DNA of 64,000 bases from Amycolatopsis sp. EV170708-02-1 (GTDB lineage: Bacteria; Actinomycetota; Actinomycetes; Mycobacteriales; Pseudonocardiaceae): NCBI RefSeq assembly GCF_022479115.1, contig NZ_CP092497.1:1798001-1862000 (forward strand), in the 5' to 3' direction. The notes under the pieces are model-generated. The model worked only from the letters and a program-made list of their open reading frames with translations, ran no database searches and had not been told where the DNA came from. This document shows positions 1 to 64,000 of this stretch, in pieces. Position 1 is the first letter of the stretch. Each line of letters starts with the position of its first letter. The position numbers and the translations under genes were made by a program.

Positions 1-18
1 TGACGGGGAAGGAGACGG

Positions 19-1443
19 GTGAAGCTTCCGATGAAGTTCGTCGTGGCGCTGGCGGGTGTCGCCGCACTCGCCGCCGCTTCGGTGGTGTACGTGGTGCAGG
101 CCAAGGCGAAGAGCCCCGAACGGCAGGCGGACGCGACGGTCGCGGTGGATTCCTCGGGGCAGGTCGTGCTGGGGGAGCAGGGAAGGCTGCTGTTCCGCAA
201 CGGCGCGTCGGGGCCCGGTTACGGCAATGTCGCGTCGGTCCCCGTGTCCGATCCTGCGGGGCCGCGACGGATCAGTTCGCTCACTTGCGAACGGTTCTAC
301 ACCGCGGCGAACGGCGGCCTGTGCCTGGCGAAGGAGGCCACGCCGATGGCCGGCGCGGTCGCCCGGTTCGTCGATGCCGCGCTCGGCGACGTGAAGCGGG
401 TCGATGTGCCGGGAATCCCCAACCGCGCGAAGCTCTCACCCGGTGGCCGGATGGGCAGCTGGACCACCTTCGTCACCGGTGACTCCTACTCGACGCCCGG
501 CACCTTCTCGACGCGTACGGCCATCAACGACCGAGACGCGGAAGACGCGGCTCAAAGGGCGGTCGAGAATGTGCTGAAACGGCCGCCTGGCAAGAACGTC
601 GACAATCTGCGTGCCTGGCTGCGCAGGGTCGCGATCAACTCGGCCAAGGACCTGGCCCGGGAGCTCACGGCTCGTCGTGAAGTCCTGGACGAGGGAAATC
701 AGGAGAACACGGATCCGCGCGCGGACACCCGCGGTTCCGTCCAACTGCGGATGGACACGCTGCAGTTGCTCGACCGGACCTGGAGCTTCCTCGACAAGCC
801 CTCCCAGGAGAACGCCACCCTGTACCTGGAAGTGACCTTCGGACACCACAAAGAAGCGGAGCTGGCCGAGCGGTTGGGCGTCCAGCCGAGCGAGGTGCGG
901 AACCGGCGCTGGCGAGGCAAGAGGGCGCTCGGCGAGGCGGGCGCGGCCGCGGTCCTCGTCACCGACCCTGGCGAAGGAGCGAACCGGTGCCTGATCCCGA
1001 GCAGCCTCGTCGGCACCAGGACGGGCTCGCCGGAGCTGCTCGACAAGGTCCGGACACATGTCAAGGCCTGCGAGAAGTGCCGGAGGCGTCGCGACGACCG
1101 GAAAGGCCTGCTGAGGTTCGTCTTGGCCGTTCCGGGGCTGGCGTTCGCCGGAGACCTGCTCCACCGCCTGCTGCCGACGGCCAAGCACAAGGTCGCGGCC
1201 GCGAGTTTCGTGACGCTGGTGGCGGTCGCGGCCCCGTACGTCCCGATTCCCGGCTGGAACGACGCGTCGCCGTCCAGCCCGGCCACTTCGGCACCCTCGA
1301 CTCCGACTCTGGGGCCGCCCGCCCCGCTCCCGCCGGCGGTCGCGCCACCGCCGGCGCCGACGAATGCCGAGCCGACACCCGGTGCCCCGGCGCCCACCTC
1401 CGATTTCGAGGCTGGTTCCGGACCTCCCGAACGGCGGGGATGA
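19..1443 (+). CDS. Hybrid protein: TolB-like N-terminus joined to ECF sigma factor with membrane anchor
   Basis: Residues 1-25 form a signal-anchor (MKFVVALAGVAALAAASVVY). Residues about 40-168 resemble the first blades of a secreted TolB-like beta-propeller, ending at 'TFSTRTAI'. From residue about 170 the text changes to an ECF sigma factor: 'RDAEDAAQ', 'NLRAWLRRVAINSAKD' (region 2.2-2.4), then a region 4 helix-turn-helix with 'AELAERLGVQPSEVRNRR'. Next come a single 'CEKC' pair, one hydrophobic segment (about 380-410) and a Pro/Ala/Thr-rich tail. Sigma region 2.1 is missing and the propeller is cut short, so neither half is a complete family member. GTG at 19 follows an AAGGAG box; ATG at 31 is an alternative start. 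A cytoplasmic sigma factor behind a secretion signal makes no functional sense, so I suspect a deletion junction or misassembly near nt 520-530. Confidence 0.7.
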   Translation: MKLPMKFVVALAGVAALAAASVVYVVQAKAKSPERQADATVAVDSSGQVVLGEQGRLLFRNGASGPGYGNVASVPVSDPAGPRRISSLTCERFYTAANGGLCLAKEATPMAGAVARFVDAALGDVKRVDVPGIPNRAKLSPGGRMGSWTTFVTGDSYSTPGTFSTRTAINDRDAEDAAQRAVENVLKRPPGKNVDNLRAWLRRVAINSAKDLARELTARREVLDEGNQENTDPRADTRGSVQLRMDTLQLLDRTWSFLDKPSQENATLYLEVTFGHHKEAELAERLGVQPSEVRNRRWRGKRALGEAGAAAVLVTDPGEGANRCLIPSSLVGTRTGSPELLDKVRTHVKACEKCRRRRDDRKGLLRFVLAVPGLAFAGDLLHRLLPTAKHKVAAASFVTLVAVAAPYVPIPGWNDASPSSPATSAPSTPTLGPPAPLPPAVAPPPAPTNAEPTPGAPAPTSDFEAGSGPPERRG

Positions 1444-1488
1444 CGGGTGACCGGTCCGATCATCCAACGCCCGGAAACCAGGGCGGGC

Positions 1489-2526
1489 TCAGCCGAGGTG
1501 GACGACGGTACCGAGCCCCTCCGCCCGGGCCTGAGTGGAGATCGCCGCGTACAGCGCGACGTCGAGGACTCCCATGCCGAACGGGTTCAGCACCACATAC
1601 GGCGACGCGACCCCGTGCGCGCGGTGCCGTCCCGTCAGGACACCGCCCAAGGTGCCGTCGAGGGAGCGTGCCGACCCGGCAGCACCGGGACGCCCGAACA
1701 CGCCTTCCGCCATCAGACGGCCCAGCGGCCGGCGCGGGTTGTCGGCCACCAGGTCCACGTCGTCGACGTAGACCGCCGCCGCGTCGCGGAACGTCGCGTC
1801 CGTCAGATCACCGAGGGAGACATTGATCAGCAACGCGCCCGGCGCGGCCCAGTCCGGCTCGGCGTACCCCTCGTCCATCGTGGTCGTGAACACGGCGATC
1901 TCGGCCTCGGACACCGCTTCCCGCGCCGTCGAGCAGACCTGTACCGCAAGGCCGGGCAGCATGGCGGCCAGTGCCCGCGCGGCCTCCGGGGACCGGTCGT
2001 ACAGGGTGATCTTCCGCAGCGACGGCAGCCGTTCGGCGAGCAGCGCCGCGTGCATCCGGCCCTGCGCGCCGCAACCGACGACGGCCAAGGAAACCGCCCC
2101 GCCGTATCCGAGCGCGTCCACCCCCACCGCGCTCACCGCCGCCGTCCGGACCGCGCTCAGGAGGGCGGCCTCGATGATCGTGGTGATCCGGGCGGTCTCG
2201 GCGTCGAAGCACAGACCGATGCCGCCCGCGCGTTCCAGCCCGCTGGCGGGGTTGGACACGCTGGCGTTGATGATCTTCATGCCGTACGCCGACCTCGCCG
2301 CACCGGGCATCCCGATCGACCGGGTGTAGGCGCCTCGCGAGTTCTCCCAGCGCAGGTACGCCTCGGCGGGCAGGAGACCGATGCCGCGGTCGTGGTCGGC
2401 CAGTGTTTCGCGGACGACGTCCACCGGGGCGACGTTCGTCAGGCACTTGCGGACCTCTTCACGGGACAGCAGTGTCACCTCGCCCGCACCGGACAGGCCG
2501 CTGTCGGCGAGGTCGAACCAGCTCAT
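1489..2526 (-). CDS. SbnB-like dehydrogenase (ornithine cyclodeaminase family), predicted 2,3-diaminopropionate-forming
   Basis: A protein of 345 residues in the ornithine cyclodeaminase/mu-crystallin family. The NAD-binding Rossmann motif 'GCGAQGRMHAALLAERLP' sits mid-protein, and the N-terminal half carries 'RSIGMPGAARSAYGMKIINA', the family's substrate region. In siderophore and tuberactinomycin pathways SbnB/VioK-type members oxidatively hydrolyse N-(2-amino-2-carboxyethyl)-glutamate to L-2,3-diaminopropionate and 2-oxoglutarate. That reaction is inferred here because an SbnA-like synthase lies two genes upstream in the same operon. ATG at 2526 overlaps the stop of the carbamoyltransferase gene in an ATGA arrangement, which decides the start over longer in-frame extensions. 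An ordinary ornithine cyclodeaminase is the alternative but would not explain the SbnA-like partner. Confidence 0.88.
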   Translation of the reverse strand: MSWFDLADSGLSGAGEVTLLSREEVRKCLTNVAPVDVVRETLADHDRGIGLLPAEAYLRWENSRGAYTRSIGMPGAARSAYGMKIINASVSNPASGLERAGGIGLCFDAETARITTIIEAALLSAVRTAAVSAVGVDALGYGGAVSLAVVGCGAQGRMHAALLAERLPSLRKITLYDRSPEAARALAAMLPGLAVQVCSTAREAVSEAEIAVFTTTMDEGYAEPDWAAPGALLINVSLGDLTDATFRDAAAVYVDDVDLVADNPRRPLGRLMAEGVFGRPGAAGSARSLDGTLGGVLTGRHRAHGVASPYVVLNPFGMGVLDVALYAAISTQARAEGLGTVVHLG

Positions 2527-3449
2527 GCCGAGTCCTCCCCGGCACACCACTCGAGCGCGGCCATCGCGCTGTACAGCTTGTTCTCCGCCTGGGCGAAGGC
2601 GACGGAACGCGGCCCGTCGAGCACGTCGGCCGTGACCTCCTCGCCCCGGTGCGCGGGCAGGTCGTGCAGGAACAGCGCGTCCGGGCCTGCCGTCCACAGC
2701 TCCGCCGTCACCTGGAACGGCGCGAACACCGTGCGCCAGCCCGGGTCCGGTTTGGACGTTCCGGTGGTCTGCCATCGGGTGGTGTACACGATGTCCACGC
2801 CGTCAGGCAGGTCGAGGACGTCATGCCGCTCCACAATGGACGAACCATGCCGGGCGGCGTGCTTGCCCGCGCGCTCCAGCACCTCCGGATCGACGCCGTA
2901 GCCCGGCGGGGTGCGCAGGTGCAGTTCGGTGCCGGGGAAACGGCTGAGCGCGAGCGCCAATGCCGCCGCCGTGTTGTTGCCCTCGCCGAGGTACAGCATG
3001 CGGACGCCGTCGACGCGGCCGAAGCGCTGGACGATCGTCGTCAGATCCGCCAACGCCTGGGTCGGATGCTCGTCCGCGCTCATCGCGTTGACGACGGCCA
3101 TCCGGTCCTGCGCCGCGATGGCCCGCAGCTCCGCCGGATCGGCCGCCGTGCGCGCCACGAGGAAGTCCAGCATCGACGACAGCACGCGTCCGGTGTCCTC
3201 GATGGACTCCCCGGTGTTGGTCTGCAGGTCGTCCGGGCCGTACGCGATGATCCGGGCGCCCAGTCGCAGCGCGCCCGCGGAGAACGCGGTGCGTGTGCGG
3301 GTGGAGGTCTTGCGGAAGTGGATGCCGACGACCGCACCATCCAAAGTGGAGTAGTTCGCCCGCGGCCGTTCCGCAAGGCGGACGGCCCGGCCGACGATGG
3401 CACGCAGGTCGTCGTCGGTGAGGTCGTCGAGGGAGATGAGGTGACGCAA
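2523..3449 (-). CDS. Ornithine/aspartate carbamoyltransferase-family enzyme, acceptor uncertain
   Basis: A protein of 308 residues with the carbamoyl-phosphate motif 'STRTRTAFS' near residue 50, 'DEHPTQALADL' (the HPxQ motif) near 130 and the C-terminal 'FLHDLPAHRGEEV' where ornithine transcarbamylases have HCLP. The Cys that lies next to the ornithine side chain in OTC is replaced by Asp. The enzyme should transfer carbamoyl from carbamoyl phosphate to an amine. With diaminopropionate-forming genes on both sides, the inferred acceptor is L-2,3-diaminopropionate, giving 3-ureidoalanine, as VioL/CmnL are thought to act in tuberactinomycin pathways. The gene lies 10 nt after the SbnA-like gene and overlaps the SbnB-like gene by 4 nt. 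Plain argF is unlikely because no other arginine genes are nearby. Confidence 0.85.
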   Translation of the reverse strand: MRHLISLDDLTDDDLRAIVGRAVRLAERPRANYSTLDGAVVGIHFRKTSTRTRTAFSAGALRLGARIIAYGPDDLQTNTGESIEDTGRVLSSMLDFLVARTAADPAELRAIAAQDRMAVVNAMSADEHPTQALADLTTIVQRFGRVDGVRMLYLGEGNNTAAALALALSRFPGTELHLRTPPGYGVDPEVLERAGKHAARHGSSIVERHDVLDLPDGVDIVYTTRWQTTGTSKPDPGWRTVFAPFQVTAELWTAGPDALFLHDLPAHRGEEVTADVLDGPRSVAFAQAENKLYSAMAALEWCAGEDSA

Positions 3450-3459
3450 GAGGAACTCC

Positions 3460-4455
3460 TCAGGAGATCGCGGCCAGGGCGCGGGCGGTCACTTCGGGCA
3501 CTTCGCCGAAGTGACCGCGGACCCACGCGTCGGAGTAGATGGTGTCGAGATAGCGGTTGCCGTCGTCGGGGAACACGAGCACGCACCGGGAGCCGGGCGG
3601 GATGCGGTCGCGCAGCTTCGCGAGCGCGGCCACGGTCGCGCCTGAGGAACCGCCCGCGAGGATGGCCTCCCGGGCGACGAGCATCCGGCACGCCCGCACA
3701 CATTCGAGATCGGTCACGTGCACGACCTCGGTCACCGCGGACGTGTCGACCAGCGGCGGCCGTCGGCCGGCGCCGTGGCCCGGGATCCGGCGTTCTTCCG
3801 TCGGCACGTGGAAGATCGCGCTGCCGGCGGCGTCGACCGCGACCAGCTTCGTGGCCAGCCCTTCGCGCCGGATGTAGTCGGCGCAGCCACGCATCGTGCC
3901 GCCGGTGCCGACCGCGCAGAACAGGTAGTCGACGCGGCCGTCGAGCGCGTCGGCGATCTCGCGCATCGTGTGCTCGTGCGCCGCCGGGTTGAGCGGGTTC
4001 GCGTACTGATCGGGCCAGAAAGCGTCCGGCAGGAGCGCGAGGAGCTCCCGCACCCTGGCGATCCGGGCGCCGAGCAGGTCGCCGTCGACCGGGGCGGTGA
4101 CGACCTCGACCGTGGCGCCGTAGGCCCGCAGCAGCGCCAGGGTCTGCGCGGTCGTGCGGGTGTCGACGACGCACACCAGGTCGAGCCCGAAATACGCGCA
4201 CATCTGGGCGAGCCCGACACCGAGATTGCCCGACGTGGACTCGACGACCACCGATCTGCCCGGCACGAGCGTGCCGGAGCGGATCTCGCCGTGCAGCATG
4301 TTCAGCGCCGTCCGGTCCTTGACGCTGCCGCCGGGGTTGAACTTCTCCAGTTTCGCGAACACCCGGGAGCCTGTCAGCGGGACGACCCGGTCCAAGGCGA
4401 CCAGGGGAGTGTCCCCGATCGTCGCGAGCACACCGCCGATCTCAGCCGTGATCAA
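3460..4455 (-). CDS. SbnA-like N-(2-amino-2-carboxyethyl)-L-glutamate synthase (cysteine synthase fold)
   Basis: A 331-residue fold-type II PLP enzyme. The PLP lysine lies in 'NPGGSVKDRTALNML' (about residue 46), the substrate loop reads 'ESTSGNLGVGLAQM', and the phosphate-binding loop is 'VGTGGTMRGCADYIRR'. The loop has SGNLG rather than the SGNTG of CysK, which fits the SbnA branch. SbnA condenses O-phospho-L-serine with L-glutamate, the first step to L-2,3-diaminopropionate. The partner SbnB-like gene is in the same operon. The start overlaps the end of the dehydratase-like gene by 14 nt. A true cysteine synthase is possible from family resemblance alone, but the operon argues against it. 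Confidence 0.87.
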   Translation of the reverse strand: MITAEIGGVLATIGDTPLVALDRVVPLTGSRVFAKLEKFNPGGSVKDRTALNMLHGEIRSGTLVPGRSVVVESTSGNLGVGLAQMCAYFGLDLVCVVDTRTTAQTLALLRAYGATVEVVTAPVDGDLLGARIARVRELLALLPDAFWPDQYANPLNPAAHEHTMREIADALDGRVDYLFCAVGTGGTMRGCADYIRREGLATKLVAVDAAGSAIFHVPTEERRIPGHGAGRRPPLVDTSAVTEVVHVTDLECVRACRMLVAREAILAGGSSGATVAALAKLRDRIPPGSRCVLVFPDDGNRYLDTIYSDAWVRGHFGEVPEVTARALAAIS

Positions 4456-5386
4456 CGGACACCTGCTCTCTCCTCGCCCCCAGTGGTGGCGCCGCGACGT
4501 TCCCGCCGGAGACGACGGCGACCGCCGCCCTTCCCGGTGGCCCGGCGCGCCCGGTCAGGTGGGCGGCTGTCGCCACCGCACCGCTCAGCTCGGCGACCAC
4601 GCCGAACCGGTCGAACAAGAACGCCTGGGCGGCGACGATGCTTTCCTCGTCGACCGTCACGACGTCGTCCACGAGCGTTTTGACGTGCTCCCACGCGAGC
4701 TCGCCGAGCACCGGGGCGCGCAGGCCGTCGGCGATCGTCCGGTAGGTCCGCGACACCGGCCAGCGCGTCAGGCGGCCGGTGCGGAACGAGTCGGCCGCGT
4801 CGGCGGCGAGTTCGGGTTCCACGCCGACGACCCGCGTGCCCGGCGAGTACGCCTTGACCGCGACGGCGACGCCGGCGAGCAGGCCGCCGTTGCAGACCGG
4901 GACGAGGACGGTGCCCGCGTCCGGCAGATCCGCGACGATCTCCGCGCCGACCGTGCCGTGCCCGGCGATCACCGCGAAATCGGCCGACGTGATCAGGGTG
5001 GCGCCGGTGCGGGCCAGCAGTTCGGCCGTCGCGGATTCCCGTTCACCCGGTGGCACGACGATCACTTCGGCGCCGAGCGCGCGGACCGCGTCGACCTTCA
5101 ACGCGGGCGCCGTTTCGGGCAGCACCACCGTGGCCTTCACCCCTTGGCGGGCCGCGGCGTAGGCCACCGCGCGGCCGTGGTTGCCGGAAGACTGGGCCAG
5201 CACGTGGCCCGTCAGCCCGGAGACCGCGTTGAGCGCGCCGCGGACCTTGAACGAGCCGGTCCGCTGCCGGTTCTCCGGTTTGATCCACAGTCCGTCGACC
5301 GGCCCGAGCACCGGCGTGCGGCGCACGGAGCATCGGATCCGATCCGCGGCCCGCGCGACGTCGGCCCCGGTCACCAGGCGCGTCAC
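4442..5386 (-). CDS. Threonine/serine dehydratase-like PLP enzyme
   Basis: A fold-type II PLP protein of about 314 residues. The catalytic lysine is in 'QRTGSFKVRGALNAV', the substrate loop is 'SSGNHGRAVAYAA', and the PLP-phosphate loop reads 'VPVCNGGLLAGVAVA' where dehydratases usually have GGGGL. There is no C-terminal ACT domain, so it resembles the catabolic or serine-racemase size class. It is first in the four-gene operon. It may supply or remove a small amino acid for the diaminopropionate route, act as a diaminopropionate or ureidoalanine lyase, or racemise the product; the sequence does not decide. GTG at 5386 ('VTRLVTGADV') is preferred because the extra 22 residues from TTG at 5452 are low-complexity. 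Confidence 0.8.
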   Translation of the reverse strand: MTRLVTGADVARAADRIRCSVRRTPVLGPVDGLWIKPENRQRTGSFKVRGALNAVSGLTGHVLAQSSGNHGRAVAYAAARQGVKATVVLPETAPALKVDAVRALGAEVIVVPPGERESATAELLARTGATLITSADFAVIAGHGTVGAEIVADLPDAGTVLVPVCNGGLLAGVAVAVKAYSPGTRVVGVEPELAADAADSFRTGRLTRWPVSRTYRTIADGLRAPVLGELAWEHVKTLVDDVVTVDEESIVAAQAFLFDRFGVVAELSGAVATAAHLTGRAGPPGRAAVAVVSGGNVAAPPLGARREQVSVDHG

Positions 5387-5514
5387 CGGGTCACCACCCG
5401 GCCGGCCCTGCCCTTTTCTGCCCGCAACTCCGCCGAACTCCTTCGCGCCCAAGGCGGTCCGAAGTGGACCTCGGCCGATTCAACTTGGGCCGGACCGGCA
5501 CGGTCCATGAACAA

Positions 5515-5549
5515 CCGACCGGAACTTCGGGGGCGGAAGTTCCGGTCGG
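5515..5549 (-). terminator. Hairpin terminator after the cat operon
   Basis: A perfect 14-bp inverted repeat, CCGACCGGAACTTC (5515-5528) and GAAGTTCCGGTCGG (5536-5549), with a 7-nt G-rich loop. It lies between the catC stop and the start of the dehydratase-like gene, both on the minus strand, so it separates the two operons. There is no U-tract, as is usual for actinobacterial hairpin terminators. Confidence 0.7.
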
Positions 5550-5627
5550 CGCACCGCGCTCACCAACCGGAACGGCGGGCACACGGACCGCGATCGATCA
5601 GGAGACGAGGGGAGTTTCAGGGCACCG

Positions 5628-5909
5628 TCAGCCCGTGACCTTCGAGGGATGCGCCGCCAGCGGCGTGACCTCGATGTCCATGTACGGGAACAACGGCAAA
5701 CCGGACAACAGCGTGTGCAGCTCGTCGTGGTCCGCGACGTCGAGGATGGAGAAGTTCGCGTATTCGCCCGCGATCCGCCAGATCTGCGGCCACTTGCCTT
5801 CGCGTTGCAGCCGCTGGCTGTACGCCTTTTCCCGCGCGATGACGTCGGCACGCTCCGCCGGATCGAGGTCCGGTGGCAGGTGGACGTCCATGCGAACGTG
5901 GTAGAGCAT
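5628..5909 (-). CDS. catC: Muconolactone delta-isomerase
   Basis: A 93-residue protein of the usual CatC length, starting 'MLYHVRMDVHLPPDLDPAER' and carrying the family's 'REGKWPQIWRIAGEYANFSI' core and 'LPLFPYMDIEVTPLAAHPS' end. It isomerises (+)-muconolactone to 3-oxoadipate enol-lactone in the cytoplasm, the third step of catechol ortho-cleavage. It is last in the LysR-catB-catA-catC operon, 25 nt after catA, and is followed by the 5515-5549 hairpin. The next enzymes of the beta-ketoadipate route (PcaD, PcaIJ, PcaF) are not in this window. Confidence 0.96.
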   Translation of the reverse strand: MLYHVRMDVHLPPDLDPAERADVIAREKAYSQRLQREGKWPQIWRIAGEYANFSILDVADHDELHTLLSGLPLFPYMDIEVTPLAAHPSKVTG

Positions 5910-5934
5910 CGATCACTCCAAAAAGGACCTGTGG

Positions 5935-6786
5935 TCAGGGGCGTTCGGGGTCGAGGACGAAGCCGTACTCGATGGCCTCGCCGTCGCCCGACGGGCGTGG
6001 GTCCAGCAGCAGTTCCGGCTTGACCGCCGAAGCGATGTCGTCGTCGTTGTGCTCGTCGCCGGGGAAGTACAGCTGTGCGGTGAGCAGTTCATGGCCCGGT
6101 GCCGAGACCTTGACGTGCAGGTGCGCCGGGCGCCACGCGTGCCAGCCCGCCGCGGCGATGAGCTTGCCGCAGGCCCCGTCGGTCGGGATCTGGTACGGGG
6201 CGGGGCGCACGGTGTGGATCTCGAACCGGCCGTCGTCATCGGCGGTGAAGCTCGCGCGCAGGTTCCACTCCGGGATGTTCGGCGCGAACTGGGAGTAGAA
6301 GCCGTCGGCGTCGGCGTGCCACAGCTCGACCTTCGCGCCGGCCAGGGCGGAGCCGTCGGTCGAGGTGACCCGGCCGGTCCAGATCAGCGGCGTACCGGAC
6401 TCGTCCTCGCGCATCGGGACCGAACCGCGGGCACCCTGTTCGGGTGCGGCGGGCACGTAATACGGACCCTCGATGGTTCCCTTGTTGCCCTCGCGGTGCT
6501 CGGTCGCGACCTCTTCGACGACGTGCTCCACCCACACGTCGAGGAACAGCGGCCACTCGCCGTCCTCGCCCACGCTGATCAGCCACGCTTTGAGCGCGTT
6601 GTACTCGTCGTAGGTGACCTTGTGCTTCCGGATCGTGCCGTGCACGGCTTCCAGCACCTCGCGAGCCAGCAGGCTGACCCGGTCCTTGGGCGTTCCGGCG
6701 ACTCCGGCGAACTTGTCGCTCTTGAACCGTTCGGTCGCGTTGGCGCCGGACGCGGCCGCGGTGGCCGTCTCGTGGATGGCGGTCAT
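5935..6786 (-). CDS. catA: Catechol 1,2-dioxygenase
   Basis: A 283-residue intradiol dioxygenase. The N-terminal helical linker/dimer domain covers about residues 20-110; the beta-sandwich catalytic domain follows. The Fe(III) ligands are visible as the Tyr in 'IEGPYYVPAAPE', a second Tyr in 'RPAPYQIPTDG', and the two His of 'WRPAHLHVKVSAPGH'. It cleaves catechol to cis,cis-muconate with O2. ATG at 6786 is preceded by a good AAGGAGG box. It sits between catB and catC in one operon under the LysR gene at 8821. Confidence 0.97.
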   Translation of the reverse strand: MTAIHETATAAASGANATERFKSDKFAGVAGTPKDRVSLLAREVLEAVHGTIRKHKVTYDEYNALKAWLISVGEDGEWPLFLDVWVEHVVEEVATEHREGNKGTIEGPYYVPAAPEQGARGSVPMREDESGTPLIWTGRVTSTDGSALAGAKVELWHADADGFYSQFAPNIPEWNLRASFTADDDGRFEIHTVRPAPYQIPTDGACGKLIAAAGWHAWRPAHLHVKVSAPGHELLTAQLYFPGDEHNDDDIASAVKPELLLDPRPSGDGEAIEYGFVLDPERP

Positions 6787-6812
6787 GAATCCTCCTTGAT
6801 TCGTGGTGGGCG

Positions 6813-7916
6813 TCAGTGGTCCTGGCGGTAGCGCCGGAGCTTTTCGGGATCGATTTCGGCACCGAGGCCGGCGCCGGGGCGGACGGTGAGTTCGCCGTCG
6901 GTGATGCGCAGCGGCTCGGTGAGCAGGTCGTCGCTCATGTCGAGGAAGTTCGAGAGCTCGCCGGGGCGACGGGACGTCAGCTCGTAGGCCGAGCCGAACG
7001 CGACGGTGCACAGCGAGCCGAGCTGGCCGTCGATCTGGTTGCCCATCACGACCTCCAGACCGAGGCCCTCGGCGAGGTGGTGTGTGCGCTGCGAACGGGT
7101 GAAGCCGGTGCGGGCGGTCTTGATGCTGATCGCGGTGGCGGAGCCGCCGAGCACCTCACGGGTGACGTCGGCCGGGGTCACGGCGGATTCGTCGGCGATG
7201 AACGGAACGCCGATCTGCCCCACGAGCCAGCGCCTGCCGAGGACGTCGTCGGCCGGGCACAGCTCCTCGGCGAAGAGCAGATCGAGGTCGGCCATCTCCC
7301 GCATCGCCCGCGCCGATTCGGCGGCGGTCCAGCCGCGGTTGCCGTCGATGTAGAGGTCGACGCCGTCACCGAAGTGCTCTCGCAGCGCGCGCACGACGGC
7401 GGTGTCGAGCGACGTGGGTCGGCGGCCGACCTTGACCTTGAAGGTGCTGATGCCGTGGGTGTCGCGCATCCGCTCGGCTTCGGCGACCATCGCGGACGGC
7501 TCGTCGAAGCCGAGCATGTGGGACACGCGCATACGGTCGGTGTAGCCGCCGAGGAGTTCGGTCACCGACACGTCGAGGCTGCGGCCGAGCGCGTCCCAGA
7601 TGGCCATGTCGATGGCGGATTTCGCGGTCGGGTTGCCGACCGTGCGGGCGAGCCGGGTGTGCACCGTTTCGCGGTCGGGCAGGCTGAGACCGACGATCTG
7701 CGGGGCGAACAGGGAATCGATCACCGCGATGATCCCCGCCTGGGTCTCGCCGTAGGTGAACGGCCGCGGTGGTGCCTCGGCCACGCCGACGACGCCGTTG
7801 TCGGCGTGCACCCGCACGAGGACGTGCTCGGCGACGTGCACCTCTCCCGAAGCGAACTTCAGCGGCTTTCGGTACGGGATGGCGAACGGGATCGCCTCGA
7901 CTCGCGTGATCTTCAT
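6813..7916 (-). CDS. catB: Muconate cycloisomerase
   Basis: A 367-residue enolase-superfamily enzyme. The capping domain is followed by a barrel carrying 'STFKVKVG' (the KxK base pair), 'DLYIDGNRGW' (metal Asp), 'LLFAEELCP' (metal Glu) and 'PFIADESAVT' (metal Asp). It lactonises cis,cis-muconate to muconolactone. ATG at 7916 shares one base with the LysR stop (TGATG), so the regulator and pathway genes are translationally coupled. Chloromuconate cycloisomerases are close relatives, but pairing with CatA and CatC favours ordinary catechol breakdown. Confidence 0.95.
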   Translation of the reverse strand: MKITRVEAIPFAIPYRKPLKFASGEVHVAEHVLVRVHADNGVVGVAEAPPRPFTYGETQAGIIAVIDSLFAPQIVGLSLPDRETVHTRLARTVGNPTAKSAIDMAIWDALGRSLDVSVTELLGGYTDRMRVSHMLGFDEPSAMVAEAERMRDTHGISTFKVKVGRRPTSLDTAVVRALREHFGDGVDLYIDGNRGWTAAESARAMREMADLDLLFAEELCPADDVLGRRWLVGQIGVPFIADESAVTPADVTREVLGGSATAISIKTARTGFTRSQRTHHLAEGLGLEVVMGNQIDGQLGSLCTVAFGSAYELTSRRPGELSNFLDMSDDLLTEPLRITDGELTVRPGAGLGAEIDPEKLRRYRQDH

Positions 7917-8821
7917 CAGGTGTCCCCTGTGGATGGTGCGACGGAAGGAAAGACGTCCTCGAGCGCGTCGAGGACGGTCGTGACGAGCGGGGACGGGGTT
8001 TCGCGGTGCCAGGCCAGCGCCAGCTCCACGGTCGCCGCTCCCGCGAGGTCGCGGAACACGACACCGGCCAGGGGGAGGGCACGGGCCGAGGCAGGCACCA
8101 CGCCGACCCCCAGTCCGCCGGCGACCAGTGCCAGCAGGACCGCGGTTCCGGAGGCCTCGTGTAGTTGATGAGGCGTGAGCCCGGCCTCGCGGCAGCTGCG
8201 CGCGACGGCGTCGTACACGACCGAGTTGCGCCGGTCGTAGGTGACGAGCGGTTCGGTCCGCAGATCGGCCATCGCGACGACGGGCTCCACGGCCAGCCGG
8301 TGGTCGGCCGGCACGGCGAGGACCAGCGGCTCGCTCTCGATCACGCGGAAGTCGATGTCGTCCCCGGTGACCGGAGGGCGGAGCACCCCGATCCCCAGTG
8401 TTCCCGTGCGCAGGCGTTCGCACTGCTCCGCGGTCAGCAGGTCGGCGCGGATCTCCAGCTCCACCTGCGGCACCCGCTGGGCGAGCGCCCTGGCCAGATG
8501 CGGCAGATGGGAGAACGCCGCCGTGCCGGTGAACCCGACCCGGAGCAGGCCCAGCTTGCCTTCGCCGATACGCCGGACCCCGCGGATCCCGACGTCCAGC
8601 CCCGCGAGCACGCGTCGGGCTTCGGCCAGGAAGAACTCACCCGCCGGTGTCACCCGGACCTGCCGGGTGGTCCTAGCCAGCAGGACGACGCCCAGTTCGT
8701 CCTCCAGCTGGCGGATGGTGTGCGAGAGCGCGGGCTGCGCGACGTGCAGCTGCTCGGCCGCCCGGCCGAAATGACATGTCTCGGCGACGGTGACGAAGTA
8801 ACGCAGGTGACGAAGTTCCAT
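7916..8821 (-). CDS. LysR-type regulator of the catechol operon
   Basis: A 301-residue LysR family protein. The N-terminal winged helix-turn-helix spans about residues 1-60 ('MELRHLRYFVTVAETCHFGR', 'LHVAQPALSHTIRQLEDELG') and the effector-binding fold runs from about 90 to 295. It is the first gene of the catBAC transcript, unlike the classical divergent catR arrangement, so it probably autoregulates together with the pathway. cis,cis-Muconate is the usual effector for this family. A symmetric T-N11-A type site lies 85 nt upstream (8906-8928). Confidence 0.92.
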   Translation of the reverse strand: MELRHLRYFVTVAETCHFGRAAEQLHVAQPALSHTIRQLEDELGVVLLARTTRQVRVTPAGEFFLAEARRVLAGLDVGIRGVRRIGEGKLGLLRVGFTGTAAFSHLPHLARALAQRVPQVELEIRADLLTAEQCERLRTGTLGIGVLRPPVTGDDIDFRVIESEPLVLAVPADHRLAVEPVVAMADLRTEPLVTYDRRNSVVYDAVARSCREAGLTPHQLHEASGTAVLLALVAGGLGVGVVPASARALPLAGVVFRDLAGAATVELALAWHRETPSPLVTTVLDALEDVFPSVAPSTGDT

Positions 8822-8905
8822 GAGACGCCTCCTCCCCGGCCTCTGTCGCCGATTCGTTCACGGTAGGAAGCAAAATCATCGAAGACAAAGACTTTATTGC
8901 GGCCT

Positions 8906-8928
8906 ATTGATAAACAGCGGTTATCAAT
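8906..8928. promoter_or_regulatory. Candidate LysR operator
   Basis: A perfect inverted repeat, ATTGATAA (8906-8913), 7 nt, TTATCAAT (8921-8928), in the AT-rich stretch between the LysR start and the small plus-strand ORF. It contains a T-N11-A core as expected for LysR-family boxes. Its right arm overlaps the ATG of that ORF. Confidence 0.6.
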
Positions 8929-9121
8929 GGACCCTAGGTCAGATCCAGGCAGACGTCCGCCGCTGGAGGATCCATCGAGCGGAGCCCTCGAGCTGGTCGG
9001 CGCCGTCCCGTTGCGCTACGACCACGCGCGGATCTACTGCGTCGCCGGGCCCGCGCCGACGTCGTGGTCGCCGCGGCTCGTGACGGCTTCGCGGGGATGG
9101 GCGCGGGAGGACCTCGCCTGA
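8927..9121 (+). CDS. Small hypothetical protein, 64 residues (doubtful)
   Basis: The frame from ATG 8927 reads 'MDPRSDPGRRPPLEDPSS...' and ends 'WAREDLA'. After the first dozen codons third positions are mostly G/C, as in the real genes nearby, but I recognise no family. There is no ribosome-binding site, and the start codon lies inside the 8906-8928 palindrome. It could be a short leaderless gene divergent from the cat operon, the remnant of a longer gene, or not a gene. It converges on the SDR gene that ends at 9153. Confidence 0.25.
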   Translation: MDPRSDPGRRPPLEDPSSGALELVGAVPLRYDHARIYCVAGPAPTSWSPRLVTASRGWAREDLA

Positions 9122-9152
9122 CTCGCATCTACGCGAACTTTGTCGAGGGTCT

Positions 9153-9920
9153 TCAGAGCAGTTCGAGCCCGCCATCGATGGTGAGGACCTGGCCAGTGAG
9201 CCATCCGGAGCCGGGGTCGGCCAGACGCAGGAGCCAGGTGGCCACCTCCTCGGGCTCGCCGCGCCGTCCCAGCGGGATGCGGTCGGCTTCGTCGTGTTTG
9301 ATCCGGTCGACCATGTCCGCCGAGAGCCCGGCCGCGGTCAGTGCGTCGCTTTCGGTGGGGCCCGGGGCCACCGCGTTGACCCTGATCCGGTCGGGGGCCA
9401 GTTCCAGAGCCCAGCTTCGTGTGAGGTGCTCCAGGGCGCTCTTGGTGGCGGCGTAGTGGGCGGCGTGGGCCATGGGCCGGTGACCGTAGGTGCTGGACAC
9501 GTTCACGATCGCCCCGCTGGTCCGGCGCAGGTGCGGCAGCGCGGCGCGAGCGAGCAGGCTGGGCGCGGTGACGTTGAGGCGGAACAACTCGTCGATGCGG
9601 GACGCGGTGGCCTCGGCCAGTGGCATCAAGGCGGTGGCGCCGGCGTTGTTCACCAGGACGTCCACCCCGCCCCATCGGTCGACCGCCGCCTGCACGACGG
9701 CATCCGGTGCCTCGTCGGCGCAGATGTCGGCGGCGAAGGCGGCGATACCAGGGTGACGGCGCGCGGTGGCGTCCAAGGCTTCCTGGCGGCGACCGACGCC
9801 GAGCACGCGTGCTCCGGCGCGGGCGAAAGCGAGCGCGGCGGCGCGCCCGATCCCCGAGCCCGCTCCGGTGACGATCACGACCCGGTCGGTGAACTCCGCT
9901 TCCGCGCCCATCGCTGCCAT
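9153..9920 (-). CDS. Short-chain dehydrogenase/reductase
   Basis: A classical SDR of 255 residues: coenzyme loop 'VTGAGSGIGRAAALAFARAG' near the N-terminus, 'NNAGA' near 90, catalytic Ser in 'VNVSSTYG', YxxxK in 'HYAATKSALEHL', and C-terminal 'WLTGQVLTIDGG'. The substrate cannot be told; FabG-like oxidoreduction of a hydroxy/keto compound with NAD(P) is expected. ATG at 9920 has a clear AAGGAG box. It is divergent from the ArsR-family gene at 9965, and a palindrome lies between them, so the ArsR protein is the probable repressor. Confidence 0.9.
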   Translation of the reverse strand: MAAMGAEAEFTDRVVIVTGAGSGIGRAAALAFARAGARVLGVGRRQEALDATARRHPGIAAFAADICADEAPDAVVQAAVDRWGGVDVLVNNAGATALMPLAEATASRIDELFRLNVTAPSLLARAALPHLRRTSGAIVNVSSTYGHRPMAHAAHYAATKSALEHLTRSWALELAPDRIRVNAVAPGPTESDALTAAGLSADMVDRIKHDEADRIPLGRRGEPEEVATWLLRLADPGSGWLTGQVLTIDGGLELL

Positions 9921-9931
9921 GATGCTCCTTC

Positions 9932-9956
9932 GTTCGATGATCGTAGAACATCGAAC
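9932..9956. promoter_or_regulatory. Candidate operator between SDR and ArsR genes
   Basis: A perfect inverted repeat, GTTCGATG (9932-9939) and CATCGAAC (9949-9956), with a 9-nt spacer, in the 44-nt gap between the divergent SDR and ArsR-family starts. It is the natural binding site for the dimeric regulator and would control both promoters. Confidence 0.65.
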
Positions 9957-9964
9957 AAGCTAGC

Positions 9965-10324
9965 ATGGCCGGTATGAAGCAGGCATGGCATCCGGACACC
10001 CACGAGATGACACTGGTCTCGGTCATGGCGGCGTTGAGCGACCCCATCAGGGTCGGGCTCGTCCGAGTGCTTTCCGGCGGCCGGGAACGCGGCTGGGGCG
10101 AACTGCGGGCGCCGGTGGCGAAGTCGACCCTCAGCCATCACCTGCGAGTGCTGCGCGACGCCGGGATCACCCGCACCCGCCAGGAAGGCACCCGGTGTTA
10201 CGTCACGCTGCGCCGCGATGACCTCCAGGCCCGGTTCCCAGGCCTGCTGGACGTGGTGCTGGACGTGGCCGACACCGACAACGTCGGACACCGGGTAGGG
10301 CTGACCGCGGGCACAGCCGAGTGA
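9965..10324 (+). CDS. ArsR-family winged-helix regulator
   Basis: A 119-residue protein whose body is a winged helix: 'ALSDPIRVGLVRVLSGG', recognition helix 'VAKSTLSHHLRVLRDAGITR', wing 'RQEGTRCYVTLRRDDLQARF'. There are no Cys-rich metal-binding motifs, so it belongs to the non-metal (YczG/SdpR-like) ArsR type. ATG at 9965 or 9974 could be the start. It is divergent from the SDR gene and probably represses it through the 9932-9956 palindrome. Confidence 0.88.
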   Translation: MAGMKQAWHPDTHEMTLVSVMAALSDPIRVGLVRVLSGGRERGWGELRAPVAKSTLSHHLRVLRDAGITRTRQEGTRCYVTLRRDDLQARFPGLLDVVLDVADTDNVGHRVGLTAGTAE

Positions 10325-10412
10325 CATCGGACCAGGTCCGTTCGGCTCACATCCGGCGGGGCGGTTTCGTCGTAATGCCGAGAACGCTTCCCTTACCCGC
10401 CAGGAGCCCAGC

Positions 10413-10970
10413 ATGACGACCGTGACCCCGCTCGGCGAACTGACCGGCGACTACTCGCTCGAAGCCACCGGTACGACGCTCGCCTTCATCGCCCGGCACA
10501 CCCTGGGGAGCCGGGTGCCGGGCCATTTCGACGAATTCGACGGCACCGCCCGTCTCGACGGTGACGATCCGGCCGAGTCCAGCGTCCGGCTCACCATCAG
10601 GGCCGCGAGCATCCACACCGGCAACCGGCGGCGCGACGACCATCTGCGCACCGCCTTCTTCGACGTGGAACGACATCCGGTCATCACCTTCGTCTCGACC
10701 GCCGTCCGGCATGTCGGCGGCACCGGATTCGAGGTCACCGGCGACCTGACCATCCGGGGCGTCACGAAACCGGTCCGCGTCGCCGTCGAACTGGTCGACG
10801 CCAGGCCTGGCGCGGACGGTCTCCGTACCGGCTTCACGGGCGCTGTTTCGCTCAACCGCCTCCACTGGGGTGTGAACGAGAATCTCGCCACCAAGCTCAT
10901 GGTCGGCTCGAAGGTGACCTTGCGGCTGACCGTCGCCGCGAGGCGTCAGAACGGTCGTCCGGTGCGCTGA
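10413..10970 (+). CDS. YceI-family lipocalin-like protein
   Basis: A 185-residue YceI-fold protein: 'GDYSLEATGTTLAFIARHTL' at the N-terminus, 'RDDHLRTAFFDVERHPVITF' mid-protein and 'FTGAVSLNRLHWGVN' near the end. The family binds polyisoprenoid or other amphiphilic ligands in a beta-barrel. No signal peptide is present, so this copy is probably cytoplasmic, as in many actinobacteria. It lies alone between the ArsR and IclR genes with gaps of about 90-110 nt on each side. Confidence 0.92.
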   Translation: MTTVTPLGELTGDYSLEATGTTLAFIARHTLGSRVPGHFDEFDGTARLDGDDPAESSVRLTIRAASIHTGNRRRDDHLRTAFFDVERHPVITFVSTAVRHVGGTGFEVTGDLTIRGVTKPVRVAVELVDARPGADGLRTGFTGAVSLNRLHWGVNENLATKLMVGSKVTLRLTVAARRQNGRPVR

Positions 10971-11079
10971 GCACGACTCCGACCGATACCGCCGTTCGCC
11001 GTAACGCCCGGTCGCGGGCGGACGACAACCCAGGCACGAAGAGCCGATCGGTGCAGGCGGACCGCGGTGGAGGTCACGG

Positions 11080-11745
11080 ATGCTTACGGACGATCTGAGC
11101 GGCGTGACCGGCACCGTCGGGAGTCTTCCGGTGGGGATGGCGCGCGTGCCGGGTCGCTCGGTTCTCGAGGGCGCGTTCGCGTTGCTCGAAGTGCTCGCCG
11201 CCGCCGACGCAGGCGCGGGTCTGGGGTTGACCGAGGCGGCTCACCGGGCTGGTCTGCCCAAGTCGACGGCCCACCGGCTGCTGGAGCAGATGTGCGGGAT
11301 CGGCGCCGTCGAACGGCTTTTCCGCGGCTACGTCGTCGGACCGCTGGCGGGCAGGCTCGTCCAGGGCCGGGGTCGGCTGTACGCGAGGATCCGCGCCGCC
11401 GCGGGGAAACCGGCGATCCGGCTGGCGAAACTGACCAGGTCGGACGTCGCGGTGTGCGTGCTGGCCGGGGCAGACGTCGTGGTCGTCGCCGCGGTCTCGG
11501 GACACTCGGCGAGCGTGCCCGCCGTCTCGCCGGGCACAGTGCTTCCGTCCTCGGCGGCGGTGGCCGGGGTGCTGCTCGGCGGTGTCGCGCGCGGTGCCGC
11601 CGCGCCGATCCGATGCCCGGAAGGCCGGATCGTGGCCGCGATCGGCCTGCTGGCCATCCCGGCGAACGACCTCGCGGTGATGCGGCGGCTGGTCGACGCC
11701 GCCGCCTTGGAAGCCGGTCACGAGTTGACGGAATCCGCGCACTGA
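11080..11745 (+). CDS. IclR-type regulator with short effector domain
   Basis: A 221-residue protein with an IclR-like winged helix at about residues 24-90 ('SVLEGAFALLEVLAAAD', 'AHRAGLPKSTAHRLLEQM') and a shortened GAF-like effector domain ('VAVCVLAGADVVVVAAVSGH', 'AAIGLLAIPANDLA'). Typical IclR proteins are about 250 residues. It lies 119 nt upstream of the giant RTX gene on the same strand and may regulate it, but that rests only on position. Confidence 0.8.
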   Translation: MLTDDLSGVTGTVGSLPVGMARVPGRSVLEGAFALLEVLAAADAGAGLGLTEAAHRAGLPKSTAHRLLEQMCGIGAVERLFRGYVVGPLAGRLVQGRGRLYARIRAAAGKPAIRLAKLTRSDVAVCVLAGADVVVVAAVSGHSASVPAVSPGTVLPSSAAVAGVLLGGVARGAAAPIRCPEGRIVAAIGLLAIPANDLAVMRRLVDAAALEAGHELTESAH

Positions 11746-11864
11746 CGGCCGGGAAGTCACCAGTCCGCTGAGCGGACCACCCTCTTCACGTGGATTTCAC
11801 AGTTGGTCAGCCTTCTCCGAGTGAACGGCGCGTCGTCGCGCGCCCGTGAACGGGGAGGTGCCCG

Positions 11865-14800
11865 ATGGGCTCACGTACCGGCTCCAGGTGGCTCGCGGTG
11901 GCGACGGCGTTCGTCGTCTCGATCGGAATGGGTGTGGTGGTCACCCCGGCTCCCGCACGGGCGGCGAGCCCCGGGGTCGGCACCCTGGTCAACGCGTTGG
12001 CCGGGCCCACGAACAGCTTCGCCACCTGGAGCAAGGGTCTCGGCACGATCGGGCAGCTGGCGAAGGCGCTGCCCGCCGTGCAGACCAGCCCCGGCGCCGC
12101 GCTCGGGTTCGACACCCTGGCCCAGGAGGCGTTCAACACCGGCGCCAAGAAGCTCTCCGCCGCGGTCGACGACGCCGATCTGGACATCGACCAGCCGATC
12201 ACGTTGTCGGCCGACCGGACCGGGACGCTCAAGACCACGCTGAGCACCGTCGGCGAGGACAAGCGACTCGATCTCACCCTGACCGTCTCCCGCGTACTGC
12301 AGAACCAGGCGCTGAACATCCCGGTCCCGATCGGGGAGGGCGGCAACGCCCCGCAGTCGGCGTTCTCCTCCACCGGCGGCGTGCGGCTCACCGTCGGCAC
12401 CACGGTGAAGCTGACCTTGATCTGGGACAAGGCACACGACAAGGCCTACCTCCTCAACGACGGAACGACGCCGGCGTTCACCGTCGACGCTTCGGCCGGA
12501 TTCCCCGACGCGAACGCCATCAAGGCGGTCAACGCCGCCATCGGTGTCCTCGGGGTGAAGCTCGTCGAGACCGACACCTCGCTGGACCTGAAGGCGCATT
12601 TCGCCGCCACGATCAACGACCCGGACAACGACGGGCGGCTGGCGTTCGTCAACAACGACGGCACCGCGGGCGAGCTGGCCCAGAACGGTTCGCTGGCCGG
12701 TCTGGTCAGCTTCGGCTTCGCCAGCCCGGCAGGATCGCTGAACGGCTCGCTGCACCTGGCCGCCGCACCTGCCGCCTCCTTCTCGCTGGAGCTTCCCTCG
12801 GTGGACGCCAAGATCGGCCTCAGCTGGCCGGACATCGCCACCGGGGCCCCGGAGATCAAACCGGAAGGCATCGGCACCGTCGGCCCGTTCCTGAACATGA
12901 CCCCGCGCGACCTGGCCACCGGCCTCGCACAGCTGGCGACGACGCTGACCTCGATCCAGCGCGCGAAATGGGGCGACGCGGCGAACCCGATCGGCAACCT
13001 CGATCTGCCGTTCCTCAAGGGCACCCTCGCCGACGCGATCCAGCTCAACGAGTCGATCAAGAAGTTCTTGCAGGACAACACGAAGTCCGCGGCGGACCCG
13101 ACACAGGCGGGTGAGCCGCTGTTCGTGTCGCTGCAGCAGATGCTCGACAAGCTCAACACCGCGGCGAACCTGCCCGGCGGCGCCAAGATCGGCATCTCCG
13201 ACGTCCACTTCCCGCCGGGTTCGACCAAGCTCGACTTCAAGATCACGTTGTCCCGCAAGGCACCGGCGACGGCCGTGGATCTCAACGCGGCCGCGGCCGC
13301 GACGTCCGGACCGGCGGGCAACCCGGCCAAGACCAGCTACACGCAGACCACCCTCAAGGACGAGAACCAGGCCTGGAAGATGGGCGAGTTCGCGGGACGG
13401 CGCGTCGTCGCCGGTGCGGCGGGCGCGACCGTCGAGAACAACGACGGCAACACGCTCTTCCTCCAGGCGCCGGGCTGGACGCCGGTGATCCCGGCCGCCA
13501 ACGCGCCGTACACGATCTCCGGGATGCAGGGCGACGTCGGCGTCGTCCAGCTCGGCAACGACCTGAAGACCGGCGGTCGCGGTGTCGGCGAGGCCAACGC
13601 CGTCAACGCCACCGCGAAGGTCAAGCCCAGTTACGACGCCGCGGTCACCCTCGTGCTCGACCTGCAAAACCCGACCGTGCACAACCCGCCGATCGAGCAG
13701 AAGAACCCGGACGGCAGCACGACACTGGTCGGCGCGACGCCGACCGGGCCGGACCGGGTGCTGCTGCGCACTTCCGGCGCTCCGTCGCTGTTCACCGCCG
13801 ATTTCCCGATGGACGCGGGTATCGACCTGTTCGCCAACGCCGGCTTCCTCCAGGTGCAGCTCAAGGGCGCGGCGCACGTCTGCCACCCGAACGCGGGCGC
13901 CGACTGTGCCGGGACACCGGGCGCGGACGACCATATGGCGCAGGTGAAGTTCAAGGACCTCGGGGACCTGACCTTCGGCGCGGTCGTGGACAAGTTGCTG
14001 CACGACCCGGGATCGCTGCTCGACTTCCAGGTGCGGGTCCGCGGTGCCGGTGGCGTCGACGCCACCGCTCCGGGGACGGGCGACTTCCTGAAGGGCGCCT
14101 CCGCGCACGCCGGATTCACCTGGAACGACCTCACCAAGCTCACCGGACCCGACGGGCCGCAGTTCAGCACGAGCGACCTGTCCGAGCTGGTGAATTTCGA
14201 CTTCGACCCGGCCAACCCGAAGGCCCTCTTCTCGATCCTCCTCAAGACGTTGCAGACCCTGAACGCGTCGATCAGTGACGCCTCGCCATCGGGCGCGGCG
14301 GTGTTCGGCACGAAGATCCCCCTGGTCGGCCGTTCGCTGAAGGATCTGTTGAAGGCCGACCAATCCGGCTCCGGCCCGACCGTGAGCTACGGCCCGAATT
14401 CCGTGAAGGACACCGCACGCACCGTCGAAAAGGGCAACGCCTTCCCGCCCTCGCTCGTCGGCCGCACGGTCGTGGCCGGCACCCAGGTGGGCATCGTCGG
14501 CAGTGTCACGCCGGACACTCTGGTCCTGGCCGGACCTTGGGCCAGCCAGCCCTCTCCGTCGACGTCGTACGTGATCCGGTCCGAACTGGACGACGTGATC
14601 TCCTTGCTGGAGGCGGCGCCGTCCGACAACCTGCAACGGCTCGTCCAGACCATCAACACGCGGTTCAAGGACAGTGTCCCGGTGACGTTCGAGTACGCCG
14701 AACCCGGCGGAACGCCGTCGCTGATCATCCGGCTCGACTGGAAACGCGCGTACCACACCAGCACGCCTGTGCAGTTCGACTTCAGCCTGCCGTCCGGCGG

Positions 14801-17800
14801 CCAGCGGGTCGCCGGGGTACAGGGCGACGGCTCGGTCTCCCTCGGCGTCGGCGGTCAGGTCAAGATGGGCCTGGTCGTACCGCTGCAGCCGGGTGCCGGC
14901 CCGGCCGACGCGAACGCGCTGCGCGTGCTCGACGACTCGAAGATCGGCGTGAAACTCGACGCCACCGTGGAGAACGCCACCATCGCGACCACGGTGGGCC
15001 CGCTGAGCGTGTCGCTCGGTGATCCCAAGTCGGCGGACAAGGCGACCGCGAAGGCGTCTTACTCGATCGACCTCGCCAAGGGCGGCGGCACCGGCGCACC
15101 GGTCAGCTTCACCGACTTCCTCGGCGCGGTCGGCCCGACGATCAACGCCGGGAGTACCGCGGTCGACTGCGGGCTCGACGGTGGCACGCCACTGGCGTTG
15201 TGCGCCAAGTTGCCGTTGTACATCAGCGAGGACGGCGGTGCGACCTACAGCAAGGTGATCACCGACGACACGAAGTCGAACAACTTCGCCTTGCGCCTGC
15301 CCAAGGCGACCGCGGCCGACGACTACTTCAACCTCGGCGGCGCGGCGATCGACGGGCATCCGCGGCTGGAGACGCCGGATCCGGCGCTGCTGGCGGACGC
15401 GCTCGCGGCCAAGCTGATCGACTTCGGCAGGCTCGACGGCCTCGACAGCTACCTCAACCTGGTGGAGCAGGCGCTCAACACCGCCAGCTTCGGCGGCAAG
15501 CTGCCGCTGCTCGGTGACGATCTCCAGCAGGGCGCGGACTTCATCGGGAAACTGCGCACCGCGATCCACAACGCGCTGGACCAGCTGCCGGCGAACGGCC
15601 ACTTCGACGACATGGCCGCGGTGCGCGGCTGGGTCAACGACCAACTCGGCGGGAAGCTCGCCGCCGCGGGCCTGAACCCGGACACGGTCACCGTGGACAC
15701 CCTGTGCAAGACGCCGCTGGGCACCGTCGGCGCTCCGACGGTCAAGCTGCACGAAGGCGCGACAGCGGCGGACAAGACCTACCGCTATGTCGTCGCGTCG
15801 TATGTGACGATCGACGGCGCGAAGAAGCAGGCCAAGGCGAGCGATCCCGGCCAGATCACCAACGGCCCGGCGGCACTGTCCACAACGGACTCGCTCGACA
15901 TCGCGTGGGAACCGGTCACCAACGCGTCCGGCTACCTGGTGTTCCGTGAAGAAGGCGGTGCCTTCAAGCAGATCGCGGACGTCACCGACGCCAAGTTCAC
16001 CGACGTCGGGGCCGCTTCGACCGGCGGGGCGCCGGAGAACCCGGCCGAGAACCCGCGGCCGCACGATTGCTCGTACAACGACCTCGACGCGGTCACGATC
16101 AGCCTGAACGTCAGCCAAGGTGATTTCAGCGGTGATCTGCTGAACTGCGCCGGGCTGCCGTCCGGCCACGAATGCCTCAAGAAGACCGTGCCGCTGGACC
16201 TGGGCATCCCCGGGTTCTCGTTGAAGGCCGACGGCGGCGCCGGCCCGGAGGTCCAGCTCGGCTGGCGGCTGCATCTGGCCATGGGCATCAGCCGGAGCGA
16301 GGGATTCTTCGTCGACACCAAGGACTCCGCGCAACCGGAGTTCGCGGTCGGGCTGAACGTCACGCTGCCGAACAAGATCAACGCGCAGCTCGCGTTCATC
16401 AACATCACCGCGGAGAACTGCACGAAGCAGAAGAGCGAGGACGAGTGCAACCACGCGGCCGCCCCGGCGAACGACGCGGGTGTCCTGCCGCTGTTCGGCG
16501 GCGCGTTCAAGATCGACCTGGTGGCGCCGGACGACCCGACCAACGGCAGGCTGCATCTGACCGATCTGCAGAACGCCGGGCTGGACCGGCTCGCCGACGT
16601 CAAGCTGCACGCGAGCGCGGACATCAACTGGCTGCTCAAGGCGCGGCCGGGCGAGGACGCCGGGTTCCCCGGCATCCAGGCGAACTTCCGGCTGCACTGG
16701 GCGTGGAACAACGTCAAACCGGGGACCAACAGCGCCGACGGCGGCAACTCCCCGCTGACACTGGCGTTCGACAAGGTGGCCATCGACAGCGGCGAGATCT
16801 TCGGCAAGATCCTCGGCCCGATCGTGAACAAGATCAAGCAGGTGACCGGTCCGCTCGATCCGGTGATCAAGACGCTGTACGCGCCGATCCCGGTGCTTTC
16901 GGATCTGTCGCATCTGGCGGGCGGCGGTGACGTCACGATGGTGTCGATCGGCAAGGCGTTCAGCACGATCGCCGGCGGCCCGGACCTGAAGTTCGTCGAC
17001 ACCATCGCCGGCGTCGTCAACTTCATCAACAATTTCCCGACCTGTACCGACAAGTGCCTCATCCCGCTCGGGTCGTTCGAACTCGGCGGACAGAAGGCAC
17101 TCGACACCACCGTGACCCCGGACAACACCGAGAGCCTGATCAGTGCGAAGAAGGACGCCGGTGGCGGCACCGCCTTCACCCCGATCCTCGGTGCGATCAA
17201 CGGCAAGAACTCCAACCCGAAGTCGGTCGGGCCGATGACCACCCAGGCGTCGGCTGCCGGGTTCAGCTTCCCGGTGTTCGAGAAGCCCGCGTCGCTGTTC
17301 AACGTGCTGCTCGGCGGGGACGTGGACCTGGTCAAATTCGACTCGGGTCCGCTGCGCCTCGGCTTCGACTGGCGTCAGCAGTTCGGGCCGGTGTACGCGC
17401 CGCCGCCGGTGGTGATCACCTTGCACGGCTCGGCGTCGGTGACGCTGCGCATCGTCGCGGGCTTCGACACCTTCGGCATCCGCAAGGCGTTCGAAGCCGC
17501 CCGCGCCGGCGAACTCGACCTGTCGACCGTGGGGCAGGCGTTCCTGCAGAGCCTGTTCTTCTACACCACCGAAAACGGGAAGCCGATCCCGGTGGTGTCG
17601 TTCACCGGCGAACTCGCCGCCGGGGCGGCCGTCACGGCGGTGATCATCACCGTCGGCATCGAAGGCGGGGTCGGGCTCACGGTCTCGTTCCTGTGGAACG
17701 ATCCCAACCACGACGGGAAGTTCCGGATCACGGAGTTCCTGCAAACGGCGCTGAACAACCCGATATGCCTGTTCACCGTGTCGGGGCGGCTCTATGTCTT

Positions 17801-20800
17801 CCTCAAGCTGTATGTGACGGTCGGCTTCGGCCCGTTCTCGGTTTCGTTCAGCTTCACGATCGTCGACGTCACGCTGCTCGACTTCACCGCGACACCGAAC
17901 TGCACGCCACCACCACCGAAACTCGGCGGGCTCAGCGGTGACGGCAAGACGCTCGTGGTGTACGCGGCCGCGCTCGGTCACACCGCCCAGCGCGGTGGCG
18001 GCGCGGGCGACCCGTACGAGTCGAACAACCAGGAGAAGGACACCGTCAAGATCACGTCGCTGCACGACTACGCGAACCCGGCGAACCCGGCGTTCACCGG
18101 TGTGGCCGTGGACATGCTCGGGATCCGGCGCGAGTTCCGGAACGCGAATATCGAGCGGGTGGTCGTGGACGGCCGCGGTTACGGCAAGCCGATGAGCGTG
18201 ACGTTCATCGGGGACGCCAAACAGGACACCGCGAAGGACGGCCCACCGCCGCCGACCGCGCAGTTCGACCGTGACGCGATCGTGTTCGGCGGCGAGAAGA
18301 ACGACCAGATCAAGACCGGTATCGGCAACTCGTGGGTCGATGGCGGCAAGGGTGACGACACCATCGTCACCGGTGACCGCACCGTGCTCGCCGCGGACCG
18401 GAAGAGCTATGTCCGAAACGAGGCGAAGGCGCGCGTCGCGGGCGGCCCCGGCGTCGACAGCATCACCGTCGGCAACGGCCTGGACGTCGTCGCGGGTGAC
18501 TCGAGCCTCGGCGCGCCTCCGGTGACGTCGGTCGGCTTGAAGGAGCTGAAGAACGACGGTCGTGACGGTGGCGACCCGATCGCGGACGGCACCGGCGGTC
18601 CGACGGTCTCCGTGCCGAACTGGGCGATCCTGCCCGATCCGGCGGGCGGGACCGGGAGCGGCGACGGCAACGACACGATCAAGGTCGGGCTCGCGAAGTC
18701 GACGGCGTTCGGCAACGGCGGTGACGACACCCTCGGTGTCGCGGCCGACGATCCGCTGAAGGACGTGCCGACGCTTCCGCAATCTCTCTTCGTCTCCCCG
18801 GGCGCGATCCTCGTCGGCGGCGACGGCAGCGACCGCTTCGCCGGCGGTACCGGACCGGACGAGATCTACACCGCGGGCAAGCTCGACCCCGGCATCGACG
18901 GCTACGGCTCGGACGACGCCAACACCACGGGTGGCCCGGCAGGTGGGCCGATCAACACCGTCGACACCGGCTCCGGTGACGACAAGGTGTTCGGCGGCAA
19001 GGGACAGGACCGGGTGACCGGCCACTCGACGAAGACGCAGAAGGACGACTTCCGCGGTGGTGGCGGCAACGACATCCTGTTCGGCGGGTTCGGGGCGGAC
19101 ACTCTCTACGGTGGGCCGGACGACGACTACGTGATCGCCGAACCGTCCACGTTGGACTTCCCGGACCCGGCGAAGACCGACGACTACGGGCCGCTCTACT
19201 TCGTCACGCACACGCCGCTCCCGCAGGGCGTGAGCCCGTCGCACAAGACGCTGGTCGGCGGCCTCGGCCGGGACCACATCATCGGCGGTGACGGCGGCGC
19301 GGACGTGTACGGCGACAAGCAGACGACGCCGTGCAAGGCCGGTTCGCCACTTCCGTCGACCCCGGTCGACGAGACGGTGAACGACGTGCTCGACGGCAAC
19401 GACCGCGTCATCGGCGGCGCCGGGGTGGAGAACGTGCGGGCCGGCGGCGGTGACGACAATGTCGACGCCGAGGCGAACGAAGATCTGGTGTGCGGAGAGA
19501 AGGGCAAGGACGTCCTGCACGGCGGCCGCGACGCGGACCAGGTCTGGGGCGGCTCGGACGACGACGCCGTCTACGGCGACACCGGGACCGACACCCTGTA
19601 CGGCAACGACGGCGTCGACACGATGTTCGGTGGCGACGACCCCGACACCATCGAAGGGAACAACGGCAAGGACTGGATCTCCGGTGGCCTGGCCGGCGAC
19701 GTGATCGTCGGCGGCACCCGGGCGCCGGGTCAGCCGGACGACGGCGACAAGCTGTTCGGCGACGGCGGCACCGACACGATCATCGGTGACAACGGTGATC
19801 CGGCGGCGGCAGGCGGGCCGGTGTTCGACCTGGCCAGCAGCGCGGATGCCGCGCTCGGCGGCGACGACACCATCGGCGGTGGCCTCGACACCGACGCGCT
19901 GTACGGCGGGTTGGAGAACGACACCGTCTCCGGCGGGAAGGATCCGGACCGCATCGAAGGCAACCCCGGTGCGGACACGCTGAACGGCGAGACCGAGGCC
20001 GACGACATCATCGGCGGCAGCCACCAGACGCCCGGTGACCCGGCGGCGAAGAACGCGGCGGGCTATCCCGACGCGGGTGACACGATCTCCGGCGGCGACG
20101 CCGACGACGTGATCACCGGTGACAACGCCACGATCACCGGTACGGGTGGCGCGGACTCCGGCGACCCGGTCACCCGTGGCCGCGGTCTGACGGCGGGCAG
20201 GCACGTGGTGCTGTTCGACCTCGGCCACGCCCCGAACCCGGCGAACGCCGGCGGCGACACCATTTCCGGCGGCAACGCCACGGACGTCGTCTACGCGCAG
20301 TCCGGGATGGACACCGTGCACGGCGACGCCGGGGACGACTACGTGGAAGGCGACCAGGACGCCGACAAACTGTTCGGCGACTCCGGACAGGACGATCTCG
20401 TCGGCGGTTCCTCCGCCGTGGAGATGGGCGGCGGCCAGGGCACCGTCGGCCAGCTCGACACCGGGGACACCATCTCCGGCGGCGAGGACGCGGACGTGAT
20501 CACCGGCGACAACGCGCTCGTGACCAGAGACGCGGGCATCCCGAAGAGCCCGATCACCCAGGGCCGGTTCGACACGGACCTGCCCGGCGCGCTCCCGATG
20601 ACACAGCGCAGCATCCAGCTGTACGACCTCGGTGACACGCCGGTGCCGAACACCTCCGGCGGCGACGACATCACCGGGGACAACGGGTGCGACGCGATCC
20701 TCGGCCAGTCCGGGAACGACCGGATCAAGGGCGGCAACGACGGCGACCACGCCGAAGGCGGCCCAGGCCGGGACTGGATCGAAGGCAACAACGGCGACGA

Positions 20801-22811
20801 CGACCTCGTCGGCGGCAGCTCGACGATCCACGGCGACGACACCGCGCTGACCACCCAGGGCCAGCCGGACACTGCCGACGTGGTCTTCGGTGGCACGGGC
20901 GACGACGTGGTACTCGGCGACAACGCGATCACCGACCGGATCGCGCCGCCTTCGCCGTACCTGCTGCGCGTGGGCAGCAACGGGACGTTCGAGACGCAGC
21001 GCTCGCTGCGGCTGCTGGATCTCTCGTGGAGCAACGGATTCCTCGGCGCGCCGGCACGTTCGGTGGCGGGCGGGGATCAGCTGTCCGGTGGCGGCGGCGT
21101 CGACGTGATGTTCGGCCAGGACGGCGACGACCAGATCTCCGGTGGCGCGCACGACGACTACGCCGAGGGCAACGGCGGGCACGACACGATGTTCGGCGAC
21201 CGCACCCTCGCGGAGGCCGGGATCGCGATCACCCCGCCGGAGCCGGCGTGGCCGGGCGCGGCGTCGGACGACCTCGGTGACGTCTCCGCGCCGAACGGCC
21301 AGGACGACCTGATCGGCGGCAGCTCGCTGGAGGTCTTCCGCGACACGGCCGACGACGTGCACGGTGACGGCGCCGCCGACTTCATCCTCGGCGACAACGG
21401 CACCGCGGTGCGGGAGATCGTGGACCAGACCGGCAAACCGGTGGCGCTCGGCGACGACCTGTCGAAGGTCTCGCTGCCGCTGACGAACCGGATCTACGCG
21501 AAGCGCTACTCGGAGTCTCCGCCCGCCGGTGCGGCGTTCGTCCGCCACGGCGTCAACGGCGCACCGACGCGCTTCTGCACCACCACGCAGGCCACCTGCG
21601 AGGCACTCGGCGCCTCCGGCGGCGACAACCTGTGGGGCGACGCGGGGGAGGACACCCAGTACGGCCAGGACGGCGACGACCTGATGTACGGCGACACCGG
21701 CACGACGACGGCTCCGGGTGACGGCGCCGACGACATGTACGGCGAGCTGGGCGGGGACCGGATGTGGGGCACCGGCGGCGAAGACGCCATGGTCGGTGAC
21801 CGCGGCGGCGTCGTGGACGTGTTCCAGAACGGGTCGAACCACTTCGTGATCGACAATCCTCAGGTGCCCGCGATCCACTACGAGGGCTTCCTGGCAGGCT
21901 CGGTCACGCGGCAGGTCGATCTGCAGCACGACGTCAACGGCGACGCCTTCGCCGCACCCGGCAACGCCCCGGCGATGCCGCACCGCGGCGACCTCGAAGG
22001 CGGTGACGACCGCATCCGCGGCGGCGACGACCACGACTCGATCCACGGCGGCTTCGGCGACGACCTGGCCAACGGGGACTCGGGCGGTGACATCGTCTTC
22101 GGCGACGACGGCGCGGACGTGCTGTGGGGCGGCAAGGGCGGCACCGACCCGGCCAACCCGAACGATCGGGGTGTCAACGATTCACTCGTCGACCACCTCA
22201 TCGGCGGCAAGGGCGCGACGTCCGGACCGTCGGTCGACCCGGACACCGGCGCGCTGGGTTCGGACATCCTCGACTGGCGCCCGCGTGGCACCTACGGCGC
22301 ACCGGGGCAGACGACCTGCACCGCGAACCCGTGGCCGCAGACCTTCGGCAACGGCAAGAACGCGGTCACCGTCGACCCGTGCTCGTGGTTCGAGATGACG
22401 AACCTCGACAACGCCGATGTCGCGGACAACCAGCACCACCAGGGCATCGACTGGATCTACGGTGGCTGGGACCGCGACGTGCTGCAGGCCGATGTCGCCG
22501 ACAACGGGCCGAACCTCGGTGACCGGTTGCTCGACTGGGGCGGTGCGTACAACCTCTACACGCACTGCAACGCGGCCTACGGCGGCTACAACGACGTCCG
22601 GCAGCACAGTCCGACGCATCAGGAGTTCCTGCAGCGGTGGGCGTACTCGCTGGGCGCCGGTCAGGTGGCCGGGGACGTGACCACGGAGGGCACGTCGGCG
22701 TACGACGAGCTGGCGCTGGTGTACCAGCCGGATATGAAGGACCACGGCACGGGACCGGCGTTCCCGACCACGCCGGGCCATTTCGACAACCCGAACGCGT
22801 GCGCACCGTGA
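11865..22811 (+). CDS. Giant secreted RTX-repeat calcium-binding protein, 3648 residues
   Basis: A Sec signal peptide (about 1-33, ending 'PAPARAAS') exports the protein. Residues 34 to about 2100 form an extended beta-rich region of no family I recognise, with internally similar segments ('KIPLVGRSLKDLLKAD', 'KLPLLGDDLQQGADF'), a fibronectin-III-like unit near 1288-1395, and EF-hand-like loops 'DPDNDGRLAF' (about 252) and 'DPNHDGKFRITEF' (about 1947). From about 2137 to 3430 it is packed with RTX nonapeptides (GGxGxDxUx), such as 'GGKGDDTI' and 'GGFGADTLYGGPDDDYV', which fold as calcium-filled beta-rolls. Long non-repeat inserts recur between blocks, several with a 'DLGDTPVPN' or 'DLSW' phrase. 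Residues about 3440-3648 form a Cys- and Trp-containing C-terminal domain. No LPxTG, transmembrane anchor or enzyme motif is seen, so it is a secreted or wall-associated structural or adhesive protein. Convergent hairpins follow it. Confidence 0.9.
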   Translation: MGSRTGSRWLAVATAFVVSIGMGVVVTPAPARAASPGVGTLVNALAGPTNSFATWSKGLGTIGQLAKALPAVQTSPGAALGFDTLAQEAFNTGAKKLSAAVDDADLDIDQPITLSADRTGTLKTTLSTVGEDKRLDLTLTVSRVLQNQALNIPVPIGEGGNAPQSAFSSTGGVRLTVGTTVKLTLIWDKAHDKAYLLNDGTTPAFTVDASAGFPDANAIKAVNAAIGVLGVKLVETDTSLDLKAHFAATINDPDNDGRLAFVNNDGTAGELAQNGSLAGLVSFGFASPAGSLNGSLHLAAAPAASFSLELPSVDAKIGLSWPDIATGAPEIKPEGIGTVGPFLNMTPRDLATGLAQLATTLTSIQRAKWGDAANPIGNLDLPFLKGTLADAIQLNESIKKFLQDNTKSAADPTQAGEPLFVSLQQMLDKLNTAANLPGGAKIGISDVHFPPGSTKLDFKITLSRKAPATAVDLNAAAAATSGPAGNPAKTSYTQTTLKDENQAWKMGEFAGRRVVAGAAGATVENNDGNTLFLQAPGWTPVIPAANAPYTISGMQGDVGVVQLGNDLKTGGRGVGEANAVNATAKVKPSYDAAVTLVLDLQNPTVHNPPIEQKNPDGSTTLVGATPTGPDRVLLRTSGAPSLFTADFPMDAGIDLFANAGFLQVQLKGAAHVCHPNAGADCAGTPGADDHMAQVKFKDLGDLTFGAVVDKLLHDPGSLLDFQVRVRGAGGVDATAPGTGDFLKGASAHAGFTWNDLTKLTGPDGPQFSTSDLSELVNFDFDPANPKALFSILLKTLQTLNASISDASPSGAAVFGTKIPLVGRSLKDLLKADQSGSGPTVSYGPNSVKDTARTVEKGNAFPPSLVGRTVVAGTQVGIVGSVTPDTLVLAGPWASQPSPSTSYVIRSELDDVISLLEAAPSDNLQRLVQTINTRFKDSVPVTFEYAEPGGTPSLIIRLDWKRAYHTSTPVQFDFSLPSGGQRVAGVQGDGSVSLGVGGQVKMGLVVPLQPGAGPADANALRVLDDSKIGVKLDATVENATIATTVGPLSVSLGDPKSADKATAKASYSIDLAKGGGTGAPVSFTDFLGAVGPTINAGSTAVDCGLDGGTPLALCAKLPLYISEDGGATYSKVITDDTKSNNFALRLPKATAADDYFNLGGAAIDGHPRLETPDPALLADALAAKLIDFGRLDGLDSYLNLVEQALNTASFGGKLPLLGDDLQQGADFIGKLRTAIHNALDQLPANGHFDDMAAVRGWVNDQLGGKLAAAGLNPDTVTVDTLCKTPLGTVGAPTVKLHEGATAADKTYRYVVASYVTIDGAKKQAKASDPGQITNGPAALSTTDSLDIAWEPVTNASGYLVFREEGGAFKQIADVTDAKFTDVGAASTGGAPENPAENPRPHDCSYNDLDAVTISLNVSQGDFSGDLLNCAGLPSGHECLKKTVPLDLGIPGFSLKADGGAGPEVQLGWRLHLAMGISRSEGFFVDTKDSAQPEFAVGLNVTLPNKINAQLAFINITAENCTKQKSEDECNHAAAPANDAGVLPLFGGAFKIDLVAPDDPTNGRLHLTDLQNAGLDRLADVKLHASADINWLLKARPGEDAGFPGIQANFRLHWAWNNVKPGTNSADGGNSPLTLAFDKVAIDSGEIFGKILGPIVNKIKQVTGPLDPVIKTLYAPIPVLSDLSHLAGGGDVTMVSIGKAFSTIAGGPDLKFVDTIAGVVNFINNFPTCTDKCLIPLGSFELGGQKALDTTVTPDNTESLISAKKDAGGGTAFTPILGAINGKNSNPKSVGPMTTQASAAGFSFPVFEKPASLFNVLLGGDVDLVKFDSGPLRLGFDWRQQFGPVYAPPPVVITLHGSASVTLRIVAGFDTFGIRKAFEAARAGELDLSTVGQAFLQSLFFYTTENGKPIPVVSFTGELAAGAAVTAVIITVGIEGGVGLTVSFLWNDPNHDGKFRITEFLQTALNNPICLFTVSGRLYVFLKLYVTVGFGPFSVSFSFTIVDVTLLDFTATPNCTPPPPKLGGLSGDGKTLVVYAAALGHTAQRGGGAGDPYESNNQEKDTVKITSLHDYANPANPAFTGVAVDMLGIRREFRNANIERVVVDGRGYGKPMSVTFIGDAKQDTAKDGPPPPTAQFDRDAIVFGGEKNDQIKTGIGNSWVDGGKGDDTIVTGDRTVLAADRKSYVRNEAKARVAGGPGVDSITVGNGLDVVAGDSSLGAPPVTSVGLKELKNDGRDGGDPIADGTGGPTVSVPNWAILPDPAGGTGSGDGNDTIKVGLAKSTAFGNGGDDTLGVAADDPLKDVPTLPQSLFVSPGAILVGGDGSDRFAGGTGPDEIYTAGKLDPGIDGYGSDDANTTGGPAGGPINTVDTGSGDDKVFGGKGQDRVTGHSTKTQKDDFRGGGGNDILFGGFGADTLYGGPDDDYVIAEPSTLDFPDPAKTDDYGPLYFVTHTPLPQGVSPSHKTLVGGLGRDHIIGGDGGADVYGDKQTTPCKAGSPLPSTPVDETVNDVLDGNDRVIGGAGVENVRAGGGDDNVDAEANEDLVCGEKGKDVLHGGRDADQVWGGSDDDAVYGDTGTDTLYGNDGVDTMFGGDDPDTIEGNNGKDWISGGLAGDVIVGGTRAPGQPDDGDKLFGDGGTDTIIGDNGDPAAAGGPVFDLASSADAALGGDDTIGGGLDTDALYGGLENDTVSGGKDPDRIEGNPGADTLNGETEADDIIGGSHQTPGDPAAKNAAGYPDAGDTISGGDADDVITGDNATITGTGGADSGDPVTRGRGLTAGRHVVLFDLGHAPNPANAGGDTISGGNATDVVYAQSGMDTVHGDAGDDYVEGDQDADKLFGDSGQDDLVGGSSAVEMGGGQGTVGQLDTGDTISGGEDADVITGDNALVTRDAGIPKSPITQGRFDTDLPGALPMTQRSIQLYDLGDTPVPNTSGGDDITGDNGCDAILGQSGNDRIKGGNDGDHAEGGPGRDWIEGNNGDDDLVGGSSTIHGDDTALTTQGQPDTADVVFGGTGDDVVLGDNAITDRIAPPSPYLLRVGSNGTFETQRSLRLLDLSWSNGFLGAPARSVAGGDQLSGGGGVDVMFGQDGDDQISGGAHDDYAEGNGGHDTMFGDRTLAEAGIAITPPEPAWPGAASDDLGDVSAPNGQDDLIGGSSLEVFRDTADDVHGDGAADFILGDNGTAVREIVDQTGKPVALGDDLSKVSLPLTNRIYAKRYSESPPAGAAFVRHGVNGAPTRFCTTTQATCEALGASGGDNLWGDAGEDTQYGQDGDDLMYGDTGTTTAPGDGADDMYGELGGDRMWGTGGEDAMVGDRGGVVDVFQNGSNHFVIDNPQVPAIHYEGFLAGSVTRQVDLQHDVNGDAFAAPGNAPAMPHRGDLEGGDDRIRGGDDHDSIHGGFGDDLANGDSGGDIVFGDDGADVLWGGKGGTDPANPNDRGVNDSLVDHLIGGKGATSGPSVDPDTGALGSDILDWRPRGTYGAPGQTTCTANPWPQTFGNGKNAVTVDPCSWFEMTNLDNADVADNQHHQGIDWIYGGWDRDVLQADVADNGPNLGDRLLDWGGAYNLYTHCNAAYGGYNDVRQHSPTHQEFLQRWAYSLGAGQVAGDVTTEGTSAYDELALVYQPDMKDHGTGPAFPTTPGHFDNPNACAP

Positions 22812-22852
22812 GGTCGTTGCGATCTGATCGGTGAGGAGGAGGCTTGCCCGCT

Positions 22853-22891
22853 GTGGAGGATTTGGGACGTTGAGTGTCCTAAATCCTCCAC
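22853..22891. repeat. Hairpin 1 of a three-hairpin cluster
   Basis: Arms GTGGAGGATTTGGGAC (22853-22868) and 22876-22891 pair over 16 bp with one mismatch around the 7-nt loop GTTGAGT. It lies 42 nt after the giant gene's stop in a 352-nt gene-free stretch (22812-23163) that otherwise holds only the two related hairpins. It could act as a bidirectional terminator between convergent genes. Confidence 0.75.
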
Positions 22892-22972
22892 GCTCGAATC
22901 GCCTGGCCGGCGCGAGGTTTGGCGTGCCTGGCGGTGACGATGTGGGAATCGGCGAGGGCCGCTCGGGTCTGG

Positions 22973-23033
22973 GAGCTTGATCAACGGAAGATCGGGGACA
23001 CTCAACGTCCCTGATCTTCCGTTGATCAAGCTC
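22973..23033. repeat. Hairpin 2 of a three-hairpin cluster
   Basis: A 27-bp stem (22973-22999 with 23007-23033, one mismatch) around loop ACTCAAC, which is the reverse complement of the loop of hairpin 1. The inner stem again reads GGGGAC...GTCCC. It is the longest hairpin seen in the window and strong enough to terminate transcription from both sides. Confidence 0.8.
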
Positions 23034-23051
23034 ATACCCCGGTCCGCCGTC

Positions 23052-23098
23052 GAGTGGGGAGGATTGGGGACACTGGACGTCCCAAATCCTCCCCACTC
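23052..23098. repeat. Hairpin 3 of a three-hairpin cluster
   Basis: A 20-bp stem (23052-23071 with 23079-23098, one mismatch) around loop ACTGGAC. It carries the same GGAGGATTNGGGAC core as hairpin 1 and lies 65 nt from the 3' end of the alcohol dehydrogenase gene. Confidence 0.78.
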
Positions 23099-23163
23099 GC
23101 CGACATCGGCGCAGGGCGTATTGCGAAAGCTACTTTCGCAACGCCGAACGGAGTCACTCACCC

Positions 23164-24255
23164 TCAGGAGAAGGTGACCACCTGCCGGACCGCGGCACCA
23201 CGCCGCAGCCGGTCGAATCCCGTGTTGATCTCCTCCAGCCCGATCCGGTGCGTCAGCAACGCCTCCACGGGCAGCAGCCCGGACCGGTACAGGGCGATGA
23301 ACCGCGGGATGTCGCGCCGGGGGACACAGGAGCCGAGGTAGCTGCCGCGGAGCGTCTTCTCCTCCGCCACCAGCCTTTGCGCGGGGAGCGCGACTTCGGC
23401 GGCGGGGTCGGGCAGCCCGACGGTGACGGTGGTGCCGCCCGGTCGCGTCGCCCGGTACGCCTGCTGCAGGGCCGCCACCACGCCGGTCGTGTCGATCGCG
23501 TGGTCGGCGCCGCCGCCGGTGAGGTCCTTGATCGCCTCGACGTCGCCGTCGAGCGCGTGCGTGGCGCCGAGGGAGAGCGCCAGCTCACGTTTCTCCGCGA
23601 CGACGTCGACGGCCAGCAGCGTGGCCGCGCCGGCGGCTTTGGCGGTGAGCAGCGCCGCCAGTCCGACACCGCCGAGTCCGAACACGACGACGCTGTCGCC
23701 CGGACGCACGTCGGTCGCGTTGAAGACGGCACCGGCGCCGGTGAGCACGGCGCAGCCGAACAGGGCCGCGACGTCGAACGGGAGCGTCTCGTCGACGGCG
23801 ACCACCGAACGCTCCGAGACCACGATGTGCTCGGCGAAGGCGGACACGCCCAGGTGATGCCCTGGCCGTCCGCCGGGCGCGGACCAGCGGATGCCACCAC
23901 CGAGCAAGGTGCCGTTCCGGTTGGCCTCGGCCGCCGGGGCGCACAGGGCGGGACGTCCGCTGAGGCACGGGCGGCAGTCCCCGCAGGAGGGCACGAAGGA
24001 CAACACCACATGTTGCCCCGTCGTGAAGCCGGTGCCCGGTCCCGGCTCCACGACCTCGCCCGCGGCCTCGTGCCCCAGGACCATCGGCAGCGGGCGGGGT
24101 CTGCTGCCGTCGATCACCGACAGATCCGAGTGGCAGAGCCCGGCCGCCCGCACCCGGACGAGCAGTTCACCGGGCCCCGGCTGGTCCAGCGTCAGGGTCT
24201 CGATCTCCAGTGGGCGGCCGACTTCGCGGAGCACCGCGCCGCGCACCGGCGTCAC
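23164..24255 (-). CDS. Zinc-dependent alcohol dehydrogenase (MDR superfamily)
   Basis: A 363-residue medium-chain dehydrogenase. The catalytic zinc ligands are in 'GLCHSDLS' and 'LGHEAAGEVVEPG', the structural-zinc lobe is 'SCGDCRPCLSGRPALC', and the NAD fold carries 'VFGLGGVGLAALLTAK'. It resembles the class III/mycothiol- or glutathione-type branch in length and lobe spacing, but the substrate is unknown. It is the last gene of the seven-gene operon starting at 31310 and overlaps the ABM gene by 4 nt, so it probably oxidises an aldehyde or alcohol from the same polyol substrate. Confidence 0.9.
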   Translation of the reverse strand: MTPVRGAVLREVGRPLEIETLTLDQPGPGELLVRVRAAGLCHSDLSVIDGSRPRPLPMVLGHEAAGEVVEPGPGTGFTTGQHVVLSFVPSCGDCRPCLSGRPALCAPAAEANRNGTLLGGGIRWSAPGGRPGHHLGVSAFAEHIVVSERSVVAVDETLPFDVAALFGCAVLTGAGAVFNATDVRPGDSVVVFGLGGVGLAALLTAKAAGAATLLAVDVVAEKRELALSLGATHALDGDVEAIKDLTGGGADHAIDTTGVVAALQQAYRATRPGGTTVTVGLPDPAAEVALPAQRLVAEEKTLRGSYLGSCVPRRDIPRFIALYRSGLLPVEALLTHRIGLEEINTGFDRLRRGAAVRQVVTFS

Positions 24256-24542
24256 CGCTCGCTCCCGGCCGGGACGCAGGTGGTGACCTGCCGTTCGGAC
24301 AGCAGTGGTACCACCTCGCCGAGCACGATCCGCTGGAAATGTTCCGACGCGCAGTGGTCGGTGAAGTCCTGTTCGGACTCGTACTCCTCGACGATCACCA
24401 CGATTCCGTCCTCGGTTCCGGTGTGGACGGTGTACCGGAGGCAGCCGGGTTCGCGCCGGGAAGCGCCGGCCATCGGCTCCAGCAGTTCGAGGACGCGGTC
24501 CCGGTACGCGGTCACGTACCTCGCCACCACGACGAAGCTCAT
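24252..24542 (-). CDS. Antibiotic-biosynthesis-monooxygenase (ABM) domain protein
   Basis: A 96-residue dimeric alpha-beta barrel of the ABM/YgiN type: 'MSFVVVARYVTAYRDRVLE', 'SRREPGCLRYTVHTG' and 'FTDHCASEHFQRIV'. Members act as quinol monooxygenases or, in catabolic operons such as lsrG, as isomerases or aldolase helpers. It overlaps both neighbours by 4 nt in the polyol operon, so it should handle an intermediate of that route. The LsrG-like context is the best hint available, and no reaction can be assigned. Confidence 0.85.
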   Translation of the reverse strand: MSFVVVARYVTAYRDRVLELLEPMAGASRREPGCLRYTVHTGTEDGIVVIVEEYESEQDFTDHCASEHFQRIVLGEVVPLLSERQVTTCVPAGSER

Positions 24543-25141
24543 TTCTCTCCTGCGCTTAGCTGGGACCGGGTCAGCGACCACAGCCCCGAATCGGACGACG
24601 CGGCGGCCAGTGCGCCCATCGCGAGTGAATGGGCCACCCCGGCCCGGTCGGTGACGAAACCGGCCGCCACGAACGGCGACATGACCTCGCGGGCCTGAGC
24701 CGACATCCACGGGATGATCGGCGCGGGCATCAGCTCCACCAGGTCCGGGCGGCTGCGTTTCACCGCTTCGAGGCTGCGGTTCAGGTTGGACCGGTCGGTG
24801 ACGAACACCTTGTGCATGGTCAGCATCGACACCGCGCGTGCCCGTTCGATCGGGGCGACCCGGGTGCTGACCACCCCGGTCGCCCCGATCTCCTGGAGGA
24901 AGTCCACGCCGCCGCGATCGGTGGCCAGTCCCGGGCAGGAGTCGATGTTCACGAACAGGATCTTCTCCAGCCCGGTGAGCACCGGGACGATCTTGGCCAG
25001 CTGCCCGACCGGGACGGACGCCAGGATGCCGACGCGGGACGCCGCGTTCGCGAAGTCGCCCACCTTGGCGGTGCCGACCACCGACGCGCACACTGGGACG
25101 TCCGCGAACGCCGCCGTGATCCTCTCGTTCATACGGTCCAC
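24539..25141 (-). CDS. glpP: GlpP-type glycerol-3-phosphate-responsive antiterminator
   Basis: A 200-residue TIM-barrel protein of the GlpP family: 'LFVNIDSCPGLATDRGGVDF', 'GVVSTRVAPIERARAVSMLT', 'KVFVTDRSNLNRSLEAV' and 'RPDLVELMPAPIIPWM'. In Bacillus, GlpP with glycerol-3-phosphate lets RNA polymerase read through leader terminators of glp genes. This copy sits inside the operon it probably controls: the leader at 31334-31407 has a U-tract terminator with a competing pairing. It overlaps the ABM gene and lies 9 nt after the flavoenzyme gene. Confidence 0.88.
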   Translation of the reverse strand: MDRMNERITAAFADVPVCASVVGTAKVGDFANAASRVGILASVPVGQLAKIVPVLTGLEKILFVNIDSCPGLATDRGGVDFLQEIGATGVVSTRVAPIERARAVSMLTMHKVFVTDRSNLNRSLEAVKRSRPDLVELMPAPIIPWMSAQAREVMSPFVAAGFVTDRAGVAHSLAMGALAAASSDSGLWSLTRSQLSAGEK

Positions 25142-25150
25142 AGTGGTCGA

Positions 25151-26713
25151 TCAGCTCGCGGAGTCAAGGGGATTCGGCCCGAGGTCACTGGGCAGCCCGA
25201 GCTTGCCGGGGTTGAGCAGGCCCCGCGGATCGAGCGCCCGCTTCACGGCGACGAACGTGCCGAACCCGGAGCCGAGCGTGTCCGCGAGATACGGTCCCCG
25301 GAGCAGACCGGAACCGTGGTGGTGGCTCAGGGCGGCGCCGTGGCGCACCAGCACGGCGTTGGCCGCGTCCCATGCCGAGCGGTACCAGTGCCGCCGCTTC
25401 TCCGGTTCCACGTCGCCGCGGAGCGAGAAGTACAGGCACGCGCCGTCGGTGTAGGCGTGGGACTGGTGGGCGGACGCGGCCAAGGTGCCGGGGACGGCCT
25501 CGATCGCGGCCACGACCTCGTCGTAGATCGTGGGCAGGGCCGACCACGCGCCCGCCATTTCGAGTGTGTCGGCGACGAAGCCGGGGCCGGGGGTGAACCC
25601 GTCGGCGGACTTGCCGACGATCATCCGTTCGTCCAGCCAGCGTTCGAAGACGGCCGGACCGTCCAGTTCGGACCCGGTCGCGGCGCAGACCTCGGAGCTC
25701 ACGCGGAGCATCGCGTCGACCAGCACCGGGTCGCCTTCGTCGGCGATCAGCAGCAGGTTGGTGTCCGGCAGGCCGAAATGGGTCCCGCTCTCCAGCTTGT
25801 CGTAGAGCCGCATCGCGGCCGGGGTCGCCCCGCGTTGCATGATCAGACGGCACGCCTCCAGCCCTTCGGCGAAGGTTTCGAAGCCGTAGGCGACGGCCTT
25901 GGCGTAGCCGGGCAGCGGGTGCGTGCGCAGGCGCACGGCGGTGATCACGCCGAGCGTGCCCTCCGAGCCGACGAACAGCTGGCGCAGGTCGGGGCCGGTG
26001 GCGGCGCGCGGATAGTCGCCGAAGCGGGCGAGCGTGCCGTCGGCGAGCACGACGTCGAGGCCGACGACCATGTCCTCGATCTTGCCGTAGCGGGTGGAGA
26101 GCTGGCCCGCCCCGCGGCAGGCCACCCAACCGCCCACAGTGGACAGTGCGAACGCGGACGGCCAGTGCCCGGTGGTGGCGCCGTGCGTCTTCTGCAGCTC
26201 GGTCTCGAACAGGTCGCCGAACATCCCGGCCTGCACGTCGACGATCTGGGAGTCCGCGTCGAAGGACAGGATCCGGTTCAACCCGCAGACGTCCAGCACC
26301 ACGCCGCCGTGCACCGGCAGGGCGGCCCCGGTCACGTTGCTGCGGCCGGCGGACACCGTCAGCGGCACGTTGTGCTCGCCGCACAGTCGGACGACGGCCT
26401 GCACCTGTTCCACCGTGCCGACCTCGGCGATCACCGCGTCCGGCGTCGCGGGGTTCCCGGCGGTCTCGCCGATCATCGAACCGGCCCACCAGTCGCGGGT
26501 GCGCAGCACGACCTCGTCGTGCTCGGTGTGCACGGCGTCCGCGACCTCTCGCAGGGACTCGGTCAACGCCGCGGGAACCGGGACGACGGTCGTCTGCAGC
26601 GACGCGGGACCCTGTCCCGGCGGTGTCCGGTCGCCCCAGCGGGGCGGCGTCGGGGCCCCGACCACGTACTTCCCCCGGTTGAACGGATGGGCGATGGTCT
26701 GGCTGCTGATCAT
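25151..26713 (-). CDS. FAD-linked oxidase, alkyldihydroxyacetonephosphate synthase-like
   Basis: A 520-residue VAO-type flavoprotein. The FAD domain has 'VPLTVSAGRSNVTGAALPVH' and 'FVGSEGTLGVITAVRLR', and the C-terminal cap domain has the His-rich 'ALSHHHGSGLLRGPYL' motif seen in alkylglycerone-phosphate synthases and D-lactate-type dehydrogenases, ending 'FVAVKRALDPRGLLNPGK'. In AGPS the HHH stretch is catalytic. The surrounding glp-type genes suggest a phosphorylated polyol or glycerol ether as substrate. It overlaps glpD by 4 nt. Glycolate or D-2-hydroxyacid oxidation is an alternative. Confidence 0.85.
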   Translation of the reverse strand: MISSQTIAHPFNRGKYVVGAPTPPRWGDRTPPGQGPASLQTTVVPVPAALTESLREVADAVHTEHDEVVLRTRDWWAGSMIGETAGNPATPDAVIAEVGTVEQVQAVVRLCGEHNVPLTVSAGRSNVTGAALPVHGGVVLDVCGLNRILSFDADSQIVDVQAGMFGDLFETELQKTHGATTGHWPSAFALSTVGGWVACRGAGQLSTRYGKIEDMVVGLDVVLADGTLARFGDYPRAATGPDLRQLFVGSEGTLGVITAVRLRTHPLPGYAKAVAYGFETFAEGLEACRLIMQRGATPAAMRLYDKLESGTHFGLPDTNLLLIADEGDPVLVDAMLRVSSEVCAATGSELDGPAVFERWLDERMIVGKSADGFTPGPGFVADTLEMAGAWSALPTIYDEVVAAIEAVPGTLAASAHQSHAYTDGACLYFSLRGDVEPEKRRHWYRSAWDAANAVLVRHGAALSHHHGSGLLRGPYLADTLGSGFGTFVAVKRALDPRGLLNPGKLGLPSDLGPNPLDSAS

Positions 26714-28380
26714 GCGTTGTCTCCCAACAGAATCGACTTCTCCCGGGCGACGTCCGCCCGATAGTCCTGCACTTGCGACGCCACGGTCTCCGGCGGCAGG
26801 CCGAGTTCGGCACCGAGCAGTTCGCCGACGAGCGGCGCGGCCTCGACGGAGGCGTCCCTGGCGAACAGCCGCAGCCGCGTGCGCCGGGACAGCACGTCGT
26901 CCACCGAACGCGCCATCTCCGACCTGGCCGCGAACACCACCTCGGCCTTGAGGTGCGGCTGGCCGGGGACGAGCGGCTCGCCGAGGGCCGGGTCCTCGTC
27001 GACGAGCGCGCTCACGAAACGGGCTTCGGTCCCATAGCGGCCGCCGAGGTGCGCGGCGATCCCGCCGGTCGCCGCGGTGGCCTCGGCGTCGTAGCCGGCG
27101 CCGCCGAGCAGGGGCAGGTTCTTGGTGCGGCAGCGGGCCTTGCGCCCCAGCAGCCCGAGCGCCTCGTCCACGACGAGTTCGCCCATATGCCTGCTCGTGG
27201 TGAGTTTGCCGCCGGTCACGGTGACCATGCCCGAGGCGACGGTGATGTGGTGATCGCGCCGCATGTCGAGTGTGGTCCCTTCGGAGCCGCCGACCAGCGG
27301 CCGCAGACCCGCGTAACTGCCCAGCACGTCCTCGGGGCCGAGCTTGGTGTCGAAGGCGATCGTGGCGCCTTCGAGCAGGAACTCCATCTCGTCGCGAGTG
27401 CAGTGCACGTCGTCGGTCGGACCGTCGTAGTCGGTGTCCGTGGTTCCCACGACGACGACGTCACCCCAGCGGGTGCAGGTCGCCCGCCTCGCGCGGCCCG
27501 GGATGGGCACCGTCACCGTGCAGTCGTTGCGGATCTTCGACCAGGGCAGCACGATGTGGACGCCCTTCGCGGGGCGCACCTGCGGCCGGTGCCCGGGGGA
27601 GGCCATGCCGTCGACGTCGTCGGCCCACACCCCGGTCGCGTTGACGACCACCCGTGCCCGGACGTCGATCCGTTCACCGTCGGCCTCGACCGTCGCGCCG
27701 GTCACCCGGCCGCCCGTGGTGCGGAGGCCGGTCACCTGGGCGCCGTTGGCCACGACGGCGCCCAGCCGGGCCGCGGTGCGCACGATCGCGAGGGTCAGCC
27801 GGGCGTCGTCGGCGCGGCTGTCGTAGTACATCAGGCCGCCACGCAGGTGGTCCGCCCGCAGGGTCGGGGCGTGCGCCAGCACTTCGTCGACCGTGAGCCG
27901 CTGGTGCAGCTTGCCGATCCGCCAGCCGCCCGCGAGATCGTAGGTCCACAGCAGACTCTCGAAGGCGCGGGCGATCCGGGCGTCGAACACCCCGTCCTTG
28001 GCCAGGATCGGGAACAGGAACGGCAGCCGCTGCACCAGATGCGGGGCGTTGCGGCGGAACCGTTGGCGTTCCAGCAGGGAATGCCGAACCAGATCCAGGT
28101 TGCCCTGCTCGATGTAGCGCAGGCCGCCGTGCACCATCTTGGAGGATTTGGACGAGGTCCCGGACGCGAAGTCGTCCCGCTCGACCAGCGCGACCGACAG
28201 GCCGCGGGCGGCGGCGTCCAGCGCGCAGTAGGCGCCGGTGATCCCGCCGCCGATCACGAGAAGGTCGAACTCGCCGGCGTCGAGTCCGGTCAGCGCGCTG
28301 CGACGGTCCAGTCGCAGCGGCGCCGAAGGGGTCGCTCCCGCTGCGACGGCATTCGGCCGCCGGGACGGCAGTGTGAACAT
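26710..28380 (-). CDS. glpD: Aerobic glycerol-3-phosphate dehydrogenase
   Basis: A 556-residue FAD enzyme: dinucleotide motif 'LLVIGGGITGAYCALDAAAR' near residue 40, 'SSKMVHGGLRYIEQGNLDLV' near 85, and 'MVTVTGGKLTTSRHMGELVV' late in the FAD domain, followed by the C-terminal helical domain. It oxidises sn-glycerol-3-phosphate to dihydroxyacetone phosphate at the membrane, passing electrons to menaquinone. It lies 33 nt after the FGGY kinase gene. Relatives in tetritol operons act on erythritol-4-phosphate, so the true substrate depends on the kinase. Confidence 0.93.
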   Translation of the reverse strand: MFTLPSRRPNAVAAGATPSAPLRLDRRSALTGLDAGEFDLLVIGGGITGAYCALDAAARGLSVALVERDDFASGTSSKSSKMVHGGLRYIEQGNLDLVRHSLLERQRFRRNAPHLVQRLPFLFPILAKDGVFDARIARAFESLLWTYDLAGGWRIGKLHQRLTVDEVLAHAPTLRADHLRGGLMYYDSRADDARLTLAIVRTAARLGAVVANGAQVTGLRTTGGRVTGATVEADGERIDVRARVVVNATGVWADDVDGMASPGHRPQVRPAKGVHIVLPWSKIRNDCTVTVPIPGRARRATCTRWGDVVVVGTTDTDYDGPTDDVHCTRDEMEFLLEGATIAFDTKLGPEDVLGSYAGLRPLVGGSEGTTLDMRRDHHITVASGMVTVTGGKLTTSRHMGELVVDEALGLLGRKARCRTKNLPLLGGAGYDAEATAATGGIAAHLGGRYGTEARFVSALVDEDPALGEPLVPGQPHLKAEVVFAARSEMARSVDDVLSRRTRLRLFARDASVEAAPLVGELLGAELGLPPETVASQVQDYRADVAREKSILLGDNA

Positions 28381-28413
28381 CGTTGAGGAACCTCTCCACT
28401 CAGAACTGGGTTT

Positions 28414-29889
28414 TCACGACAGCGAGACGGCGAGCACGTCTTGCCAGCGCGCCCGTAGCTTCAGCCGGTCGGTTTCGGCGATGGCGGGTTCGAAGACCCG
28501 GCCTGGTGGCTGGTGGGCGACGGCCTCGGCCAGCGAAGGCCACAGCCCGAGCCGGGTGCCGGCGAGATAGGCGGCGCCGCGCAGGCTGGCGGTGGCCGAG
28601 TCCGCCACCCGTTCGATGGCGAGACCGGTGAAATCGGCCTGGCTCTGGAGCAACGGGTCGCTCGCCGCCAGACCGCCACCGACCCGGAGATGGGTCATCG
28701 GCCGGTCCATGGTGGTGCGCAAGGCGTCGGCGGTGTCGCTCACCGCGTGGGCGATCCCGTCGATCACCGCCCTGGCCAGGGCTTCCCGCGTGGTCGCCAG
28801 GCTCAGCCCGGCCAGCATGCCGCGGGCGTCGGGCCGCTGCACAGGGGTGCGCAATCCGGCGAGCGTCGGCACGAACCACGTCGCCTCGCCGCTCGGCTGC
28901 GCCGCGGCCAGCGCGCTGATCTCGGCCGCCGAGGCGAACAGGCCGAGGTCTTCGATGAGCCATCGCAGGGCGGAGCCGGTGGTCGAGGTGTAGGACTCGA
29001 GGCTGAACCGGCTGTGACCTCCGCTGCGCCAGGCGACCAGGCACAGCACGCCGTCGAGTCCGCCCACCGCCTCGGGCGGTTCGTCGCCGGCGAGTGCGCC
29101 GACGAACGTGCCGGTGCCGTGGACGCAGGTGGCCTGGCCGGGCGAAAGCGCGCCCAGCGCGATCAAGGACGCGTGCTGGTCACCCATCACCGCCGCGATC
29201 GGCACGCGGATGCCGAGCAGGTCCGGGTCGGTGTAGCCGTAGTCGCCGTCGTCGTCCAGTGGCGGCGGAGCCGAGTCGGCGGGAAAACCCAGTGCCGTCA
29301 GCCACTCGGTGTCCCAGCAATGCTCGCGCAACCGGTATCCGCCGAACGCGACGGCGTTCGTCGCCGAGATCGCGTATCGCTCGCGACCGCTGAGATGCCA
29401 CACCAGCCAGGTGTCCACCGAGCCGAACAACGCCCGCCCGGCCGGAACGCCGAGCTCCTCGAGTGTCCTGGCCGCCCACAGGAACGGGGCGCGAGTGCCC
29501 ACCGGACGCCCGGTTTCCGCCCACAGGTACCGGTCCCACTCCGGGGCGAGCTTCGCCAGCTCGGCGGCGTAACGGCTGTCCTGCCACACCACGGCGGGCG
29601 CCAGCGGACGGCCGGTCTCGCGGTCCCACAGCACGGCCGTCGCCCGCTGGGTGCAGATCGACAGCCCGGTGATCTCCACGTCGTTCTCGGCGGCCCACGT
29701 CACCGCTTGACGGGCGACGTCGACGGTCCGCTCCAGCAGCTGCATGGCATCCTGCTCGACCTCGGCCGGCCGAGGGTGGCTCACGTCGATGGAGGTGTAG
29801 AAGGAGGGCCCGCACTGTCCGTCTTCGCCCACGACGGCCGCCCTGGTGCCGGTGGAACCCTCGTCGACGGCCAGGATCCCGCGCCGCAT
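28414..29889 (-). CDS. FGGY-family carbohydrate kinase, glycerol-kinase-like
   Basis: A 491-residue two-domain FGGY kinase: 'GILAVDEGSTGTRAAVVGED' at the N-terminus, 'GLSICTQRATAVLWDRETGR' and 'VWQDSRYAAELAKL' in domain 1, 'VMGDQHASLIALGALSPGQA' and 'VHGTGTFVGALAGDEPPE' at the ATP site, and 'HLRVGGGLAASDPLLQSQAD' in domain 2. It resembles GlpK in layout but diverges in the substrate segment, so glycerol, a tetritol or another small polyol are all possible. It overlaps the transporter gene by one base (TGATG). The product would feed GlpD. Confidence 0.88.
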   Translation of the reverse strand: MRRGILAVDEGSTGTRAAVVGEDGQCGPSFYTSIDVSHPRPAEVEQDAMQLLERTVDVARQAVTWAAENDVEITGLSICTQRATAVLWDRETGRPLAPAVVWQDSRYAAELAKLAPEWDRYLWAETGRPVGTRAPFLWAARTLEELGVPAGRALFGSVDTWLVWHLSGRERYAISATNAVAFGGYRLREHCWDTEWLTALGFPADSAPPPLDDDGDYGYTDPDLLGIRVPIAAVMGDQHASLIALGALSPGQATCVHGTGTFVGALAGDEPPEAVGGLDGVLCLVAWRSGGHSRFSLESYTSTTGSALRWLIEDLGLFASAAEISALAAAQPSGEATWFVPTLAGLRTPVQRPDARGMLAGLSLATTREALARAVIDGIAHAVSDTADALRTTMDRPMTHLRVGGGLAASDPLLQSQADFTGLAIERVADSATASLRGAAYLAGTRLGLWPSLAEAVAHQPPGRVFEPAIAETDRLKLRARWQDVLAVSLS

Positions 29890-31310
29890 CAGGCGCGCCC
29901 GAGCTTGAGGTCGATGGTCTCGTCGTCGGGGTCGACGCCGCTGCGCGTGGGATCCCAGCGCACGATCAGGCAGGAGACCAGACCGAGGAACGGCACCACC
30001 GCGAGCAGGGCGATCGTCGGGCCGAGCCCCATCGATTCCTTGATCTGCGGGAACACGTAGAGCCCGACGACACTGCCGAAACTGCCGAGCATCCCGGTCA
30101 CGCCGGTGCCGAGGGTGCGGATGTCGCTGCGGTAGGACAGCGCCGCGATCGATTTGCCGTTCGCGCCCGGCCCGGCCGAGTGGAAGAAGATGAACAGGAA
30201 CGGGAGCAGGAACCCGACGGCGATCGGCAGCTTCCCGAAGCCCAGCCCCATCACCAGCAGGATGGCGAACGCGAACGCGTAACCGATGGCGGAACTGGTC
30301 CGGAGCCCGATCTTCCTGCCGAAGTACGCCGAGAGCGCGCCGCCGATGATCCCCGCGATGTTGAAGATCATCGAACCCAGGGTCGCGGTCTGGAACGCCT
30401 GCCCGAAGATCGCCAGGCTGATCACCGGCAGGTACCACCCGACGGCGAAGTACTGCATCGACTGGGTCAGGGAGATCGCCGTGGACAGGAAGGTCCGCGG
30501 CAGATATGGCTTCCGGAACAGCACCCCCGCATGCCGGAAGCCGATCTTCCGCTCCTGGGCAGGGTCGGGCGCGCTCGCGGTTCCCGGTGTCACCTGGAAA
30601 CCGTAGATCCGGCGCAGGCTGACGGCCGCTTCGGCGAGCCTGCCCTTCGCCGCGAGCCAAGACGGGCTTTCGACGAGGAACAGCAGCTGCAGCACCAGCA
30701 GGACGATCGCGAAGACACCGGCCGAGCCGACGGACCATCGCCAGATCCCCACGCCGGCGTCGAGCTGGAAGAACACCAGCGTCAGTCCCAGGTTCACGGT
30801 GGTGGCGACGTACCAGACGGACTGCCAGAGATTGAGCCGTCCGCGCAGTTTCGCGGGGGTGTACTCCGCGAGCATGGCCATGGCCACCGCGAAGTCGATC
30901 CCGTAGGCGACGCCGACGAGACCGCGTCCGAACCAGACCTCGCCGAAGCCGCCCGCGACGGAGGTCAGCACGGCGCCGATCGCCGCGATCGCCTTGGCCG
31001 CGATCAACGGTTTGACCCGGCCGATCCGGGCGGCCAGCCAGCCGCCGATCGGGTTGAACAGGATGGCCACCGCGGGGGCGGTCGCGGTGAGCACGCCGAC
31101 CTGGGTGGAGCTGAGGCCGAGCTCCTTGATCATGGGGGACAGGCCCGCGCCGAGCGCGGCGTTGGAATAGGCGTCCAGGAAAAGCCCGCCCAGCACCAGA
31201 TACCACAGCAGATTGGCCTTGCGCGGCAACCTCGACAGCCCGTTGACGAGCGCGGCTACCTGGGAGACGTTCGAAATCGAGCCTGTCGGGCTGAGCGTCG
31301 ATGAACTCAT
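29889..31310 (-). CDS. MFS transporter, sugar-porter type, of the polyol operon
   Basis: A 473-residue protein with about 12 hydrophobic segments and sugar-porter signatures: 'FLDAYSNAALGAG' in TM1, 'GGWLAARIGRVKPLIAAK' between TM2 and TM3, 'ESPSWLAAKGRLAEA' after TM6, and 'AYFGRKIGLRTSSAIG' after TM8. It is the first gene of the operon and should import the polyol the kinase phosphorylates. The ribosome site is weak, and the 5' leader contains a transcription attenuator. Confidence 0.9.
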   Translation of the reverse strand: MSSSTLSPTGSISNVSQVAALVNGLSRLPRKANLLWYLVLGGLFLDAYSNAALGAGLSPMIKELGLSSTQVGVLTATAPAVAILFNPIGGWLAARIGRVKPLIAAKAIAAIGAVLTSVAGGFGEVWFGRGLVGVAYGIDFAVAMAMLAEYTPAKLRGRLNLWQSVWYVATTVNLGLTLVFFQLDAGVGIWRWSVGSAGVFAIVLLVLQLLFLVESPSWLAAKGRLAEAAVSLRRIYGFQVTPGTASAPDPAQERKIGFRHAGVLFRKPYLPRTFLSTAISLTQSMQYFAVGWYLPVISLAIFGQAFQTATLGSMIFNIAGIIGGALSAYFGRKIGLRTSSAIGYAFAFAILLVMGLGFGKLPIAVGFLLPFLFIFFHSAGPGANGKSIAALSYRSDIRTLGTGVTGMLGSFGSVVGLYVFPQIKESMGLGPTIALLAVVPFLGLVSCLIVRWDPTRSGVDPDDETIDLKLGRA

Positions 31311-31333
31311 GGACCGCCAACTTTCTGCGCTGG

Positions 31334-31407
31334 CTGTCAGCGATCCGACACAAAAAAACAGACACGACGAAGACCGCTGACAGTGGCTCTTCGTCTGTGC
31401 CTGTCTG
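31334..31407 (-). promoter_or_regulatory. Leader attenuator with U-tract terminator and competing pairing
   Basis: Read on the minus strand, an 8-bp helix GACGAAGA/TCTTCGTC (31395-31388 with 31373-31366), extended outward by CAGACA/TGTCTG, is followed directly by seven T (31358-31352). That is a textbook Rho-independent terminator and unusual for this GC-rich genome. Its loop holds CTGTCAGCG (31383-31375), which pairs perfectly with CGCTGACAG (31342-31334) just before the transporter start. That long-range pairing would enclose the 3' arm and U-tract and could act as an antiterminator or pseudoknot. The operon encodes a GlpP antiterminator, the natural ligand of such a leader. The rest of the 31311-31614 gap shows no convincing gene. 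Confidence 0.72.
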
Positions 31408-31614
31408 AAGGGAGAAGAGTAGATCCCGATCCCGGGTCCGTCAAGACGGCGCCTCGTCCGGCCACAAAGGACACTCGCACGGAAAGATCTTCGCGAGGTT
31501 CCGTGGATTCCGGTCGGAGATCGTCAAGGAATGAGCCGAGGGCGTCCAGTGCGGGGACGGCCCTGCCGGACGATGTCGCGATCGCCTCAGCGGTTTCCAC
31601 CGCGCCGTGGCGGG

Positions 31615-32088
31615 TCAGGACGCTTTGACGCGGCCGTAGCGCGGTTCCAGTTCGCCGGTGGCGAGACCGTCCTGGACGTGGTGGAGGAGTGCGCCGAGGC
31701 CCGACTCGTCAAGATCGCCGGCCTTCTTGAAGCGGACACAGTTCTGGCCGAGGCCGACCTTGCCGAGTCTGCCCGCGTAGTCCTCGACGAGGTATCGGTC
31801 GTTCCGAACGGCGGCGACGTACAGACTGAGGTAGTTCTTCTGCAGCGCCAGTCCGACGATCGGCCAGTCGATGGGTTCGGACGAGGACTTGACCCGGTAT
31901 TGGAACTTCCCGTAACCGATCAGGCTCATTCCCATACCGGGCTTTCCCGCGCCGGTGCCGCCGAAGAACTCCCGTTTCAGCTCGGGCGCCGCTTCCCGGA
32001 CCAAGCGGTCGACCGCTCGAAGGTCCGCTTCCCTGGCGGGGTCCGCGGCGAAGTATTCCTCGAGATTGGACGCTGCCACAGTGAACAT
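31615..32088 (-). CDS. DUF1801 (YdhG-like) protein
   Basis: A 157-residue protein with the DUF1801 pattern: 'LVREAAPELKREFFGGTGAG', 'MGMSLIGYGKFQYRVKSSSE', 'LQKNYLSLYVAAVRND', and the closing 'NCVRFKKAGDLDESGLGALL'. The family is small, cytoplasmic and of unknown biochemical role. ATG at 32088 is chosen because upstream residues in the open frame are low-complexity. It lies alone between the polyol operon leader and the kamA terminator. Confidence 0.85.
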   Translation of the reverse strand: MFTVAASNLEEYFAADPAREADLRAVDRLVREAAPELKREFFGGTGAGKPGMGMSLIGYGKFQYRVKSSSEPIDWPIVGLALQKNYLSLYVAAVRNDRYLVEDYAGRLGKVGLGQNCVRFKKAGDLDESGLGALLHHVQDGLATGELEPRYGRVKAS

Positions 32089-32255
32089 GGCCGACAACCG
32101 TACTCGCGATATCGACTGTCCGAGTGAGGAATCACGCGCAGGTACCTCCTTGGCGGGAATATCGGATTTCGCGCCCTCGACGGTCGAGCATTGCGATCGC
32201 GATACCACTTCGGCCGGCCGAATACCGAAGTCCGTCTTCGAGACGCTCACCCTAT

Positions 32256-32301
32256 GCGGCCGGGGCGGCTCAAGGTTCTCGTCCTGAGCCGCCCCGGCCG
32301 C
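32256..32301 (-). terminator. 17-bp hairpin terminator after kamA
   Basis: A perfect 17-bp stem, GCGGCCGGGGCGGCTCA (32256-32272) with 32285-32301, and a 12-nt loop, 57 nt downstream of the kamA stop. It has no U-tract. It separates kamA from the DUF1801 gene; nothing else is evident in 32089-32357 apart from the DUF1801 promoter region. Confidence 0.78.
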
Positions 32302-32357
32302 TTCAGGGCCAGTCGCATCCGGTCTTGATCTGTACTGGACCGGACTTTCCGGAATCG

Positions 32358-33746
32358 TTAGCGCGGCTGCTCGCGCCACCAGCGCTGACCGGCTTCGGGC
32401 AGTGTCGAGATCGGGTCGTAGTACGGGTAGCGGCGCTGCAAGGCCTCGGGGTCCTCGTGTTCGATCCCGGTGCGGTAGTTCTTGGTCCAGTACGAGATCC
32501 CGAGCTCGCGGTCGTACTCGGCGAGCTGGTGCACCCAGCGCTTCCCGACGTACGGCACGTCGCAGACGATCCGCGGGGTGGCGTAGCCGGGCAGGTAGCC
32601 CATGATCGCGTGCTGCAGTTCCTGTGCCTCGTGCACGGAAACCCGCCAGTGCTCGGCGTTGGGGATCATGTCGCACATGTAGAAGTAGTACGGCAGGATG
32701 TTCGCCTCACCCTGCAGGGCGAAGCACAGGTCCAGCAGATCGGCCGGGGTCGCGTTCACGCCCTTCATCAGCACGCCCTGGTTGCGCACGTCGCGGACGC
32801 CGACGTCGAGGGCGGTCCTGGCGGCTTCCGCGACCAGCGGGGTCACCGACTGGGCGTGGTTGACGTGGGTGTGGATCGCGAGGTTGACGCCGCGGCGCTG
32901 CGCGGTGCCGGCGACGCGTTCGAGGCCTTCGACGACCTTCGGCTGGATCCAGTGCTGCGGCAGGGCGGCGAGCGCCTTGGTCGCGAGCCGGATGTCGCGG
33001 ACGGTGTCGATGTCCATCAGCCGCATCAGGAACGACTCCAGCTGCGGCCACGGCACGTTCGCGACGTCGCCGCCGGAGACCACGACGTCACGCACGCCGG
33101 GGGTCTTCTTCAGGTACTCGATCATCGCGTCCTGGCGGTCGACCGGTTTGAGCGAGAGCTTGTGCTTCTCGATCTGTTCGGTGGAGTTGCCGACCAGGTC
33201 CATCCGGGTGCAGTGCCCGCAGTACTGGGGGCAGGTGGAGATCATCTCGGCGAGGACCTTGGTGGGGTAGCGGTGGGTCAGCCCCTCCACGACCCACATC
33301 TCCGCCTCGTGCAGCGAGTCCCGCTCGGAGTGCGGGTGGCTCGGCCATTCGGTGTCGCGGTCGCTGCGCACCGGGAGCATGTAGCGGCGGATCGGGTCGG
33401 CGTACCAGGCTTCGGTCACCTTCGCCGGGTCGGTGCCCGCGTTGGGCGCCATCGTGTTGATCATCTGCGGCGGCAGGAGCATCGACATCGTGGCCATCTC
33501 GCGCTGGTCGGCGAGCATGTCCTCGTAGAAGCGCTCCTCGAGCTGATCGCCCATCAGGGCGCGCAGCTGTTTGGCGTTACGGATGCAGTGCACTCGCTGC
33601 CACTGCGCGTCGCGCCACTCTGCCTCGGTCACGTCGTGCCAGCCGGGGAAGCGGCGCCAGTCGGGTTCGGTCAGCTCGACTCGGGTGTAGTCGTAGGGCT
33701 GATCGTAGGCGGCCACCGGCGAGGTCGGTTCCTGGATCGCAGTCAC
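32358..33746 (-). CDS. kamA: Lysine 2,3-aminomutase family radical SAM enzyme
   Basis: A 462-residue KamA-type protein. The radical SAM cluster motif is 'CPQYCGHCTR' (CxxxCxxC, about residues 172-179), followed by 'VVVSGGDVANVPW', 'LAIHTHVNHAQSVTPLV', 'NQGVLMKGVNATPADLLDLC' and 'VCDVPYVGKRWVHQ', where the Lys is the likely PLP site and the Asp matches the position that selects lysine over glutamate. It would convert L-lysine to L-beta-lysine. GTG at 33746 has a GAGGAG box. No beta-lysine acetyltransferase or NRPS is nearby, so the fate of the product is open. It is divergent from the amidohydrolase gene across a 266-bp gap. Confidence 0.9.
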   Translation of the reverse strand: MTAIQEPTSPVAAYDQPYDYTRVELTEPDWRRFPGWHDVTEAEWRDAQWQRVHCIRNAKQLRALMGDQLEERFYEDMLADQREMATMSMLLPPQMINTMAPNAGTDPAKVTEAWYADPIRRYMLPVRSDRDTEWPSHPHSERDSLHEAEMWVVEGLTHRYPTKVLAEMISTCPQYCGHCTRMDLVGNSTEQIEKHKLSLKPVDRQDAMIEYLKKTPGVRDVVVSGGDVANVPWPQLESFLMRLMDIDTVRDIRLATKALAALPQHWIQPKVVEGLERVAGTAQRRGVNLAIHTHVNHAQSVTPLVAEAARTALDVGVRDVRNQGVLMKGVNATPADLLDLCFALQGEANILPYYFYMCDMIPNAEHWRVSVHEAQELQHAIMGYLPGYATPRIVCDVPYVGKRWVHQLAEYDRELGISYWTKNYRTGIEHEDPEALQRRYPYYDPISTLPEAGQRWWREQPR

Positions 33747-34012
33747 TTGTACTCCTCGTCGTCGGAAACGCGTGAAAATATCCTGTCACATCGTCCGGAA
33801 GACGTAAATATTCCTGCCATGCTCGGTGTGTCCGGCGGATACTCCCTCGGCCTTCGAGTGGGCTCGAAGGTGTTCCATGACAGCGATCCCGCCCACCGCG
33901 CCGGCAGGACAGCCGTGGTGGCCTATCGCTTCATGCGGAACCGGTGACGCGTTTCGGACCTTCAGCGACCCTGACCACGCGGTGATCACCCGCACGCTGC
34001 AAACTCGGGAGG

Positions 34013-35623
34013 GTGACGAACGCGCGAACGACGCTCCTGCTCGGCGGGCGCATCTACAGCCCCTCGGCTCCCGACGCCACCGCCATGGCGATCACCGACG
34101 GCATCGTCGTCTGGGTGGGGCAGGACGGCCCGGCCAGGGCACTGCATCCCGACGCCGAACCGATCCACCTCGACGGCGCCTTCGTCGCCCCGGCCTTCGT
34201 CGACGCGCACGTCCACGCCACCGCGACCGGACTGCACCTCACCGGTCTGAACCTCACGGACATCCATGGCGCGGGCGAACTCCTGGCCGCGGTCCGCGAC
34301 GCCGTCCGTCCCGGCCAGGTGCTGGTCGCCCACGGCTGGGACGAATCCCGCTGGACCGACGGCAGGCTGCCCAGCCGCGCCGAGATCGACGAGGCCGCGA
34401 ACGGCGCCCCGGTGTATCTGAGCCGGGTCGACGTCCACTCGGCGCTCGTCTCCAGCGCCCTCGTCGCGCTGGCCGCCGGCGTGCGCGAGGCGCCGGGCTG
34501 GTCGGCCGACGGACCGCTGACCCGCGACGCCCACCACCTCGTGCGCGCCGCGATGCGCGAGGCGATCACCCCGCGGCAGCGTCGCGAAGCCCAGCGCGCG
34601 TTCCTCGCCGAGGCCGCCGCGCGCGGGGTCGTGAGCGTCCACGAATGCGCGGGCCCGGACATCTCCGGCGCCGAGGACCTCACCGACCTGCTCGCGCTCG
34701 CGTCCGAGCCGGGGTTGCCGGAGGTCGTCGGCTACTGGGGCGAGCGCGGCGGAATCGACACCGCCCGCGCGCTCGGCGCGAGGGGAGTCGCTGGCGACCT
34801 GTTCGTCGACGGCGCGCTCGGCTCGCGTACGGCCGCGCTGCACGAGCCGTACGCCGACGCCCACGGCACCTCCGGAACGCTCTATCTCGACGCCGCCGCC
34901 ATCGCCGAGCACGTCGCAGCCTGCACCGAGGCCGAACTGCAGGCCGGTTTCCATGTCATCGGCGACGCCGCCGTAGCCGAGGTCGTCGAAGGATTCCGGC
35001 TCGCGGAGAAGACCGTCGGCCGTCGAGCGCTGGCCGCCCGGCACCACCGGCTCGAACACGTCGAGATGATCGACACCGACCAGGCGAAGGCGCTCGCCGG
35101 CTGGGGCGTGGTCGCCTCGGTCCAGCCGCAGTTCGACGCGGAATGGGGCGGCACGCACGGCATGTACGTCGACCGCCTCGGCGGCGAACGGGCCCCGAAG
35201 CTCAACCCCTTCGCCGCCATGGCCGCCGAAGGGCTCCTGCTCGCTTTCGGCTCCGACGCTCCCGTCACGCCCATCGACCCGTGGGCCACCGTCCGCGCCG
35301 GCACCTACCACCGCACGCCGGGCTCGGGGCTGTCCGCTCGCGCGTCCTTCACCGCCCACACCCGCGCCGGACACCGCGCCGCCGGCGTGAACGACGGCGT
35401 CACCGGCAGCCTGGTCCCGGGTGCACCCGCGCACTACGCGATCTGGGACGCCGAGGATCTCGTCGTCGCGACCCCGGACTCACGGGTGCAACGCTGGTCG
35501 ACCGATCCGCGCGCGGGGGTGCCCCCGCTGCCGAACCTGGCCGAGGGGGCGACGCTGCCCCGGTGCCTGCGCACGGTCCGCGACGGAGAGGTCATCCACG
35601 ATGTGTTCACCCGCACGGCCTAG
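34013..35623 (+). CDS. YtcJ-like metal-dependent amidohydrolase
   Basis: A 536-residue amidohydrolase_3 family protein: 'VAPAFVDAHVHATATGLHLT' (first metal ligands), 'VVSVHECAGPDISGAEDL', 'GDLFVDGALGSRTAALHEPY', 'FHVIGDAAVAEVVEGF', 'HHRLEHVEMIDTDQAKALA' and 'LLLAFGSDAPVTPIDPW' (terminal Asp). It hydrolyses an unknown amide or exocyclic C-N bond. GTG at 34013 follows GGGAGG. Its TAG stop forms the first three bases of a TAGGGT element just before lnt, and the two genes probably share transcription as well. Confidence 0.9.
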   Translation: MTNARTTLLLGGRIYSPSAPDATAMAITDGIVVWVGQDGPARALHPDAEPIHLDGAFVAPAFVDAHVHATATGLHLTGLNLTDIHGAGELLAAVRDAVRPGQVLVAHGWDESRWTDGRLPSRAEIDEAANGAPVYLSRVDVHSALVSSALVALAAGVREAPGWSADGPLTRDAHHLVRAAMREAITPRQRREAQRAFLAEAAARGVVSVHECAGPDISGAEDLTDLLALASEPGLPEVVGYWGERGGIDTARALGARGVAGDLFVDGALGSRTAALHEPYADAHGTSGTLYLDAAAIAEHVAACTEAELQAGFHVIGDAAVAEVVEGFRLAEKTVGRRALAARHHRLEHVEMIDTDQAKALAGWGVVASVQPQFDAEWGGTHGMYVDRLGGERAPKLNPFAAMAAEGLLLAFGSDAPVTPIDPWATVRAGTYHRTPGSGLSARASFTAHTRAGHRAAGVNDGVTGSLVPGAPAHYAIWDAEDLVVATPDSRVQRWSTDPRAGVPPLPNLAEGATLPRCLRTVRDGEVIHDVFTRTA

Positions 35624-35632
35624 GGTTCAGGA

Positions 35633-37225
35633 GTGTCCTCGACCGTGACCGATCCGGACCCCGAAGCGGCGCCCCGGAAGCGGTTCTCCCGCGCCTGGCT
35701 CCTGCGTTTCCTCGTCGCCGCGGCGTCGGGTTTCGCGCTGTACCTGAGTTTCGCGCCACGTCCGCTGTGGTGGCTCGCGCCGCTGGCGTTCACCGGTTTC
35801 GCGCTGGTGGTGCACGGCCGCAGGTTCCGGGGCGCGTTCGGCTACGCGTTCGTGTTCGGGATGGGGTTCTTCCTGCCGCTGCTGACGTGGCTGCTGGACT
35901 TCCTCGGCCCGGACTTCGGGCCGTGGCCGTGGATCGCGCTGTCGATGGCGCTGTCGGTGTATCTCGGTTTCGGCGGGGCGTTCGCCACCGTGGTGTGGCG
36001 CCTGCCGCTCGGGCCGCTGTGGGCCGCGTTGGTGATCATCGCGCTGGAGACCCCGCGCACCTGGTTCCCCTTCGGCGGATTTCCCTGGGGTCGCGTCGCG
36101 TTCAGCCAGCCCGAGGGTGCCTTCGTCTCACTGGCCTCGATCGGCGGCGCTCCGCTGGTCGGCCTCGCGGTCGTGGCGACCGGTTTCGGGCTCGCGGCGC
36201 TGTGCCTGCGGCTGCGGGGCGCCGATCCGCGGCGTTCCCTGGTGGCCGCGGCGGCGGTGACGCTGGTGCCGGTGGTGGCGGGTCTCGCGGTGTGGCCGAC
36301 GATCGGCACCGAAGCCCAGGACGGCGAACTCACCGTCGCCACGGTGCAGGGCAACGCCCCGGACATCGGCCTGGCGCTGGAGGGCCGCCGCGACGAACTG
36401 CGGAGCAACCATCTCACCGAGAGCGCGCGGCTGCTCGAAAAGCTCAAGGCGAGCAACACTAAGGTCGATCTGCTGGTGTGGCCCGAGACCGCGATGGCCA
36501 TGCGCACCGGTGACGCCGGCGTCGATCAGATGGTCCGCGACTACGGCACGCAGGCGATCATCGGCGCGCTGGTCCGGCTGCCCGACGGCAGTGCCCAGAA
36601 CTCCGCGCTGGTCTGGGATCCGGCGACCGGCCCCGGCCAGCGCTACGCCAAGCAGCAGCTCGTCCCGTTCGGTGAATACGTCCCGGCCCGCGAGATCGCG
36701 AAACTGGTGACGCCGTTCGTCGACAGCGTGGCGAACATGACACCGGGTGACGGCGCCAACGCCGCGCTGTCGGTCGCGGGCACCAAGGTCGGCGTCTTCA
36801 TCTGCTACGAGACCGCGTTCGACTATCCGGCGAGGGAGTCGGTCGCCGACGGCGCGGAACTGCTCGTCGTGCCGACCAACAACGCCTGGTACGGGCCGGG
36901 GGAGATGAGCTATCAGCAGCTGGCGATGTCGCGGCTGCGGGCGGTCGAGCACGGGCGCGCGGTGATCGTTTCGGCCACCAGCGGGGTCAGCGCGATCGTC
37001 GCTCCCGACGGTTCGATCACGGCCTCCACCAGCCTGTTCACCGCAGACTCCCTGGTGGGGCGCGTACCGCTGAGGCAGCAGACTACGCTGTCGGATCTAC
37101 TCGGTGTGACGACGGAGTACGGACTGCTGGCCCTGGCGATCGCCGGGGTTACCGGCGGGTACGTGCTCCGTTTCCGCACCCGGCGCGCGAGCGCCGCCAA
37201 GGCAACGAGGGAAGCGGCGGGCTGA
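35633..37225 (+). CDS. lnt: Apolipoprotein N-acyltransferase
   Basis: A 530-residue membrane enzyme: about seven N-terminal hydrophobic segments (residues 22-215), then a periplasm-facing nitrilase domain with the Glu in '[11 protein letters not shown]' (about 285), Lys in '[15 protein letters not shown]' (about 339) and Cys in '[18 protein letters not shown]' (about 391), and a final hydrophobic segment. It N-acylates the lipid-modified Cys of lipoproteins. It is followed by ppm after a short gap, as in other actinobacteria where the two are adjacent or fused. A TAGGGT six bases before the GTG start suggests a leaderless transcript. Confidence 0.95.
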
Positions 37226-37289
37226 CCCGCCGGAACACGGAGGAAAAGCGGATGGCGCAGGCGCCGCGGGGGCCCAGGGAATCGACCCG

Positions 37290-38018
37290 GTGCTGGTGGT
37301 GGTCCCGACGTACAACGAGCGGGACAACATCGGCCCGATCCTGGAACGTCTGCTCAAGGCACTTCCGGACGTGCACGCCCTCGTCGTCGACGACGGCAGC
37401 CCGGACGGCACCGGTGACGTCGCCGACGAGCTCGCGAAGGCCGACGAGCGGATCCACGTCATGCACCGGACCGAGAAGGCCGGCCTCGGCGCCGCGTACG
37501 TCGCGGGATTCCGCTGGGGGCTCTCCCGCGACTACGCCACCATCGTCGAGATGGACGCCGACGGTTCGCACGCGCCGGAGGATCTGCCCCGGGTGCTGGC
37601 GGCCCTGGAGGACGCGGACCTGTCCATCGGCTCCCGCTACGTTCCCGGCGGCAGCACGGTGAACTGGCCGTTCCAGCGCAAGGCGCTGTCGTGGATGGCG
37701 AACTTCTACGCGAGGGTCGCGCTCGGCACGAAGATCAAGGACATCACCGCGGGTTTCCGCGCGTACCGCCGCACAGTGCTGGAGAAGCTCCCGCTCGACG
37801 AGATCGCCTCGCGCGGCTACTGCTTCCAGATCGACCTGGCGTTCCGCACGGCGCTCGCCGGGTTCGAGGTCGTCGAGGTGCCGATCACCTTCACCGAACG
37901 CGAGGTCGGTCAGTCGAAGATGAGCGGCTCGGTCGTGCGCGAGGCGATCGTCCTGGTCGGGTTCTGGGGGATCAAGCGTCGCTGGGAGCAGCTTCGCGGG
38001 CTGGCCAAGAAGGGCTGA
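37290..38018 (+). CDS. ppm: Polyprenol monophosphomannose synthase (start displaced by a likely one-base error)
   Basis: A GT2 glycosyltransferase: '[19 protein letters not shown]', '[19 protein letters not shown]', '[19 protein letters not shown]' (the DxD-like metal site), '[15 protein letters not shown]' and '[20 protein letters not shown]'. It transfers mannose from GDP-mannose to polyprenyl phosphate for lipoglycan and protein mannosylation. The frame has only GTG at 37290 as a start, which leaves almost nothing before the first strand. ATG at 37252 has an ideal GGAGG box but is out of frame. One more G in the run at 37268-37272 would join them and add a 13-residue N-terminus. The 3' end overlaps the convergent DeoR gene by 47 nt. 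Confidence 0.92.
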
Positions 38019-38769
38019 CGCCCAGCACGCTCACGCCGAGTTTTCCCAGTTCCTTCACCGTCGGCTCGTCCGGCGCCGCGTCGGTGATCACGCCCGCGAC
38101 GTCGGACAGGGGGAGCACGGTGAACGGCGAGGCCGCGCCGATCTTCTCCGAACTGGCCAGCACGTAGGTGTCGGCGGCCCGTTTGGCGAGGGTGCGTTTC
38201 ATCGCGGCCTCGTCGGAGTCGCCGGTGGTGAGCCCGGTTTCGGGGTGCACCCCGGTGACGCCGAGGAAGAACAAGTCGGCGTTGACCCCCATCGCGGCCT
38301 CCGCCGCGGCCGCCCCGCACGTGACGGCGGAGTGCTTGAAGAGCCGTCCGCCGATCAGGAACACCTCGACCTTCGGATGGGTGACGAGCGCGGCCGCGAC
38401 CGTGGGACTGTGCGTGACGATCTTCGCTTCGAGATCGACGGGGAGCGCCTTCGCCAGCGCGAGCGCGGTCGTCCCGCCGTCGAGGATGACCGTCGAGCCG
38501 AGCCGGATCAACGCTGCTGCACGTTTCGCGATGCGTTCCTTGCCCGCGATGCTGACCGCCATGCGCGTCGCGTAGTCCGCGGTGGCGGGCGAGACCGGCA
38601 AGGCTCCGCCGTAGACCCGTTGACACAGTCCGGCGTCCGCGAGATCTCGCAGGTCACGGCGGATACTGTCCTCTGATACGCCGAGTTCGGCGGCGAGGTC
38701 CTTGGCCACGATCCGGCCTTCGGTTTTGAGTCGTTCCATCAGCAGGTCTCGTCGCTGCGCAGCCAACAT
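37972..38769 (-). CDS. DeoR-family transcriptional regulator
   Basis: A 265-residue DeoR protein: winged helix '[20 protein letters not shown]' and '[16 protein letters not shown]', then the sugar-phosphate-sensing domain with '[17 protein letters not shown]' and '[17 protein letters not shown]', and '[20 protein letters not shown]'. It probably responds to a phosphorylated sugar. It is divergent from the DUF4406 gene; ATGTGCA (38768-38774) and TGCACAT (38801-38807) in the gap form a possible operator. The last 15 codons overlap ppm on the other strand. Confidence 0.9.
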
Positions 38770-38820
38770 GTGCACGTTCCTCCTTGTTCCTGCCGATTGT
38801 TGCACATTATGCTCCGGCGC

Positions 38821-39195
38821 ATGAGCAAACCTCTGATGATCCTCATCGCCGGACCGTTCCGCTCCGGGACCGGCGACGACCCCGAACTTCTCGCCCGCAA
38901 CCTCGCCCGGCTCGAAGAGGCCGCCTGGCCGATCTTCCGCAGCGGACATGTGCCGATGATCGGCGAGTGGGTCGCGCTGCCGGTGCTGCGCGGCGCGGGC
39001 GGGAAGACCGTCGCCGATCCGATCGCCGAGGAGGTCATGTACCCGACGGCCGACCGGCTGCTGCATCACTGCGACGCCGTCCTGCGGCTGCCGGGCGAAT
39101 CCACCGGCGCCGACCAGGACGTCGCCATCGCGCTGTCCCGCGGGCTCGACGTCTACCACCGTGTCGAGGACATCCCGGGGTACCAGGCCGCATAA
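38821..39195 (+). CDS. DUF4406 / nucleoside 2-deoxyribosyltransferase-like protein
   Basis: A 124-residue protein with the DUF4406 pattern 'MILIAGPFRSGTGDDPELL', 'WPIFRSGHVPMIGEWVALPV' and 'HHCDAVLRLPGESTGADQDV'. The fold is that of nucleoside 2-deoxyribosyltransferases. ATG at 38821 is used because the family starts at 'MSKPLMILIAG'; the longer frame would run into the DeoR promoter. It is divergent from the DeoR gene, whose sensor domain binds sugar phosphates, so the pair may form a small nucleoside or sugar salvage unit. Confidence 0.82.
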   Translation: MSKPLMILIAGPFRSGTGDDPELLARNLARLEEAAWPIFRSGHVPMIGEWVALPVLRGAGGKTVADPIAEEVMYPTADRLLHHCDAVLRLPGESTGADQDVAIALSRGLDVYHRVEDIPGYQAA

Positions 39196-39239
39196 TGCGT
39201 AACTCGATCCAGCGTTACGTTTCCGGGGGATGGTGAGCG

Positions 39240-40508
39240 GTGACCGGTCAGGCCTGCGCGAACTGTGGTGGCCCGTTGCCGCCGAGAGCGGCGACGAGAG
39301 GGCGCACCGCCGTCTACTGTTCCGCCGCGTGCCGCCAGCAGGCCTACCGGTCACGGCGCAGCCCCGCACCCGACATGGACACCCTCATCGCCGAGGTCGG
39401 CCGGGTCGCGAACCGGCTCACACCCCAGCCACCGGACACCTTCTTCGCCGACCTCACCACGCTCACCTCCGACGTCGGCAGGTTGCGGCGCATCGCGCGG
39501 CTCGCCCTCCGGGCGCGGCCGGAAAACGTCACCCCGGCCCCCGTTACGGAATCCCTGGACGAGGTCGCCTTCGCCGAGAGGGTCGAGCAGCACGAGCGTG
39601 AGCTGCGCGTGCACTGCTATCGCATGGTCGGGTCCTACGACGACGCGCAGGACCTCGTCCAGGAGACCTTCCTGCGGGCGTGGCGCGGCCGCGAAGGCTT
39701 CGAGGGCCGGGCGAGTTTCCGCGCCTGGCTCTACCGCATCGCCACCAACACCTGCCTCGATTTCCTGCGGCGCAACAAAAGGGTCCCGCGCCCGTACGAC
39801 CCGCTGCCCGACGTCGACCAGCAAGGCGAGCCACCCCAGTTCCTGCCCTGGCTGCAACCTTTCCCGGACGACCCCGACGAAATCGCCGAGACCAGGGAGA
39901 CACTGGAACTCGTGTTCCTGGCCGCCATCCAGCACCTTCCGCCGAAACAACGGGCCGTGGTCATCCTCAACGACGTCCTCGGCTGGAAGGCCGCCGAAAC
40001 CGCGGACCTGCTGGAAACCAGCGTCGCGTCGGTCACCAGCGCCCTGCAGCGCGCCCGTCCCACGCTGCGCGAACGCCTGCCGGAACGCCGCGCCGACTGG
40101 GCCCGGACCGTGCGGCCGACCGAGGAGGAGCAGGCGATCCTGCGGCGCTACATGACCGCCGCCACCGCCAACGGGGACAGCCGGGTCATGGCCGAGCTGC
40201 TCAGGGAAGACGTGTTGGTCACGATGCCGCCGAATCCGCTGTGGTTCTCCGGCCGCGATGTCTTCCTCGAGTTCGTCGCCCAGTCCCTCGACCCCGCCTC
40301 GCCGACCTACTTCGGGGAGTGGAAACACCTCCCGGCCGTCGCGAACGGGCTTCCCGCAGCGGCAGGCTACGTCCGGCGGCCGGGCACCCGGGTCTATCGG
40401 GCACAGGTGCTCGACGTGCTGCGCATCGAGGACGGGAAGGTCGCCGAGATCACCGCTTTCGAGCCGCATTTGTTCCCCGCGTTCGGGCTGCCGTTGACGC
40501 TCACCTGA
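39240..40508 (+). CDS. ECF sigma factor with N-terminal zinc finger and C-terminal SnoaL-like domain
   Basis: A 422-residue protein in three parts. Residues 1-45 hold a four-Cys finger ('CANCGGPL' and 'YCSAACRQQAYRSRR'), followed by a helical linker to about 100. Sigma region 2 ('VHCYRMVGSYDDAQDLVQET', 'ASFRAWLYRIATNTCLDFL') covers about 118-182, and region 4 ('LPPKQRAVVILNDVLGWKAA', 'LLETSVASVTSALQRARPTL') about 230-282. A SnoaL-like fold from about 295 to 420 has 'MPPNPLWFSGRDVFLEFVAQ'. The sigma-plus-SnoaL body matches the family in which the C-terminal domain replaces an anti-sigma factor. The finger is an unusual addition, shared with the protein at 47972. The next gene, an SDR, is a likely target. 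GTG start at 39240. Confidence 0.88.
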   Translation: MTGQACANCGGPLPPRAATRGRTAVYCSAACRQQAYRSRRSPAPDMDTLIAEVGRVANRLTPQPPDTFFADLTTLTSDVGRLRRIARLALRARPENVTPAPVTESLDEVAFAERVEQHERELRVHCYRMVGSYDDAQDLVQETFLRAWRGREGFEGRASFRAWLYRIATNTCLDFLRRNKRVPRPYDPLPDVDQQGEPPQFLPWLQPFPDDPDEIAETRETLELVFLAAIQHLPPKQRAVVILNDVLGWKAAETADLLETSVASVTSALQRARPTLRERLPERRADWARTVRPTEEEQAILRRYMTAATANGDSRVMAELLREDVLVTMPPNPLWFSGRDVFLEFVAQSLDPASPTYFGEWKHLPAVANGLPAAAGYVRRPGTRVYRAQVLDVLRIEDGKVAEITAFEPHLFPAFGLPLTLT

Positions 40509-40574
40509 GGACCGATGAGGTTCACGCCCCGTCCGCGTCTCAACGGTCGAACCCAACCACGCGGAAGGAAACCC

Positions 40575-41360
40575 ATGAGCCTCCAGAACAAGAACGCGAT
40601 CATCTACGGCGCCGGCGGGGCGATCGGCAACGGCGTCGCCAAGGAGTTCGCCGCCCGCGGGGCCCGCGTCTTCCTCACCGGACGGCACCGGCCGGCGCTG
40701 ACGAAGCTCGCGGGCGAGATCGAGCAGAGCGGGGGACTGGCCGAAGTCGCGGTGGTCGACGCCATGGACGAGACCGCGGTCGACGAGCACTCGGCGGCCG
40801 TGGCCGCCGAGGCGGGCAGCCTCGACATCTCGCTCAACCTCGTCCCGCGTGGCGACATCCAGGGCATCCCGCTCGTGGAGATGTCGGTCGAGGACTACGT
40901 CCGCCCGATCACCGCCGGAATCACGACGAACTTCATCACCGCACGGGCCGCCGCCCGGCATATGGCCGCCCAGGGCTCCGGCGCCATCCTCGCCCTCGAC
41001 AGCGGATCCGCCCAGGGCAGCCCGATGATGGGCGCCACGGGCTCGATCGACGCGGCACTGGACACCTTCATCCGCAATCTCGCCGTCGAGATCGGGCCGC
41101 ACGGCGTCCGCGCACTCGGCATCTGGGTCGCGGGTATCCCGGAGACCTTCACGCCCGAGAAGCTCTCCGCGGTGAACAGCCAGCTGCCGGCGAGTCCCGA
41201 GATGGTGCAGAACGTGCTCGACGGCCTCACCGAGGCCCGGATGACCAAGCGTTCACCGCGTCTCGCCGAGGTCGCCGCCACGCTGGCGTTCCTCGCCTCC
41301 GACGATGCCATGGGGATCACCGGCACGTTCGTCAACGTGACCAGCATGTTCCCCAGCTGA
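40575..41360 (+). CDS. Non-canonical SDR-fold protein
   Basis: A 261-residue SDR fold with a nucleotide loop 'AIIYGAGGAIGNGVAKEFAA' and C-terminal 'DAMGITGTFVNVTSMF'. The active site is degenerate: where classical SDRs have Y-x-x-x-K this protein reads 'TGSIDAALDTF', so both Tyr and Lys are absent, and the NNAG motif is replaced by 'NLVPRGD'. It may bind NAD(P) without ordinary redox catalysis. It lies 66 nt after the sigma factor gene with a good GGAAGGA box, an arrangement common for ECF sigma factors with SnoaL domains and adjacent oxidoreductases. Confidence 0.85.
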   Translation: MSLQNKNAIIYGAGGAIGNGVAKEFAARGARVFLTGRHRPALTKLAGEIEQSGGLAEVAVVDAMDETAVDEHSAAVAAEAGSLDISLNLVPRGDIQGIPLVEMSVEDYVRPITAGITTNFITARAAARHMAAQGSGAILALDSGSAQGSPMMGATGSIDAALDTFIRNLAVEIGPHGVRALGIWVAGIPETFTPEKLSAVNSQLPASPEMVQNVLDGLTEARMTKRSPRLAEVAATLAFLASDDAMGITGTFVNVTSMFPS

Positions 41361-42254
41361 CCGAGCCGCCCCGAGTTCCGCCAGCACCGCCCGGATCGCG
41401 GGGCTCGACTCGGCACTGCGGCGCCACGCGGCGTGCACCTCGCGCGCCGGCGGGCGCCGCAGCGGCCGGGCGACGAGCCCCGCGGCCAAGGGCGGACGCG
41501 CCAGCCTCGGGATCAACGCGACGACCTCGCCCGAGGCGACCAAAGACAGCTGGGTGGAGAAGTCGTCCACCAGGTGCCGTACGTCGGGTTCTTCGGGAAG
41601 GCCGGCGAACACTCGGCGGAACCATTGGTGGCAGACCGTGCCCGGCGGACTGGTCACCCACGCGTGCCCGGCCAGGTCGGCACCGTCCAGCGGCGGCCCG
41701 GACCGTGCCAGCGGATGGGTCTCGGCCATGACGACGTCGCCGAGGTCGGTGTGCACCAGGCGCCGTGACAGCGCGGGGGACAGCGGGACCGGCAGACCGT
41801 CGGCGTCATGCAGGAGCGCGAGGTCGGCCGTTCCGGCCTCGACCGAATGCAGGGCCTGGTCGGGATCCTGCTCGGTGATGTGCAGGCGGAGTTCGGGGTA
41901 GCGCGTCAGAAGCCGTGGATGAACCGGGGCGAGCAGGCCGCGGATACCGGTCGAGAACGCGGCCACCCGGAGAACACCGCGCGGCGCGCCCTCCGCGACC
42001 GACTGGGCGGCCTCGGCGCACCGTTCGAGTGCCTGGAACACCTCCAGTGAGGAGTCGACGACGGCCTGGCCCGCCGGAGTCAGCACCACGCCGCGGCCTG
42101 CCGGAGCGAGCACCGGCAGGCCGATCTGGCGTTCCAGCCGCTTGATCTGCTGCGACACCGCGGACGCCGTGAATCCCAGCTCGTCCGCCGCCCGCGCCAA
42201 CGTCCCCAACGCGGCCACCGACCGCAGCGCCCGCAGAGCCCCGACCTCGATCAT
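41253..42254 (-). CDS. LysR-family regulator
   Basis: A LysR protein of up to 333 residues: winged helix-turn-helix 'LRALRSVAALGTLARAADEL' and 'FTASAVSQQIKRLERQIGLP', effector fold from about 90 to 290. The last 35 or so residues ('AGEHAGHVDERAGDPHG...') read through the antisense of the SDR gene by 108 nt and look like an extension beyond the normal family end. It is divergent from dapA with a 73-bp gap and could control that gene. Confidence 0.88.
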   Translation of the reverse strand: MIEVGALRALRSVAALGTLARAADELGFTASAVSQQIKRLERQIGLPVLAPAGRGVVLTPAGQAVVDSSLEVFQALERCAEAAQSVAEGAPRGVLRVAAFSTGIRGLLAPVHPRLLTRYPELRLHITEQDPDQALHSVEAGTADLALLHDADGLPVPLSPALSRRLVHTDLGDVVMAETHPLARSGPPLDGADLAGHAWVTSPPGTVCHQWFRRVFAGLPEEPDVRHLVDDFSTQLSLVASGEVVALIPRLARPPLAAGLVARPLRRPPAREVHAAWRRSAESSPAIRAVLAELGAARSAGEHAGHVDERAGDPHGIVGGEERQRGGDLGETR

Positions 42255-42327
42255 GAAGCCAGGCTACGCAATACCGTCCAAAAACCATCGCTGGACCACA
42301 GGTATCGGCGCCGAGAAGATCGACCAC

Positions 42328-43233
42328 ATGACCGAAACCCTCTTCGGCTCCAACCTCGTCGCCATGGTCACCCCGATGGAACCCGGCGGCGCGCTCAGCG
42401 AACCCGGCCTCACCGGCCTGGTCGACCACCTGCTGACCACCGGCTGTGACGGCATCGTCGTCGGCGGAACCACCGGGGAGTCACCCACCCTGACCGACGC
42501 CGAAGCCGCGCGGCTCGTCCACACCGTGGCGAACCTCGCCGGGAACCAGGCGCGCGTGATCGCCGGAGTCGGCACCTACGACACCACCGCCTGCATCCGA
42601 CGCGCGAAGGAAGCCGAGGCAGCCGACGCCGACGCGCTCCTGCTCGTCTGCCCCTACTACTCCAAGCCGACACAGGCCGGCATCGTGGCGCACTGCCAGG
42701 CGGTCGCCGACGCCACCGACCTGCCCGTGATGCTCTACGACGTCCCGGCCCGTACCGGGACGGCCATGGAAGCGGCCACCCTGATCGAACTCGCCCGCCA
42801 CCCGCGGATCCGGGCCGTGAAGGACGCCAAGGGCGACCTGTTCGAAGCGATGGCCGTCATGGACCGCGCACCGCTGGCCTATTACTGCGGTATCGACGAG
42901 CTCAATCTGCCTTATCTCGCCGCGGGCGCCACCGGCCTGGTCAGCGTCGTCGGCAACGCCTTCGCCGACCGCAACGCCGAACTCATCGCCGCCGTGCGCG
43001 GGGGAGACCTCGACACCGCGCGATCGCTCAACGCCGCGCTGCTTCCCCTGGCGGAGGCCGTCATGCGCACCTCGCAGGGAGCGATCATGGCCAAAGCCGC
43101 ACTCGCCGAGCTCGGCGTCATCCAGCACGCGGCTGTCCGGCTCCCGCTCCTCGAATCGCCACCCGAGCACCTACGGCGCCTGCGCGACGCGTTGGCGCCT
43201 CTCGGCACCGGCGCTCTCGTGAGGACCTCGTGA
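42328..43233 (+). CDS. dapA: 4-Hydroxy-tetrahydrodipicolinate synthase
   Basis: A 301-residue class I aldolase barrel: 'GIVVGGTTGESPTLTDAEAA' (pyruvate carboxylate site), 'VCPYYSKPTQAGIVAHCQAV', 'VMLYDVPARTGTAME' (the Tyr of the proton relay) and 'IRAVKDAKGDLFEAMAVMD', where the first Lys is the Schiff-base residue. It condenses pyruvate with aspartate semialdehyde for lysine and diaminopimelate. It is a stand-alone copy next to a LysR gene, so it may be a second, specialised dapA. The 48-bp hairpin repeat begins within its last codons. Confidence 0.93.
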   Translation: MTETLFGSNLVAMVTPMEPGGALSEPGLTGLVDHLLTTGCDGIVVGGTTGESPTLTDAEAARLVHTVANLAGNQARVIAGVGTYDTTACIRRAKEAEAADADALLLVCPYYSKPTQAGIVAHCQAVADATDLPVMLYDVPARTGTAMEAATLIELARHPRIRAVKDAKGDLFEAMAVMDRAPLAYYCGIDELNLPYLAAGATGLVSVVGNAFADRNAELIAAVRGGDLDTARSLNAALLPLAEAVMRTSQGAIMAKAALAELGVIQHAAVRLPLLESPPEHLRRLRDALAPLGTGALVRTS

Positions 43234-43273
43234 GTGGTAAAGACGGCTAGAACCGTCCTTACCACTCACGAGG
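43226..43273. repeat. 48-bp dispersed hairpin element, copy 1
   Basis: A 21-bp stem (43226-43246 with 43253-43273, one mismatch) and a 6-nt loop CTAGAA, starting CCTCGTGAGTGGTAAAG. It overlaps the dapA stop codon (43231-43233) and so probably ends that transcript. The same stem recurs at 47071-47118 with only the mismatch and the loop changed. Confidence 0.85.
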
Positions 43274-43287
43274 CTGACCCCGGACAC

Positions 43288-43326
43288 GGCGAAGCCCCCG
43301 CGGAGGGAGGTCGCGGGGGCTTCGCC
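43288..43326. terminator. Bidirectional hairpin terminator between dapA and rbpA
   Basis: A perfect 15-bp stem, GGCGAAGCCCCCGCG (43288-43302) with CGCGGGGGCTTCGCC (43312-43326), and a 9-nt loop, 35 nt beyond the rbpA stop. It probably ends rbpA transcription and backs up the dapA hairpin from the other side. Confidence 0.8.
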
Positions 43327-43360
43327 GGTTCGTGGTGGGGCTAGCTACTTGTGCCGTGCG

Positions 43361-43707
43361 TCAGGCGGACCGGGTGGTCCTGCGTCCCTTCAGCTCGGCG
43401 AGACGTTCGTTGAGCAGATCTTCGAGCTCCGGGATCGAACGGCGCTCCAGGAGCATGTCCCAGTGCGTCCTCGGGGCTTGACCTTCTTCTGCTCCGGCTG
43501 CCCGCCGTCCACGATCTCGGACTCGCTGCCGTGCAGCCTGCACTCCCACACCGAAGGGATCTCGGCGTCGTCGGAGAAGGGCACCTCGAACTCGTGGTTC
43601 TTGGGGCAGGCGTAGCGCACGGTGCGCCGAGGCGCGAGGTCGTGGTTGCGGTCGGTCTCGTAGCTGACCGCTCCCAGCCGGCTTCCACGGAGAACACGGT
43701 CGGCCAT
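43361..43707 (-). pseudogene. rbpA: RNA polymerase-binding protein RbpA, frameshifted by one missing base
   Basis: The N-terminal part reads 'MADRVLRGSRLGAVSYETDR', with the zinc-barrel segment 'RRTVRYACPKNHEFEVPFS' and 'VWECRLHG', then 'GGQPEQKKVKP' before the frame is lost. The missing C-terminus, 'RTHWDMLLERRSIPELEDLL' and 'NERLAELKGRRTTRSA' (the sigma-interaction domain), continues in another frame to 43361. One extra G in the plus-strand run 43473-43476 restores a normal 115-residue RbpA. RbpA binds principal sigma factors and RNA polymerase and is important or essential in related actinobacteria, so a sequence error is likelier than a true pseudogene. A TAGGGT element lies at 43755-43760 on the minus strand. 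Confidence 0.88.
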
Positions 43708-43933
43708 GATGGGGGTCCTTTCAGTCAGCTCCGGGTGGAGCCAGGGTGATGCTCACCCTATGCAACGACGATGAGGCCCAGGAGATTCCCTGGGAAGCAT
43801 GTCCTTGCTCACGATGAGCTGTGTCACCCGGTGGCAACAGCTTCTCCTAGTAGGAGTGGTTTCGCGCTCTGGCGTGACGTCAATACGGCCATCTTGGTGC
43901 GGATATCCCCCAGATGGGCTAGTAGTACGCCTG

Positions 43934-44713
43934 TCACGTCAACCGTAACTGACCGTGTTGGGCCGAGGCGGGCCCCAGGTCGCCCAGTCGAAAGTGCCGA
44001 CGGCACAATACCTGATAACGGACGGTGTTCGACTCACCCTCGGAACGTGATACCGGTGAACTTTCAACTAGCGACTGCTCGGTATCCGCAACCACCACGG
44101 TGTCCCCGGCCCGCAGCACCTCACCGTCGGACACCCGCGCGTTGAACCGCCCCGTCTGCCCGCACCAGCACAACACCTCGACCTGAACCGGCTGCAACTC
44201 GTCCGCCAGCTCGAACAACCGCGCGGCACCGGGGAACAGCATGCTCCGGAAATCCGTCGCGATCCCGAAGCAGTACACGTCGATCTGGACGTCATCGGCC
44301 AGTTCAGCCAGCTGATCCACCTGATCGGGCGACAAGAACTGCGCCTCGTCGACGATCAGATAGTCCACGTGCCGCCCGGCCGCCCACTGCTCACGCACCA
44401 GCAACCGCAGATCGGTCTCGTTCCCCACCTCGATCGCCTTACGCGTCAACCCGATCCGGCTGGTGATCTGCGGCTCCCCGGACCGGTCATGCCGCACCAG
44501 CACCATCCCGCGACGACCCTGCCTCGCGTGGTTGTGGTCGATCTGCAACGCCAGCGTCGACTTCCCGCAGTCCATCGGCCCGTAACAGAACTTCAACTTC
44601 CCGACGACCGGCACACCCCGCCGTGAACCCGCCACCGGCACCGACGACAACGCGTCCGTGGGATCCGGGCCACTCTCCTTCAGTACGGTCACGACGCCCG
44701 ACCCTATCGGCAC
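43934..44713 (-). CDS. tdk: Thymidine kinase
   Basis: A 259-residue protein (238-260 depending on start). The P-loop is 'YGPMDCGKSTLALQIDHNHA', the Walker-B/catalytic segment is 'VDYLIVDEAQFLSPDQVDQL', and 'YCFGIATDFRSMLFPGAARL' contains the lasso region; only part of the usual zinc Cys set ('EVLCWCGQTG') plus a later 'QVLCRRHF' is present. It phosphorylates thymidine for salvage. The start is GTG at 44713 or 44692; it lies 10 nt after the transporter stop, so the two are co-transcribed. The 220-bp gap to rbpA contains the rbpA promoter and no gene. Confidence 0.9.
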   Translation of the reverse strand: MPIGSGVVTVLKESGPDPTDALSSVPVAGSRRGVPVVGKLKFCYGPMDCGKSTLALQIDHNHARQGRRGMVLVRHDRSGEPQITSRIGLTRKAIEVGNETDLRLLVREQWAAGRHVDYLIVDEAQFLSPDQVDQLAELADDVQIDVYCFGIATDFRSMLFPGAARLFELADELQPVQVEVLCWCGQTGRFNARVSDGEVLRAGDTVVVADTEQSLVESSPVSRSEGESNTVRYQVLCRRHFRLGDLGPASAQHGQLRLT

Positions 44714-44722
44714 GCTCCGTCC

Positions 44723-46123
44723 TCACAGCACCGCCGGTGGTCGGTTACCCGCCGCCTCGATCGCCCGGCGCACCGGGACCAGCCACACGAACACGAAACC
44801 GAGCACGAAGAAGATCACCAGCGCGATGATCGCGTACCGGAACGAGCCGGTGATCTGCCCGACCGCGGCGAACAACAGCGGACCGAGCCACGACGTCCCC
44901 CGCTCACCGACCACGTACAGCGAGAAGTACTGCGCGTCCTTGCCCTCCGGGATCATCTGCCCGAACAACGACCGCGACAACGCGTTCGTCCCGCCCAGCA
45001 CCAGCCCGATCCCGACCGCCACCGCGTAGAACTGCAGCGGCTGACCGGCCTCGATGAAGAACGCGAAACACAGCACGGCCACCCACGCCACCAAGCTGCC
45101 CAAGATCGTCTTCTTCGCCCCGATCCGGGCCGCGATCGCACCGTGGATCATCGCGCCGGCGTAGGCCAGGAACTGGATCACCAGGATCGTGACGATCAGC
45201 ACCTGAGTGCTGTACTTCAGCTCGTCCTTGCCGTACTGCGCCGACACCGCCACCACCGTCGTGATCCCGTCGGTGAAGACCAGGTAGCTGCCGAGGAACG
45301 CCAGCGTCAGGGGATAGGCCCGCGCGTCCTTGATCGTCCGCCCCAGCTCCTTGAACCCGGCCGTCAACACCGACAGGCCCCGCTCGCCCGACTTCGGCAC
45401 GTGAGTCTGGGGGAGTGCCCGCACCGCCGGGATCGTGAACACCGCCCACCAGATCCCCGACGTCAGGAAGCAGATCCGGACGGCGAGCGACTCGCTCACC
45501 CCGAACGCATCGTGGCCGAGGAAGAACCCCAGCTGCAAAGCCAGCGCCAGACCACCACCGAGGTACCCGAAAGCCCACCCCTTCGACGACACCGCGTCCC
45601 GCTCGTCCGGCTCCGCGATGTCCACCAGGAACGAGTAGTAGACGACCAGCGCACCGCCGTAGCCGATGTTGGCCAGGATGAACGTCCAGACCCCGACCTC
45701 CCAGTTCGTCCCCGCGATGAAGAACATCAGCGCCGACGCCACCGCCCCCAGGAACGCGAACCCGCCGAGGATCCGCCGCTTGTGCCTGCTGCGGTCCGCG
45801 ATCGCGCCGGCGATCGGCAGCACCAGCACCTGGGTCACCGTCGCGATCGACAGCAGGTACCCCCAAAGCGAGCCGGCGGGGAACTGCAGCCCGAACAACG
45901 AGACGTCACAGCTCTGCAGGGTGCTCGAAGCTCCACTCGAATCGGTACACGCCCTGTCCCCGTTAAGGGTGAAATTCGCCTTCGCGTCCGCGGACGCGAT
46001 CTCACTCAAATAGAGCGCTCCGAAGACGGTGATCACCGACGAATAGAACGGCGAATTGGCCCAGTCGTAGAGGTACCAAGCCCGCCACACCCGCTTGCGT
46101 TCACGGGTCACGGCCACCGTCAT
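44723..46123 (-). CDS. MFS transporter, Atg22/UMF1-like
   Basis: A 466-residue protein with about 12 transmembrane segments. The opening 'WRAWYLYDWANSPFYSSVIT' is the hallmark of the UMF1/Atg22-type MFS group, followed by 'GAIADRSRHKRRILGGFAFL', 'EPDERDAVSSKGWAFGYLGG' and 'GGTNALSRSLFGQMIPEG'. Yeast relatives export amino acids from the vacuole; the bacterial substrate is unknown. It is co-transcribed with tdk. Confidence 0.9.
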   Translation of the reverse strand: MTVAVTRERKRVWRAWYLYDWANSPFYSSVITVFGALYLSEIASADAKANFTLNGDRACTDSSGASSTLQSCDVSLFGLQFPAGSLWGYLLSIATVTQVLVLPIAGAIADRSRHKRRILGGFAFLGAVASALMFFIAGTNWEVGVWTFILANIGYGGALVVYYSFLVDIAEPDERDAVSSKGWAFGYLGGGLALALQLGFFLGHDAFGVSESLAVRICFLTSGIWWAVFTIPAVRALPQTHVPKSGERGLSVLTAGFKELGRTIKDARAYPLTLAFLGSYLVFTDGITTVVAVSAQYGKDELKYSTQVLIVTILVIQFLAYAGAMIHGAIAARIGAKKTILGSLVAWVAVLCFAFFIEAGQPLQFYAVAVGIGLVLGGTNALSRSLFGQMIPEGKDAQYFSLYVVGERGTSWLGPLLFAAVGQITGSFRYAIIALVIFFVLGFVFVWLVPVRRAIEAAGNRPPAVL

Positions 46124-46357
46124 GCACAGCTCCTGAAGTCGAGAACGTCGAGGTCAGCGGGAGACTACTGGTGATCACACCCACCTGTCCGGCACGAGTC
46201 CGGACCGTGTTCGTTTCGACGCGAGACGAACCCTCGCCGGACACCTTCCCGACCATCGTCGGCGTGTCGCTGCCACGATCCCCGTGTGTTTCGTGTGAGG
46301 CTGGTGTGCGAGCTGTGACTCTTGTGAAGCAAGTGTCCAGAATTTACTGTTCCGCTC

Positions 46358-47068
46358 ATGAGGACCCATCGCCTTCGCACAGCACACCGCGTAGTGGCGA
46401 GAACGCTCCTGCTCGCCCTAGCCGTGACGGGCCTGCAGATCGCCACCACCGGATCCGCCGCCGCGGATCCCCACGGCTCCTACTGGGCCAAGCTCCGCAT
46501 GTGTGAATCGAGCGGGCGCTACAACATCAACACCGGCAACGGCTATTACGGCGCCTACCAGTTCGACCTGCCCACCTGGCGCAGCGTCGGCGGCCAGGGA
46601 CGACCCGACCAGGCCACCCCACGCGAACAGGACTACCGGGCCCTCTACCTCTACCGCATGCGCGGCTGGCAACCCTGGGAATGCGCCGGCAAACTCGGCT
46701 TCCGCAACGACAGCGACGCCCGCAGCAAACGCGTCCCGTCCTACGCCGACTCCGCCTACATCGGCGGGGGAGGACAGCCCGCCCCGCCGCCCGCGCCCAA
46801 ACCGAAGCCCACCCCGCCCGCACCGCCCGGCGGCCCCAAACCCGCCTGGCCCGGCGTGGTCTACGCCTACGGTGACTGCGCCGTCCCGCTCAAGCAGTTC
46901 CAGCTACGGATGAACGCCTTCGGCTACGGCTTCACCGGAACAGGCTGCTACTACGACAAAACCCGCGAAGCCGTCCTCGCCCTCCAGCGCGCCAACGGCA
47001 TCAACGACTCCGGACGACTCGGCCCCAAGACCTGGGACGCCGCCTGGAACGGCAAACCACCCCGCTGA
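46358..47068 (+). CDS. Secreted Rpf-like transglycosylase with peptidoglycan-binding domain
   Basis: A signal peptide (about 1-36, ending 'GSAAADPHGS') precedes an Rpf/transglycosylase-like domain at about 38-115, with 'YWAKLRMCESSGRYNINTGN' containing the catalytic Glu, then 'YYGAYQFDLPTWRSVGG'. A Pro-rich linker (about 142-168) joins it to a C-terminal peptidoglycan-binding fold ('FQLRMNAFGYGFTGTGCYYD', 'ALQRANGINDSGRLGPKTWD'). It cuts peptidoglycan outside the cell and may aid resuscitation or wall growth. The 234-bp upstream region shows no riboswitch pattern that I can recognise. Confidence 0.92.
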   Translation: MRTHRLRTAHRVVARTLLLALAVTGLQIATTGSAAADPHGSYWAKLRMCESSGRYNINTGNGYYGAYQFDLPTWRSVGGQGRPDQATPREQDYRALYLYRMRGWQPWECAGKLGFRNDSDARSKRVPSYADSAYIGGGGQPAPPPAPKPKPTPPAPPGGPKPAWPGVVYAYGDCAVPLKQFQLRMNAFGYGFTGTGCYYDKTREAVLALQRANGINDSGRLGPKTWDAAWNGKPPR

Positions 47069-47070
47069 CC

Positions 47071-47118
47071 CCTCGTGAGTGGTAAGGACGGTTCTAACCG
47101 TCCTTACCACTCACGAGG
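47071..47118. repeat. 48-bp dispersed hairpin element, copy 2
   Basis: A perfect 21-bp stem (47071-47091 with 47098-47118) and a 6-nt loop TTCTAA. It lies just after the Rpf-like stop and 8 nt before the convergent GDPD gene ends, so it serves as a terminator for both. It matches copy 1 at 43226 apart from one stem base and the loop. Confidence 0.87.
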
Positions 47119-47125
47119 CCGCAGC

Positions 47126-47905
47126 TCACGAAGGCCAGGAACCCCGCTCCCGAAGCACCTCACGCAGCAGATCCGGCCGGTCCGTCACGATCCCGTGCAC
47201 CCCCAGATCCAGCAGCAACCGCATCTCCGCCGGATCGTCCACCGTCCACGTGTGCACCTCGAAACCCCCACGCGTCGCCTGCCGCAGGAACGCCCGGTCC
47301 ACCACCTTCAACCGCCCCTGCCGCACCGGCACCTGCGCCATCGCACCCCGCGACAACGCCCGCAGCGAGAACAGCGGCAAGAACCCGTTCGCCCACATCA
47401 CCGCCACCGAACGCGGCCCCATCGCCGTCACCAGCTTCGGCCCCGCCAGCTTCCGGATCCGGGCCAACCGCGCGTCGGAGAACGACGCCGCCGCGACCCG
47501 GTCATGCGCACCGGACCGCTCGATCGCCCGGACGAAGGGCTCCACCGCCTCGTTCGACTTCACGTCGATGTTGAACCGCGCCTCCGGCAGCTCCTCGAGC
47601 ACGTCCTCCAGCCGGGACAACGGCACACGCCCACCGATCTTGACCGTCCGGAGCTGCGCCCACGTCTGCCGGGAGATCAACCCCGCGCCGTCGGTCGTCC
47701 GATCCAACGACGCGTCGTGATGCACGACCACCACGCCATCCGAAGTCGCGTGCACATCCGTCTCGAGATAGCGGTAACCCTCCGTCACCGCCTGCTGGAA
47801 GGCCGGCAACGAGTTCTCCAGTCCTTCCAGGTCACCGATGTGCCAGCCCCGATGGGCGAAGGCACGCGGGAGCGGATCAGCGAGGTACGGAAACAGTGTC
47901 GGCAC
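47126..47905 (-). CDS. Glycerophosphodiester phosphodiesterase
   Basis: A GDPD barrel of about 259 residues: 'RAFAHRGWHIGDLEGLENSL' (catalytic His), 'YRYLETDVHATSDGVVVVHH' (metal ligands and second His), 'LDRTTDGAGLISRQTW', and 'VHTWTVDDPAEMRLLLDLGV' near the end. It hydrolyses glycerophosphodiesters to glycerol-3-phosphate and an alcohol; no signal peptide is present, so it acts in the cytoplasm. GTG at 47905 ('VPTLFPYLADPLP') is preferred to the longer frame, which would overlap the divergent promoter. Confidence 0.9.
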   Translation of the reverse strand: MPTLFPYLADPLPRAFAHRGWHIGDLEGLENSLPAFQQAVTEGYRYLETDVHATSDGVVVVHHDASLDRTTDGAGLISRQTWAQLRTVKIGGRVPLSRLEDVLEELPEARFNIDVKSNEAVEPFVRAIERSGAHDRVAAASFSDARLARIRKLAGPKLVTAMGPRSVAVMWANGFLPLFSLRALSRGAMAQVPVRQGRLKVVDRAFLRQATRGGFEVHTWTVDDPAEMRLLLDLGVHGIVTDRPDLLREVLRERGSWPS

Positions 47906-47958
47906 CCCACTAGTGTGCACTTCGGTCGTGGCCCCGGCATGATCGTCGGGTGGCCAGC

Positions 47959-47964
47959 TAGGGT
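47959..47964 (+). promoter_or_regulatory. TAGGGT -10 element of a leaderless promoter
   Basis: TAGGGT, exactly 7 nt before the GTG start at 47972. The spacing puts the expected transcription start at the start codon, giving a leaderless mRNA. The same layout occurs at 53747-53742 and nearly so at 35621-35626. Confidence 0.55.
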
Positions 47965-47971
47965 CTGAACC

Positions 47972-48355
47972 GTGAGGGAAGTGGCCGAACACCCGAAGAC
48001 GTCCGCCGAAGAGGTGTCCGAGCTACGCCGCGCGGGGGCACCCAAACACTGCGGATGGTGCGGCCGACGGCTCGAACAGGGCGGCAACGTCGGCAGGCGC
48101 CGCCGCTACTGCGGGCAATCGTGCCGCCAGCGCGCATACGAACGCCGGACCGCCCTCCAACGCAGCGGCCTCCCCGAAGACGCCGTCGTCCTCTCCGACA
48201 CCGAGATCGCCACCCTGCAGGACAGGCTCTTCCAGCTCCGCTGCGCCGCGGAAGACGTCGTCACCGCGGCCGACGACGGCGCCTCAGTCGCCGAACTCCG
48301 CAGCCTGGCGAGCGAAATCGCCCAGGCCGCCAAGGACCTCGAACAACTCCGCTGA
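47972..48355 (+). CDS. Small zinc-finger protein with C-terminal helix
   Basis: A 127-residue protein with four Cys in 'HCGWCGRRL' and 'RRYCGQSCRQRAYERR' (about 29-60), then an alpha-helical half ('TEIATLQDRLFQLRCAAEDV', 'LRSLASEIAQAAKDLEQLR') that could form a coiled coil. The finger matches the N-terminus of the sigma factor at 39240, including the closing CRQ-AY-RR pattern. DNA or protein binding is likely. It ends one base before the recombinase stop on the other strand. GTG start, leaderless promoter. Confidence 0.82.
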   Translation: MREVAEHPKTSAEEVSELRRAGAPKHCGWCGRRLEQGGNVGRRRRYCGQSCRQRAYERRTALQRSGLPEDAVVLSDTEIATLQDRLFQLRCAAEDVVTAADDGASVAELRSLASEIAQAAKDLEQLR

Positions 48356-48356
48356 G

Positions 48357-49319
48357 CTACACGATCCCGTCCAACGCCCGGTACGTCCGGTTGCTCGCGG
48401 CCGCCGCCCGCTGCTCACGACCGGTCGCCTCGATGTAGTTCTGACTGGTCGCCAGGCTCGCGTGCCCCAGCAGCGCCATGATCTCCGACGCCGTCGCGCC
48501 GTCCTCCGCCAGCCGTGTCGCGAAGGTGTGCCGCAACGCGTGGAGATTCGCCCCGACCGGCACGCGGTCGTGCAGACCCGCCCACCGGTAGCAGGATTTG
48601 ACCAGGTACTCCAGCGCGCCGCGGCCGATCGGCTCGCCGGCCCGATCCCGGAGGAGGGGAGTGGAGGGCCCGAACCGCTGCTGCGGGAACCGGCGGCGGC
48701 AGGAGGCGAGATACTCCTCGATGATCTTCTCCATGATCGGCTGTACCGGGATCGATCGGTCCCGGCTTCCCTTGCCGTGGACGTGCAACCGCATCTCGCC
48801 CTGACGACCGACCAGCGACCGCGCCGTCAGCGCCCGCATCTCCGCGGCACGCAACCCGGCGACCAGACCGAGCGCGATCACCAAGACGTCCCGCTCGGGC
48901 CACGGATCCCGCGTCCGGCGCGAACCGTCGGCGGCGGCCGCGAGCAACTGCTCCGGGGTTTCCTCACCCCGCAACGGTTTCGGTGTCAACGGAGGCGCCT
49001 TCGGCCGGGCGACGGCGCCCATCGGATTGCCCGCGAGCAACCCATCGGACACGCAGAAGGTGAGGAACTGGTTCCAGGTCGACCACGCACGGAGAACCGA
49101 GCTCTTCGCGTGGGTGTCCGCGAAGGCGCCGAAGGCGTTGCGGAGTGCCTGGGCGGTGAGCATCTCGACCATGAGGTCGTCAGGGGAGCGGCCCAGCTCG
49201 CGGAGAAGAAGAGCGGTGATGCCGGCGAGATCGCGACGGTAGGCGTCGGTGGTGTGAGGAGAATCCTTACGGGGACGACGTGCGGCGAAAAAGGCTTGCT
49301 GTGCCTCGGAAACCCTCAT
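48357..49319 (-). CDS. Tyrosine recombinase near dif
   Basis: A tyrosine recombinase of about 320 residues. The N-terminal core-binding domain has 'DSPHTTDAYRRDLAGITALL' and 'SVLRAWSTWNQFLTFCVSDG'. The catalytic domain has Arg in 'LVAGLRAAEMRALTARSL', Lys in 'LHVHGKGSRDRSIPV', HxxR in 'LHALRHTFATRLAEDGAT', then 'LLGHASLATSQNYIEA' with the second His and the nucleophile Tyr. Size and layout are Xer-like. The start is unclear: ATG at 49376, 49337, 49325 or 49319 are possible and none has a good ribosome site. A perfect 36-nt palindrome covers 49368-49403, and a dif-like site is about 490 bp away. It may be an additional Xer-like or integrative recombinase rather than the housekeeping XerC or XerD. 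Confidence 0.87.
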   Translation of the reverse strand: MRVSEAQQAFFAARRPRKDSPHTTDAYRRDLAGITALLLRELGRSPDDLMVEMLTAQALRNAFGAFADTHAKSSVLRAWSTWNQFLTFCVSDGLLAGNPMGAVARPKAPPLTPKPLRGEETPEQLLAAAADGSRRTRDPWPERDVLVIALGLVAGLRAAEMRALTARSLVGRQGEMRLHVHGKGSRDRSIPVQPIMEKIIEEYLASCRRRFPQQRFGPSTPLLRDRAGEPIGRGALEYLVKSCYRWAGLHDRVPVGANLHALRHTFATRLAEDGATASEIMALLGHASLATSQNYIEATGREQRAAAASNRTYRALDGIV

Positions 49320-49367
49320 GAGCATCTTGTACCGCATGGCACCGACAGTCTTACACTGGGTTATATT

Positions 49368-49403
49368 CCGTTTCATGCATAATAGTGATTATGCATGAAA
49401 CGG
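49368..49403. repeat. 36-nt palindrome upstream of the recombinase
   Basis: A perfect 15-bp inverted repeat, CCGTTTCATGCATAA (49368-49382) and TTATGCATGAAACGG (49389-49403), around TAGTGA. It is AT-richer than its surroundings. It may be an operator for the recombinase gene or a recombination site of its own. Confidence 0.75.
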
Positions 49404-49459
49404 AGTGATGGATCCGGAAACCCCTCGCGGGGATCTCGGTCTCTCTGCTGCCTCTCCGG

Positions 49460-49516
49460 GTGTCAGGAAAGGGTCGCTCCTGACGTTTTTCGTCCTGAAC
49501 GACCCTTTCCTGACAC
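49460..49516. repeat. Long intergenic hairpin
   Basis: Arms GTGTCAGGAAAGGGTCG (49460-49476) and CGACCCTTTCCTGACAC (49500-49516) pair perfectly over 17 bp, and the enclosed bases continue to pair imperfectly around a TTTTT loop. It is another member of the strong intergenic hairpins scattered through the window. Confidence 0.75.
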
Positions 49517-49866
49517 CTCGAACCGTCGGGGCGTCTCCAGGTCGCCGGTGCCGCCGAGCCGGCCGACTCGGCGAGATCCACTCGCGCCTGGCGCCCTCCG
49601 ATGATCATCGGCAGCTTGAGACGTCCCCAGCAATTCGTCACAGTGACGTATTGAGGCCGGGTGATCGGACATCCGTTTCGCCTCTCCGGGGGTGCCCTCT
49701 GGCGGCATGGGCGCCCAGGTGCTGGGTCGAGCCCACCCGGAAGCGAAGGGAGCCATGCCCGCGTCAGACGCGACGAAGGGAGCTTTCGCTGCGTGACATG
49801 CGGTGAAGGACGCTTTCAGCCCACCTCTGAAGGCCCCTCTCGACCGCTGTTCTCCAGGTCGGCCAA

Positions 49867-49894
49867 AGTGCCGATAATGTACATTATGTCAAGT
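49867..49894. other. dif-like chromosome dimer resolution site
   Basis: The core CCGATAATGTACATTATGTC lies at 49871-49890, followed by AAGT. From memory, the actinobacterial dif consensus is a 28-mer with arms CCGATAAT and ACATTATGTCAAGT around a two-base centre; this site agrees at 25 of 28 positions, differing only in the first three. XerC and XerD resolve chromosome dimers at this site near the terminus. It lies in a gene-free stretch close to a tyrosine recombinase gene, as expected for a terminus region. Confidence 0.82.
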
Positions 49895-49940
49895 AAGCGT
49901 CGTGGGGCGTCTTCCCCGCGGGGTGTGGTTCGATGCCCCG

Positions 49941-50462
49941 ATGATCCCGACCGAAGTCGACCTCGCTGACGCCTTGACCGCTGCCACTCGTGCGGCTGTC
50001 GCAGACCTGTTCCGTGACAACCCCGGCCACACCTTCTACTACGTCACGCTGACGACGCCCGGCGAAGCGTTCGGTCCGGCGCTGTCGGCGTGGTCGCACG
50101 AGGCGCTGGCTCAGCGGCCGGATGCCGACGACGTCCGGTACTCCTATGCCGATTCCCCGTTTTCGATCTTGGGTGAGGAACACCTGAAGCCGGTCCGCGA
50201 TCTGTTCGCCGCCCGGCCGGAGGTGTTCGATCTCGACGACGACGCGTCCGACGCCGAGTTCGAGCTTCGGCTGCGTGCAATGGAGACCGCACTGCGCAGG
50301 CTGGCCGACGAAGGACTGTTCGGTGTCGGCGAGGCTCGTGCGGAAGTCCTGATTCTGGCCGAGGTCGTTCCTGACGACGAGGACAATGTCGCCCGGGCTC
50401 GTCGGCTCAACCCACCTGGGCCGGCGCTGGATGCTTGGCTGGCTTACTGGGACGTCGGCTGA
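49941..50462 (+). CDS. DUF4303 family protein
   Basis: A 173-residue protein with the DUF4303 pattern: 'FRDNPGHTFYYVTLTTPGEA', 'YSYADSPFSILGEEHL' and 'RRLADEGLFGVGEARAEVLI'. It is cytoplasmic and acidic; members often sit near toxin-immunity or phage-type genes, but no such partner is seen here. ATG at 49941 is chosen since upstream residues would overlap the dif neighbourhood. Confidence 0.8.
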   Translation: MIPTEVDLADALTAATRAAVADLFRDNPGHTFYYVTLTTPGEAFGPALSAWSHEALAQRPDADDVRYSYADSPFSILGEEHLKPVRDLFAARPEVFDLDDDASDAEFELRLRAMETALRRLADEGLFGVGEARAEVLILAEVVPDDEDNVARARRLNPPGPALDAWLAYWDVG

Positions 50463-50507
50463 TACACGACACAAGGTGTCGCGTATCCGATGGAATGCTC
50501 TCTTGCC

Positions 50508-50936
50508 ATGGGATCTCGACTCAACCCGTACATCAGGTACAACGGGAACGCGCGCCAGGCGATGGAATTCTATGGGGAGATCTTCGGAGGCAAGCTGGAA
50601 GTCGGCACGATCGCGGATTTCCGCTCTCCGGATTCACCCGCCGCCGACAAGGTCATGCACGCTCGGCTCGACACCCCGAACGGGTACACGCTGATGGCCT
50701 GCGACGTCGATGGGCAGGTCGAGGACGTGCCCCACTCCCCTGGCAACAATGTCGCGGTCTACCTCGGCGGTGACGAAGAAATCCGTGGCTATTTCGAGCA
50801 ATTGTCCGCCGGTGGCACCGTGACCATGCCTCTGGAGAAACAGTTGTGGGGCGACGAAGCCGGCGCGCTCGTGGACAAGTTCGGGGTTTCCTGGATGTTC
50901 GACATCACCCCGCGGCCGGAGCCGACCGCCGGGTGA
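50508..50936 (+). CDS. VOC/PhnB-like glyoxalase-fold protein
   Basis: A 142-residue protein of the PhnB/3-demethylubiquinone-methyltransferase-like VOC group: 'LNPYIRYNGNARQAMEFYGE', 'FGGKLEVGTIADFRSP', 'LDTPNGYTLMACDVDG' and 'LWGDEAGALVDKFGVSWMFD'. Function is unknown; some members bind antibiotics or fold as dimeric dioxygenases. The 3' end overlaps the convergent HxlR gene by 32 nt. Confidence 0.88.
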   Translation: MGSRLNPYIRYNGNARQAMEFYGEIFGGKLEVGTIADFRSPDSPAADKVMHARLDTPNGYTLMACDVDGQVEDVPHSPGNNVAVYLGGDEEIRGYFEQLSAGGTVTMPLEKQLWGDEAGALVDKFGVSWMFDITPRPEPTAG

Positions 50937-51273
50937 TCCGGTCGAACAAGTCCATCAGCGGCTCGCTGACGTCCCGGCCGAAGTCGGTCAGCCCGTAGGT
51001 GACCTGTGGCGGCGTCGTGGGCTCGACCTGTCGCCAGATCAGGCCGTCCTGGACGAGCGCGCGCAGTGACTGGGCGAGCATCTTCTCGCTGATCCCCTGG
51101 ATGCTCTCGCGTAGCTCGTAGAAGCGGAGATCGTTGCGCTGCAAGGAGATCAGCACCCAGATCCCCCAGCGGCTGGTGACATGCCCGACCACGCCGGCGG
51201 CGGCACAGTCGGTGTGAAACACCTCATACCGCGGCTCGGTGTCGGCCGGTTTGAACTGCGTGCCTCCTGCCAT
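50905..51273 (-). CDS. HxlR-family winged-helix regulator
   Basis: A 122-residue protein with the HxlR fold: 'VTSRWGIWVLISLQRNDLRF', 'GISEKMLAQSLRALVQDGLI' and 'PQVTYGLTDFGRDVSEPLMD'. The single Cys (in 'FHTDCAAAG') is near the N-terminus, as in redox- or quinone-sensing members. It is divergent from the NAD(P)-binding gene at 51367, with a symmetric site at 51299-51315, so it probably represses that gene. Confidence 0.9.
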   Translation of the reverse strand: MAGGTQFKPADTEPRYEVFHTDCAAAGVVGHVTSRWGIWVLISLQRNDLRFYELRESIQGISEKMLAQSLRALVQDGLIWRQVEPTTPPQVTYGLTDFGRDVSEPLMDLFDRITRRSAPAAG

Positions 51274-51298
51274 GGCAGGAGCTTACCTCCAGGTATGT

Positions 51299-51315
51299 AC
51301 TTACGATAAGTAAGT
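51299..51315. promoter_or_regulatory. Candidate HxlR operator
   Basis: Inverted repeat ACTTAC (51299-51304), 5 nt, GTAAGT (51310-51315), in the AT-richer gap between the HxlR start and the NAD(P)-binding gene. Sites of this size and symmetry are typical of dimeric winged-helix repressors. Confidence 0.6.
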
Positions 51316-51366
51316 CGCTCTCCCTAGCGTCGTCGTCACGAGAAGGATCGAGCGAAGGAGTTGTTC

Positions 51367-52202
51367 ATGATCGTGGTGACCGGGGCTACCGGGAACATCG
51401 GCAGGCCGTTGACGCAGGCACTGGCCGAGGCGGGCGAGCAGGTGACGGCGGTGTCGCGGCACGTCGCGACACCGCCGGGAGGCAGGCACGTGGTGGCCGA
51501 CCTGGCCGAGCCCGCCACGCTCGAACCCGCCTTGGCCGGGGCGAAGGCGTTGTTCCTGCTGCTTTCCGGTGATCTGCATGCGGTCGGGGCGAACCCGGCC
51601 GAGATCGTCGGACGGGCCGTGGCGGCGGGTGTTCGCCGGATCGTGCTGCTCTCGACGCTGGGCGTGGCGACGCGGCCGTTCGGCACGACGCGGGTCGCGA
51701 TGCGCGAGCTGGAGGATCTGGTGCGGGAGTCCGGTTTGGACTGGGCGACTCTGCGGCCGGGTGGTTTCGCCTCGAATGCTCTGTGGTGGGCCGATTCCGT
51801 GCGCTCGCGGCAGGCGGTCGCGGCGCCGTTCGGGATATCGGGGTGCCGGTCGTCGATCCGGCGGATATCGCGGAGGTCGCGGCCGCTTGTCTGGTGGACG
51901 ATCGTCATCTCGGTGAGGTGTACGAGCTGACCGGTCCGGCGGTGATCACGCCGCGGGAGCAGGCGGCGGCACTCGCCGGCGCGTTGGGCTCGCCGGTGCG
52001 TTTTCAGGAGCTCACCCGGGAAGAGGCCAAGGCTGGGATGGTCCTGAGCATGCCGGCGGAGCTCGCGGACGACACCTTGGACATCATCGGTTCGCCGACT
52101 CCGGCCGAGTTGCGGGTGAGTCCGGACGTGGAGCGGGTGCTCGGTCGCGCGCCGCGATCGTTCGCCGAGTGGGCTGCCCGGAACGTCGCCGCGTTCCGCT
52201 GA
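51367..52202 (+). pseudogene. NmrA-type NAD(P)-binding protein, frameshifted
   Basis: The first frame reads 'MIVVTGATGNIGRPLTQALA', 'AVAAGVRRIVLLSTLGVATR' and 'GLDWATLRPGGFASNALWWA', then loses sense after 'AVAAPFG'. The rest, 'DIGVPVVDPADIAEVAAACL', 'YELTGPAVITPREQAAALAG' and 'RAPRSFAEWAARNVAAFR', continues in another frame to 52202. One extra G in GGG at 51832-51834 joins them into a normal 278-residue atypical SDR of the NmrA/azoreductase-like kind, as is typical beside HxlR regulators. A sequence error is as likely as real decay. Confidence 0.85.
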
Positions 52203-52251
52203 CGAGTCGCGCTAGGGTCGTCCCCGGATACCGAATCTGGGGGTTGCCGAA

Positions 52252-53091
52252 ATGTCCGAGAGCACCGCTGTGCGTGTCGATCCGTCCAACGAGCGGATGT
52301 TGAAGGCATGGGACGGTGACGACGGCTCGCTGTGGGCGAAGCGTGCGCAGCGTTTCAACGATGGTGTCGCCGCGTATCGGGACGTCTTCTTCGCCGCGGC
52401 GGATATCCAGCCGGCGGACCGGGTCCTCGACGTCGGCTGTGGTGCCGGCCAGACGACACGGGACGCAGCCCGGCTGGCTGCCGAGGGTTCGGCGCTGGGT
52501 GTCGATCTCTCCAGCGAGATGCTCGGCGTCGCTCGTCGGCTCGCCGAGGAAGAGCGTGTTCCCAATGTCTCTTTCGAACAGGCGGACGCGCAGGTCCACT
52601 CGTTCGCCGAGGCGCGGTTCGACGTGGTGATCAGCAGGCATGGCTCGATGTTCTTCGGTACTCCCCTGGCCGCGTTCGCCAATCTGGCCGGGGCGACGCG
52701 GCCGGGTGGCCGTCTTGTCCTGCTGACGTGGCAGCCGTTTCGGCTCAACGAGTGGATCACCACGTTCCGGACGATCTTCGCGGCCGGCCGTGTGGTGCCG
52801 TCGGCGGATCTCGCGCTGAGCGACCCCAGGGAGATCGAAGAGCTGCTGAGCTCCGCCGGGTACGCCGACATCGAGTGCACCGCGGTGAACAAGCCGATGT
52901 ACTTCGGTGAGGACGTCGACGACGCGGCCGAGTTCATCGTCGAGCAGCACGGTGGGCGGTTGGGCGACCTGGATGGCACCACGCGGGACGGTGCCATCCA
53001 GGCTCTGCGCGCGGATCTCGCCGAGCACCAGACCGACCGAGGCGTTTTCTACGGCTCGGCGGCCTGGCTCGTCGAGGCGCGGCGCCCTTGA
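52252..53091 (+). CDS. SAM-dependent methyltransferase
   Basis: A 279-residue class I methyltransferase: motif I 'DRVLDVGCGAGQTTRDAARL', 'ALGVDLSSEMLGVARRLA', 'FDVVISRHGSMFFGTPLAAF' and 'RPGGRLVLLTWQPF'. The first 30 residues include 'NERMLKAWDGDDGSLWAKRA', seen in ubiE-like relatives. The substrate is unknown. TAGGGT at 52213-52218 is a probable -10 element with a leader of about 30 nt. Confidence 0.9.
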   Translation: MSESTAVRVDPSNERMLKAWDGDDGSLWAKRAQRFNDGVAAYRDVFFAAADIQPADRVLDVGCGAGQTTRDAARLAAEGSALGVDLSSEMLGVARRLAEEERVPNVSFEQADAQVHSFAEARFDVVISRHGSMFFGTPLAAFANLAGATRPGGRLVLLTWQPFRLNEWITTFRTIFAAGRVVPSADLALSDPREIEELLSSAGYADIECTAVNKPMYFGEDVDDAAEFIVEQHGGRLGDLDGTTRDGAIQALRADLAEHQTDRGVFYGSAAWLVEARRP

Positions 53092-53092
53092 G

Positions 53093-53734
53093 CTACTGCT
53101 TGCGGGCGATCAGGTAGGCCTGCTGGGTGCTTTCGAACTCCTCGGACGGCTCCCGGACGAGGGTGGAGAGCACGCCGAAGCCGGCCTCCCCCAGTTGTGC
53201 GGCGATCTTCTCGGGCGCCAGGCGGTAGGCGTCGCAGGAGATGTCGTGGCCGTACGCGTGCTCGATGTGGCGTACTTCGTCGCCGACCTGGAAGGCGAGC
53301 AGCAGGTGGCCGCCCGGGGCGAGGATCCGGTGGAAGTCGGCGAAGACCTCCGGCAGCCGCTCTCGTGGGGTGTGGATGATCGAGTACCAGGCGACGACGC
53401 CGGCGAGCGCACCGTCCTCAAAGGACAGACCGGGCATCTCCCCGACCTGGAAGTCGAGGTGGGGATACCACTTCCGGGCGACGGCGACCATCTCCGGGGA
53501 GAGGTCGACGCCGTGGATGTCGAGCCCCAGGCTGTGGAGGTACTCGGTGATGCGGCCGGGGCCGGAGCCGATTTCGGCGACGCGGCCGCCACCGGCGGCC
53601 AGGACGAGCTCGGTGTACGCGCCGAGCACGGCCCGGTCCCAGGTGGAGCCGGCGAGGTGGTCGCGGAGGAGTTCGGCATAGTCGGCCGCGACCGTGTCGT
53701 AGGCGGTGCGGGTGGTGTGGAGGTAGTCGGTCAC
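53093..53734 (-). CDS. SAM-dependent methyltransferase
   Basis: A 213-residue methyltransferase: 'DYLHTTRTAYDTVAADYAEL' at the N-terminus, motif I 'GRVAEIGSGPGRITEYLHSL', 'IHGVDLSPEMVAVARKWYP' and 'WYSIIHTPRERLPEVFADFH'. GTG at 53734 is chosen because TAGGGT lies exactly 7 nt upstream, giving a leaderless start; the longer frame would overlap the upstream gene's end. It ends next to the convergent methyltransferase at 53091. Substrate unknown. Confidence 0.88.
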   Translation of the reverse strand: MTDYLHTTRTAYDTVAADYAELLRDHLAGSTWDRAVLGAYTELVLAAGGGRVAEIGSGPGRITEYLHSLGLDIHGVDLSPEMVAVARKWYPHLDFQVGEMPGLSFEDGALAGVVAWYSIIHTPRERLPEVFADFHRILAPGGHLLLAFQVGDEVRHIEHAYGHDISCDAYRLAPEKIAAQLGEAGFGVLSTLVREPSEEFESTQQAYLIARKQ

Positions 53735-53741
53735 GGCGGCG

Positions 53742-53747
53742 ACCCTA
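53742..53747 (-). promoter_or_regulatory. TAGGGT -10 element whose TAG is the upstream stop codon
   Basis: Minus-strand TAGGGT at 53747-53742, 7 nt before GTG at 53734. Its first three bases are the stop codon of the HemK-like gene that ends at 53745. The same economy is seen at 35621-35626 between the amidohydrolase and lnt. Confidence 0.5.
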
Positions 53748-54503
53748 TCCCCGGGCACCGACAACAATCGTCGCGTACAGCTCGTCGTCGGTGCTCACTT
53801 CGGGGGTCAAACCGTTGTGCGCCATGGCTTCCGCGGTGCTCGCGGCTTGACTTTCCCCGGTTTCGATCAGCAGGTGCCCGCCGGGTGCGAGCCATTGGAG
53901 GGCTTCGGCGGCGACTCGGCGGTGGACGTCGACGCCGTCATGCCCGCCGTCGAGTGCGACGCGGGGTTCGTGGTCGCGCGCCTCGGGCGGCATCATCGCG
54001 ATGGCGTCGGTGGGGACGTACGGGGCGTTGACGACCAGGATGTCGACGCGGCCTCGTAGCGCCGCGGGAAGCGGTGCGTACAGGTCGCCTTCGAAGACCT
54101 CTCCCCCGGCTTGGGCGACGTTCTTGCGAGCGCAGCGGACGGCGGCGGGTTCGATGTCGGCCGCGTAGAGCCGGATTTCGCCGAGTTCGGCGGCGATGGC
54201 CGCGCCGAGCGCGCCGGTTCCGCAGCAGAGGTCGAGGACGACCGCTCCCGGTCCGGCGAGGGCGACGGCGTGGCGGACGAGGAGTTCGGAGCGTTGCCGT
54301 GGCACGAAGACGCCGGGTTCGACGGCGATGCGGAGTCCGTGGAACCCGGCCCAGCCGAGGATGACTTCGAGTGGTTCGCCGTCGACGCGGCGTTGGACCA
54401 TGGTGTCGAGTTGGGCTTGGGTGTGGGCTTCGGCGGTGAGGAGCTGGGCTTCGTCTTCGGCGAAGACGCATCCGGCGGCCCGCAGCTTGTCGATGATGGT
54501 CAC
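53745..54503 (-). CDS. HemK/PrmC-like methyltransferase with variant NAPY motif
   Basis: A 252-residue protein with 'EVILGWAGFHGLRIAVEPGV', 'FVPRQRSELLVRHAVALAGP', motif I 'VVLDLCCGTGALGAAIAAEL', and 'DILVVNAPYVPTDAIAMMPP' followed by 'HEPRVALDGGHDGVDVHRRV'. PrmC proteins methylate release-factor glutamine and have NPPY; here the motif is NAPY, as in actinobacterial paralogues assigned as putative N5-glutamine methyltransferases. It overlaps the ProC-like gene by 4 nt. Confidence 0.87.
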   Translation of the reverse strand: MTIIDKLRAAGCVFAEDEAQLLTAEAHTQAQLDTMVQRRVDGEPLEVILGWAGFHGLRIAVEPGVFVPRQRSELLVRHAVALAGPGAVVLDLCCGTGALGAAIAAELGEIRLYAADIEPAAVRCARKNVAQAGGEVFEGDLYAPLPAALRGRVDILVVNAPYVPTDAIAMMPPEARDHEPRVALDGGHDGVDVHRRVAAEALQWLAPGGHLLIETGESQAASTAEAMAHNGLTPEVSTDDELYATIVVGARG

Positions 54504-55267
54504 TTGTCCCGCAGTCTGGTGAGGATTCCGTCGAGGGCCTCGCGGACGGTGTCGGGGACGCCGTTGGTGCGCAGGTCGGTGAGGAATTGTTCGTTGAGCC
54601 CGCCGGGGGTCATGTGTTTGCCGGTGAGGGTCTCGAGGGAGCCGTTCTGTTCGGCGAGGGAGTGGCCGAGCTGGCCGAAGATGTGGCTGGTGAAGGCGGT
54701 CGCCGTGGTGTCCTCGATGCCCTGGTCGGTCATCCAGGCGGCGATGGTGCCGAGATAATCGAGGTGGGCGGCGAAGGTGGCGGTGGCGCCGCTGAAGACG
54801 TCGAGGTCCTTTTCGGCGGCGGGGACGATGCTGCCGCCGATGCTGTCGAAGAGGGCTCGGGCTTCGGGGTTGTCGGGGTACATCGCGGTGAGGCTTTGAC
54901 GGCGCGCGGCGGGTGGCAGCGGGATGCTGCGGACGATCTCGCCTGCCGGGGCTGCCCAGTCGCGGAGCCGGTCGAGGGGGACGCCGGCGAGGGCGCTGAT
55001 CAGGACGTGCTCGGGCCGGAAGGTCAGATCGCGGAGGACTTCTTCGGCGATCGGCGGGCGGACGGCGAGGATGATCGTCGTGGCGCTGTCGACGACGGCC
55101 TGGTTGCTGTCGCGGACTTCGACGTTGGCGAAGCGTGCCGAGAGTTCTAGTCCGACGCTGCGGCTTCGGGGTGAGAGGAAGATCGAGGGCGGGTCGGCGA
55201 TGTCCTTGCTGAGGCCTTCGACGATGGCGGCGGTGATCTCTCCCGCGCCGATGAATCCGTAGTCCAT
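54500..55267 (-). CDS. Pyrroline-5-carboxylate reductase-like NADP-binding protein
   Basis: A 255-residue protein opening 'MDYGFIGAGEITAAIVEGLS' (Rossmann motif), then 'VDSATTIILAVRPPIAEEVL', 'VLISALAGVPLDRLRDW' and 'IVRSIPLPPAARRQ'. It keeps the ProC N-terminal domain, but the C-terminal dimer domain is divergent, so proline synthesis is doubtful. It is in a run of minus-strand genes with the DinB-like and HemK-like genes and overlaps the latter by 4 nt. Confidence 0.83.
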   Translation of the reverse strand: MDYGFIGAGEITAAIVEGLSKDIADPPSIFLSPRSRSVGLELSARFANVEVRDSNQAVVDSATTIILAVRPPIAEEVLRDLTFRPEHVLISALAGVPLDRLRDWAAPAGEIVRSIPLPPAARRQSLTAMYPDNPEARALFDSIGGSIVPAAEKDLDVFSGATATFAAHLDYLGTIAAWMTDQGIEDTTATAFTSHIFGQLGHSLAEQNGSLETLTGKHMTPGGLNEQFLTDLRTNGVPDTVREALDGILTRLRDK

Positions 55268-55269
55268 GG

Positions 55270-55785
55270 TCAGGCTCCCGTGTGGCCGTCGACGCGTTCG
55301 CGGATGAGGTCGGCGTGGCCGTTGTGGCGGGCGTATTCGCCGATCATGTGGAGGTAGAGCATGCGGAGCGAGAACGGGTTTCCGCCGAGGTCGAAGGTGT
55401 CGTCGAGGGATCCTCCGGCGGCGGCCTCGTCGGCCAGCCGGATCTCTTCGAGGAGGATGTCGTAGGCCTCTTCGGCTTTGGCGGCGTCGAGGACTTCGAA
55501 GTCGTGGTCCTTGCCGAGGGCGGGGTCGTAGAGCGGTTCGATGTCCTGTGCGGCGTAGCGCAGGCGGAACCAGAAGCGTTCGACCTTGGCGAGGTGCCGG
55601 ATGAGGCCGAGGAGGGTCATGTTCGACGGCGGGACCGACGCCGTGGCGAGCTGTTCTCCGGTGAGACCGGCGAGCTTGTGGAGGAAGGTGCTGCGGTGCC
55701 AGGTCAGCAGGGAGGGCAGGAGGATCCGTTCGTCGGCGGCGGTGTCGCCGGACGGCCGAGTGACCTCGGGGGCGGTCCATGTCAT
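55270..55785 (-). CDS. DinB/DUF664-family protein
   Basis: A DinB-fold four-helix protein of about 171 residues: 'LLPSLLTWHRSTFLHKLAGL', 'MTLLGLIRHLAKVERFWFRL' (first metal His) and 'LYLHMIGEYARHNGHADLIR' (second His pair). The actinobacterial DUF664 group includes mycothiol-dependent thiol transferases, a possible role here. ATG at 55785 ('MTWTAPEVTRP') is preferred over upstream in-frame starts at 55797 and 55812. It lies 2 nt before the ProC-like gene. Confidence 0.85.
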   Translation of the reverse strand: MTWTAPEVTRPSGDTAADERILLPSLLTWHRSTFLHKLAGLTGEQLATASVPPSNMTLLGLIRHLAKVERFWFRLRYAAQDIEPLYDPALGKDHDFEVLDAAKAEEAYDILLEEIRLADEAAAGGSLDDTFDLGGNPFSLRMLYLHMIGEYARHNGHADLIRERVDGHTGA

Positions 55786-55929
55786 AGCGGCGATCATGCC
55801 ATCGGGTGACATGGGATTCGGGCGCGCCTGCCGGGGTGAGCGGGGTCACGTGGGACGGGCTGAATCCTTTCGCGGGGTTCCTGGCTCTTGTAAGGGCCGG
55901 GACAAGCCCGGCGCGGGAGGAGGTTCGTC

Positions 55930-56463
55930 GTGGAGGCCGAGTGGCCGCGGGACTCGTTGATCGTGGCGGCGCAGGGCGGGGACGCGTCCGCCATCGCCGC
56001 TTTGGTCTCGGGTTCCCATCCGCATGTGCAGCGGTTCGCGCGGTCGTTGTGCGCTTCGCCGGAGGACGCGGAGGATTCCGCGCAGGAGGCGCTGATCATC
56101 CTGTATCGGAAGATCGGCACGTTGCGGGCCACCGGTGCGCTGGCGTCGTGGATGTTCCGGATCGTGCGCAACGAATGTCTTCGGCGGGCGCGCCGGGCGT
56201 GGCGTGGTGACGATCTGGCGGATTCCGCGGTGATGGTGTCGGCCGAAGAGGACGCCTTGGATCGGCTGGAGGCACAGCGGGTGGCGGCGGCGATCGCCGA
56301 GCTGCCGGCCGATCAGCGGCGCGTCTTGATCATGCGTGACATCCAGGGCCATTCGGGCCGCGCGGTGGCGGACGCACTCGGGCTGAGCCAGGCCGCGATG
56401 AAGTCCAGGCTGCATCGCGCGCGGGCGACGGTCCGTGCCTTTCTCGACAACCCCGCTTCCTGA
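55930..56463 (+). CDS. ECF sigma factor
   Basis: A 177-residue sigma factor: region 2 'HPHVQRFARSLCASPEDAED', 'AQEALIILYRKIGTLRATG' and 'SWMFRIVRNECLRRARRAWR'; region 4 'LPADQRRVLIMRDIQGHSGR' and 'ALGLSQAAMKSRLHRARATV'. No anti-sigma gene follows; the next gene, 21 nt on, encodes a peroxiredoxin-like protein, so redox or peroxide stress is a likely theme. Confidence 0.9.
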   Translation: MEAEWPRDSLIVAAQGGDASAIAALVSGSHPHVQRFARSLCASPEDAEDSAQEALIILYRKIGTLRATGALASWMFRIVRNECLRRARRAWRGDDLADSAVMVSAEEDALDRLEAQRVAAAIAELPADQRRVLIMRDIQGHSGRAVADALGLSQAAMKSRLHRARATVRAFLDNPAS

Positions 56464-56484
56464 CCTTTCTGTTGAGGAGTCTTC

Positions 56485-56942
56485 ATGCTCGAAATCGGTT
56501 CCACGGTCCCTGAGGTCGTTCTGGAGGACACGTCCGGGCAGGTCGTCCGGCTTTCGGAGGTCCGTGGCACGGGCAACGTGCTGATCTATTTCATGCGGTC
56601 GACGTCGTGCCCGGTGTGCAACAGCCATGTGAAGGATCTCGTGGGCGGGCGGAGGAGCTGGCGTCCGCCGATGTGCGGGTGCTGGTCGCCGTCCCCGAGG
56701 ACCGGGCGGAGGCCAAGGCGTGGCGGGCGAAGCGCGGGGTGCCGTTCCGGGTGGTCACCGGCCGGGGCGGTACGCCGCACGAGGCCTTCGGGCTGGGTAA
56801 GAAGCTGCTGCAGCAGTCGGGCAGCGTGTTGTTCGACCGGGACGGGGTGGTCCGTCACGCGCATGCGGCGACCATGCCGACCAGCGCTTACGACAAGAAG
56901 GGCATCGCCAAGGCCGTGGAAGGGCTCGCGAAGGTGCGTTGA
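56485..56942 (+). pseudogene. Peroxiredoxin/AhpC-like protein, frameshifted
   Basis: The first frame gives 'MLEIGSTVPEVVLEDTSGQV' and the thioredoxin-fold site 'LIYFMRSTSCPVCNSHVKDL', then runs into nonsense. The continuation, 'RAEELASADVRVLVAVPEDR', 'GVPFRVVTGRGGTPHEAFGL' and 'SGSVLFDRDGVVRHAHAATM', lies in another frame ending at 56942. One extra G in the run near 56640-56646 restores a protein of about 152 residues. The CPVC motif suggests a two-Cys thiol peroxidase. It follows the ECF sigma gene directly. Confidence 0.82.
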
Positions 56943-56974
56943 CTGAAGGTGTGAATCGGTGCTTCACTTCTTGA

Positions 56975-57580
56975 GTGCCGTATCGACGTACACCGAAGGT
57001 CCAGGAGCGTCTGGACGCCCAGCGCGACGCCGTCCTCGCCGCCGCCATGGAGCAGTTGGCCGAGCGCGGGTACGCGGGCTGCTCGGTGGCGGCGGTCGCG
57101 GAACGGGCGGGGGTGGCGGTCGGCAGCGTGTACCGCCACTACCCCACCAAGGCCGCCCTGGTCGTGGAGTTGTTCCGCAAGGTGGTCACGCGTGAGGTCG
57201 AGGCTGTGCGCGAGGTGTCGGAGCGGCCCGGTACGCCCGCCGATCGGATCGTGGCGGTCTTCGACACCTTCGCGAGCCGCGCGTTGAAGACCCCGCGCAT
57301 GGCGTACGCGCTGCTGGCCGAGCCCGTCGACGCGCCGATCGAGGCCGAGCGTCTGGTGTTCCGGCGCTCGTTCCGTGACGTCGTGGCCCAGCACGTGGCC
57401 GACGGTGTCCGGTCCGGGGTCCTGCCCGCCCAGGACGCGGACGTCACCGCGGCGGCGCTCGTCGGCGCGGCCGCGGAGGTGCTGATCGGCCCGCTGACCA
57501 CGGGCAGTGCGGACGAGGTGTCCGGGCTGCGCACTTTCGTCCTGCGTTCCTTGGGAGGTTCCGATGCCGGTCACTCATGA
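56975..57580 (+). CDS. TetR-family regulator
   Basis: A 201-residue TetR protein: N-terminal helix-turn-helix 'RDAVLAAAMEQLAERGYAGC', 'SVAAVAERAGVAVGSVYRHY' and 'PTKAALVVELFRKVV', with the ligand domain from about 70. GTG start at 56975. The 3' end overlaps the AidB-like acyl-CoA dehydrogenase gene by 17 nt, so the two are co-transcribed and the regulator probably controls the pair. Confidence 0.92.
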   Translation: MPYRRTPKVQERLDAQRDAVLAAAMEQLAERGYAGCSVAAVAERAGVAVGSVYRHYPTKAALVVELFRKVVTREVEAVREVSERPGTPADRIVAVFDTFASRALKTPRMAYALLAEPVDAPIEAERLVFRRSFRDVVAQHVADGVRSGVLPAQDADVTAAALVGAAAEVLIGPLTTGSADEVSGLRTFVLRSLGGSDAGHS

Positions 57581-59183
57581 GGTCACCAATCAGGTCCCGC
57601 CGCTGGCGGAGTACGACGTCGCCGCCGATCCGGCCTTGCTGGAGGGGCTGGAACGCGCGGGCGCGGGCTGGGCGGTGGCCGAGGTGCACGCCCTCGGCAG
57701 GCTCGCCGGCAGTGAGCAGGCGCAGGAGTGGGGCAGGCTGGTCAACGAGAACGAGCCGGTGCTGCGGACGCACGACCGGGTCGGGAACCGGATCGACGAG
57801 GTCGAGTTCCACCCGTACTGGCACGAGCTGATGGACGTCGCGGTGTCCTACGGGCTGCACGCGGCGCCGTGGCGGGATCCCCGTCCGGGCGCGCACGCGG
57901 CACGCGCGGCGAAGATGTACGTGTGGGGGCAGGTCGACGCGGGGCACACGTGCCCGATCTCGATGACGTACGCGGCGGTGCCGGCGTTGCGGTTCAATCC
58001 CGAGCTGTCCGCGCGGTACGAGCCGTTGCTGGCGGCGACGGAGTACGACTTCGGGCTGCGTGAGCCGAGTTCGAAACGCGGGCTCATCGCCGGGATGTCG
58101 ATGACGGAGAAGCAGGGCGGTTCCGACGTCCGGGCGAACACGACCACGGCGCGTCCGCTCGGTGACGGCAGCTATGTGATCGTCGGGCACAAGTGGTTCA
58201 CCTCGGCACCGATGTCGGACATGTTCCTGACGCTGGCCCAGGCGCCGGGCGGGCTGTCGTGTTTCCTGCTCCCCCGCGTCCTGCCGGACGGCTCGCGCAA
58301 TGGGATCCGGCTGCAGCGGCTGAAGGACAAGCTGGGCAACCGGTCCAACGCGTCGTCGGAGATCGAGTACGACGACGCGATCGGCTGGCTGATCGGCGAG
58401 GAGGGCCGCGGGGTGCGCACCATCATCGAGATGGTGAACAACACCCGGCTGGACTGCGCGGTTGGGAGCGCGTCGGGGATGCGGTACGGCGCCGTGCGGG
58501 CGATCCACCACGCGCGGCATCGGCGCGCGTTCGGGGCGAATCTGGTGGATCAGCCGCTGATGGGCAACGTGCTGGCGGATCTCGTCGTGGAGTCCGAGGC
58601 CGCGACGACGGTCGGGATGCGGCTGGCGTCGGCGACCGACCGGCCGGACGACGAGCAGGAGCAGGCGTTCCGGCGGCTGGGGCTGGCGGTGACGAAGTAC
58701 TGGGTGTGCAAACGTGGTCCCTCGCATGCGGTGGAGGCGCTGGAATGCCTGGGCGGCAACGGGTACGTCGAGGAATCGGGGATGCCGCGGCTCTACCGTG
58801 AGGCTCCGCTGATGTCGATCTGGGAGGGTTCGGGCAACGTCGCGGCGCTGGACGCGCTGCGGGCGATGGCGAAGCAACCCGAGTCGGTGGCGGCGTATTT
58901 CACCGAGGTCGAGCGGGCGTCCGGCGCCGACGCCCGGCTGGACGACGCGGTGGGCAGGCTGCGCAAGGAGCTGTCCGATCTGTCGGACATCGAGTACCGG
59001 GCGCGTCGGCTGGTCGAGTCGATGGCGCTGGTGCTGCAGGGTTCGCTGCTGGTGCGGCACGGGACGCCGGCGGTGGCCGACGCGTTCTGCGCGTCGCGGC
59101 TGGGCGGCGACTGGGGTGTCGCGTTCGGGACGCTTCCGTCCGGAGTGGACACGGGGGCGATCATCGCCCGCGCGGAGGTCTGA
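57564..59183 (+). CDS. AidB-like acyl-CoA dehydrogenase
   Basis: A 539-residue flavoprotein of the AidB type: N-terminal 'THEVTNQVPPLAEYDVAADP', 'HTCPISMTYAAVPALRFNPE', FAD site 'MSMTEKQGGSDVRANTTTAR', 'GHKWFTSAPMSDMFLTLAQA', and 'ECLGGNGYVEESGMPRLYRE' followed by 'PLMSIWEGSGNVAALDALRA', which marks the family. E. coli AidB is a DNA-binding member of the alkylation response; actinobacterial copies may act on isovaleryl-type CoA esters. ATG at 57564 has a GGGAGG box inside the TetR gene. Confidence 0.92.
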   Translation: MPVTHEVTNQVPPLAEYDVAADPALLEGLERAGAGWAVAEVHALGRLAGSEQAQEWGRLVNENEPVLRTHDRVGNRIDEVEFHPYWHELMDVAVSYGLHAAPWRDPRPGAHAARAAKMYVWGQVDAGHTCPISMTYAAVPALRFNPELSARYEPLLAATEYDFGLREPSSKRGLIAGMSMTEKQGGSDVRANTTTARPLGDGSYVIVGHKWFTSAPMSDMFLTLAQAPGGLSCFLLPRVLPDGSRNGIRLQRLKDKLGNRSNASSEIEYDDAIGWLIGEEGRGVRTIIEMVNNTRLDCAVGSASGMRYGAVRAIHHARHRRAFGANLVDQPLMGNVLADLVVESEAATTVGMRLASATDRPDDEQEQAFRRLGLAVTKYWVCKRGPSHAVEALECLGGNGYVEESGMPRLYREAPLMSIWEGSGNVAALDALRAMAKQPESVAAYFTEVERASGADARLDDAVGRLRKELSDLSDIEYRARRLVESMALVLQGSLLVRHGTPAVADAFCASRLGGDWGVAFGTLPSGVDTGAIIARAEV

Positions 59184-59197
59184 GTCTCCGCGCGGGC
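59166..59197 (+). terminator. Hairpin spanning the acyl-CoA dehydrogenase stop codon
   Basis: A perfect 12-bp stem, GCCCGCGCGGAG (59166-59177) with CTCCGCGCGGGC (59186-59197). The TGA stop (59181-59183) lies in the 8-nt loop. Confidence 0.65.
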
Positions 59198-59203
59198 CCT
59201 TTG

Positions 59204-59280
59204 GGCGATCTCGCGTGCTTGAACGGCGATCTCGCGTGCTTGGAGACGTAACTCGCGTGATTGGACGGCGAACACTCGGG
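59204..59280. repeat. Degenerate 21-nt tandem repeat
   Basis: Units of about 21 nt, GGCGATCTCGCGTGCTTGAA (59204) and the next copy from 59225, are followed by two diverged copies containing CTCGCGTGATTGGA and ACTCGGGCGCGAG. It lies in the gap between the acyl-CoA dehydrogenase and the lipoprotein gene. It is not a CRISPR: the copies abut without spacers. Confidence 0.65.
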
Positions 59281-59434
59281 CGCGAGTTTCGGACTCTCAG
59301 TGCCCGGGTGACCACGTGCTGCGGCGGTCCGGTCGATTCACCCGGCCGGACCGCCGCCGAGCACTGCGAACAGCCGCAGGATTGCGGAATTCGGGTGCAT
59401 GCAAGGGCTCTCGCGTCGGCTACGTTCCTCGGTC

Positions 59435-59866
59435 ATGGTCGATCGCCGAAGATGCCTGGTCCTGGTTCCCGTGGTGCTGTTCGCCGCCGGCTGCGCGACG
59501 GCCGCGCCGACGCCGATCTTCGCGGCGGCGAGTCCGGCGCCTCCCGCGGAGAGCGCGCCGTTGCTGGGGGCGGCCGCCCCCTCCGGTGCGCCGTTCGTCG
59601 CGGCGGACGGACGGGATCTGAGGGCCTGCGCCGACGGCGAGTGCGAGGTGCTGGTCCGGACCGGCGACCAGATCCCCAACGACGGTGGCGCCGGACCGCT
59701 CGCGGTCGCGATCCAGGCCGGGAAGGTGGGGCTCGCCCCGGCTTCGGGCGGGATGGGCGCGGCGGTGTCCGGTCCGCCGGGGATGGCCCACCAGATCAAC
59801 CGGCAGGTGATCGTCGTCGTCGCGGTGCAGGGCGACGAGGGGATCGTCCGGCTCAGCCGGAAATAG
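59435..59866 (+). CDS. Small lipoprotein
   Basis: A 143-residue protein starting 'MVDRRRCLVLVPVVLFAAGC', a signal peptide ending in a lipobox with Cys near residue 20. A Pro/Ala-rich stretch (about 22-55) precedes a compact domain with one Cys pair ('LRACADGECEVLV') and 'GDEGIVRLSRK' at the end. No family is recognised. It would be lipidated and membrane-anchored outside the cell. It ends 5 nt before the convergent pobA stop. Confidence 0.78.
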   Translation: MVDRRRCLVLVPVVLFAAGCATAAPTPIFAAASPAPPAESAPLLGAAAPSGAPFVAADGRDLRACADGECEVLVRTGDQIPNDGGAGPLAVAIQAGKVGLAPASGGMGAAVSGPPGMAHQINRQVIVVVAVQGDEGIVRLSRK

Positions 59867-59870
59867 CGGA

Positions 59871-61037
59871 TCAGTTCAGGCCGGCGACGAATTCGCTGAG
59901 CAGCCGGTTCGCCGTCGCCGACGTGTACAGGCGGTCGAAGTCGGCGCGCGCCACCCGGTGCCGGAACTCCCCGCGGTAGGACGGATCCCCGGCGTCATGG
60001 ACGGTGTCGGTGAACCACGTCGCGAAGGCCTGGTAGTTCCACACCTCGCGCAGCCGGTTGTCGGAGTAGGCATCGAGCCGGCCGGTGTCGCCTTTCTCGT
60101 AGTAGTGGATCAGGGCGTCGGCGAAGACGTCGGCGTCGTGCAGGGCGAGGTTCATGCCCTTCGCGCTCATCGGCGGGACGATGTGCGCGGCGTCGCCGAG
60201 CAAATGGAGCCTGCCGTGGCTCATCGGGCTGAGCACCTCGCCGCGCAACGGCAGTAGCTGTTTCTCGACGATCGCGCCCTTTGTGGCGAGCGGTTCGCCG
60301 AAGCGCGTTTCGAGTTCGCTCCAGATCCGTTCGTCCGGCCAGTCGCCGGTGGTGTCGTCGAGCGGGCACTGGAGGTAGAAGCGGCTCGCCCGCGGCCCCC
60401 GGCCGAACTGCGCCGCGAATCCGCGCCGGTGGATCGCCATCAGCGTCTGACGGGTGGCGGGCACTTCGGCGAGGACGACCAGCCACGCGTAGCCGTATTC
60501 GTGGGTGTGGCGGGTGATCCTGTGTTCGGGGATGGCGGCCCGGGAGGCGCCGCGGTTGCCGTCGCATCCGGCGATGAAGTCTCCTTCGACGATCGACCCG
60601 TCGCCGAGCCGGACGCGGGGGCGTTCGCCGTCGATGTCCTCCACGGACACTTCGGTGTCGAAACGCAGGTCGCCTCCGTCCTGTTCGAACGCGGTGATGA
60701 GGTTCCGGACGAGGACCTGTTGAGGGCAGAGCCTGCCTTCCTGGTGTTCTTCGCCGGTCAGTGGCAGGCGACGGTCCTCGCCGTCGATGCGAAAGCCGAG
60801 GCTCGGTTCGACGGGTGCCCCGCCGACGACGCGGTCTTCGAGGCCCCGTTTCCGGAAGACGCGCGTGGCTCTGGTGTCGATGACCCCGGCGCGCTGTCGT
60901 CGCTCGACGTACTCGCGGTCGCGCCGTTCGAAGACGACACAAGGGATTCCCTCGCGCAGGAGGAAGTTGCCGAGCGCGAGTCCGGCGACACCGGCTCCGA
61001 CGATCAGGACGGGTTCGTTCGCTTTTCCTGTGGTCAT
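59871..61037 (-). CDS. pobA: 4-Hydroxybenzoate 3-monooxygenase
   Basis: A 388-residue group A flavin monooxygenase: 'VLIVGAGVAGLALGNFLLRE' (FAD), 'RQRAGVIDTRATRVFRKRGL' (substrate and FAD contacts typical of PobA), 'GDFIAGCDGNRGASRAAIPE' (DG motif) and 'LHLLGDAAHIVPPMSAKGMN' (GD motif). It hydroxylates 4-hydroxybenzoate to protocatechuate with NAD(P)H and O2. The divergent AraC-type gene is its probable activator. The pca genes that would use protocatechuate are not in the window. Confidence 0.94.
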   Translation of the reverse strand: MTTGKANEPVLIVGAGVAGLALGNFLLREGIPCVVFERRDREYVERRQRAGVIDTRATRVFRKRGLEDRVVGGAPVEPSLGFRIDGEDRRLPLTGEEHQEGRLCPQQVLVRNLITAFEQDGGDLRFDTEVSVEDIDGERPRVRLGDGSIVEGDFIAGCDGNRGASRAAIPEHRITRHTHEYGYAWLVVLAEVPATRQTLMAIHRRGFAAQFGRGPRASRFYLQCPLDDTTGDWPDERIWSELETRFGEPLATKGAIVEKQLLPLRGEVLSPMSHGRLHLLGDAAHIVPPMSAKGMNLALHDADVFADALIHYYEKGDTGRLDAYSDNRLREVWNYQAFATWFTDTVHDAGDPSYRGEFRHRVARADFDRLYTSATANRLLSEFVAGLN

Positions 61038-61090
61038 GCTTCAAGTTTCGACGCACCCACGGCGTCCTACCACCGGTATTCTGACGCTCG

Positions 61091-61840
61091 ATGCTGGAAA
61101 ACCGCCAACCGCTGAGTGATACCGGCCGGGGCACGATGACCCACGGCCAGATGATGGGTTCGCACACCCACACCCGAGGACAGCTGCTCTACCCGTCGGC
61201 GGGCGCGCTCGCGACCACGACGGAACGGGGTACCTGGCTCGCCCCCGCGAACCGGGTCACCTGGACGCCTCCGGGCTTCGAGCACGCCCACCGGGCGTAC
61301 GGCGAGACCGAGATCAGGCGTATCGATCTGCCCGTCCGGTTCTGCCGCTTCCTGCCCGCTGTGCCGTCGGTCTTCGCCGTGTCCCCGTTGCTGCGCGAGG
61401 CGCTTCTGGCGCTCAGCAACGGACGCTCCCGCGCTTCGGGTCCACGCCACCGGCTCCGCGGGCTGGTCATCGACGAACTCGTCGACGCTCCGCCGCAGGA
61501 GCTGTACCTGCCCGAGCCCGTCGACGACCGGCTCCGCGCGGTGACGTCGCTGCTCCATGCCGATCCGTCGAGTTCGGCGACCTTGCGCGAACTCGGCCAC
61601 GCCACCGGCGCCAGCGAGCGCGTGCTCAGCCGGCTGTTCCAGGGAGAGCTGGGGGTGAGTTTCCGGCAGTGGCGGAGCATGCTCCGCGTCCAGCACGCCC
61701 TCGTCCTGCTGGGCGAGGATCTTCCGGTGACCACGATTTCGAGCAGGTTGGGCTGGGCGAACCCCACCAGCTTCATCGAAGCGTTCGTCGCCGTCGTCGG
61801 TGAGACGCCCGGCCGCTACCAGGCCGGGTTAGGGAGGTAA
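61091..61840 (+). CDS. AraC-family regulator divergent from pobA
   Basis: A 249-residue protein with a cupin-like sensing half ('HTHTRGQLLYPSAGALATTT', 'WTPPGFEHAHRAYGETEIRR') and a C-terminal AraC double helix-turn-helix ('ATLRELGHATGASERVLSRL', 'VSFRQWRSMLRVQHALVLLG', 'WANPTSFIEAFVAVVGETPG'). It is divergent from pobA across 53 bp and so is the likely 4-hydroxybenzoate-responsive regulator, in the role PobR plays elsewhere. Confidence 0.9.
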   Translation: MLENRQPLSDTGRGTMTHGQMMGSHTHTRGQLLYPSAGALATTTERGTWLAPANRVTWTPPGFEHAHRAYGETEIRRIDLPVRFCRFLPAVPSVFAVSPLLREALLALSNGRSRASGPRHRLRGLVIDELVDAPPQELYLPEPVDDRLRAVTSLLHADPSSSATLRELGHATGASERVLSRLFQGELGVSFRQWRSMLRVQHALVLLGEDLPVTTISSRLGWANPTSFIEAFVAVVGETPGRYQAGLGR

Positions 61841-61890
61841 GTCAAACCTCTCCGACTTCGTACTTCGTCTGGCCGCCCTGGACGGCGGGA

Positions 61891-61935
61891 TGAAGGCTCC
61901 CTTCGCCGCGTCTAATGCGGTAAAGGGAGCCTTCA
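61891..61935. terminator. Intergenic hairpin after the AraC gene
   Basis: Perfect 13-bp arms TGAAGGCTCCCTT (61891-61903) and AAGGGAGCCTTCA (61923-61935) enclose a 19-nt loop with its own short GCCGC/GCGGT pairing. The arm motif resembles the GAAGGGAGC repeats near 49745-49790, so this is both a probable terminator and a member of a repeat family. Confidence 0.7.
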
Positions 61936-61968
61936 CCCCTGGTCAAGCGCAGGTCGAAGGTGATCCCT

Positions 61969-61986
61969 GTACCTACTAGTATGTAC
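61969..61986. promoter_or_regulatory. Palindrome at the DUF4865 gene start
   Basis: GTACCTACTAGTATGTAC (61969-61986) is an 18-nt near-palindrome with one mismatched pair. It overlaps the first possible ATG (61981), which argues for translation from 61990 or 61999 and for an operator or promoter at this position. Confidence 0.5.
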
Positions 61987-61989
61987 GGC

Positions 61990-62637
61990 ATGCATGCGAT
62001 GCAGTACGAGATCACCCTCCCCGCCGACTACGACATGGGCATCATCCGCGACCGCGTCGCCACCCGCGGGCATCTTCTCGACGACTTCGGCGGACTGGGG
62101 CTGAAGGTCTACGGGATCCGTGAGCGCGGCGTCGACGGCTCGACGCTGAACCAGTACTCGCCCTTCTACCTGTGGCACGACGAAGCCGGGATGAACGCCT
62201 TCCTGTTCGGCGGACCGTTCAGCGGCATCGTCGAATCCTTCGGTCGTCCCGCCGTGCAGCACTGGACCGTGCTCGGCTTCGAGGAAGGACCCGCGTTCGG
62301 CTCCCCTCCGGTCACGGCGGAAAAGCACGTCGTGCGGATCCCCGACGAGACCGATCCGGTCGCCTTCCTCGGCGAAGCCCTCGACGGGCTTCGCGAGCAC
62401 CTGCGCCAGGACGGCGCGCATTCGGGCGCGCTCGCCGTCGATCCGCGGACCTGGCAGGTCGTCCGCTACAGCCTGTGGGCGGGCGAGGCGCCGGAGTCGG
62501 ACGAGGTCCGGTACCGGATCCTCCACGTGTCCTCGCCGCAACTGGATCAGCTGCGGCGAGGACGGCAGTGGGATCAGCCGAGCAACGCGGCGAACAGCGC
62601 GCCGGGATCGGCTTCGGGCGGACCGGCGGGCCACTGA
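61990..62637 (+). CDS. DUF4865 family protein
   Basis: A 215-residue protein with the DUF4865 start 'MHAMQYEITLPADYDMGIIR', then 'LDDFGGLGLKVYGIRERGVD', 'NQYSPFYLWHDEAGMNAFLF' and 'RPAVQHWTVLGFEEGPAFGS'. The family is thought to be dimeric and small-molecule related, often next to LysR or TetR genes; no regulator is adjacent here, but the palindrome at 61969-61986 suggests control. The 3' end overlaps the convergent SWIM gene by 64 nt. Confidence 0.85.
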   Translation: MHAMQYEITLPADYDMGIIRDRVATRGHLLDDFGGLGLKVYGIRERGVDGSTLNQYSPFYLWHDEAGMNAFLFGGPFSGIVESFGRPAVQHWTVLGFEEGPAFGSPPVTAEKHVVRIPDETDPVAFLGEALDGLREHLRQDGAHSGALAVDPRTWQVVRYSLWAGEAPESDEVRYRILHVSSPQLDQLRRGRQWDQPSNAANSAPGSASGGPAGH

Positions 62638-63734
62638 TCCCGGTACGGGTACCAGAGCCCGTCCCTGCCCAGCCGCACCTGCACCCCGGTCCCGTGCACC
62701 GTGCAGCGGTTGCGTTCGACGTCCAGGCCTTCGCCGGGATCGTCCACGACCTCGGCGAAGGCGGCCCGTGCCCGGCCCATCGCCTGTGACGGCGGCGTCC
62801 ACGCGGTCTCCAGGACGTCGAGACCGGCGCGGCCACCGTGCCGCCAAGCCAGCACCGCCCGATCGAAGTCCTCACCGTTCCCGGCCGGGCGCAACCGGTC
62901 CGCGGTCTCCGGACGTGTGGCGGCGAGGCGGACGGCGTCCTGCTTGCGGGTGAGTTTCGGCTGCGACGCCAGCAGCGCGCCGGCCATCTGTCCCGCGTTG
63001 GCGACCAGCAGGGCGAAGGCCTCGGCCGGGATGCCGGGCGCACCGGGCACGGTCGGGCCACCGGTGGGCGCGAATCCGGCGAGGTCCGGCAACGGTCCCG
63101 GCTCGTCGGCGTACGCCCGCTCGGCGTCGATGCCGTCGTCCCCGGTGCGCACGAACCGGGGCGCGTTGCGCCGTTGCAGCTCGTCGAGCAGCTCCCGCTC
63201 CCCCTTGCCACGCATCAGCAACAGCACGAACGGGTCGGCGTCGAGCAGCCAGGACGCCTGGAACGACAGCGCCGCGGCGTGGCGGCACGGCAGCTCCCAG
63301 CCCGGGCAGTCGCAGTCCGGATCGAGATCACCGATACCGGGCAGCAGATGCACCCCGGCGTCGTCGGCGGCCTCGACGAGGTCGTGCGGCATGTCCCGGT
63401 CCAGCAACGCGGCCAGGTGCCCGGCACGGGAGGCGACCCGGTCGAGGAAGCGGTCCCATTCGTCGCCGGTCAGTTCCGCGAGGCGGACCTCGGTGCGGTA
63501 CTGGCCCTCCTGGTCGTCGACCACCGCGGCGATCCGGCCGGGGCTGACCGTGATCGGGCCGACGCGCCCCGCCGCGGCGTACTTGCGGCCCTGTTTGAGC
63601 TGCCGCAGGTCCAGCGCGGTGTCCTCCATCGCGCTGATCCACGCGCGACCCCACCACGAGCGGGCGAACTGGCCGCGTCCACCTTGCGCGCCGAAGGCGG
63701 GGAAACCGCGGACACGGTCTTCGGGCGTGCTCAT
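62574..63734 (-). CDS. SWIM zinc-finger protein
   Basis: A 386-residue protein: '[20 protein letters not shown]' and '[20 protein letters not shown]' at the N-terminus, then the SWIM finger '[19 protein letters not shown]' (CxC...CxH) at about 145-160, and a helical C-terminal half. SWIM proteins of this type are encoded next to SNF2-type helicases in actinobacteria. ATG at 63734 overlaps the helicase stop by 4 nt, so the two form one transcript and probably one complex. Confidence 0.88.
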
Positions 63735-64000
63735 CGGCGGCTCCTCAGCTCGACCAGCTCGGCCAGCTCCTCGTCGGTCAGTTCGGTCAGGGCGGCCTCT
63801 CCGCCGGCGAGCACCGCGTCGGCGAGCGCGCGCTTCTCCCGCAGCATCGCCGCGATCCGGTCCTCGACCGTGCCCTCGGCGATGAGCCGGTGCACCTGCA
63901 CCGGCCTGGTCTGCCCGATCCGGTACGCGCGGTCGGTGGCCTGGTCCTCCACCGCGGGATTCCACCAGCGGTCGTAATGCACGACGTGATCGGCGCGGGT
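63731..64000 (-). CDS. SNF2-family helicase, C-terminal part (cut by window edge)
   Basis: Only the last 89 codons are present, from '[20 protein letters not shown]' at the edge through helicase motif VI '[20 protein letters not shown]' to '[10 protein letters not shown]'. This is the end of the second RecA-like domain of a SWI2/SNF2 ATPase. The rest lies beyond 64000. It is coupled to the SWIM gene by a 4-nt overlap. Confidence 0.9.

Follow-up and report, generated by a model that had tools for sequence, protein, structure and literature searches.

In the 64,000-nucleotide stretch of Amycolatopsis sp. EV170708-02-1 DNA analysed here (the window), a four-gene operon at positions 1489 to 5386 is probably the left-over half of a single peptide cluster. 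Reciprocal loss between two sister clusters would have produced a two-locus pathway, in which this operon supplies (ureido)diaminopropionate to a distant non-ribosomal peptide synthetase (NRPS).

The four genes of the operon are coupled and intact, lie on the minus strand and have open frames throughout, which confirms the gene kinds and boundaries given in the initial annotation. DEH (4442 to 5386; 314 aa), a fold-type II PLP enzyme with a GTG start, is followed by an SbnA-like synthase (3460 to 4455, alternative start 4431; 331 or 323 aa), an OTC-family carbamoyltransferase assigned as a diaminopropionate transcarbamylase (DPTCase; 2523 to 3449; 308 aa) and an SbnB/CmnK-like dehydrogenase (1489 to 2526; 345 aa), whose ATG overlaps the stop of the OTC-family gene.

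The carbamoyltransferase carries both published DPTCase signatures, TTRWQTTG at residue 223 and HDLP starting at residue 262, the latter being the replacement of HCLP that had been noticed at the outset. According to PMC4581275, HDLP replaces HCLP and (T/S)RWQTTG replaces DxxxSMG in the 240s loop in this family, which carbamylates L-2,3-diaminopropionate (Dap) to ureidoalanine. Across 80 loci of the carbamoyltransferase family, HDLP occurs in 79 (HHLP in one) and RWQTTG in 71 (RWETTG in nine); all 10 ArgF sequences have HCLP and DxxxSMG. In a tree that contained ArgF but neither VioL nor CmnL, 49 rows split from 10 with an SH-aLRT of 100 and the window protein was placed apart from ArgF, so that the clustering with true ArgF considered initially was not seen. 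With curated OTC models it reaches at best 251.6 bits (cut-off 306) and 247.2 bits (cut-off 280.9), both too low to pass, and the ArgF motifs are absent. Long open frames had suggested a fusion to other domains; however, no row extends more than 55 residues past the matched part, and the length upstream of it is open frame only. The SbnA-like protein scores 401 bits with TIGR03945 (cut-off 350), does not reach the cut-offs of the cysteine synthase models and matches the solved SbnA 5d87 at 4e-71. For the SbnB-like protein, TIGR03944 is the best-matching family, yet its 195.9 bits are below the cut-off of 326.9; the nearest solved structure is CmnK (3e-74), followed by 4m54, a 'putative ornithine cyclodeaminase' (1.5e-34). 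Because both DPTCase signatures are present and the separation from ArgF is clean, the predicted route from Dap to beta-ureidoalanine is well supported, as is the combination of Dap formation and carbamoylation proposed earlier.

DEH is a PALP protein resembling the serine racemase/threonine dehydratase type and falls under the cut-off of all 25 NCBIfam models listed, out of 36 that matched; the best among those listed is NF005454 (233.5 of 452 bits). SFK, with the PLP lysine, and the SSGNH loop are present, and the phosphate loop reads CNGG, as first annotated, and not GGGG as in the human sequence. This loop is found in all 7 aligned Amycolatopsis DEH orthologues, and GGGG or SGGG in all 4 aligned paralogues. 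DEH belongs to the operon in all 7 Amycolatopsis regions compared. A scan of 8 NRPS regions from Amycolatopsis gave no E domain. The idea that DEH is a racemase supplying D-residues gained no support from condensation domains: 14 of these from 4 Amycolatopsis regions lay outside the DCL reference group, in a comparison that did not separate the reference types, as both LCL references were themselves placed with the DCL group. The references come from an A. orientalis NRPS, presumably the one for vancomycin.

According to the initial annotation, the operon has no neighbouring gene for an NRPS, a transporter or a siderophore. This holds for the window but not for four of the five fetched loci (among 80) that hold the operon, since in A. 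orientalis, A. bullii, A. roodepoortensis and A. sp. WAC 01376 it directly follows an NRPS. The suggested search for the same four genes elsewhere thus found them together in related Amycolatopsis. Fetched stretches of the carbamoyltransferase family include an NRPS in 69 of 80 loci. In genome G320, a regulator, NRPS1 and NRPS2 lie at the window's locus between catC and DEH, and the same genome carries a second NRPS without the operon. Across 80 genomes of the genus, SbnB was found at at least 70% in 7 and the NRPS2 end at at least 81% in 8; in the eighth NRPS2-positive genome, G323, DEH-SbnA-OTC is interrupted by a contig end.

Traces of the missing genes persist in the window. Directly upstream of DEH lies what is left of the NRPS1 promoter and of the beginning of the deleted NRPS genes (5396 to 5624, minus strand); this relic aligns over all 229 bases to A. 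orientalis at 89.6% and over 206 bases (5396 to 5601) to G320 at 92.7%. A 14-codon remnant of the NRPS1 start (5383 to 5427, minus strand; TTG to TGA), read by eye from the sequence and the alignments, ends in a stop that overlaps the DEH start codon. By these alignments, the regulator, NRPS1 and NRPS2 were deleted from the window locus and the NRPS promoter was left behind. The deletion junctions of the window and A. keratiniphila lie up to about 31 bases apart, and a single shared deletion is therefore not proven. The flank past SbnB is unlike that of G320 because the locus, although the same, is inverted. dN/dS values of 0.08 to 0.28 show purifying selection on all four genes. Between the two detached operons, DEH has 0.19, SbnB 0.28 and the other two genes 0.08 and 0.09; between G320 and A. 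orientalis, in which the operon is still attached, the values are 0.08 to 0.19 overall (SbnB 0.19, DEH 0.15), so that SbnB and DEH are somewhat higher in the detached pair, all values being computed over whole genes and hence not specific to the post-deletion branch.

The sister NRPS cluster lies 3.9 Mb off in the same genome (G000:C1:5677409-5694813), adjoined by an XRE/NB-ARC/TPR regulator, and its second protein has the order C-A-T-C-T-TE-MFS. Compared with WAC 01376, it carries a scar of DEH codons 4-31 (79%, E 8e-10) followed by SbnB codons 315-348 (82%, E 2e-13). Read from this scar, the distant NRPS lost its own operon copy by deletion, with the ends of DEH and SbnB remaining. The two halves also differ in their closest relatives: the window operon shares 88-97% identity with A. 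orientalis and 70-83% with WAC 01376, the distant NRPS2 93% with WAC 01376 and 77% with A. orientalis. An NRPS without precursor genes of its own, as expected for the cognate partner of a precursor subcluster acting in trans, is thus present in the same genome. Both loci share a palindromic operator-like site, GACCGGAACTT-N12-TTCCGGTC (5517 to 5547 in the window, no strand assigned), which is common to the distant NRPS1 promoter. The window copy spans 31 bp and the distant copy 33 bp, at 5679833-5679865. In the 9.66 Mb genome it occurs at exactly two places, before the window operon and before the distant NRPS; shuffles give an expectation of 0.00 in the window. A. keratiniphila likewise has it at two places, and none of 4 genomes without the cluster has it. 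The site looks like the same genetic switch for the operon and the distant NRPS. The A-domain codes read DAAQAACV(N/C) (A1), DVEDLGGVA (A2), DTGN(F/Y/L)GCIT (A3) and DFTKIAHMC (A4, complete in 1 of 6 regions). We attempted to name substrates from them; neither ureidoalanine nor Dap was named, and we assign none, because the best-scoring A domains in other fetched loci have mixed codes and share about 40-47% identity.

We propose an ancestral locus of the order catC / regulator-NRPS1-NRPS2-DEH-SbnA-OTC-SbnB. After loss of the regulator and both NRPS genes, the NRPS promoter would drive the operon. SbnA would act on O-phosphoserine and glutamate, the SbnB/CmnK-like dehydrogenase would complete L-2,3-diaminopropionate, and the carbamoyltransferase would convert this with carbamoyl phosphate into beta-ureidoalanine; DEH may modify one of the building blocks further, with racemisation or elimination as candidates. 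The sister cluster, stripped of its own operon, would take up the building block, and the regulator beside it probably binds the palindromic site in both promoters. We give even chances to a hybrid pathway in which an A. orientalis-type building-block operon and a WAC-type synthetase, held together by a single common operator and the only regulator that survived, make a peptide of ureidoalanine or Dap that has not been described; a cysteine-type thioesterase would release it and the synthetase-fused MFS domain would export it.

The initial annotation suggested a self-standing operon whose product may be free albizziine, a glutamine/asparagine analogue; on this reading the amino acid would be exported or stored as an antimetabolite. 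The lack of an adjoining NRPS in the window agrees with this, as does an operon of Dap and carbamoyl-transfer enzymes plus DEH only. Set against the NRPS-attached operons of four Amycolatopsis and G320, the frequent NRPS in family loci, the relic promoter and the site shared with a matching NRPS far away, this reading appears improbable. That the operon is a dying remnant, its NRPS recently lost and its four genes useless, seems slightly less far-fetched but still unlikely. It borders both the deletion junction and the inversion breakpoint, the ATG start of DEH in G320 and A. keratiniphila is GTG here, and the dN/dS of SbnB and DEH is slightly raised; on the other hand, all four frames are open, dN/dS is 0.08 to 0.28 for the detached copies against 0.08 to 0.19 for attached ones, promoter and operator-like site are retained, and a matching NRPS, itself without an operon, persists in the genome. 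An additional ArgF and cysteine synthase for ordinary arginine and cysteine metabolism would explain the family-level similarity, yet the genome already has its own ArgF (L001, with HCLP and DxxxSMG), and both the tree and the SbnA scores speak against it, leaving this explanation hardly credible.

A variant compatible with the split pathway has the carbamoyltransferase act at a late stage, once Dap has been built into the peptide, so that the operon gives Dap and a tailoring enzyme. The kinship of the SbnB-like enzyme with CmnK of capreomycin would fit this order. A domains with the DAxQ code, which we take to be Gln-like, occur in 14 of 80 loci, 7 of these with SbnA and SbnB, and would instead suit free ureidoalanine. 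In a viomycin review (PMC9403184), VioL carbamoylation is listed after ring assembly, and the carbamoyltransferase may therefore act on a peptide; the family activity on Dap described in PMC4581275 argues for the earlier step. We regard late carbamoylation as conceivable but doubtful.

Genome mining usually assumes contiguous clusters, and here a pathway seems to lie in two pieces. Seen by itself, the window piece would be mistaken for a pathway to a free amino acid, and the NRPS piece would be left without building blocks. How the pathway probably came apart can be traced through the intermediate genome, the scars of the deletions and the two-site operator, and the operator-like site offers a simple means to locate detached cluster parts. 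Among the papers listed in searches of the open-licence literature, none described the peptide and none presented a matching split-cluster or crosstalk case.

Among known systems, staphyloferrin B uses SbnA and SbnB as its enzyme pair for Dap; the window operon has a pair of this type but adds a carbamoyltransferase and DEH, and no siderophore gene was recognised beside it. The Dap and ureido genes of the tuberactinomycins viomycin and capreomycin, VioB/K/L and CmnB/K/L, likewise include SbnA-like, CmnK-like and Dap transcarbamylase functions serving an NRPS, and a module without an A domain is shared as well. Unlike in these systems, the NRPS here ends in TE-MFS, DEH is extra and the operon is remote from the NRPS; no capreomycidine gene was recognised among the parts that were scanned. 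Erythrochelin, going by the title of Lazos 2010 as cited in PMC4256081, is reportedly made through crosstalk between separate NRPS clusters, and such cooperation in one product is what we propose. What sets the present case apart is the loss of complementary halves from both sister clusters, together with an intermediate genome and a site common to the two promoters. With the zwittermicin A route it has in common the conversion of Dap to beta-ureidoalanine by an HDLP/(T/S)RWQTTG enzyme, predicted here from sequence; as far as the available text of PMC4581275 goes, zwittermicin A comes from a Bacillus cluster that is apparently not split.

The genome of Amycolatopsis sp. EV170708-02-1 consists of a single contig (C1) of 9.66 Mb, and the window corresponds to C1:1798001-1862000. 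On the minus strand of the window (1489-5386), the four coupled genes proposed in the initial annotation are all open, and their coordinates agree. Family scans identified DEH as a PALP enzyme of serine racemase/threonine dehydratase type and placed SbnA above its curated cut-off, the OTC-family carbamoyltransferase under the OTC cut-offs, and the SbnB-type dehydrogenase under its family cut-off; the nearest solved structure to the latter was CmnK. Just downstream of the operon, an ORF on the other strand (31-1443) shows a weak match to sigma-70 region 2 (20.3 bits, below the cut-off of 24); the A. keratiniphila stretch has no listed match to it.

According to the available part of the review PMC4581275, HDLP and (T/S)RWQTTG mark L-2,3-diaminopropionate (Dap) transcarbamylase, and HCLP and DxxxSMG mark ornithine carbamoyltransferase (ArgF). 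The window protein carries TTRWQTTG at position 223 and, as previously recognized, HDLP in place of HCLP at residue 262. A scan of genome contigs matched 273 stretches, 125 of which encode a relative; among the best 80, which were kept, 70 combine HDLP with RWQTTG, nine HDLP with RWETTG, and one HHLP with RWQTTG. All 10 ArgF rows examined, including ArgF of EV170708-02-1, have HCLP and DxxxSMG. The tree that had been suggested was built from 59 chosen rows, excluding three near-copies and a distant own-genome paralogue and containing no VioL, CmnL, or zwittermicin sequence; it split 49 family rows from the 10 ArgF rows (SH-aLRT 100). Because of the motifs and this split, the predicted Dap/ureidoalanine chemistry is well supported, and this half of the pathway originally envisaged largely stands. 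In the excerpts available, PMC4581275 places carbamoylation on Dap itself; PMC9403184 places it after assembly. A plasmid collection search also found Dap transcarbamylase homologues (50-69% identity) in 28 plasmid records from Streptomyces; three of these belong to S. clavuligerus and measure 1.79 Mb.

DEH carries SFK and SSGNH, matching the lysine and serine loops of human serine racemase; in the alignment, CNGG replaces the glycine loop in 7/7 orthologues. DEH may be a racemase acting on a building block, a tentative assignment for which the condensation-domain tree gave no support and which it did not decide. An eliminase or dehydratase is somewhat less likely, and the same holds for some other activity.

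An NRPS-like gene lies within the fetched stretch at 69 of the best 80 of the 125 carbamoyltransferase loci, and SbnA and SbnB homologues at 14. A look for the four genes together elsewhere found the operon with DEH at five of these 80, in every case in Amycolatopsis. An NRPS of roughly 2290 residues stops directly before DEH in A. orientalis, A. sp. WAC 01376, A. bullii, and A. roodepoortensis; in A. keratiniphila and the window, this place is taken by catechol (cat) genes, not an NRPS. With an NRPS directly before DEH at four of five operon loci, the idea that the free amino acid is itself the product gave way to a probable split NRPS pathway. Across 80 genomes of the genus, SbnB occurs at at least 70% identity in seven and the NRPS2 end at at least 81% in eight; in the eighth (G323), NRPS2-DEH-SbnA-OTC is followed by the contig end.

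A relative's genome, G320, holds both cluster types. It shares with the window the order giant repeat protein, IclR-type gene, and cat genes, and its cat genes run into a regulator (797 aa), NRPS1 (1661), NRPS2 (2277), DEH, SbnA, OTC, and SbnB. A second NRPS, resembling that of WAC 01376 (WAC-type), lies at 2484351-2501762 without the operon. The match between G320 and the window stops at the SbnB stop codon, and the flanks beyond differ. The window's downstream flank (C1:1793100-1798100) is found at G320 3993766-3998768 (95%), and the flank past G320's operon at C1:1895980-1899108 (93-95%); both have the same direction in the two genomes, while the orientation of the cat genes and the operon is reversed. 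The differing flanks thus reflect an inversion of about 100 kb, one breakpoint of which lies immediately past SbnB. Given the shared order and this inversion, the two sites are, judged by sequence comparison, one locus that formerly held the whole cluster. The inversion emerges from comparing C1:1793100-1899108 with G320 3993766-4115500, and A. keratiniphila is arranged like EV170708-02-1. The repeat protein adjoining the IclR-type gene (window 11898-22811, predicted at about 3640 aa) shows, by eye, numerous GGxGxDxI-like repeats rich in Gly and Asp and is 97% identical in G320.

Directly before the operon, window 5396-5624 is a promoter relic matching the regulator-NRPS1 interval (206 bases, 92.7% to G320; 229 bases, 89.6% to A. 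orientalis). Inspection by eye shows that 14 codons of the NRPS1 start are left and that their stop overlaps the DEH start. The relic of A. keratiniphila measures 178 bp; since its boundaries lie up to about 31 bases from those in the window, a deletion common to both is likely but not proven. The dN/dS values between the two detached operons (DEH 0.19, SbnA 0.08, OTC 0.09, SbnB 0.28) indicate purifying selection, as an average over the pair rather than the post-deletion branch alone; the corresponding values between the G320 and A. orientalis operons, which are both still attached, were 0.15, 0.08, 0.14, and 0.19, respectively.

NRPS2 of A. orientalis matches C1:5687881-5694810 at 79% and contig C45 of A. 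keratiniphila at 78%, with no operon adjoining either. By identity, the window operon and this distant NRPS (C1:5677409-5694813, 3.9 Mb away) evidently differ in kinship: DEH/SbnA/OTC/SbnB are 93/97/93/88% identical to A. orientalis and 77/83/79/70% to WAC 01376, and the distant NRPS2 is 93% identical to WAC 01376 and 77% to A. orientalis. The distant NRPS of EV170708-02-1 bears a scar composed of DEH codons 4-31 (79%, E 8e-10) and then SbnB codons 315-348 (82%, E 2e-13). The operon at the WAC-type NRPS was also lost in A. keratiniphila and G320, with a boundary differing from that in EV170708-02-1. We consider it likely that reciprocal loss between two sister clusters left a two-locus pathway in which the operon would feed the distant NRPS.

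In the EV170708-02-1 copy of NRPS2, one A domain is accompanied by two copies each of the condensation and carrier domains, together with a thioesterase and an MFS transporter domain. The last NRPS module is without an A domain; in capreomycin biosynthesis, CmnA-A1 loads CmnI in trans, as stated in part of PMC12400406. In 6/6 regions examined, the thioesterase motif reads GHCVG, Cys occupying the position normally held by Ser. The accessible portion of PMC11298585 attributes the closure of a beta-lactam or beta-lactone ring in SulM and ObiF to Cys-type thioesterases and describes asparagine following Cys as a SulM peculiarity; NRPS2, in contrast, has valine there, and we therefore claim no ring type. 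WAC-type NRPS1 is longer (2635-2678 aa versus 1661-1678 aa in the A. orientalis, G320, and A. bullii type) and, in the copies read, has one A domain more, so the sister clusters should make peptides differing in length. In the first condensation domain of NRPS1 (e.g., A. orientalis residues 573-995), HHxxxDG reads DHIATDG, the first His being Asp in both sequences inspected, one per cluster type; in the tree, the four domains of this kind sit on a long branch of their own. At C1:5677409-5687893, regulator and NRPS1 form one open frame of 3494 aa, and a one-base difference that the alignment shows close to the regulator end is the apparent cause; they are two genes in the relatives examined, and the fusion may be genuine or reflect an error in the assembly.

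The two loci share a palindrome, GACCGGAANTT-N10-16-TTCCGGTC. It lies at the regulator/NRPS1 junction in either cluster type (C1:5679833-5679865 at the distant NRPS) and upstream of the operon in the window (5517-5547). The pattern was derived from these very sites, so their matching is by construction and the number of other matches is the test. Among 12 genomes of our choice, it occurred in eight, only at these promoters (two sites each in EV170708-02-1, A. keratiniphila, and G320, and a single site in the other five), and in none of the four without the cluster; window shuffles gave an expectation of 0.00, and the reversed control pattern had no match in any of the 12. We infer that the XRE/NB-ARC/TPR regulator adjoining the NRPS may bind this palindrome. 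A search of open-licence PMC papers found no literature on the present cluster. Crosstalk between NRPS clusters is an already known phenomenon, reportedly described in the erythrochelin study.

Follow-up and report, generated by a model that had tools for sequence, protein, structure and literature searches.

A putative ureidoalanine operon of four genes in Amycolatopsis, probably supplying a distant NRPS after complementary losses from two cluster copies

INTRODUCTION

The closest described relatives of the operon studied here are the ureidoalanine modules of tuberactinomycin and zwittermicin A biosynthesis, which like it combine an SbnA-type enzyme, a CmnK-type enzyme and a 2,3-diaminopropionate transcarbamylase (DPTCase). 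In the tuberactinomycin clusters the corresponding genes are VioB/VioK/VioL and CmnB/CmnK/CmnL. The operon differs from these modules in adding a dehydratase-like enzyme with a CNGG loop, in that the NRPS beside it in related genomes has a fused TE-MFS part at its end, and in that its genes are unlinked from the NRPS in the genome examined. A second comparison is with staphyloferrin B, where L-2,3-diaminopropionate (Dap) is likewise made by two enzymes, SbnA and SbnB. Our SbnA-like protein scores above the TIGR03945 family cut-off (401 against 349.95 bits, NCBIfam). In contrast, the SbnB-like protein has TIGR03944 as its best family, lies below that cut-off (195.9 against 326.9 bits) and is nearer to CmnK, its closest solved structure (7cxs, 253 bits; the next, 4m54, 123 bits); nor was a siderophore synthetase seen among the ORFs adjoining the block in the window.

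That precursor genes can be unlinked from their NRPS is already known. For cahuitamycin, PMC4757757 describes a starter-unit gene apart from the NRPS and two converging starter pathways; a precursor comes from another locus, as is probable for the genome examined here. What differs here is that two copies of one cluster have probably lost complementary halves, with both scars still readable. It is this complementary split that seems to be new, as far as the titles and abstract openings of the papers listed on cross-cluster supply and on duplicated clusters with reciprocal loss go, where it is not described.

RESULTS

A four-gene block for ureidoalanine

We analysed a stretch of 64,000 nucleotides (the window) from Amycolatopsis sp. 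EV170708-02-1. Four minus-strand ORFs were found in it (Table 1), bearing out the coupled genes of the preliminary description: the DHT and SbnA-like ORFs overlap by 14 nt, 10 nt separate the latter from the carbamoyltransferase, and this in turn overlaps the SbnB-like ORF by 4 nt. The two unusual motifs that had been pointed out, HDLP in the carbamoyltransferase and CNGG in DHT (residues 165–168), are also present. The suggested search for the same four genes in other genomes gave an identical set and order in 6 of 20 regions, all selected for the presence of an SbnB relative, and the block is thus not a chance arrangement. It is the only set found in the window genome by genome-wide searches for the carbamoyltransferase and SbnB, with one SbnB match at E ≤ 1e-30 and three OTCace_N places, namely ArgF, PyrB and the block carbamoyltransferase.

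Table 1. Features of the block and its upstream neighbourhood (positions within the window)
Feature	Position	Strand	Basis
SbnB/CmnK-like dehydrogenase, ornithine cyclodeaminase family	1489..2526	-	profile and structure-database matches
Carbamoyltransferase of DPTCase type	2523..3449	-	motifs
SbnA-like 2,3-diaminopropionate synthesis enzyme	3460..4455	-	above TIGR03945 cut-off
DHT, fold-type II PLP enzyme with CNGG phosphate loop (threonine dehydratase/serine racemase family)	4442..5386	-	ORF and family match
14-codon leader, TTG ... TGA, NRPS1 first codons fused in frame to NRPS2 end	5383..5427	-	
Remnant of NRPS1 upstream region and first codons	5396..5624	-	sequence identity to G104, G119
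Palindrome GACCGGAA-N15-TTCCGGTC, former NRPS promoter region	5517..5547	.	exact pattern match
cat genes catC, catA, catB, catR	5628..8821	-	names read from translations, not family search

The carbamoyltransferase is of the DPTCase type

The carbamoyl-phosphate motifs SxRT, HPxQ and HxLP are all present (STRT 49–52, HPTQ 128–131, HDLP 262–265). DPTCases have been characterized by the signature (T/S)RWQTTG and HDLP, and substrate residues have been tabulated for the Saccharothrix enzyme (PMC4581275). The window carbamoyltransferase has TRWQTTG at 224–230 together with HDLP, replacing the DxxxSMG and HCLP motifs of ArgF, neither of which it contains. Read position by position against the published table, not by alignment with the Saccharothrix sequence, 15 of the 15 listed residues have counterparts, the numbering being equal in mid-protein, off by one in SxRT and 13 later towards the C-terminus. 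The genome's own ArgF carries DTWTSMG and HCLP and is 35% identical to the window enzyme, which in NCBIfam stays below both general ornithine-carbamoyltransferase cut-offs (252 against 306 and 247 against 281 bits). Judged by these motifs, the enzyme is of the DPTCase type and not an ArgF, and would carbamoylate Dap; with its SbnA- and CmnK-like partners it should yield L-ureidoalanine (albizziine). The pathway proposed in the preliminary description, a Dap-plus-carbamoyl module of the VioL/CmnL kind, is backed by the sequence; the free amino acid as its end product is not (see Discussion). HDLP is present in every one of the 120 proteins among the matches listed (68–84% identical), and (T/S)RWxTTG in 119 of them as well; the specific names they bear, where given, are ornithine carbamoyltransferase, which points to misnamed database entries.

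The fourth enzyme resembles serine racemase

DHT is always present in the block. It shares its family match with the serine racemase/threonine dehydratase family, and carries the SSGNHG of the serine racemases 3hmk and 5x2l, a weak mark of serine racemase since SSGNH is also common to other members of the DHT family; it differs in its phosphate loop, CNGG instead of GGGG. The second Ser of SSGNH, and Glu, Ala and Asp positions that we take to be the metal site of serine racemases, align between DHT and the same two structures. No threonine/serine dehydratase cut-off was reached among the best 25 of 36 matched NCBIfam families (top score 233.5 against 452 bits), and a DHT search at E ≤ 1e-85 through 296 genomes of the class gave matches only in the window genome (G000) and G604 (64%). 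DHT would supply or modify another free amino acid, most likely as a racemase.

An NRPS has been deleted beside the block

In a related genome, G104, a regulator and two NRPS genes sit between catC and DHT. Homology to the G104 block spans positions 1487–5406 of the window and ends at most 24 nt from the NRPS2 end, and the stretch beside this point matches the NRPS1 start region. Positions 5396–5601 are 92.7% identical to G104 L134:3976–4181, and 5396–5624 are 89.6% identical to G119 L136:4714–4942. The stop codon of the 14-codon leader overlaps the DHT start. On this evidence we read 5383–5624 as the scar of an NRPS deletion, which comprises the promoter of the NRPS and, still in frame, a remainder of 14 codons. 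The earlier observation that no NRPS is adjacent holds within the window, where none adjoins the operon (one element of the test for a tuberactinomycin cluster), but it describes a derived state, the neighbouring NRPS having been deleted.

The second NRPS cluster has lost its own block

A paralogous NRPS cluster lies on the same chromosome, 3.88 Mb from the block, with its NRPS genes at C1:5.68–5.695 Mb; identities are 73% for NRPS1 and 80% for the NRPS2 tail. At this second site codons 1 to ∼31 of DHT are fused to the final ∼37 codons of SbnB, and this junction identifies the site as one whose own four-gene block, to judge from the DHT and SbnB stumps left behind, was deleted. The site is intact, block included, in G129 and G137, and empty of both NRPS and block in G098. 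Its deletion junctions differ between the window genome and G104/G108, as do the junctions near cat between the window genome and G108. Independent deletions are not claimed, as differing junctions could stem from one deletion followed by further erosion.

A-domain codes were extracted with home-made motif anchors, the tenth letter K being added, not read. Three codes are shared by the NRPS next to the block in G104 and the distant one in the window genome. The code that recurs near other DPTCases, DLPGVAEVG (26 of the 107 A domains extracted there), is not among the four codes, and the best A-domain matches from that set are at most 44% identical. An attempt to pin ureidoalanine to one A domain was given up, as neither codes nor domain similarity gave an answer. 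The fused MFS domain would export the peptide.

Both loci keep the same palindrome

The exact palindrome pattern occurs at only two sites in the 9.66-Mb genome, upstream of the block and of the distant NRPS. Across the eight genomes with the cluster, 11 of 13 matches are at clusters and two elsewhere (G119 C63 and G129 C4). The pattern was dropped as a cluster-specific mark, since 14 of the 72 Amycolatopsis genomes that lack the cluster also contain it, at 15 places in all (about 0.2 per genome); one of the 15, in G098, is the emptied copy of the second site. A reversed control pattern matched in 6 of 80 genomes and in none of the eight with the cluster, and no palindrome match arose in 24 Mb of sequence simulated with a first-order Markov model. 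Because the same palindromic site is kept upstream at both loci, the block and the distant NRPS are probably co-regulated; the common palindrome could also be mere inheritance from a shared ancestor, or a terminator.

Distribution and selection

The block directly follows an NRPS ending in a thioesterase and MFS exporter in six of the seven other Amycolatopsis genomes that have it (G104, G107, G119, G123, G129 and G137; at the contig end in G107 only DHT, SbnA and a partial transferase are visible) and is unlinked in G108. Out of 80 Amycolatopsis genomes searched, eight have the NRPS2 tail at E ≤ 1e-200, and the same eight have the carbamoyltransferase at ≥76% identity (partial in G107). Neither reaches these thresholds in the remaining 72, 13 of which carry more distant transferases (51–67%). 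Thus, at these thresholds, NRPS and block co-occur in 8 of 80 genomes and are unlinked in two.

Pairwise dN/dS of the four block genes is 0.05–0.28; where no NRPS is linked, in two genomes, the values (0.08–0.28) resemble those for two genomes with a linked one (0.085–0.19), and SbnB is the least constrained, at up to 0.28. If the deletions are recent, low values may date from before them. Since the species order is weakly supported in the rpoB tree (support of 51 and 82 where G000, G104, G108 and G129 branch), the deletions cannot be dated.

DISCUSSION

We consider it likely that two cluster copies lost complementary halves, and that the window operon is the precursor half, providing the distant NRPS with ureidoalanine in trans. 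The ancestor would have had two full clusters, each with a regulator, NRPS1, NRPS2-TE-MFS and then the four genes. At the window site the regulator and both NRPS genes would have been deleted, the promoter and the four genes being kept; at the second site the four genes would have gone and the NRPS genes stayed. SbnA, using O-phosphoserine and glutamate, and SbnB/CmnK would form L-2,3-diaminopropionate, DPTCase would carbamoylate its side-chain amino group to L-3-ureidoalanine, and DHT would supply or modify another amino acid.

The four genes might instead be a non-functional, decaying leftover of the deleted NRPS cluster. The NRPS once behind the promoter is indeed gone and SbnB is under the weakest constraint, but such a relic is unlikely, given four ORFs that are intact in both of the genomes where no NRPS is linked, low dN/dS, a retained promoter region with its in-frame leader, and a paralogous NRPS that lacks its own block and has no stop codons in the parts searched.

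It is quite unlikely that the substrate of the transferase is a different diamine, whether 2,4-diaminobutyrate (the case of padanamide) or 2,3-diaminobutyrate, or an NRPS-tethered residue. Of two reviews, one gives TRWQTTG to DPTCase and TRWQSMG to DBTCase and the other the reverse, and the timing of carbamoylation in viomycin is debated; PMC10880069 reports that VioL has been proposed to act on a tethered residue, and free ureidoalanine is for this reason not certain. However, the neighbouring SbnA and SbnB/CmnK-type genes point to 2,3-diaminopropionate, and the residues agree with the ones tabulated for the DPTCase of Saccharothrix.

Free albizziine, a glutamine/asparagine analogue, was the end product suggested in the preliminary description. 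The enzyme set for it is complete and the window operon adjoins neither a transporter nor an NRPS. This reading is very improbable and was set aside because the loss of the NRPS is secondary: the scar of the deleted NRPS, and a paralogous block-less NRPS under the same palindrome, speak against it, as do the NRPS linkage of the block in most other genomes that have it and the lack of an exporter left in the operon. A metallophore such as the zincophore EDDS, which Amycolatopsis japonica produces and which would involve SbnA/SbnB-like chemistry without an NRPS, is scarcely credible: EDDS lacks a ureido group, and both the DPTCase motifs of the transferase and the tie of the block to an NRPS speak against it.

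Returning to complementary loss, on balance we favour the wider view that in these duplicated Amycolatopsis clusters the complete ureidoalanine-peptide pathway would survive only in split form, each half needing the other across 3.88 Mb, and the two joined by a common operator and by the one regulator left, of HTH/NB-ARC/TPR type. In G104 both NRPS versions, one with three A domains and one with four, would depend on a single block. Genome mining takes clusters as self-contained, whereas here an operon without an NRPS and an NRPS without precursor genes would only make sense together. The deletion scars, the complete relatives, the emptied site in G098 and the common palindrome make the degeneration of duplicated clusters into obligate partners testable, and the case points to uncharacterised ureidoalanine peptides.

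Gene content and predicted product of the block

The block is read as a gene for a fold-type II PLP enzyme of the threonine dehydratase/serine racemase family (DHT), then SbnA-like, carbamoyltransferase and SbnB/CmnK-like dehydrogenase genes, with tight spacing (in order, a 14-nt overlap, a 10-nt gap and a 4-nt overlap). The SbnA-like protein scores above its NCBIfam cut-off and the SbnB-like protein under its own; CmnK is the nearest solved structure to the latter (253 bits, runner-up 123 bits). The transferase falls under both general ornithine-carbamoyltransferase cut-offs of NCBIfam, and shares 35% identity with the genome's own ArgF (DTWTSMG, HCLP) and 28% with its PyrB. Its 240s loop is TRWQTTG and its HxLP motif HDLP, which the portion of PMC4581275 consulted gives as the signature of 2,3-diaminopropionate transcarbamylase (DPTCase); the portion of PMC6022934 consulted has the signatures of the Dap and Dab enzymes swapped relative to this. 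All 15 residues tabulated for the Saccharothrix enzyme, in the excerpt consulted, were matched when read by position. The block given in the preliminary description is confirmed, the motifs HDLP and CNGG (the latter in DHT) named there are both correct, and its ureidoalanine reading is well supported: based on sequence and the published chemistry of the enzyme families, SbnA, SbnB/CmnK and the transferase should jointly yield L-3-ureidoalanine. The window genome has three OTCace_N proteins in total and one SbnB match (E ≤ 1e-30), and no further set like the window operon was found in it.

Coordinates of the features discussed
Feature	Location	Strand	Remarks
Four-gene block	window 1489-5386	minus
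Block DNA homology with G104	window 1487-5406
Match to G104 NRPS1 upstream region and first codons	window 5396-5601		92.7% identity
Giant ORF	window 11865-22811	plus	3648 aa; secreted-looking (signal-peptide-like start); kept beside cat genes in G104
ORF with membrane-type N-terminus	window 19-1443	plus	weak sigma-70 region 2 match, 20.3 bits, below cut-off
First 526 bases of window	window 1-526		92% identity in A. keratiniphila
Paralogous NRPS cluster, window genome	C1:5,679,950-5,694,810		NRPS1 73%, NRPS2 tail 80% identical
Last NRPS protein, locus from G104	L134:8904-15962		ends in thioesterase and MFS domain; synthetase fused to likely exporter
Last NRPS protein, locus from window genome	L155:7298-15811		same ending
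Regulator-NRPS1 open frame, window genome	L155:3-8894 (C1:5.679-5.688 Mb)		3541 aa
Emptied second site, G098	L175:8666-11917		palindrome at 9454-9486

The block in other genomes and the deletion at the window locus

An SbnB query against 390 family genomes gave matches at E ≤ 1e-30 in 77. The preliminary description had proposed looking for the same four genes together elsewhere, and they were found, in identical order and at 70-97% identity, in 6 of the 20 regions taken around the best SbnB matches (G104, G108, G119, G123, G129 and G137); DHT accompanies the block in every complete case. In a seventh genome, G107, the end of NRPS2, DHT, SbnA and a partial transferase run to a contig end, with NRPS1 on another contig. 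Two NRPS genes stand immediately before the block in G104, G119, G123, G129 and G137. By Pfam, NRPS1 of G104 has two AMP-binding, one condensation and three carrier domains, and NRPS2 two condensation, one AMP-binding, two carrier, one thioesterase and one MFS transporter domain; this TE-MFS end was assigned by similarity in the other genomes. An 812-aa HTH/NB-ARC/TPR regulator precedes the NRPS genes in G104, where regulator and NRPS genes sit between the cat genes and the block, which adjoin each other in the window.

The window-G104 block homology stops 23 nt inside the NRPS2 gene. Alignment and translation show the beginning of NRPS1 (its likely RBS, the TTG start and the first codons) fused in frame to the final codons and stop codon of NRPS2; the resulting leader is 14 codons long, and its stop overlaps the start of DHT. 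The regulator, NRPS1 and NRPS2 were therefore deleted from the window locus, and the old NRPS promoter region now precedes the precursor genes. The arrangement in A. keratiniphila (G108) is the same, with shorter leftovers.

A second site that has lost the block

The window genome holds a paralogous NRPS cluster 3.88 Mb away, with three AMP-binding domains in NRPS1, one in NRPS2, and a TE-MFS end as in G104. The block is missing downstream, DHT codons 1 to ∼31 being fused to the ∼37 final codons of SbnB (by tblastn and DNA alignment, the two matches sharing 28 nt), and ∼3.7 kb is absent relative to A. roodepoortensis (G129), where the site is complete. From this site the block is absent in G104 and G108 too, with a different, cleaner junction. 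In unrooted trees the window block is closest to its counterparts in G104, G108 and G119, and a separate clade is formed by the second-site NRPS copies with G129 and G137, so the two sites are distinct lineages (G119 and G123 were put in the first by tree, not by cat location).

The frame of the remaining regulator in the window genome continues stop-free into NRPS1, perhaps because of a small indel where the regulator ends. At the second site of G098 the NRPS and block are gone and the regulator, palindrome (see below) and downstream KKWTTRV gene are left, which we read as joint loss of NRPS and block.

Other loci with related transferases

The transferase search found 226 loci, of which 80 named loci were kept. 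The full set of four occurs at high identity in five (A. keratiniphila, A. orientalis, A. sp. WAC 01376, A. bullii and A. roodepoortensis), whose contigs are those of five among the six block genomes, and a further eight have a DHT relative at 44-48% identity. An NRPS-like ORF flanks 65 of the 80, by a crude motif test and with some flanks shortened by contig ends.

A second cluster type in Amycolatopsis (L040 of G110, L041 of G134, L042 of G099, L043 of G118, L046 of G104 and L047 of G155) has SbnB at ∼52%, SbnA at ∼40% and a DPTCase-type transferase at ∼51% identity; the motif test found no NRPS in it. The two loci whose genes were read, L040 and L047, also encode an asparagine-synthase-like protein, a LysE/RhtB-type exporter and an unclassified protein of ∼337-381 aa, and L040 a small CDGSH-like protein (our own reading; NCBIfam match absent). 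This type is a better fit than the window for the idea of a free amino acid product.

The code DLPGVAEVG occurs 26 times in a set of 107 A domains from NRPS genes near DPTCase-type transferases (loci among L058-L133, e.g. L063, L074 and L079) and is a candidate for specificity towards ureidoalanine or a related residue. Transferases of this type at 61% identity, near NRPS-like ORFs, in Paenibacillus (L116) and Chryseolinea (L126), outside Actinobacteria, suggest horizontal transfer.

The fourth enzyme

DHT carries SSGNHG, as do the serine racemases 3hmk and 5x2l; the corresponding motif of 2gn0, a catabolic threonine dehydratase, is SAGNHA. The Glu/Ala/Asp positions of DHT align with the racemase metal site. 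Of 121 aligned sequences (the window DHT and 120 database matches, the window's own record among them), 72 have CNGG, mostly those closest to DHT. Going by the Pfam condensation counts, the NRPS could not also accommodate an epimerization domain of its own, so supply of a free D-amino acid by DHT is a reasonable, if tentative, guess.

Do the two loci work together?

With 10 first-look candidates scored in each genome, NRPS2 was found at E ≤ 1e-200 in 8 of 80 Amycolatopsis genomes, and exactly these 8 have the transferase at at least 76% identity; 13 further genomes have more distant transferases only (51-67%). The two genes are unlinked in the window genome and G108. Each of the three genomes with both sites has retained one or more NRPS and a single block. 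The A1, A2 and A3 codes of the block-linked NRPS of G104 are those of the distant NRPS of the window genome, and dN/dS of the four block genes is 0.05-0.28 across all six pairs of four genomes.

A palindrome, GACCGGAA-N-TTCCGGTC, is close to each of the 11 starts of present or former NRPS1 genes across the 8 genomes, which also carry it at 2 sites elsewhere; the two copies in the window genome are solely at the two loci. It was found at 15 places in 14 of the 72 cluster-free genomes, hence a background of about 0.2 per genome. Its presence at both loci is explained by shared descent; its retention after both deletions suggests that it is in use.

The preliminary description had proposed free ureidoalanine as the end product. 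Given the scar of a deleted NRPS beside the window operon, we instead read the operon as an orphaned precursor block, most likely in the service of the paralogous NRPS 3.88 Mb away. NRPS precursor genes at an unlinked locus are already known, from the part of PMC4757757 consulted; what is new is that two complementary deletions have occurred and that both have left scars.
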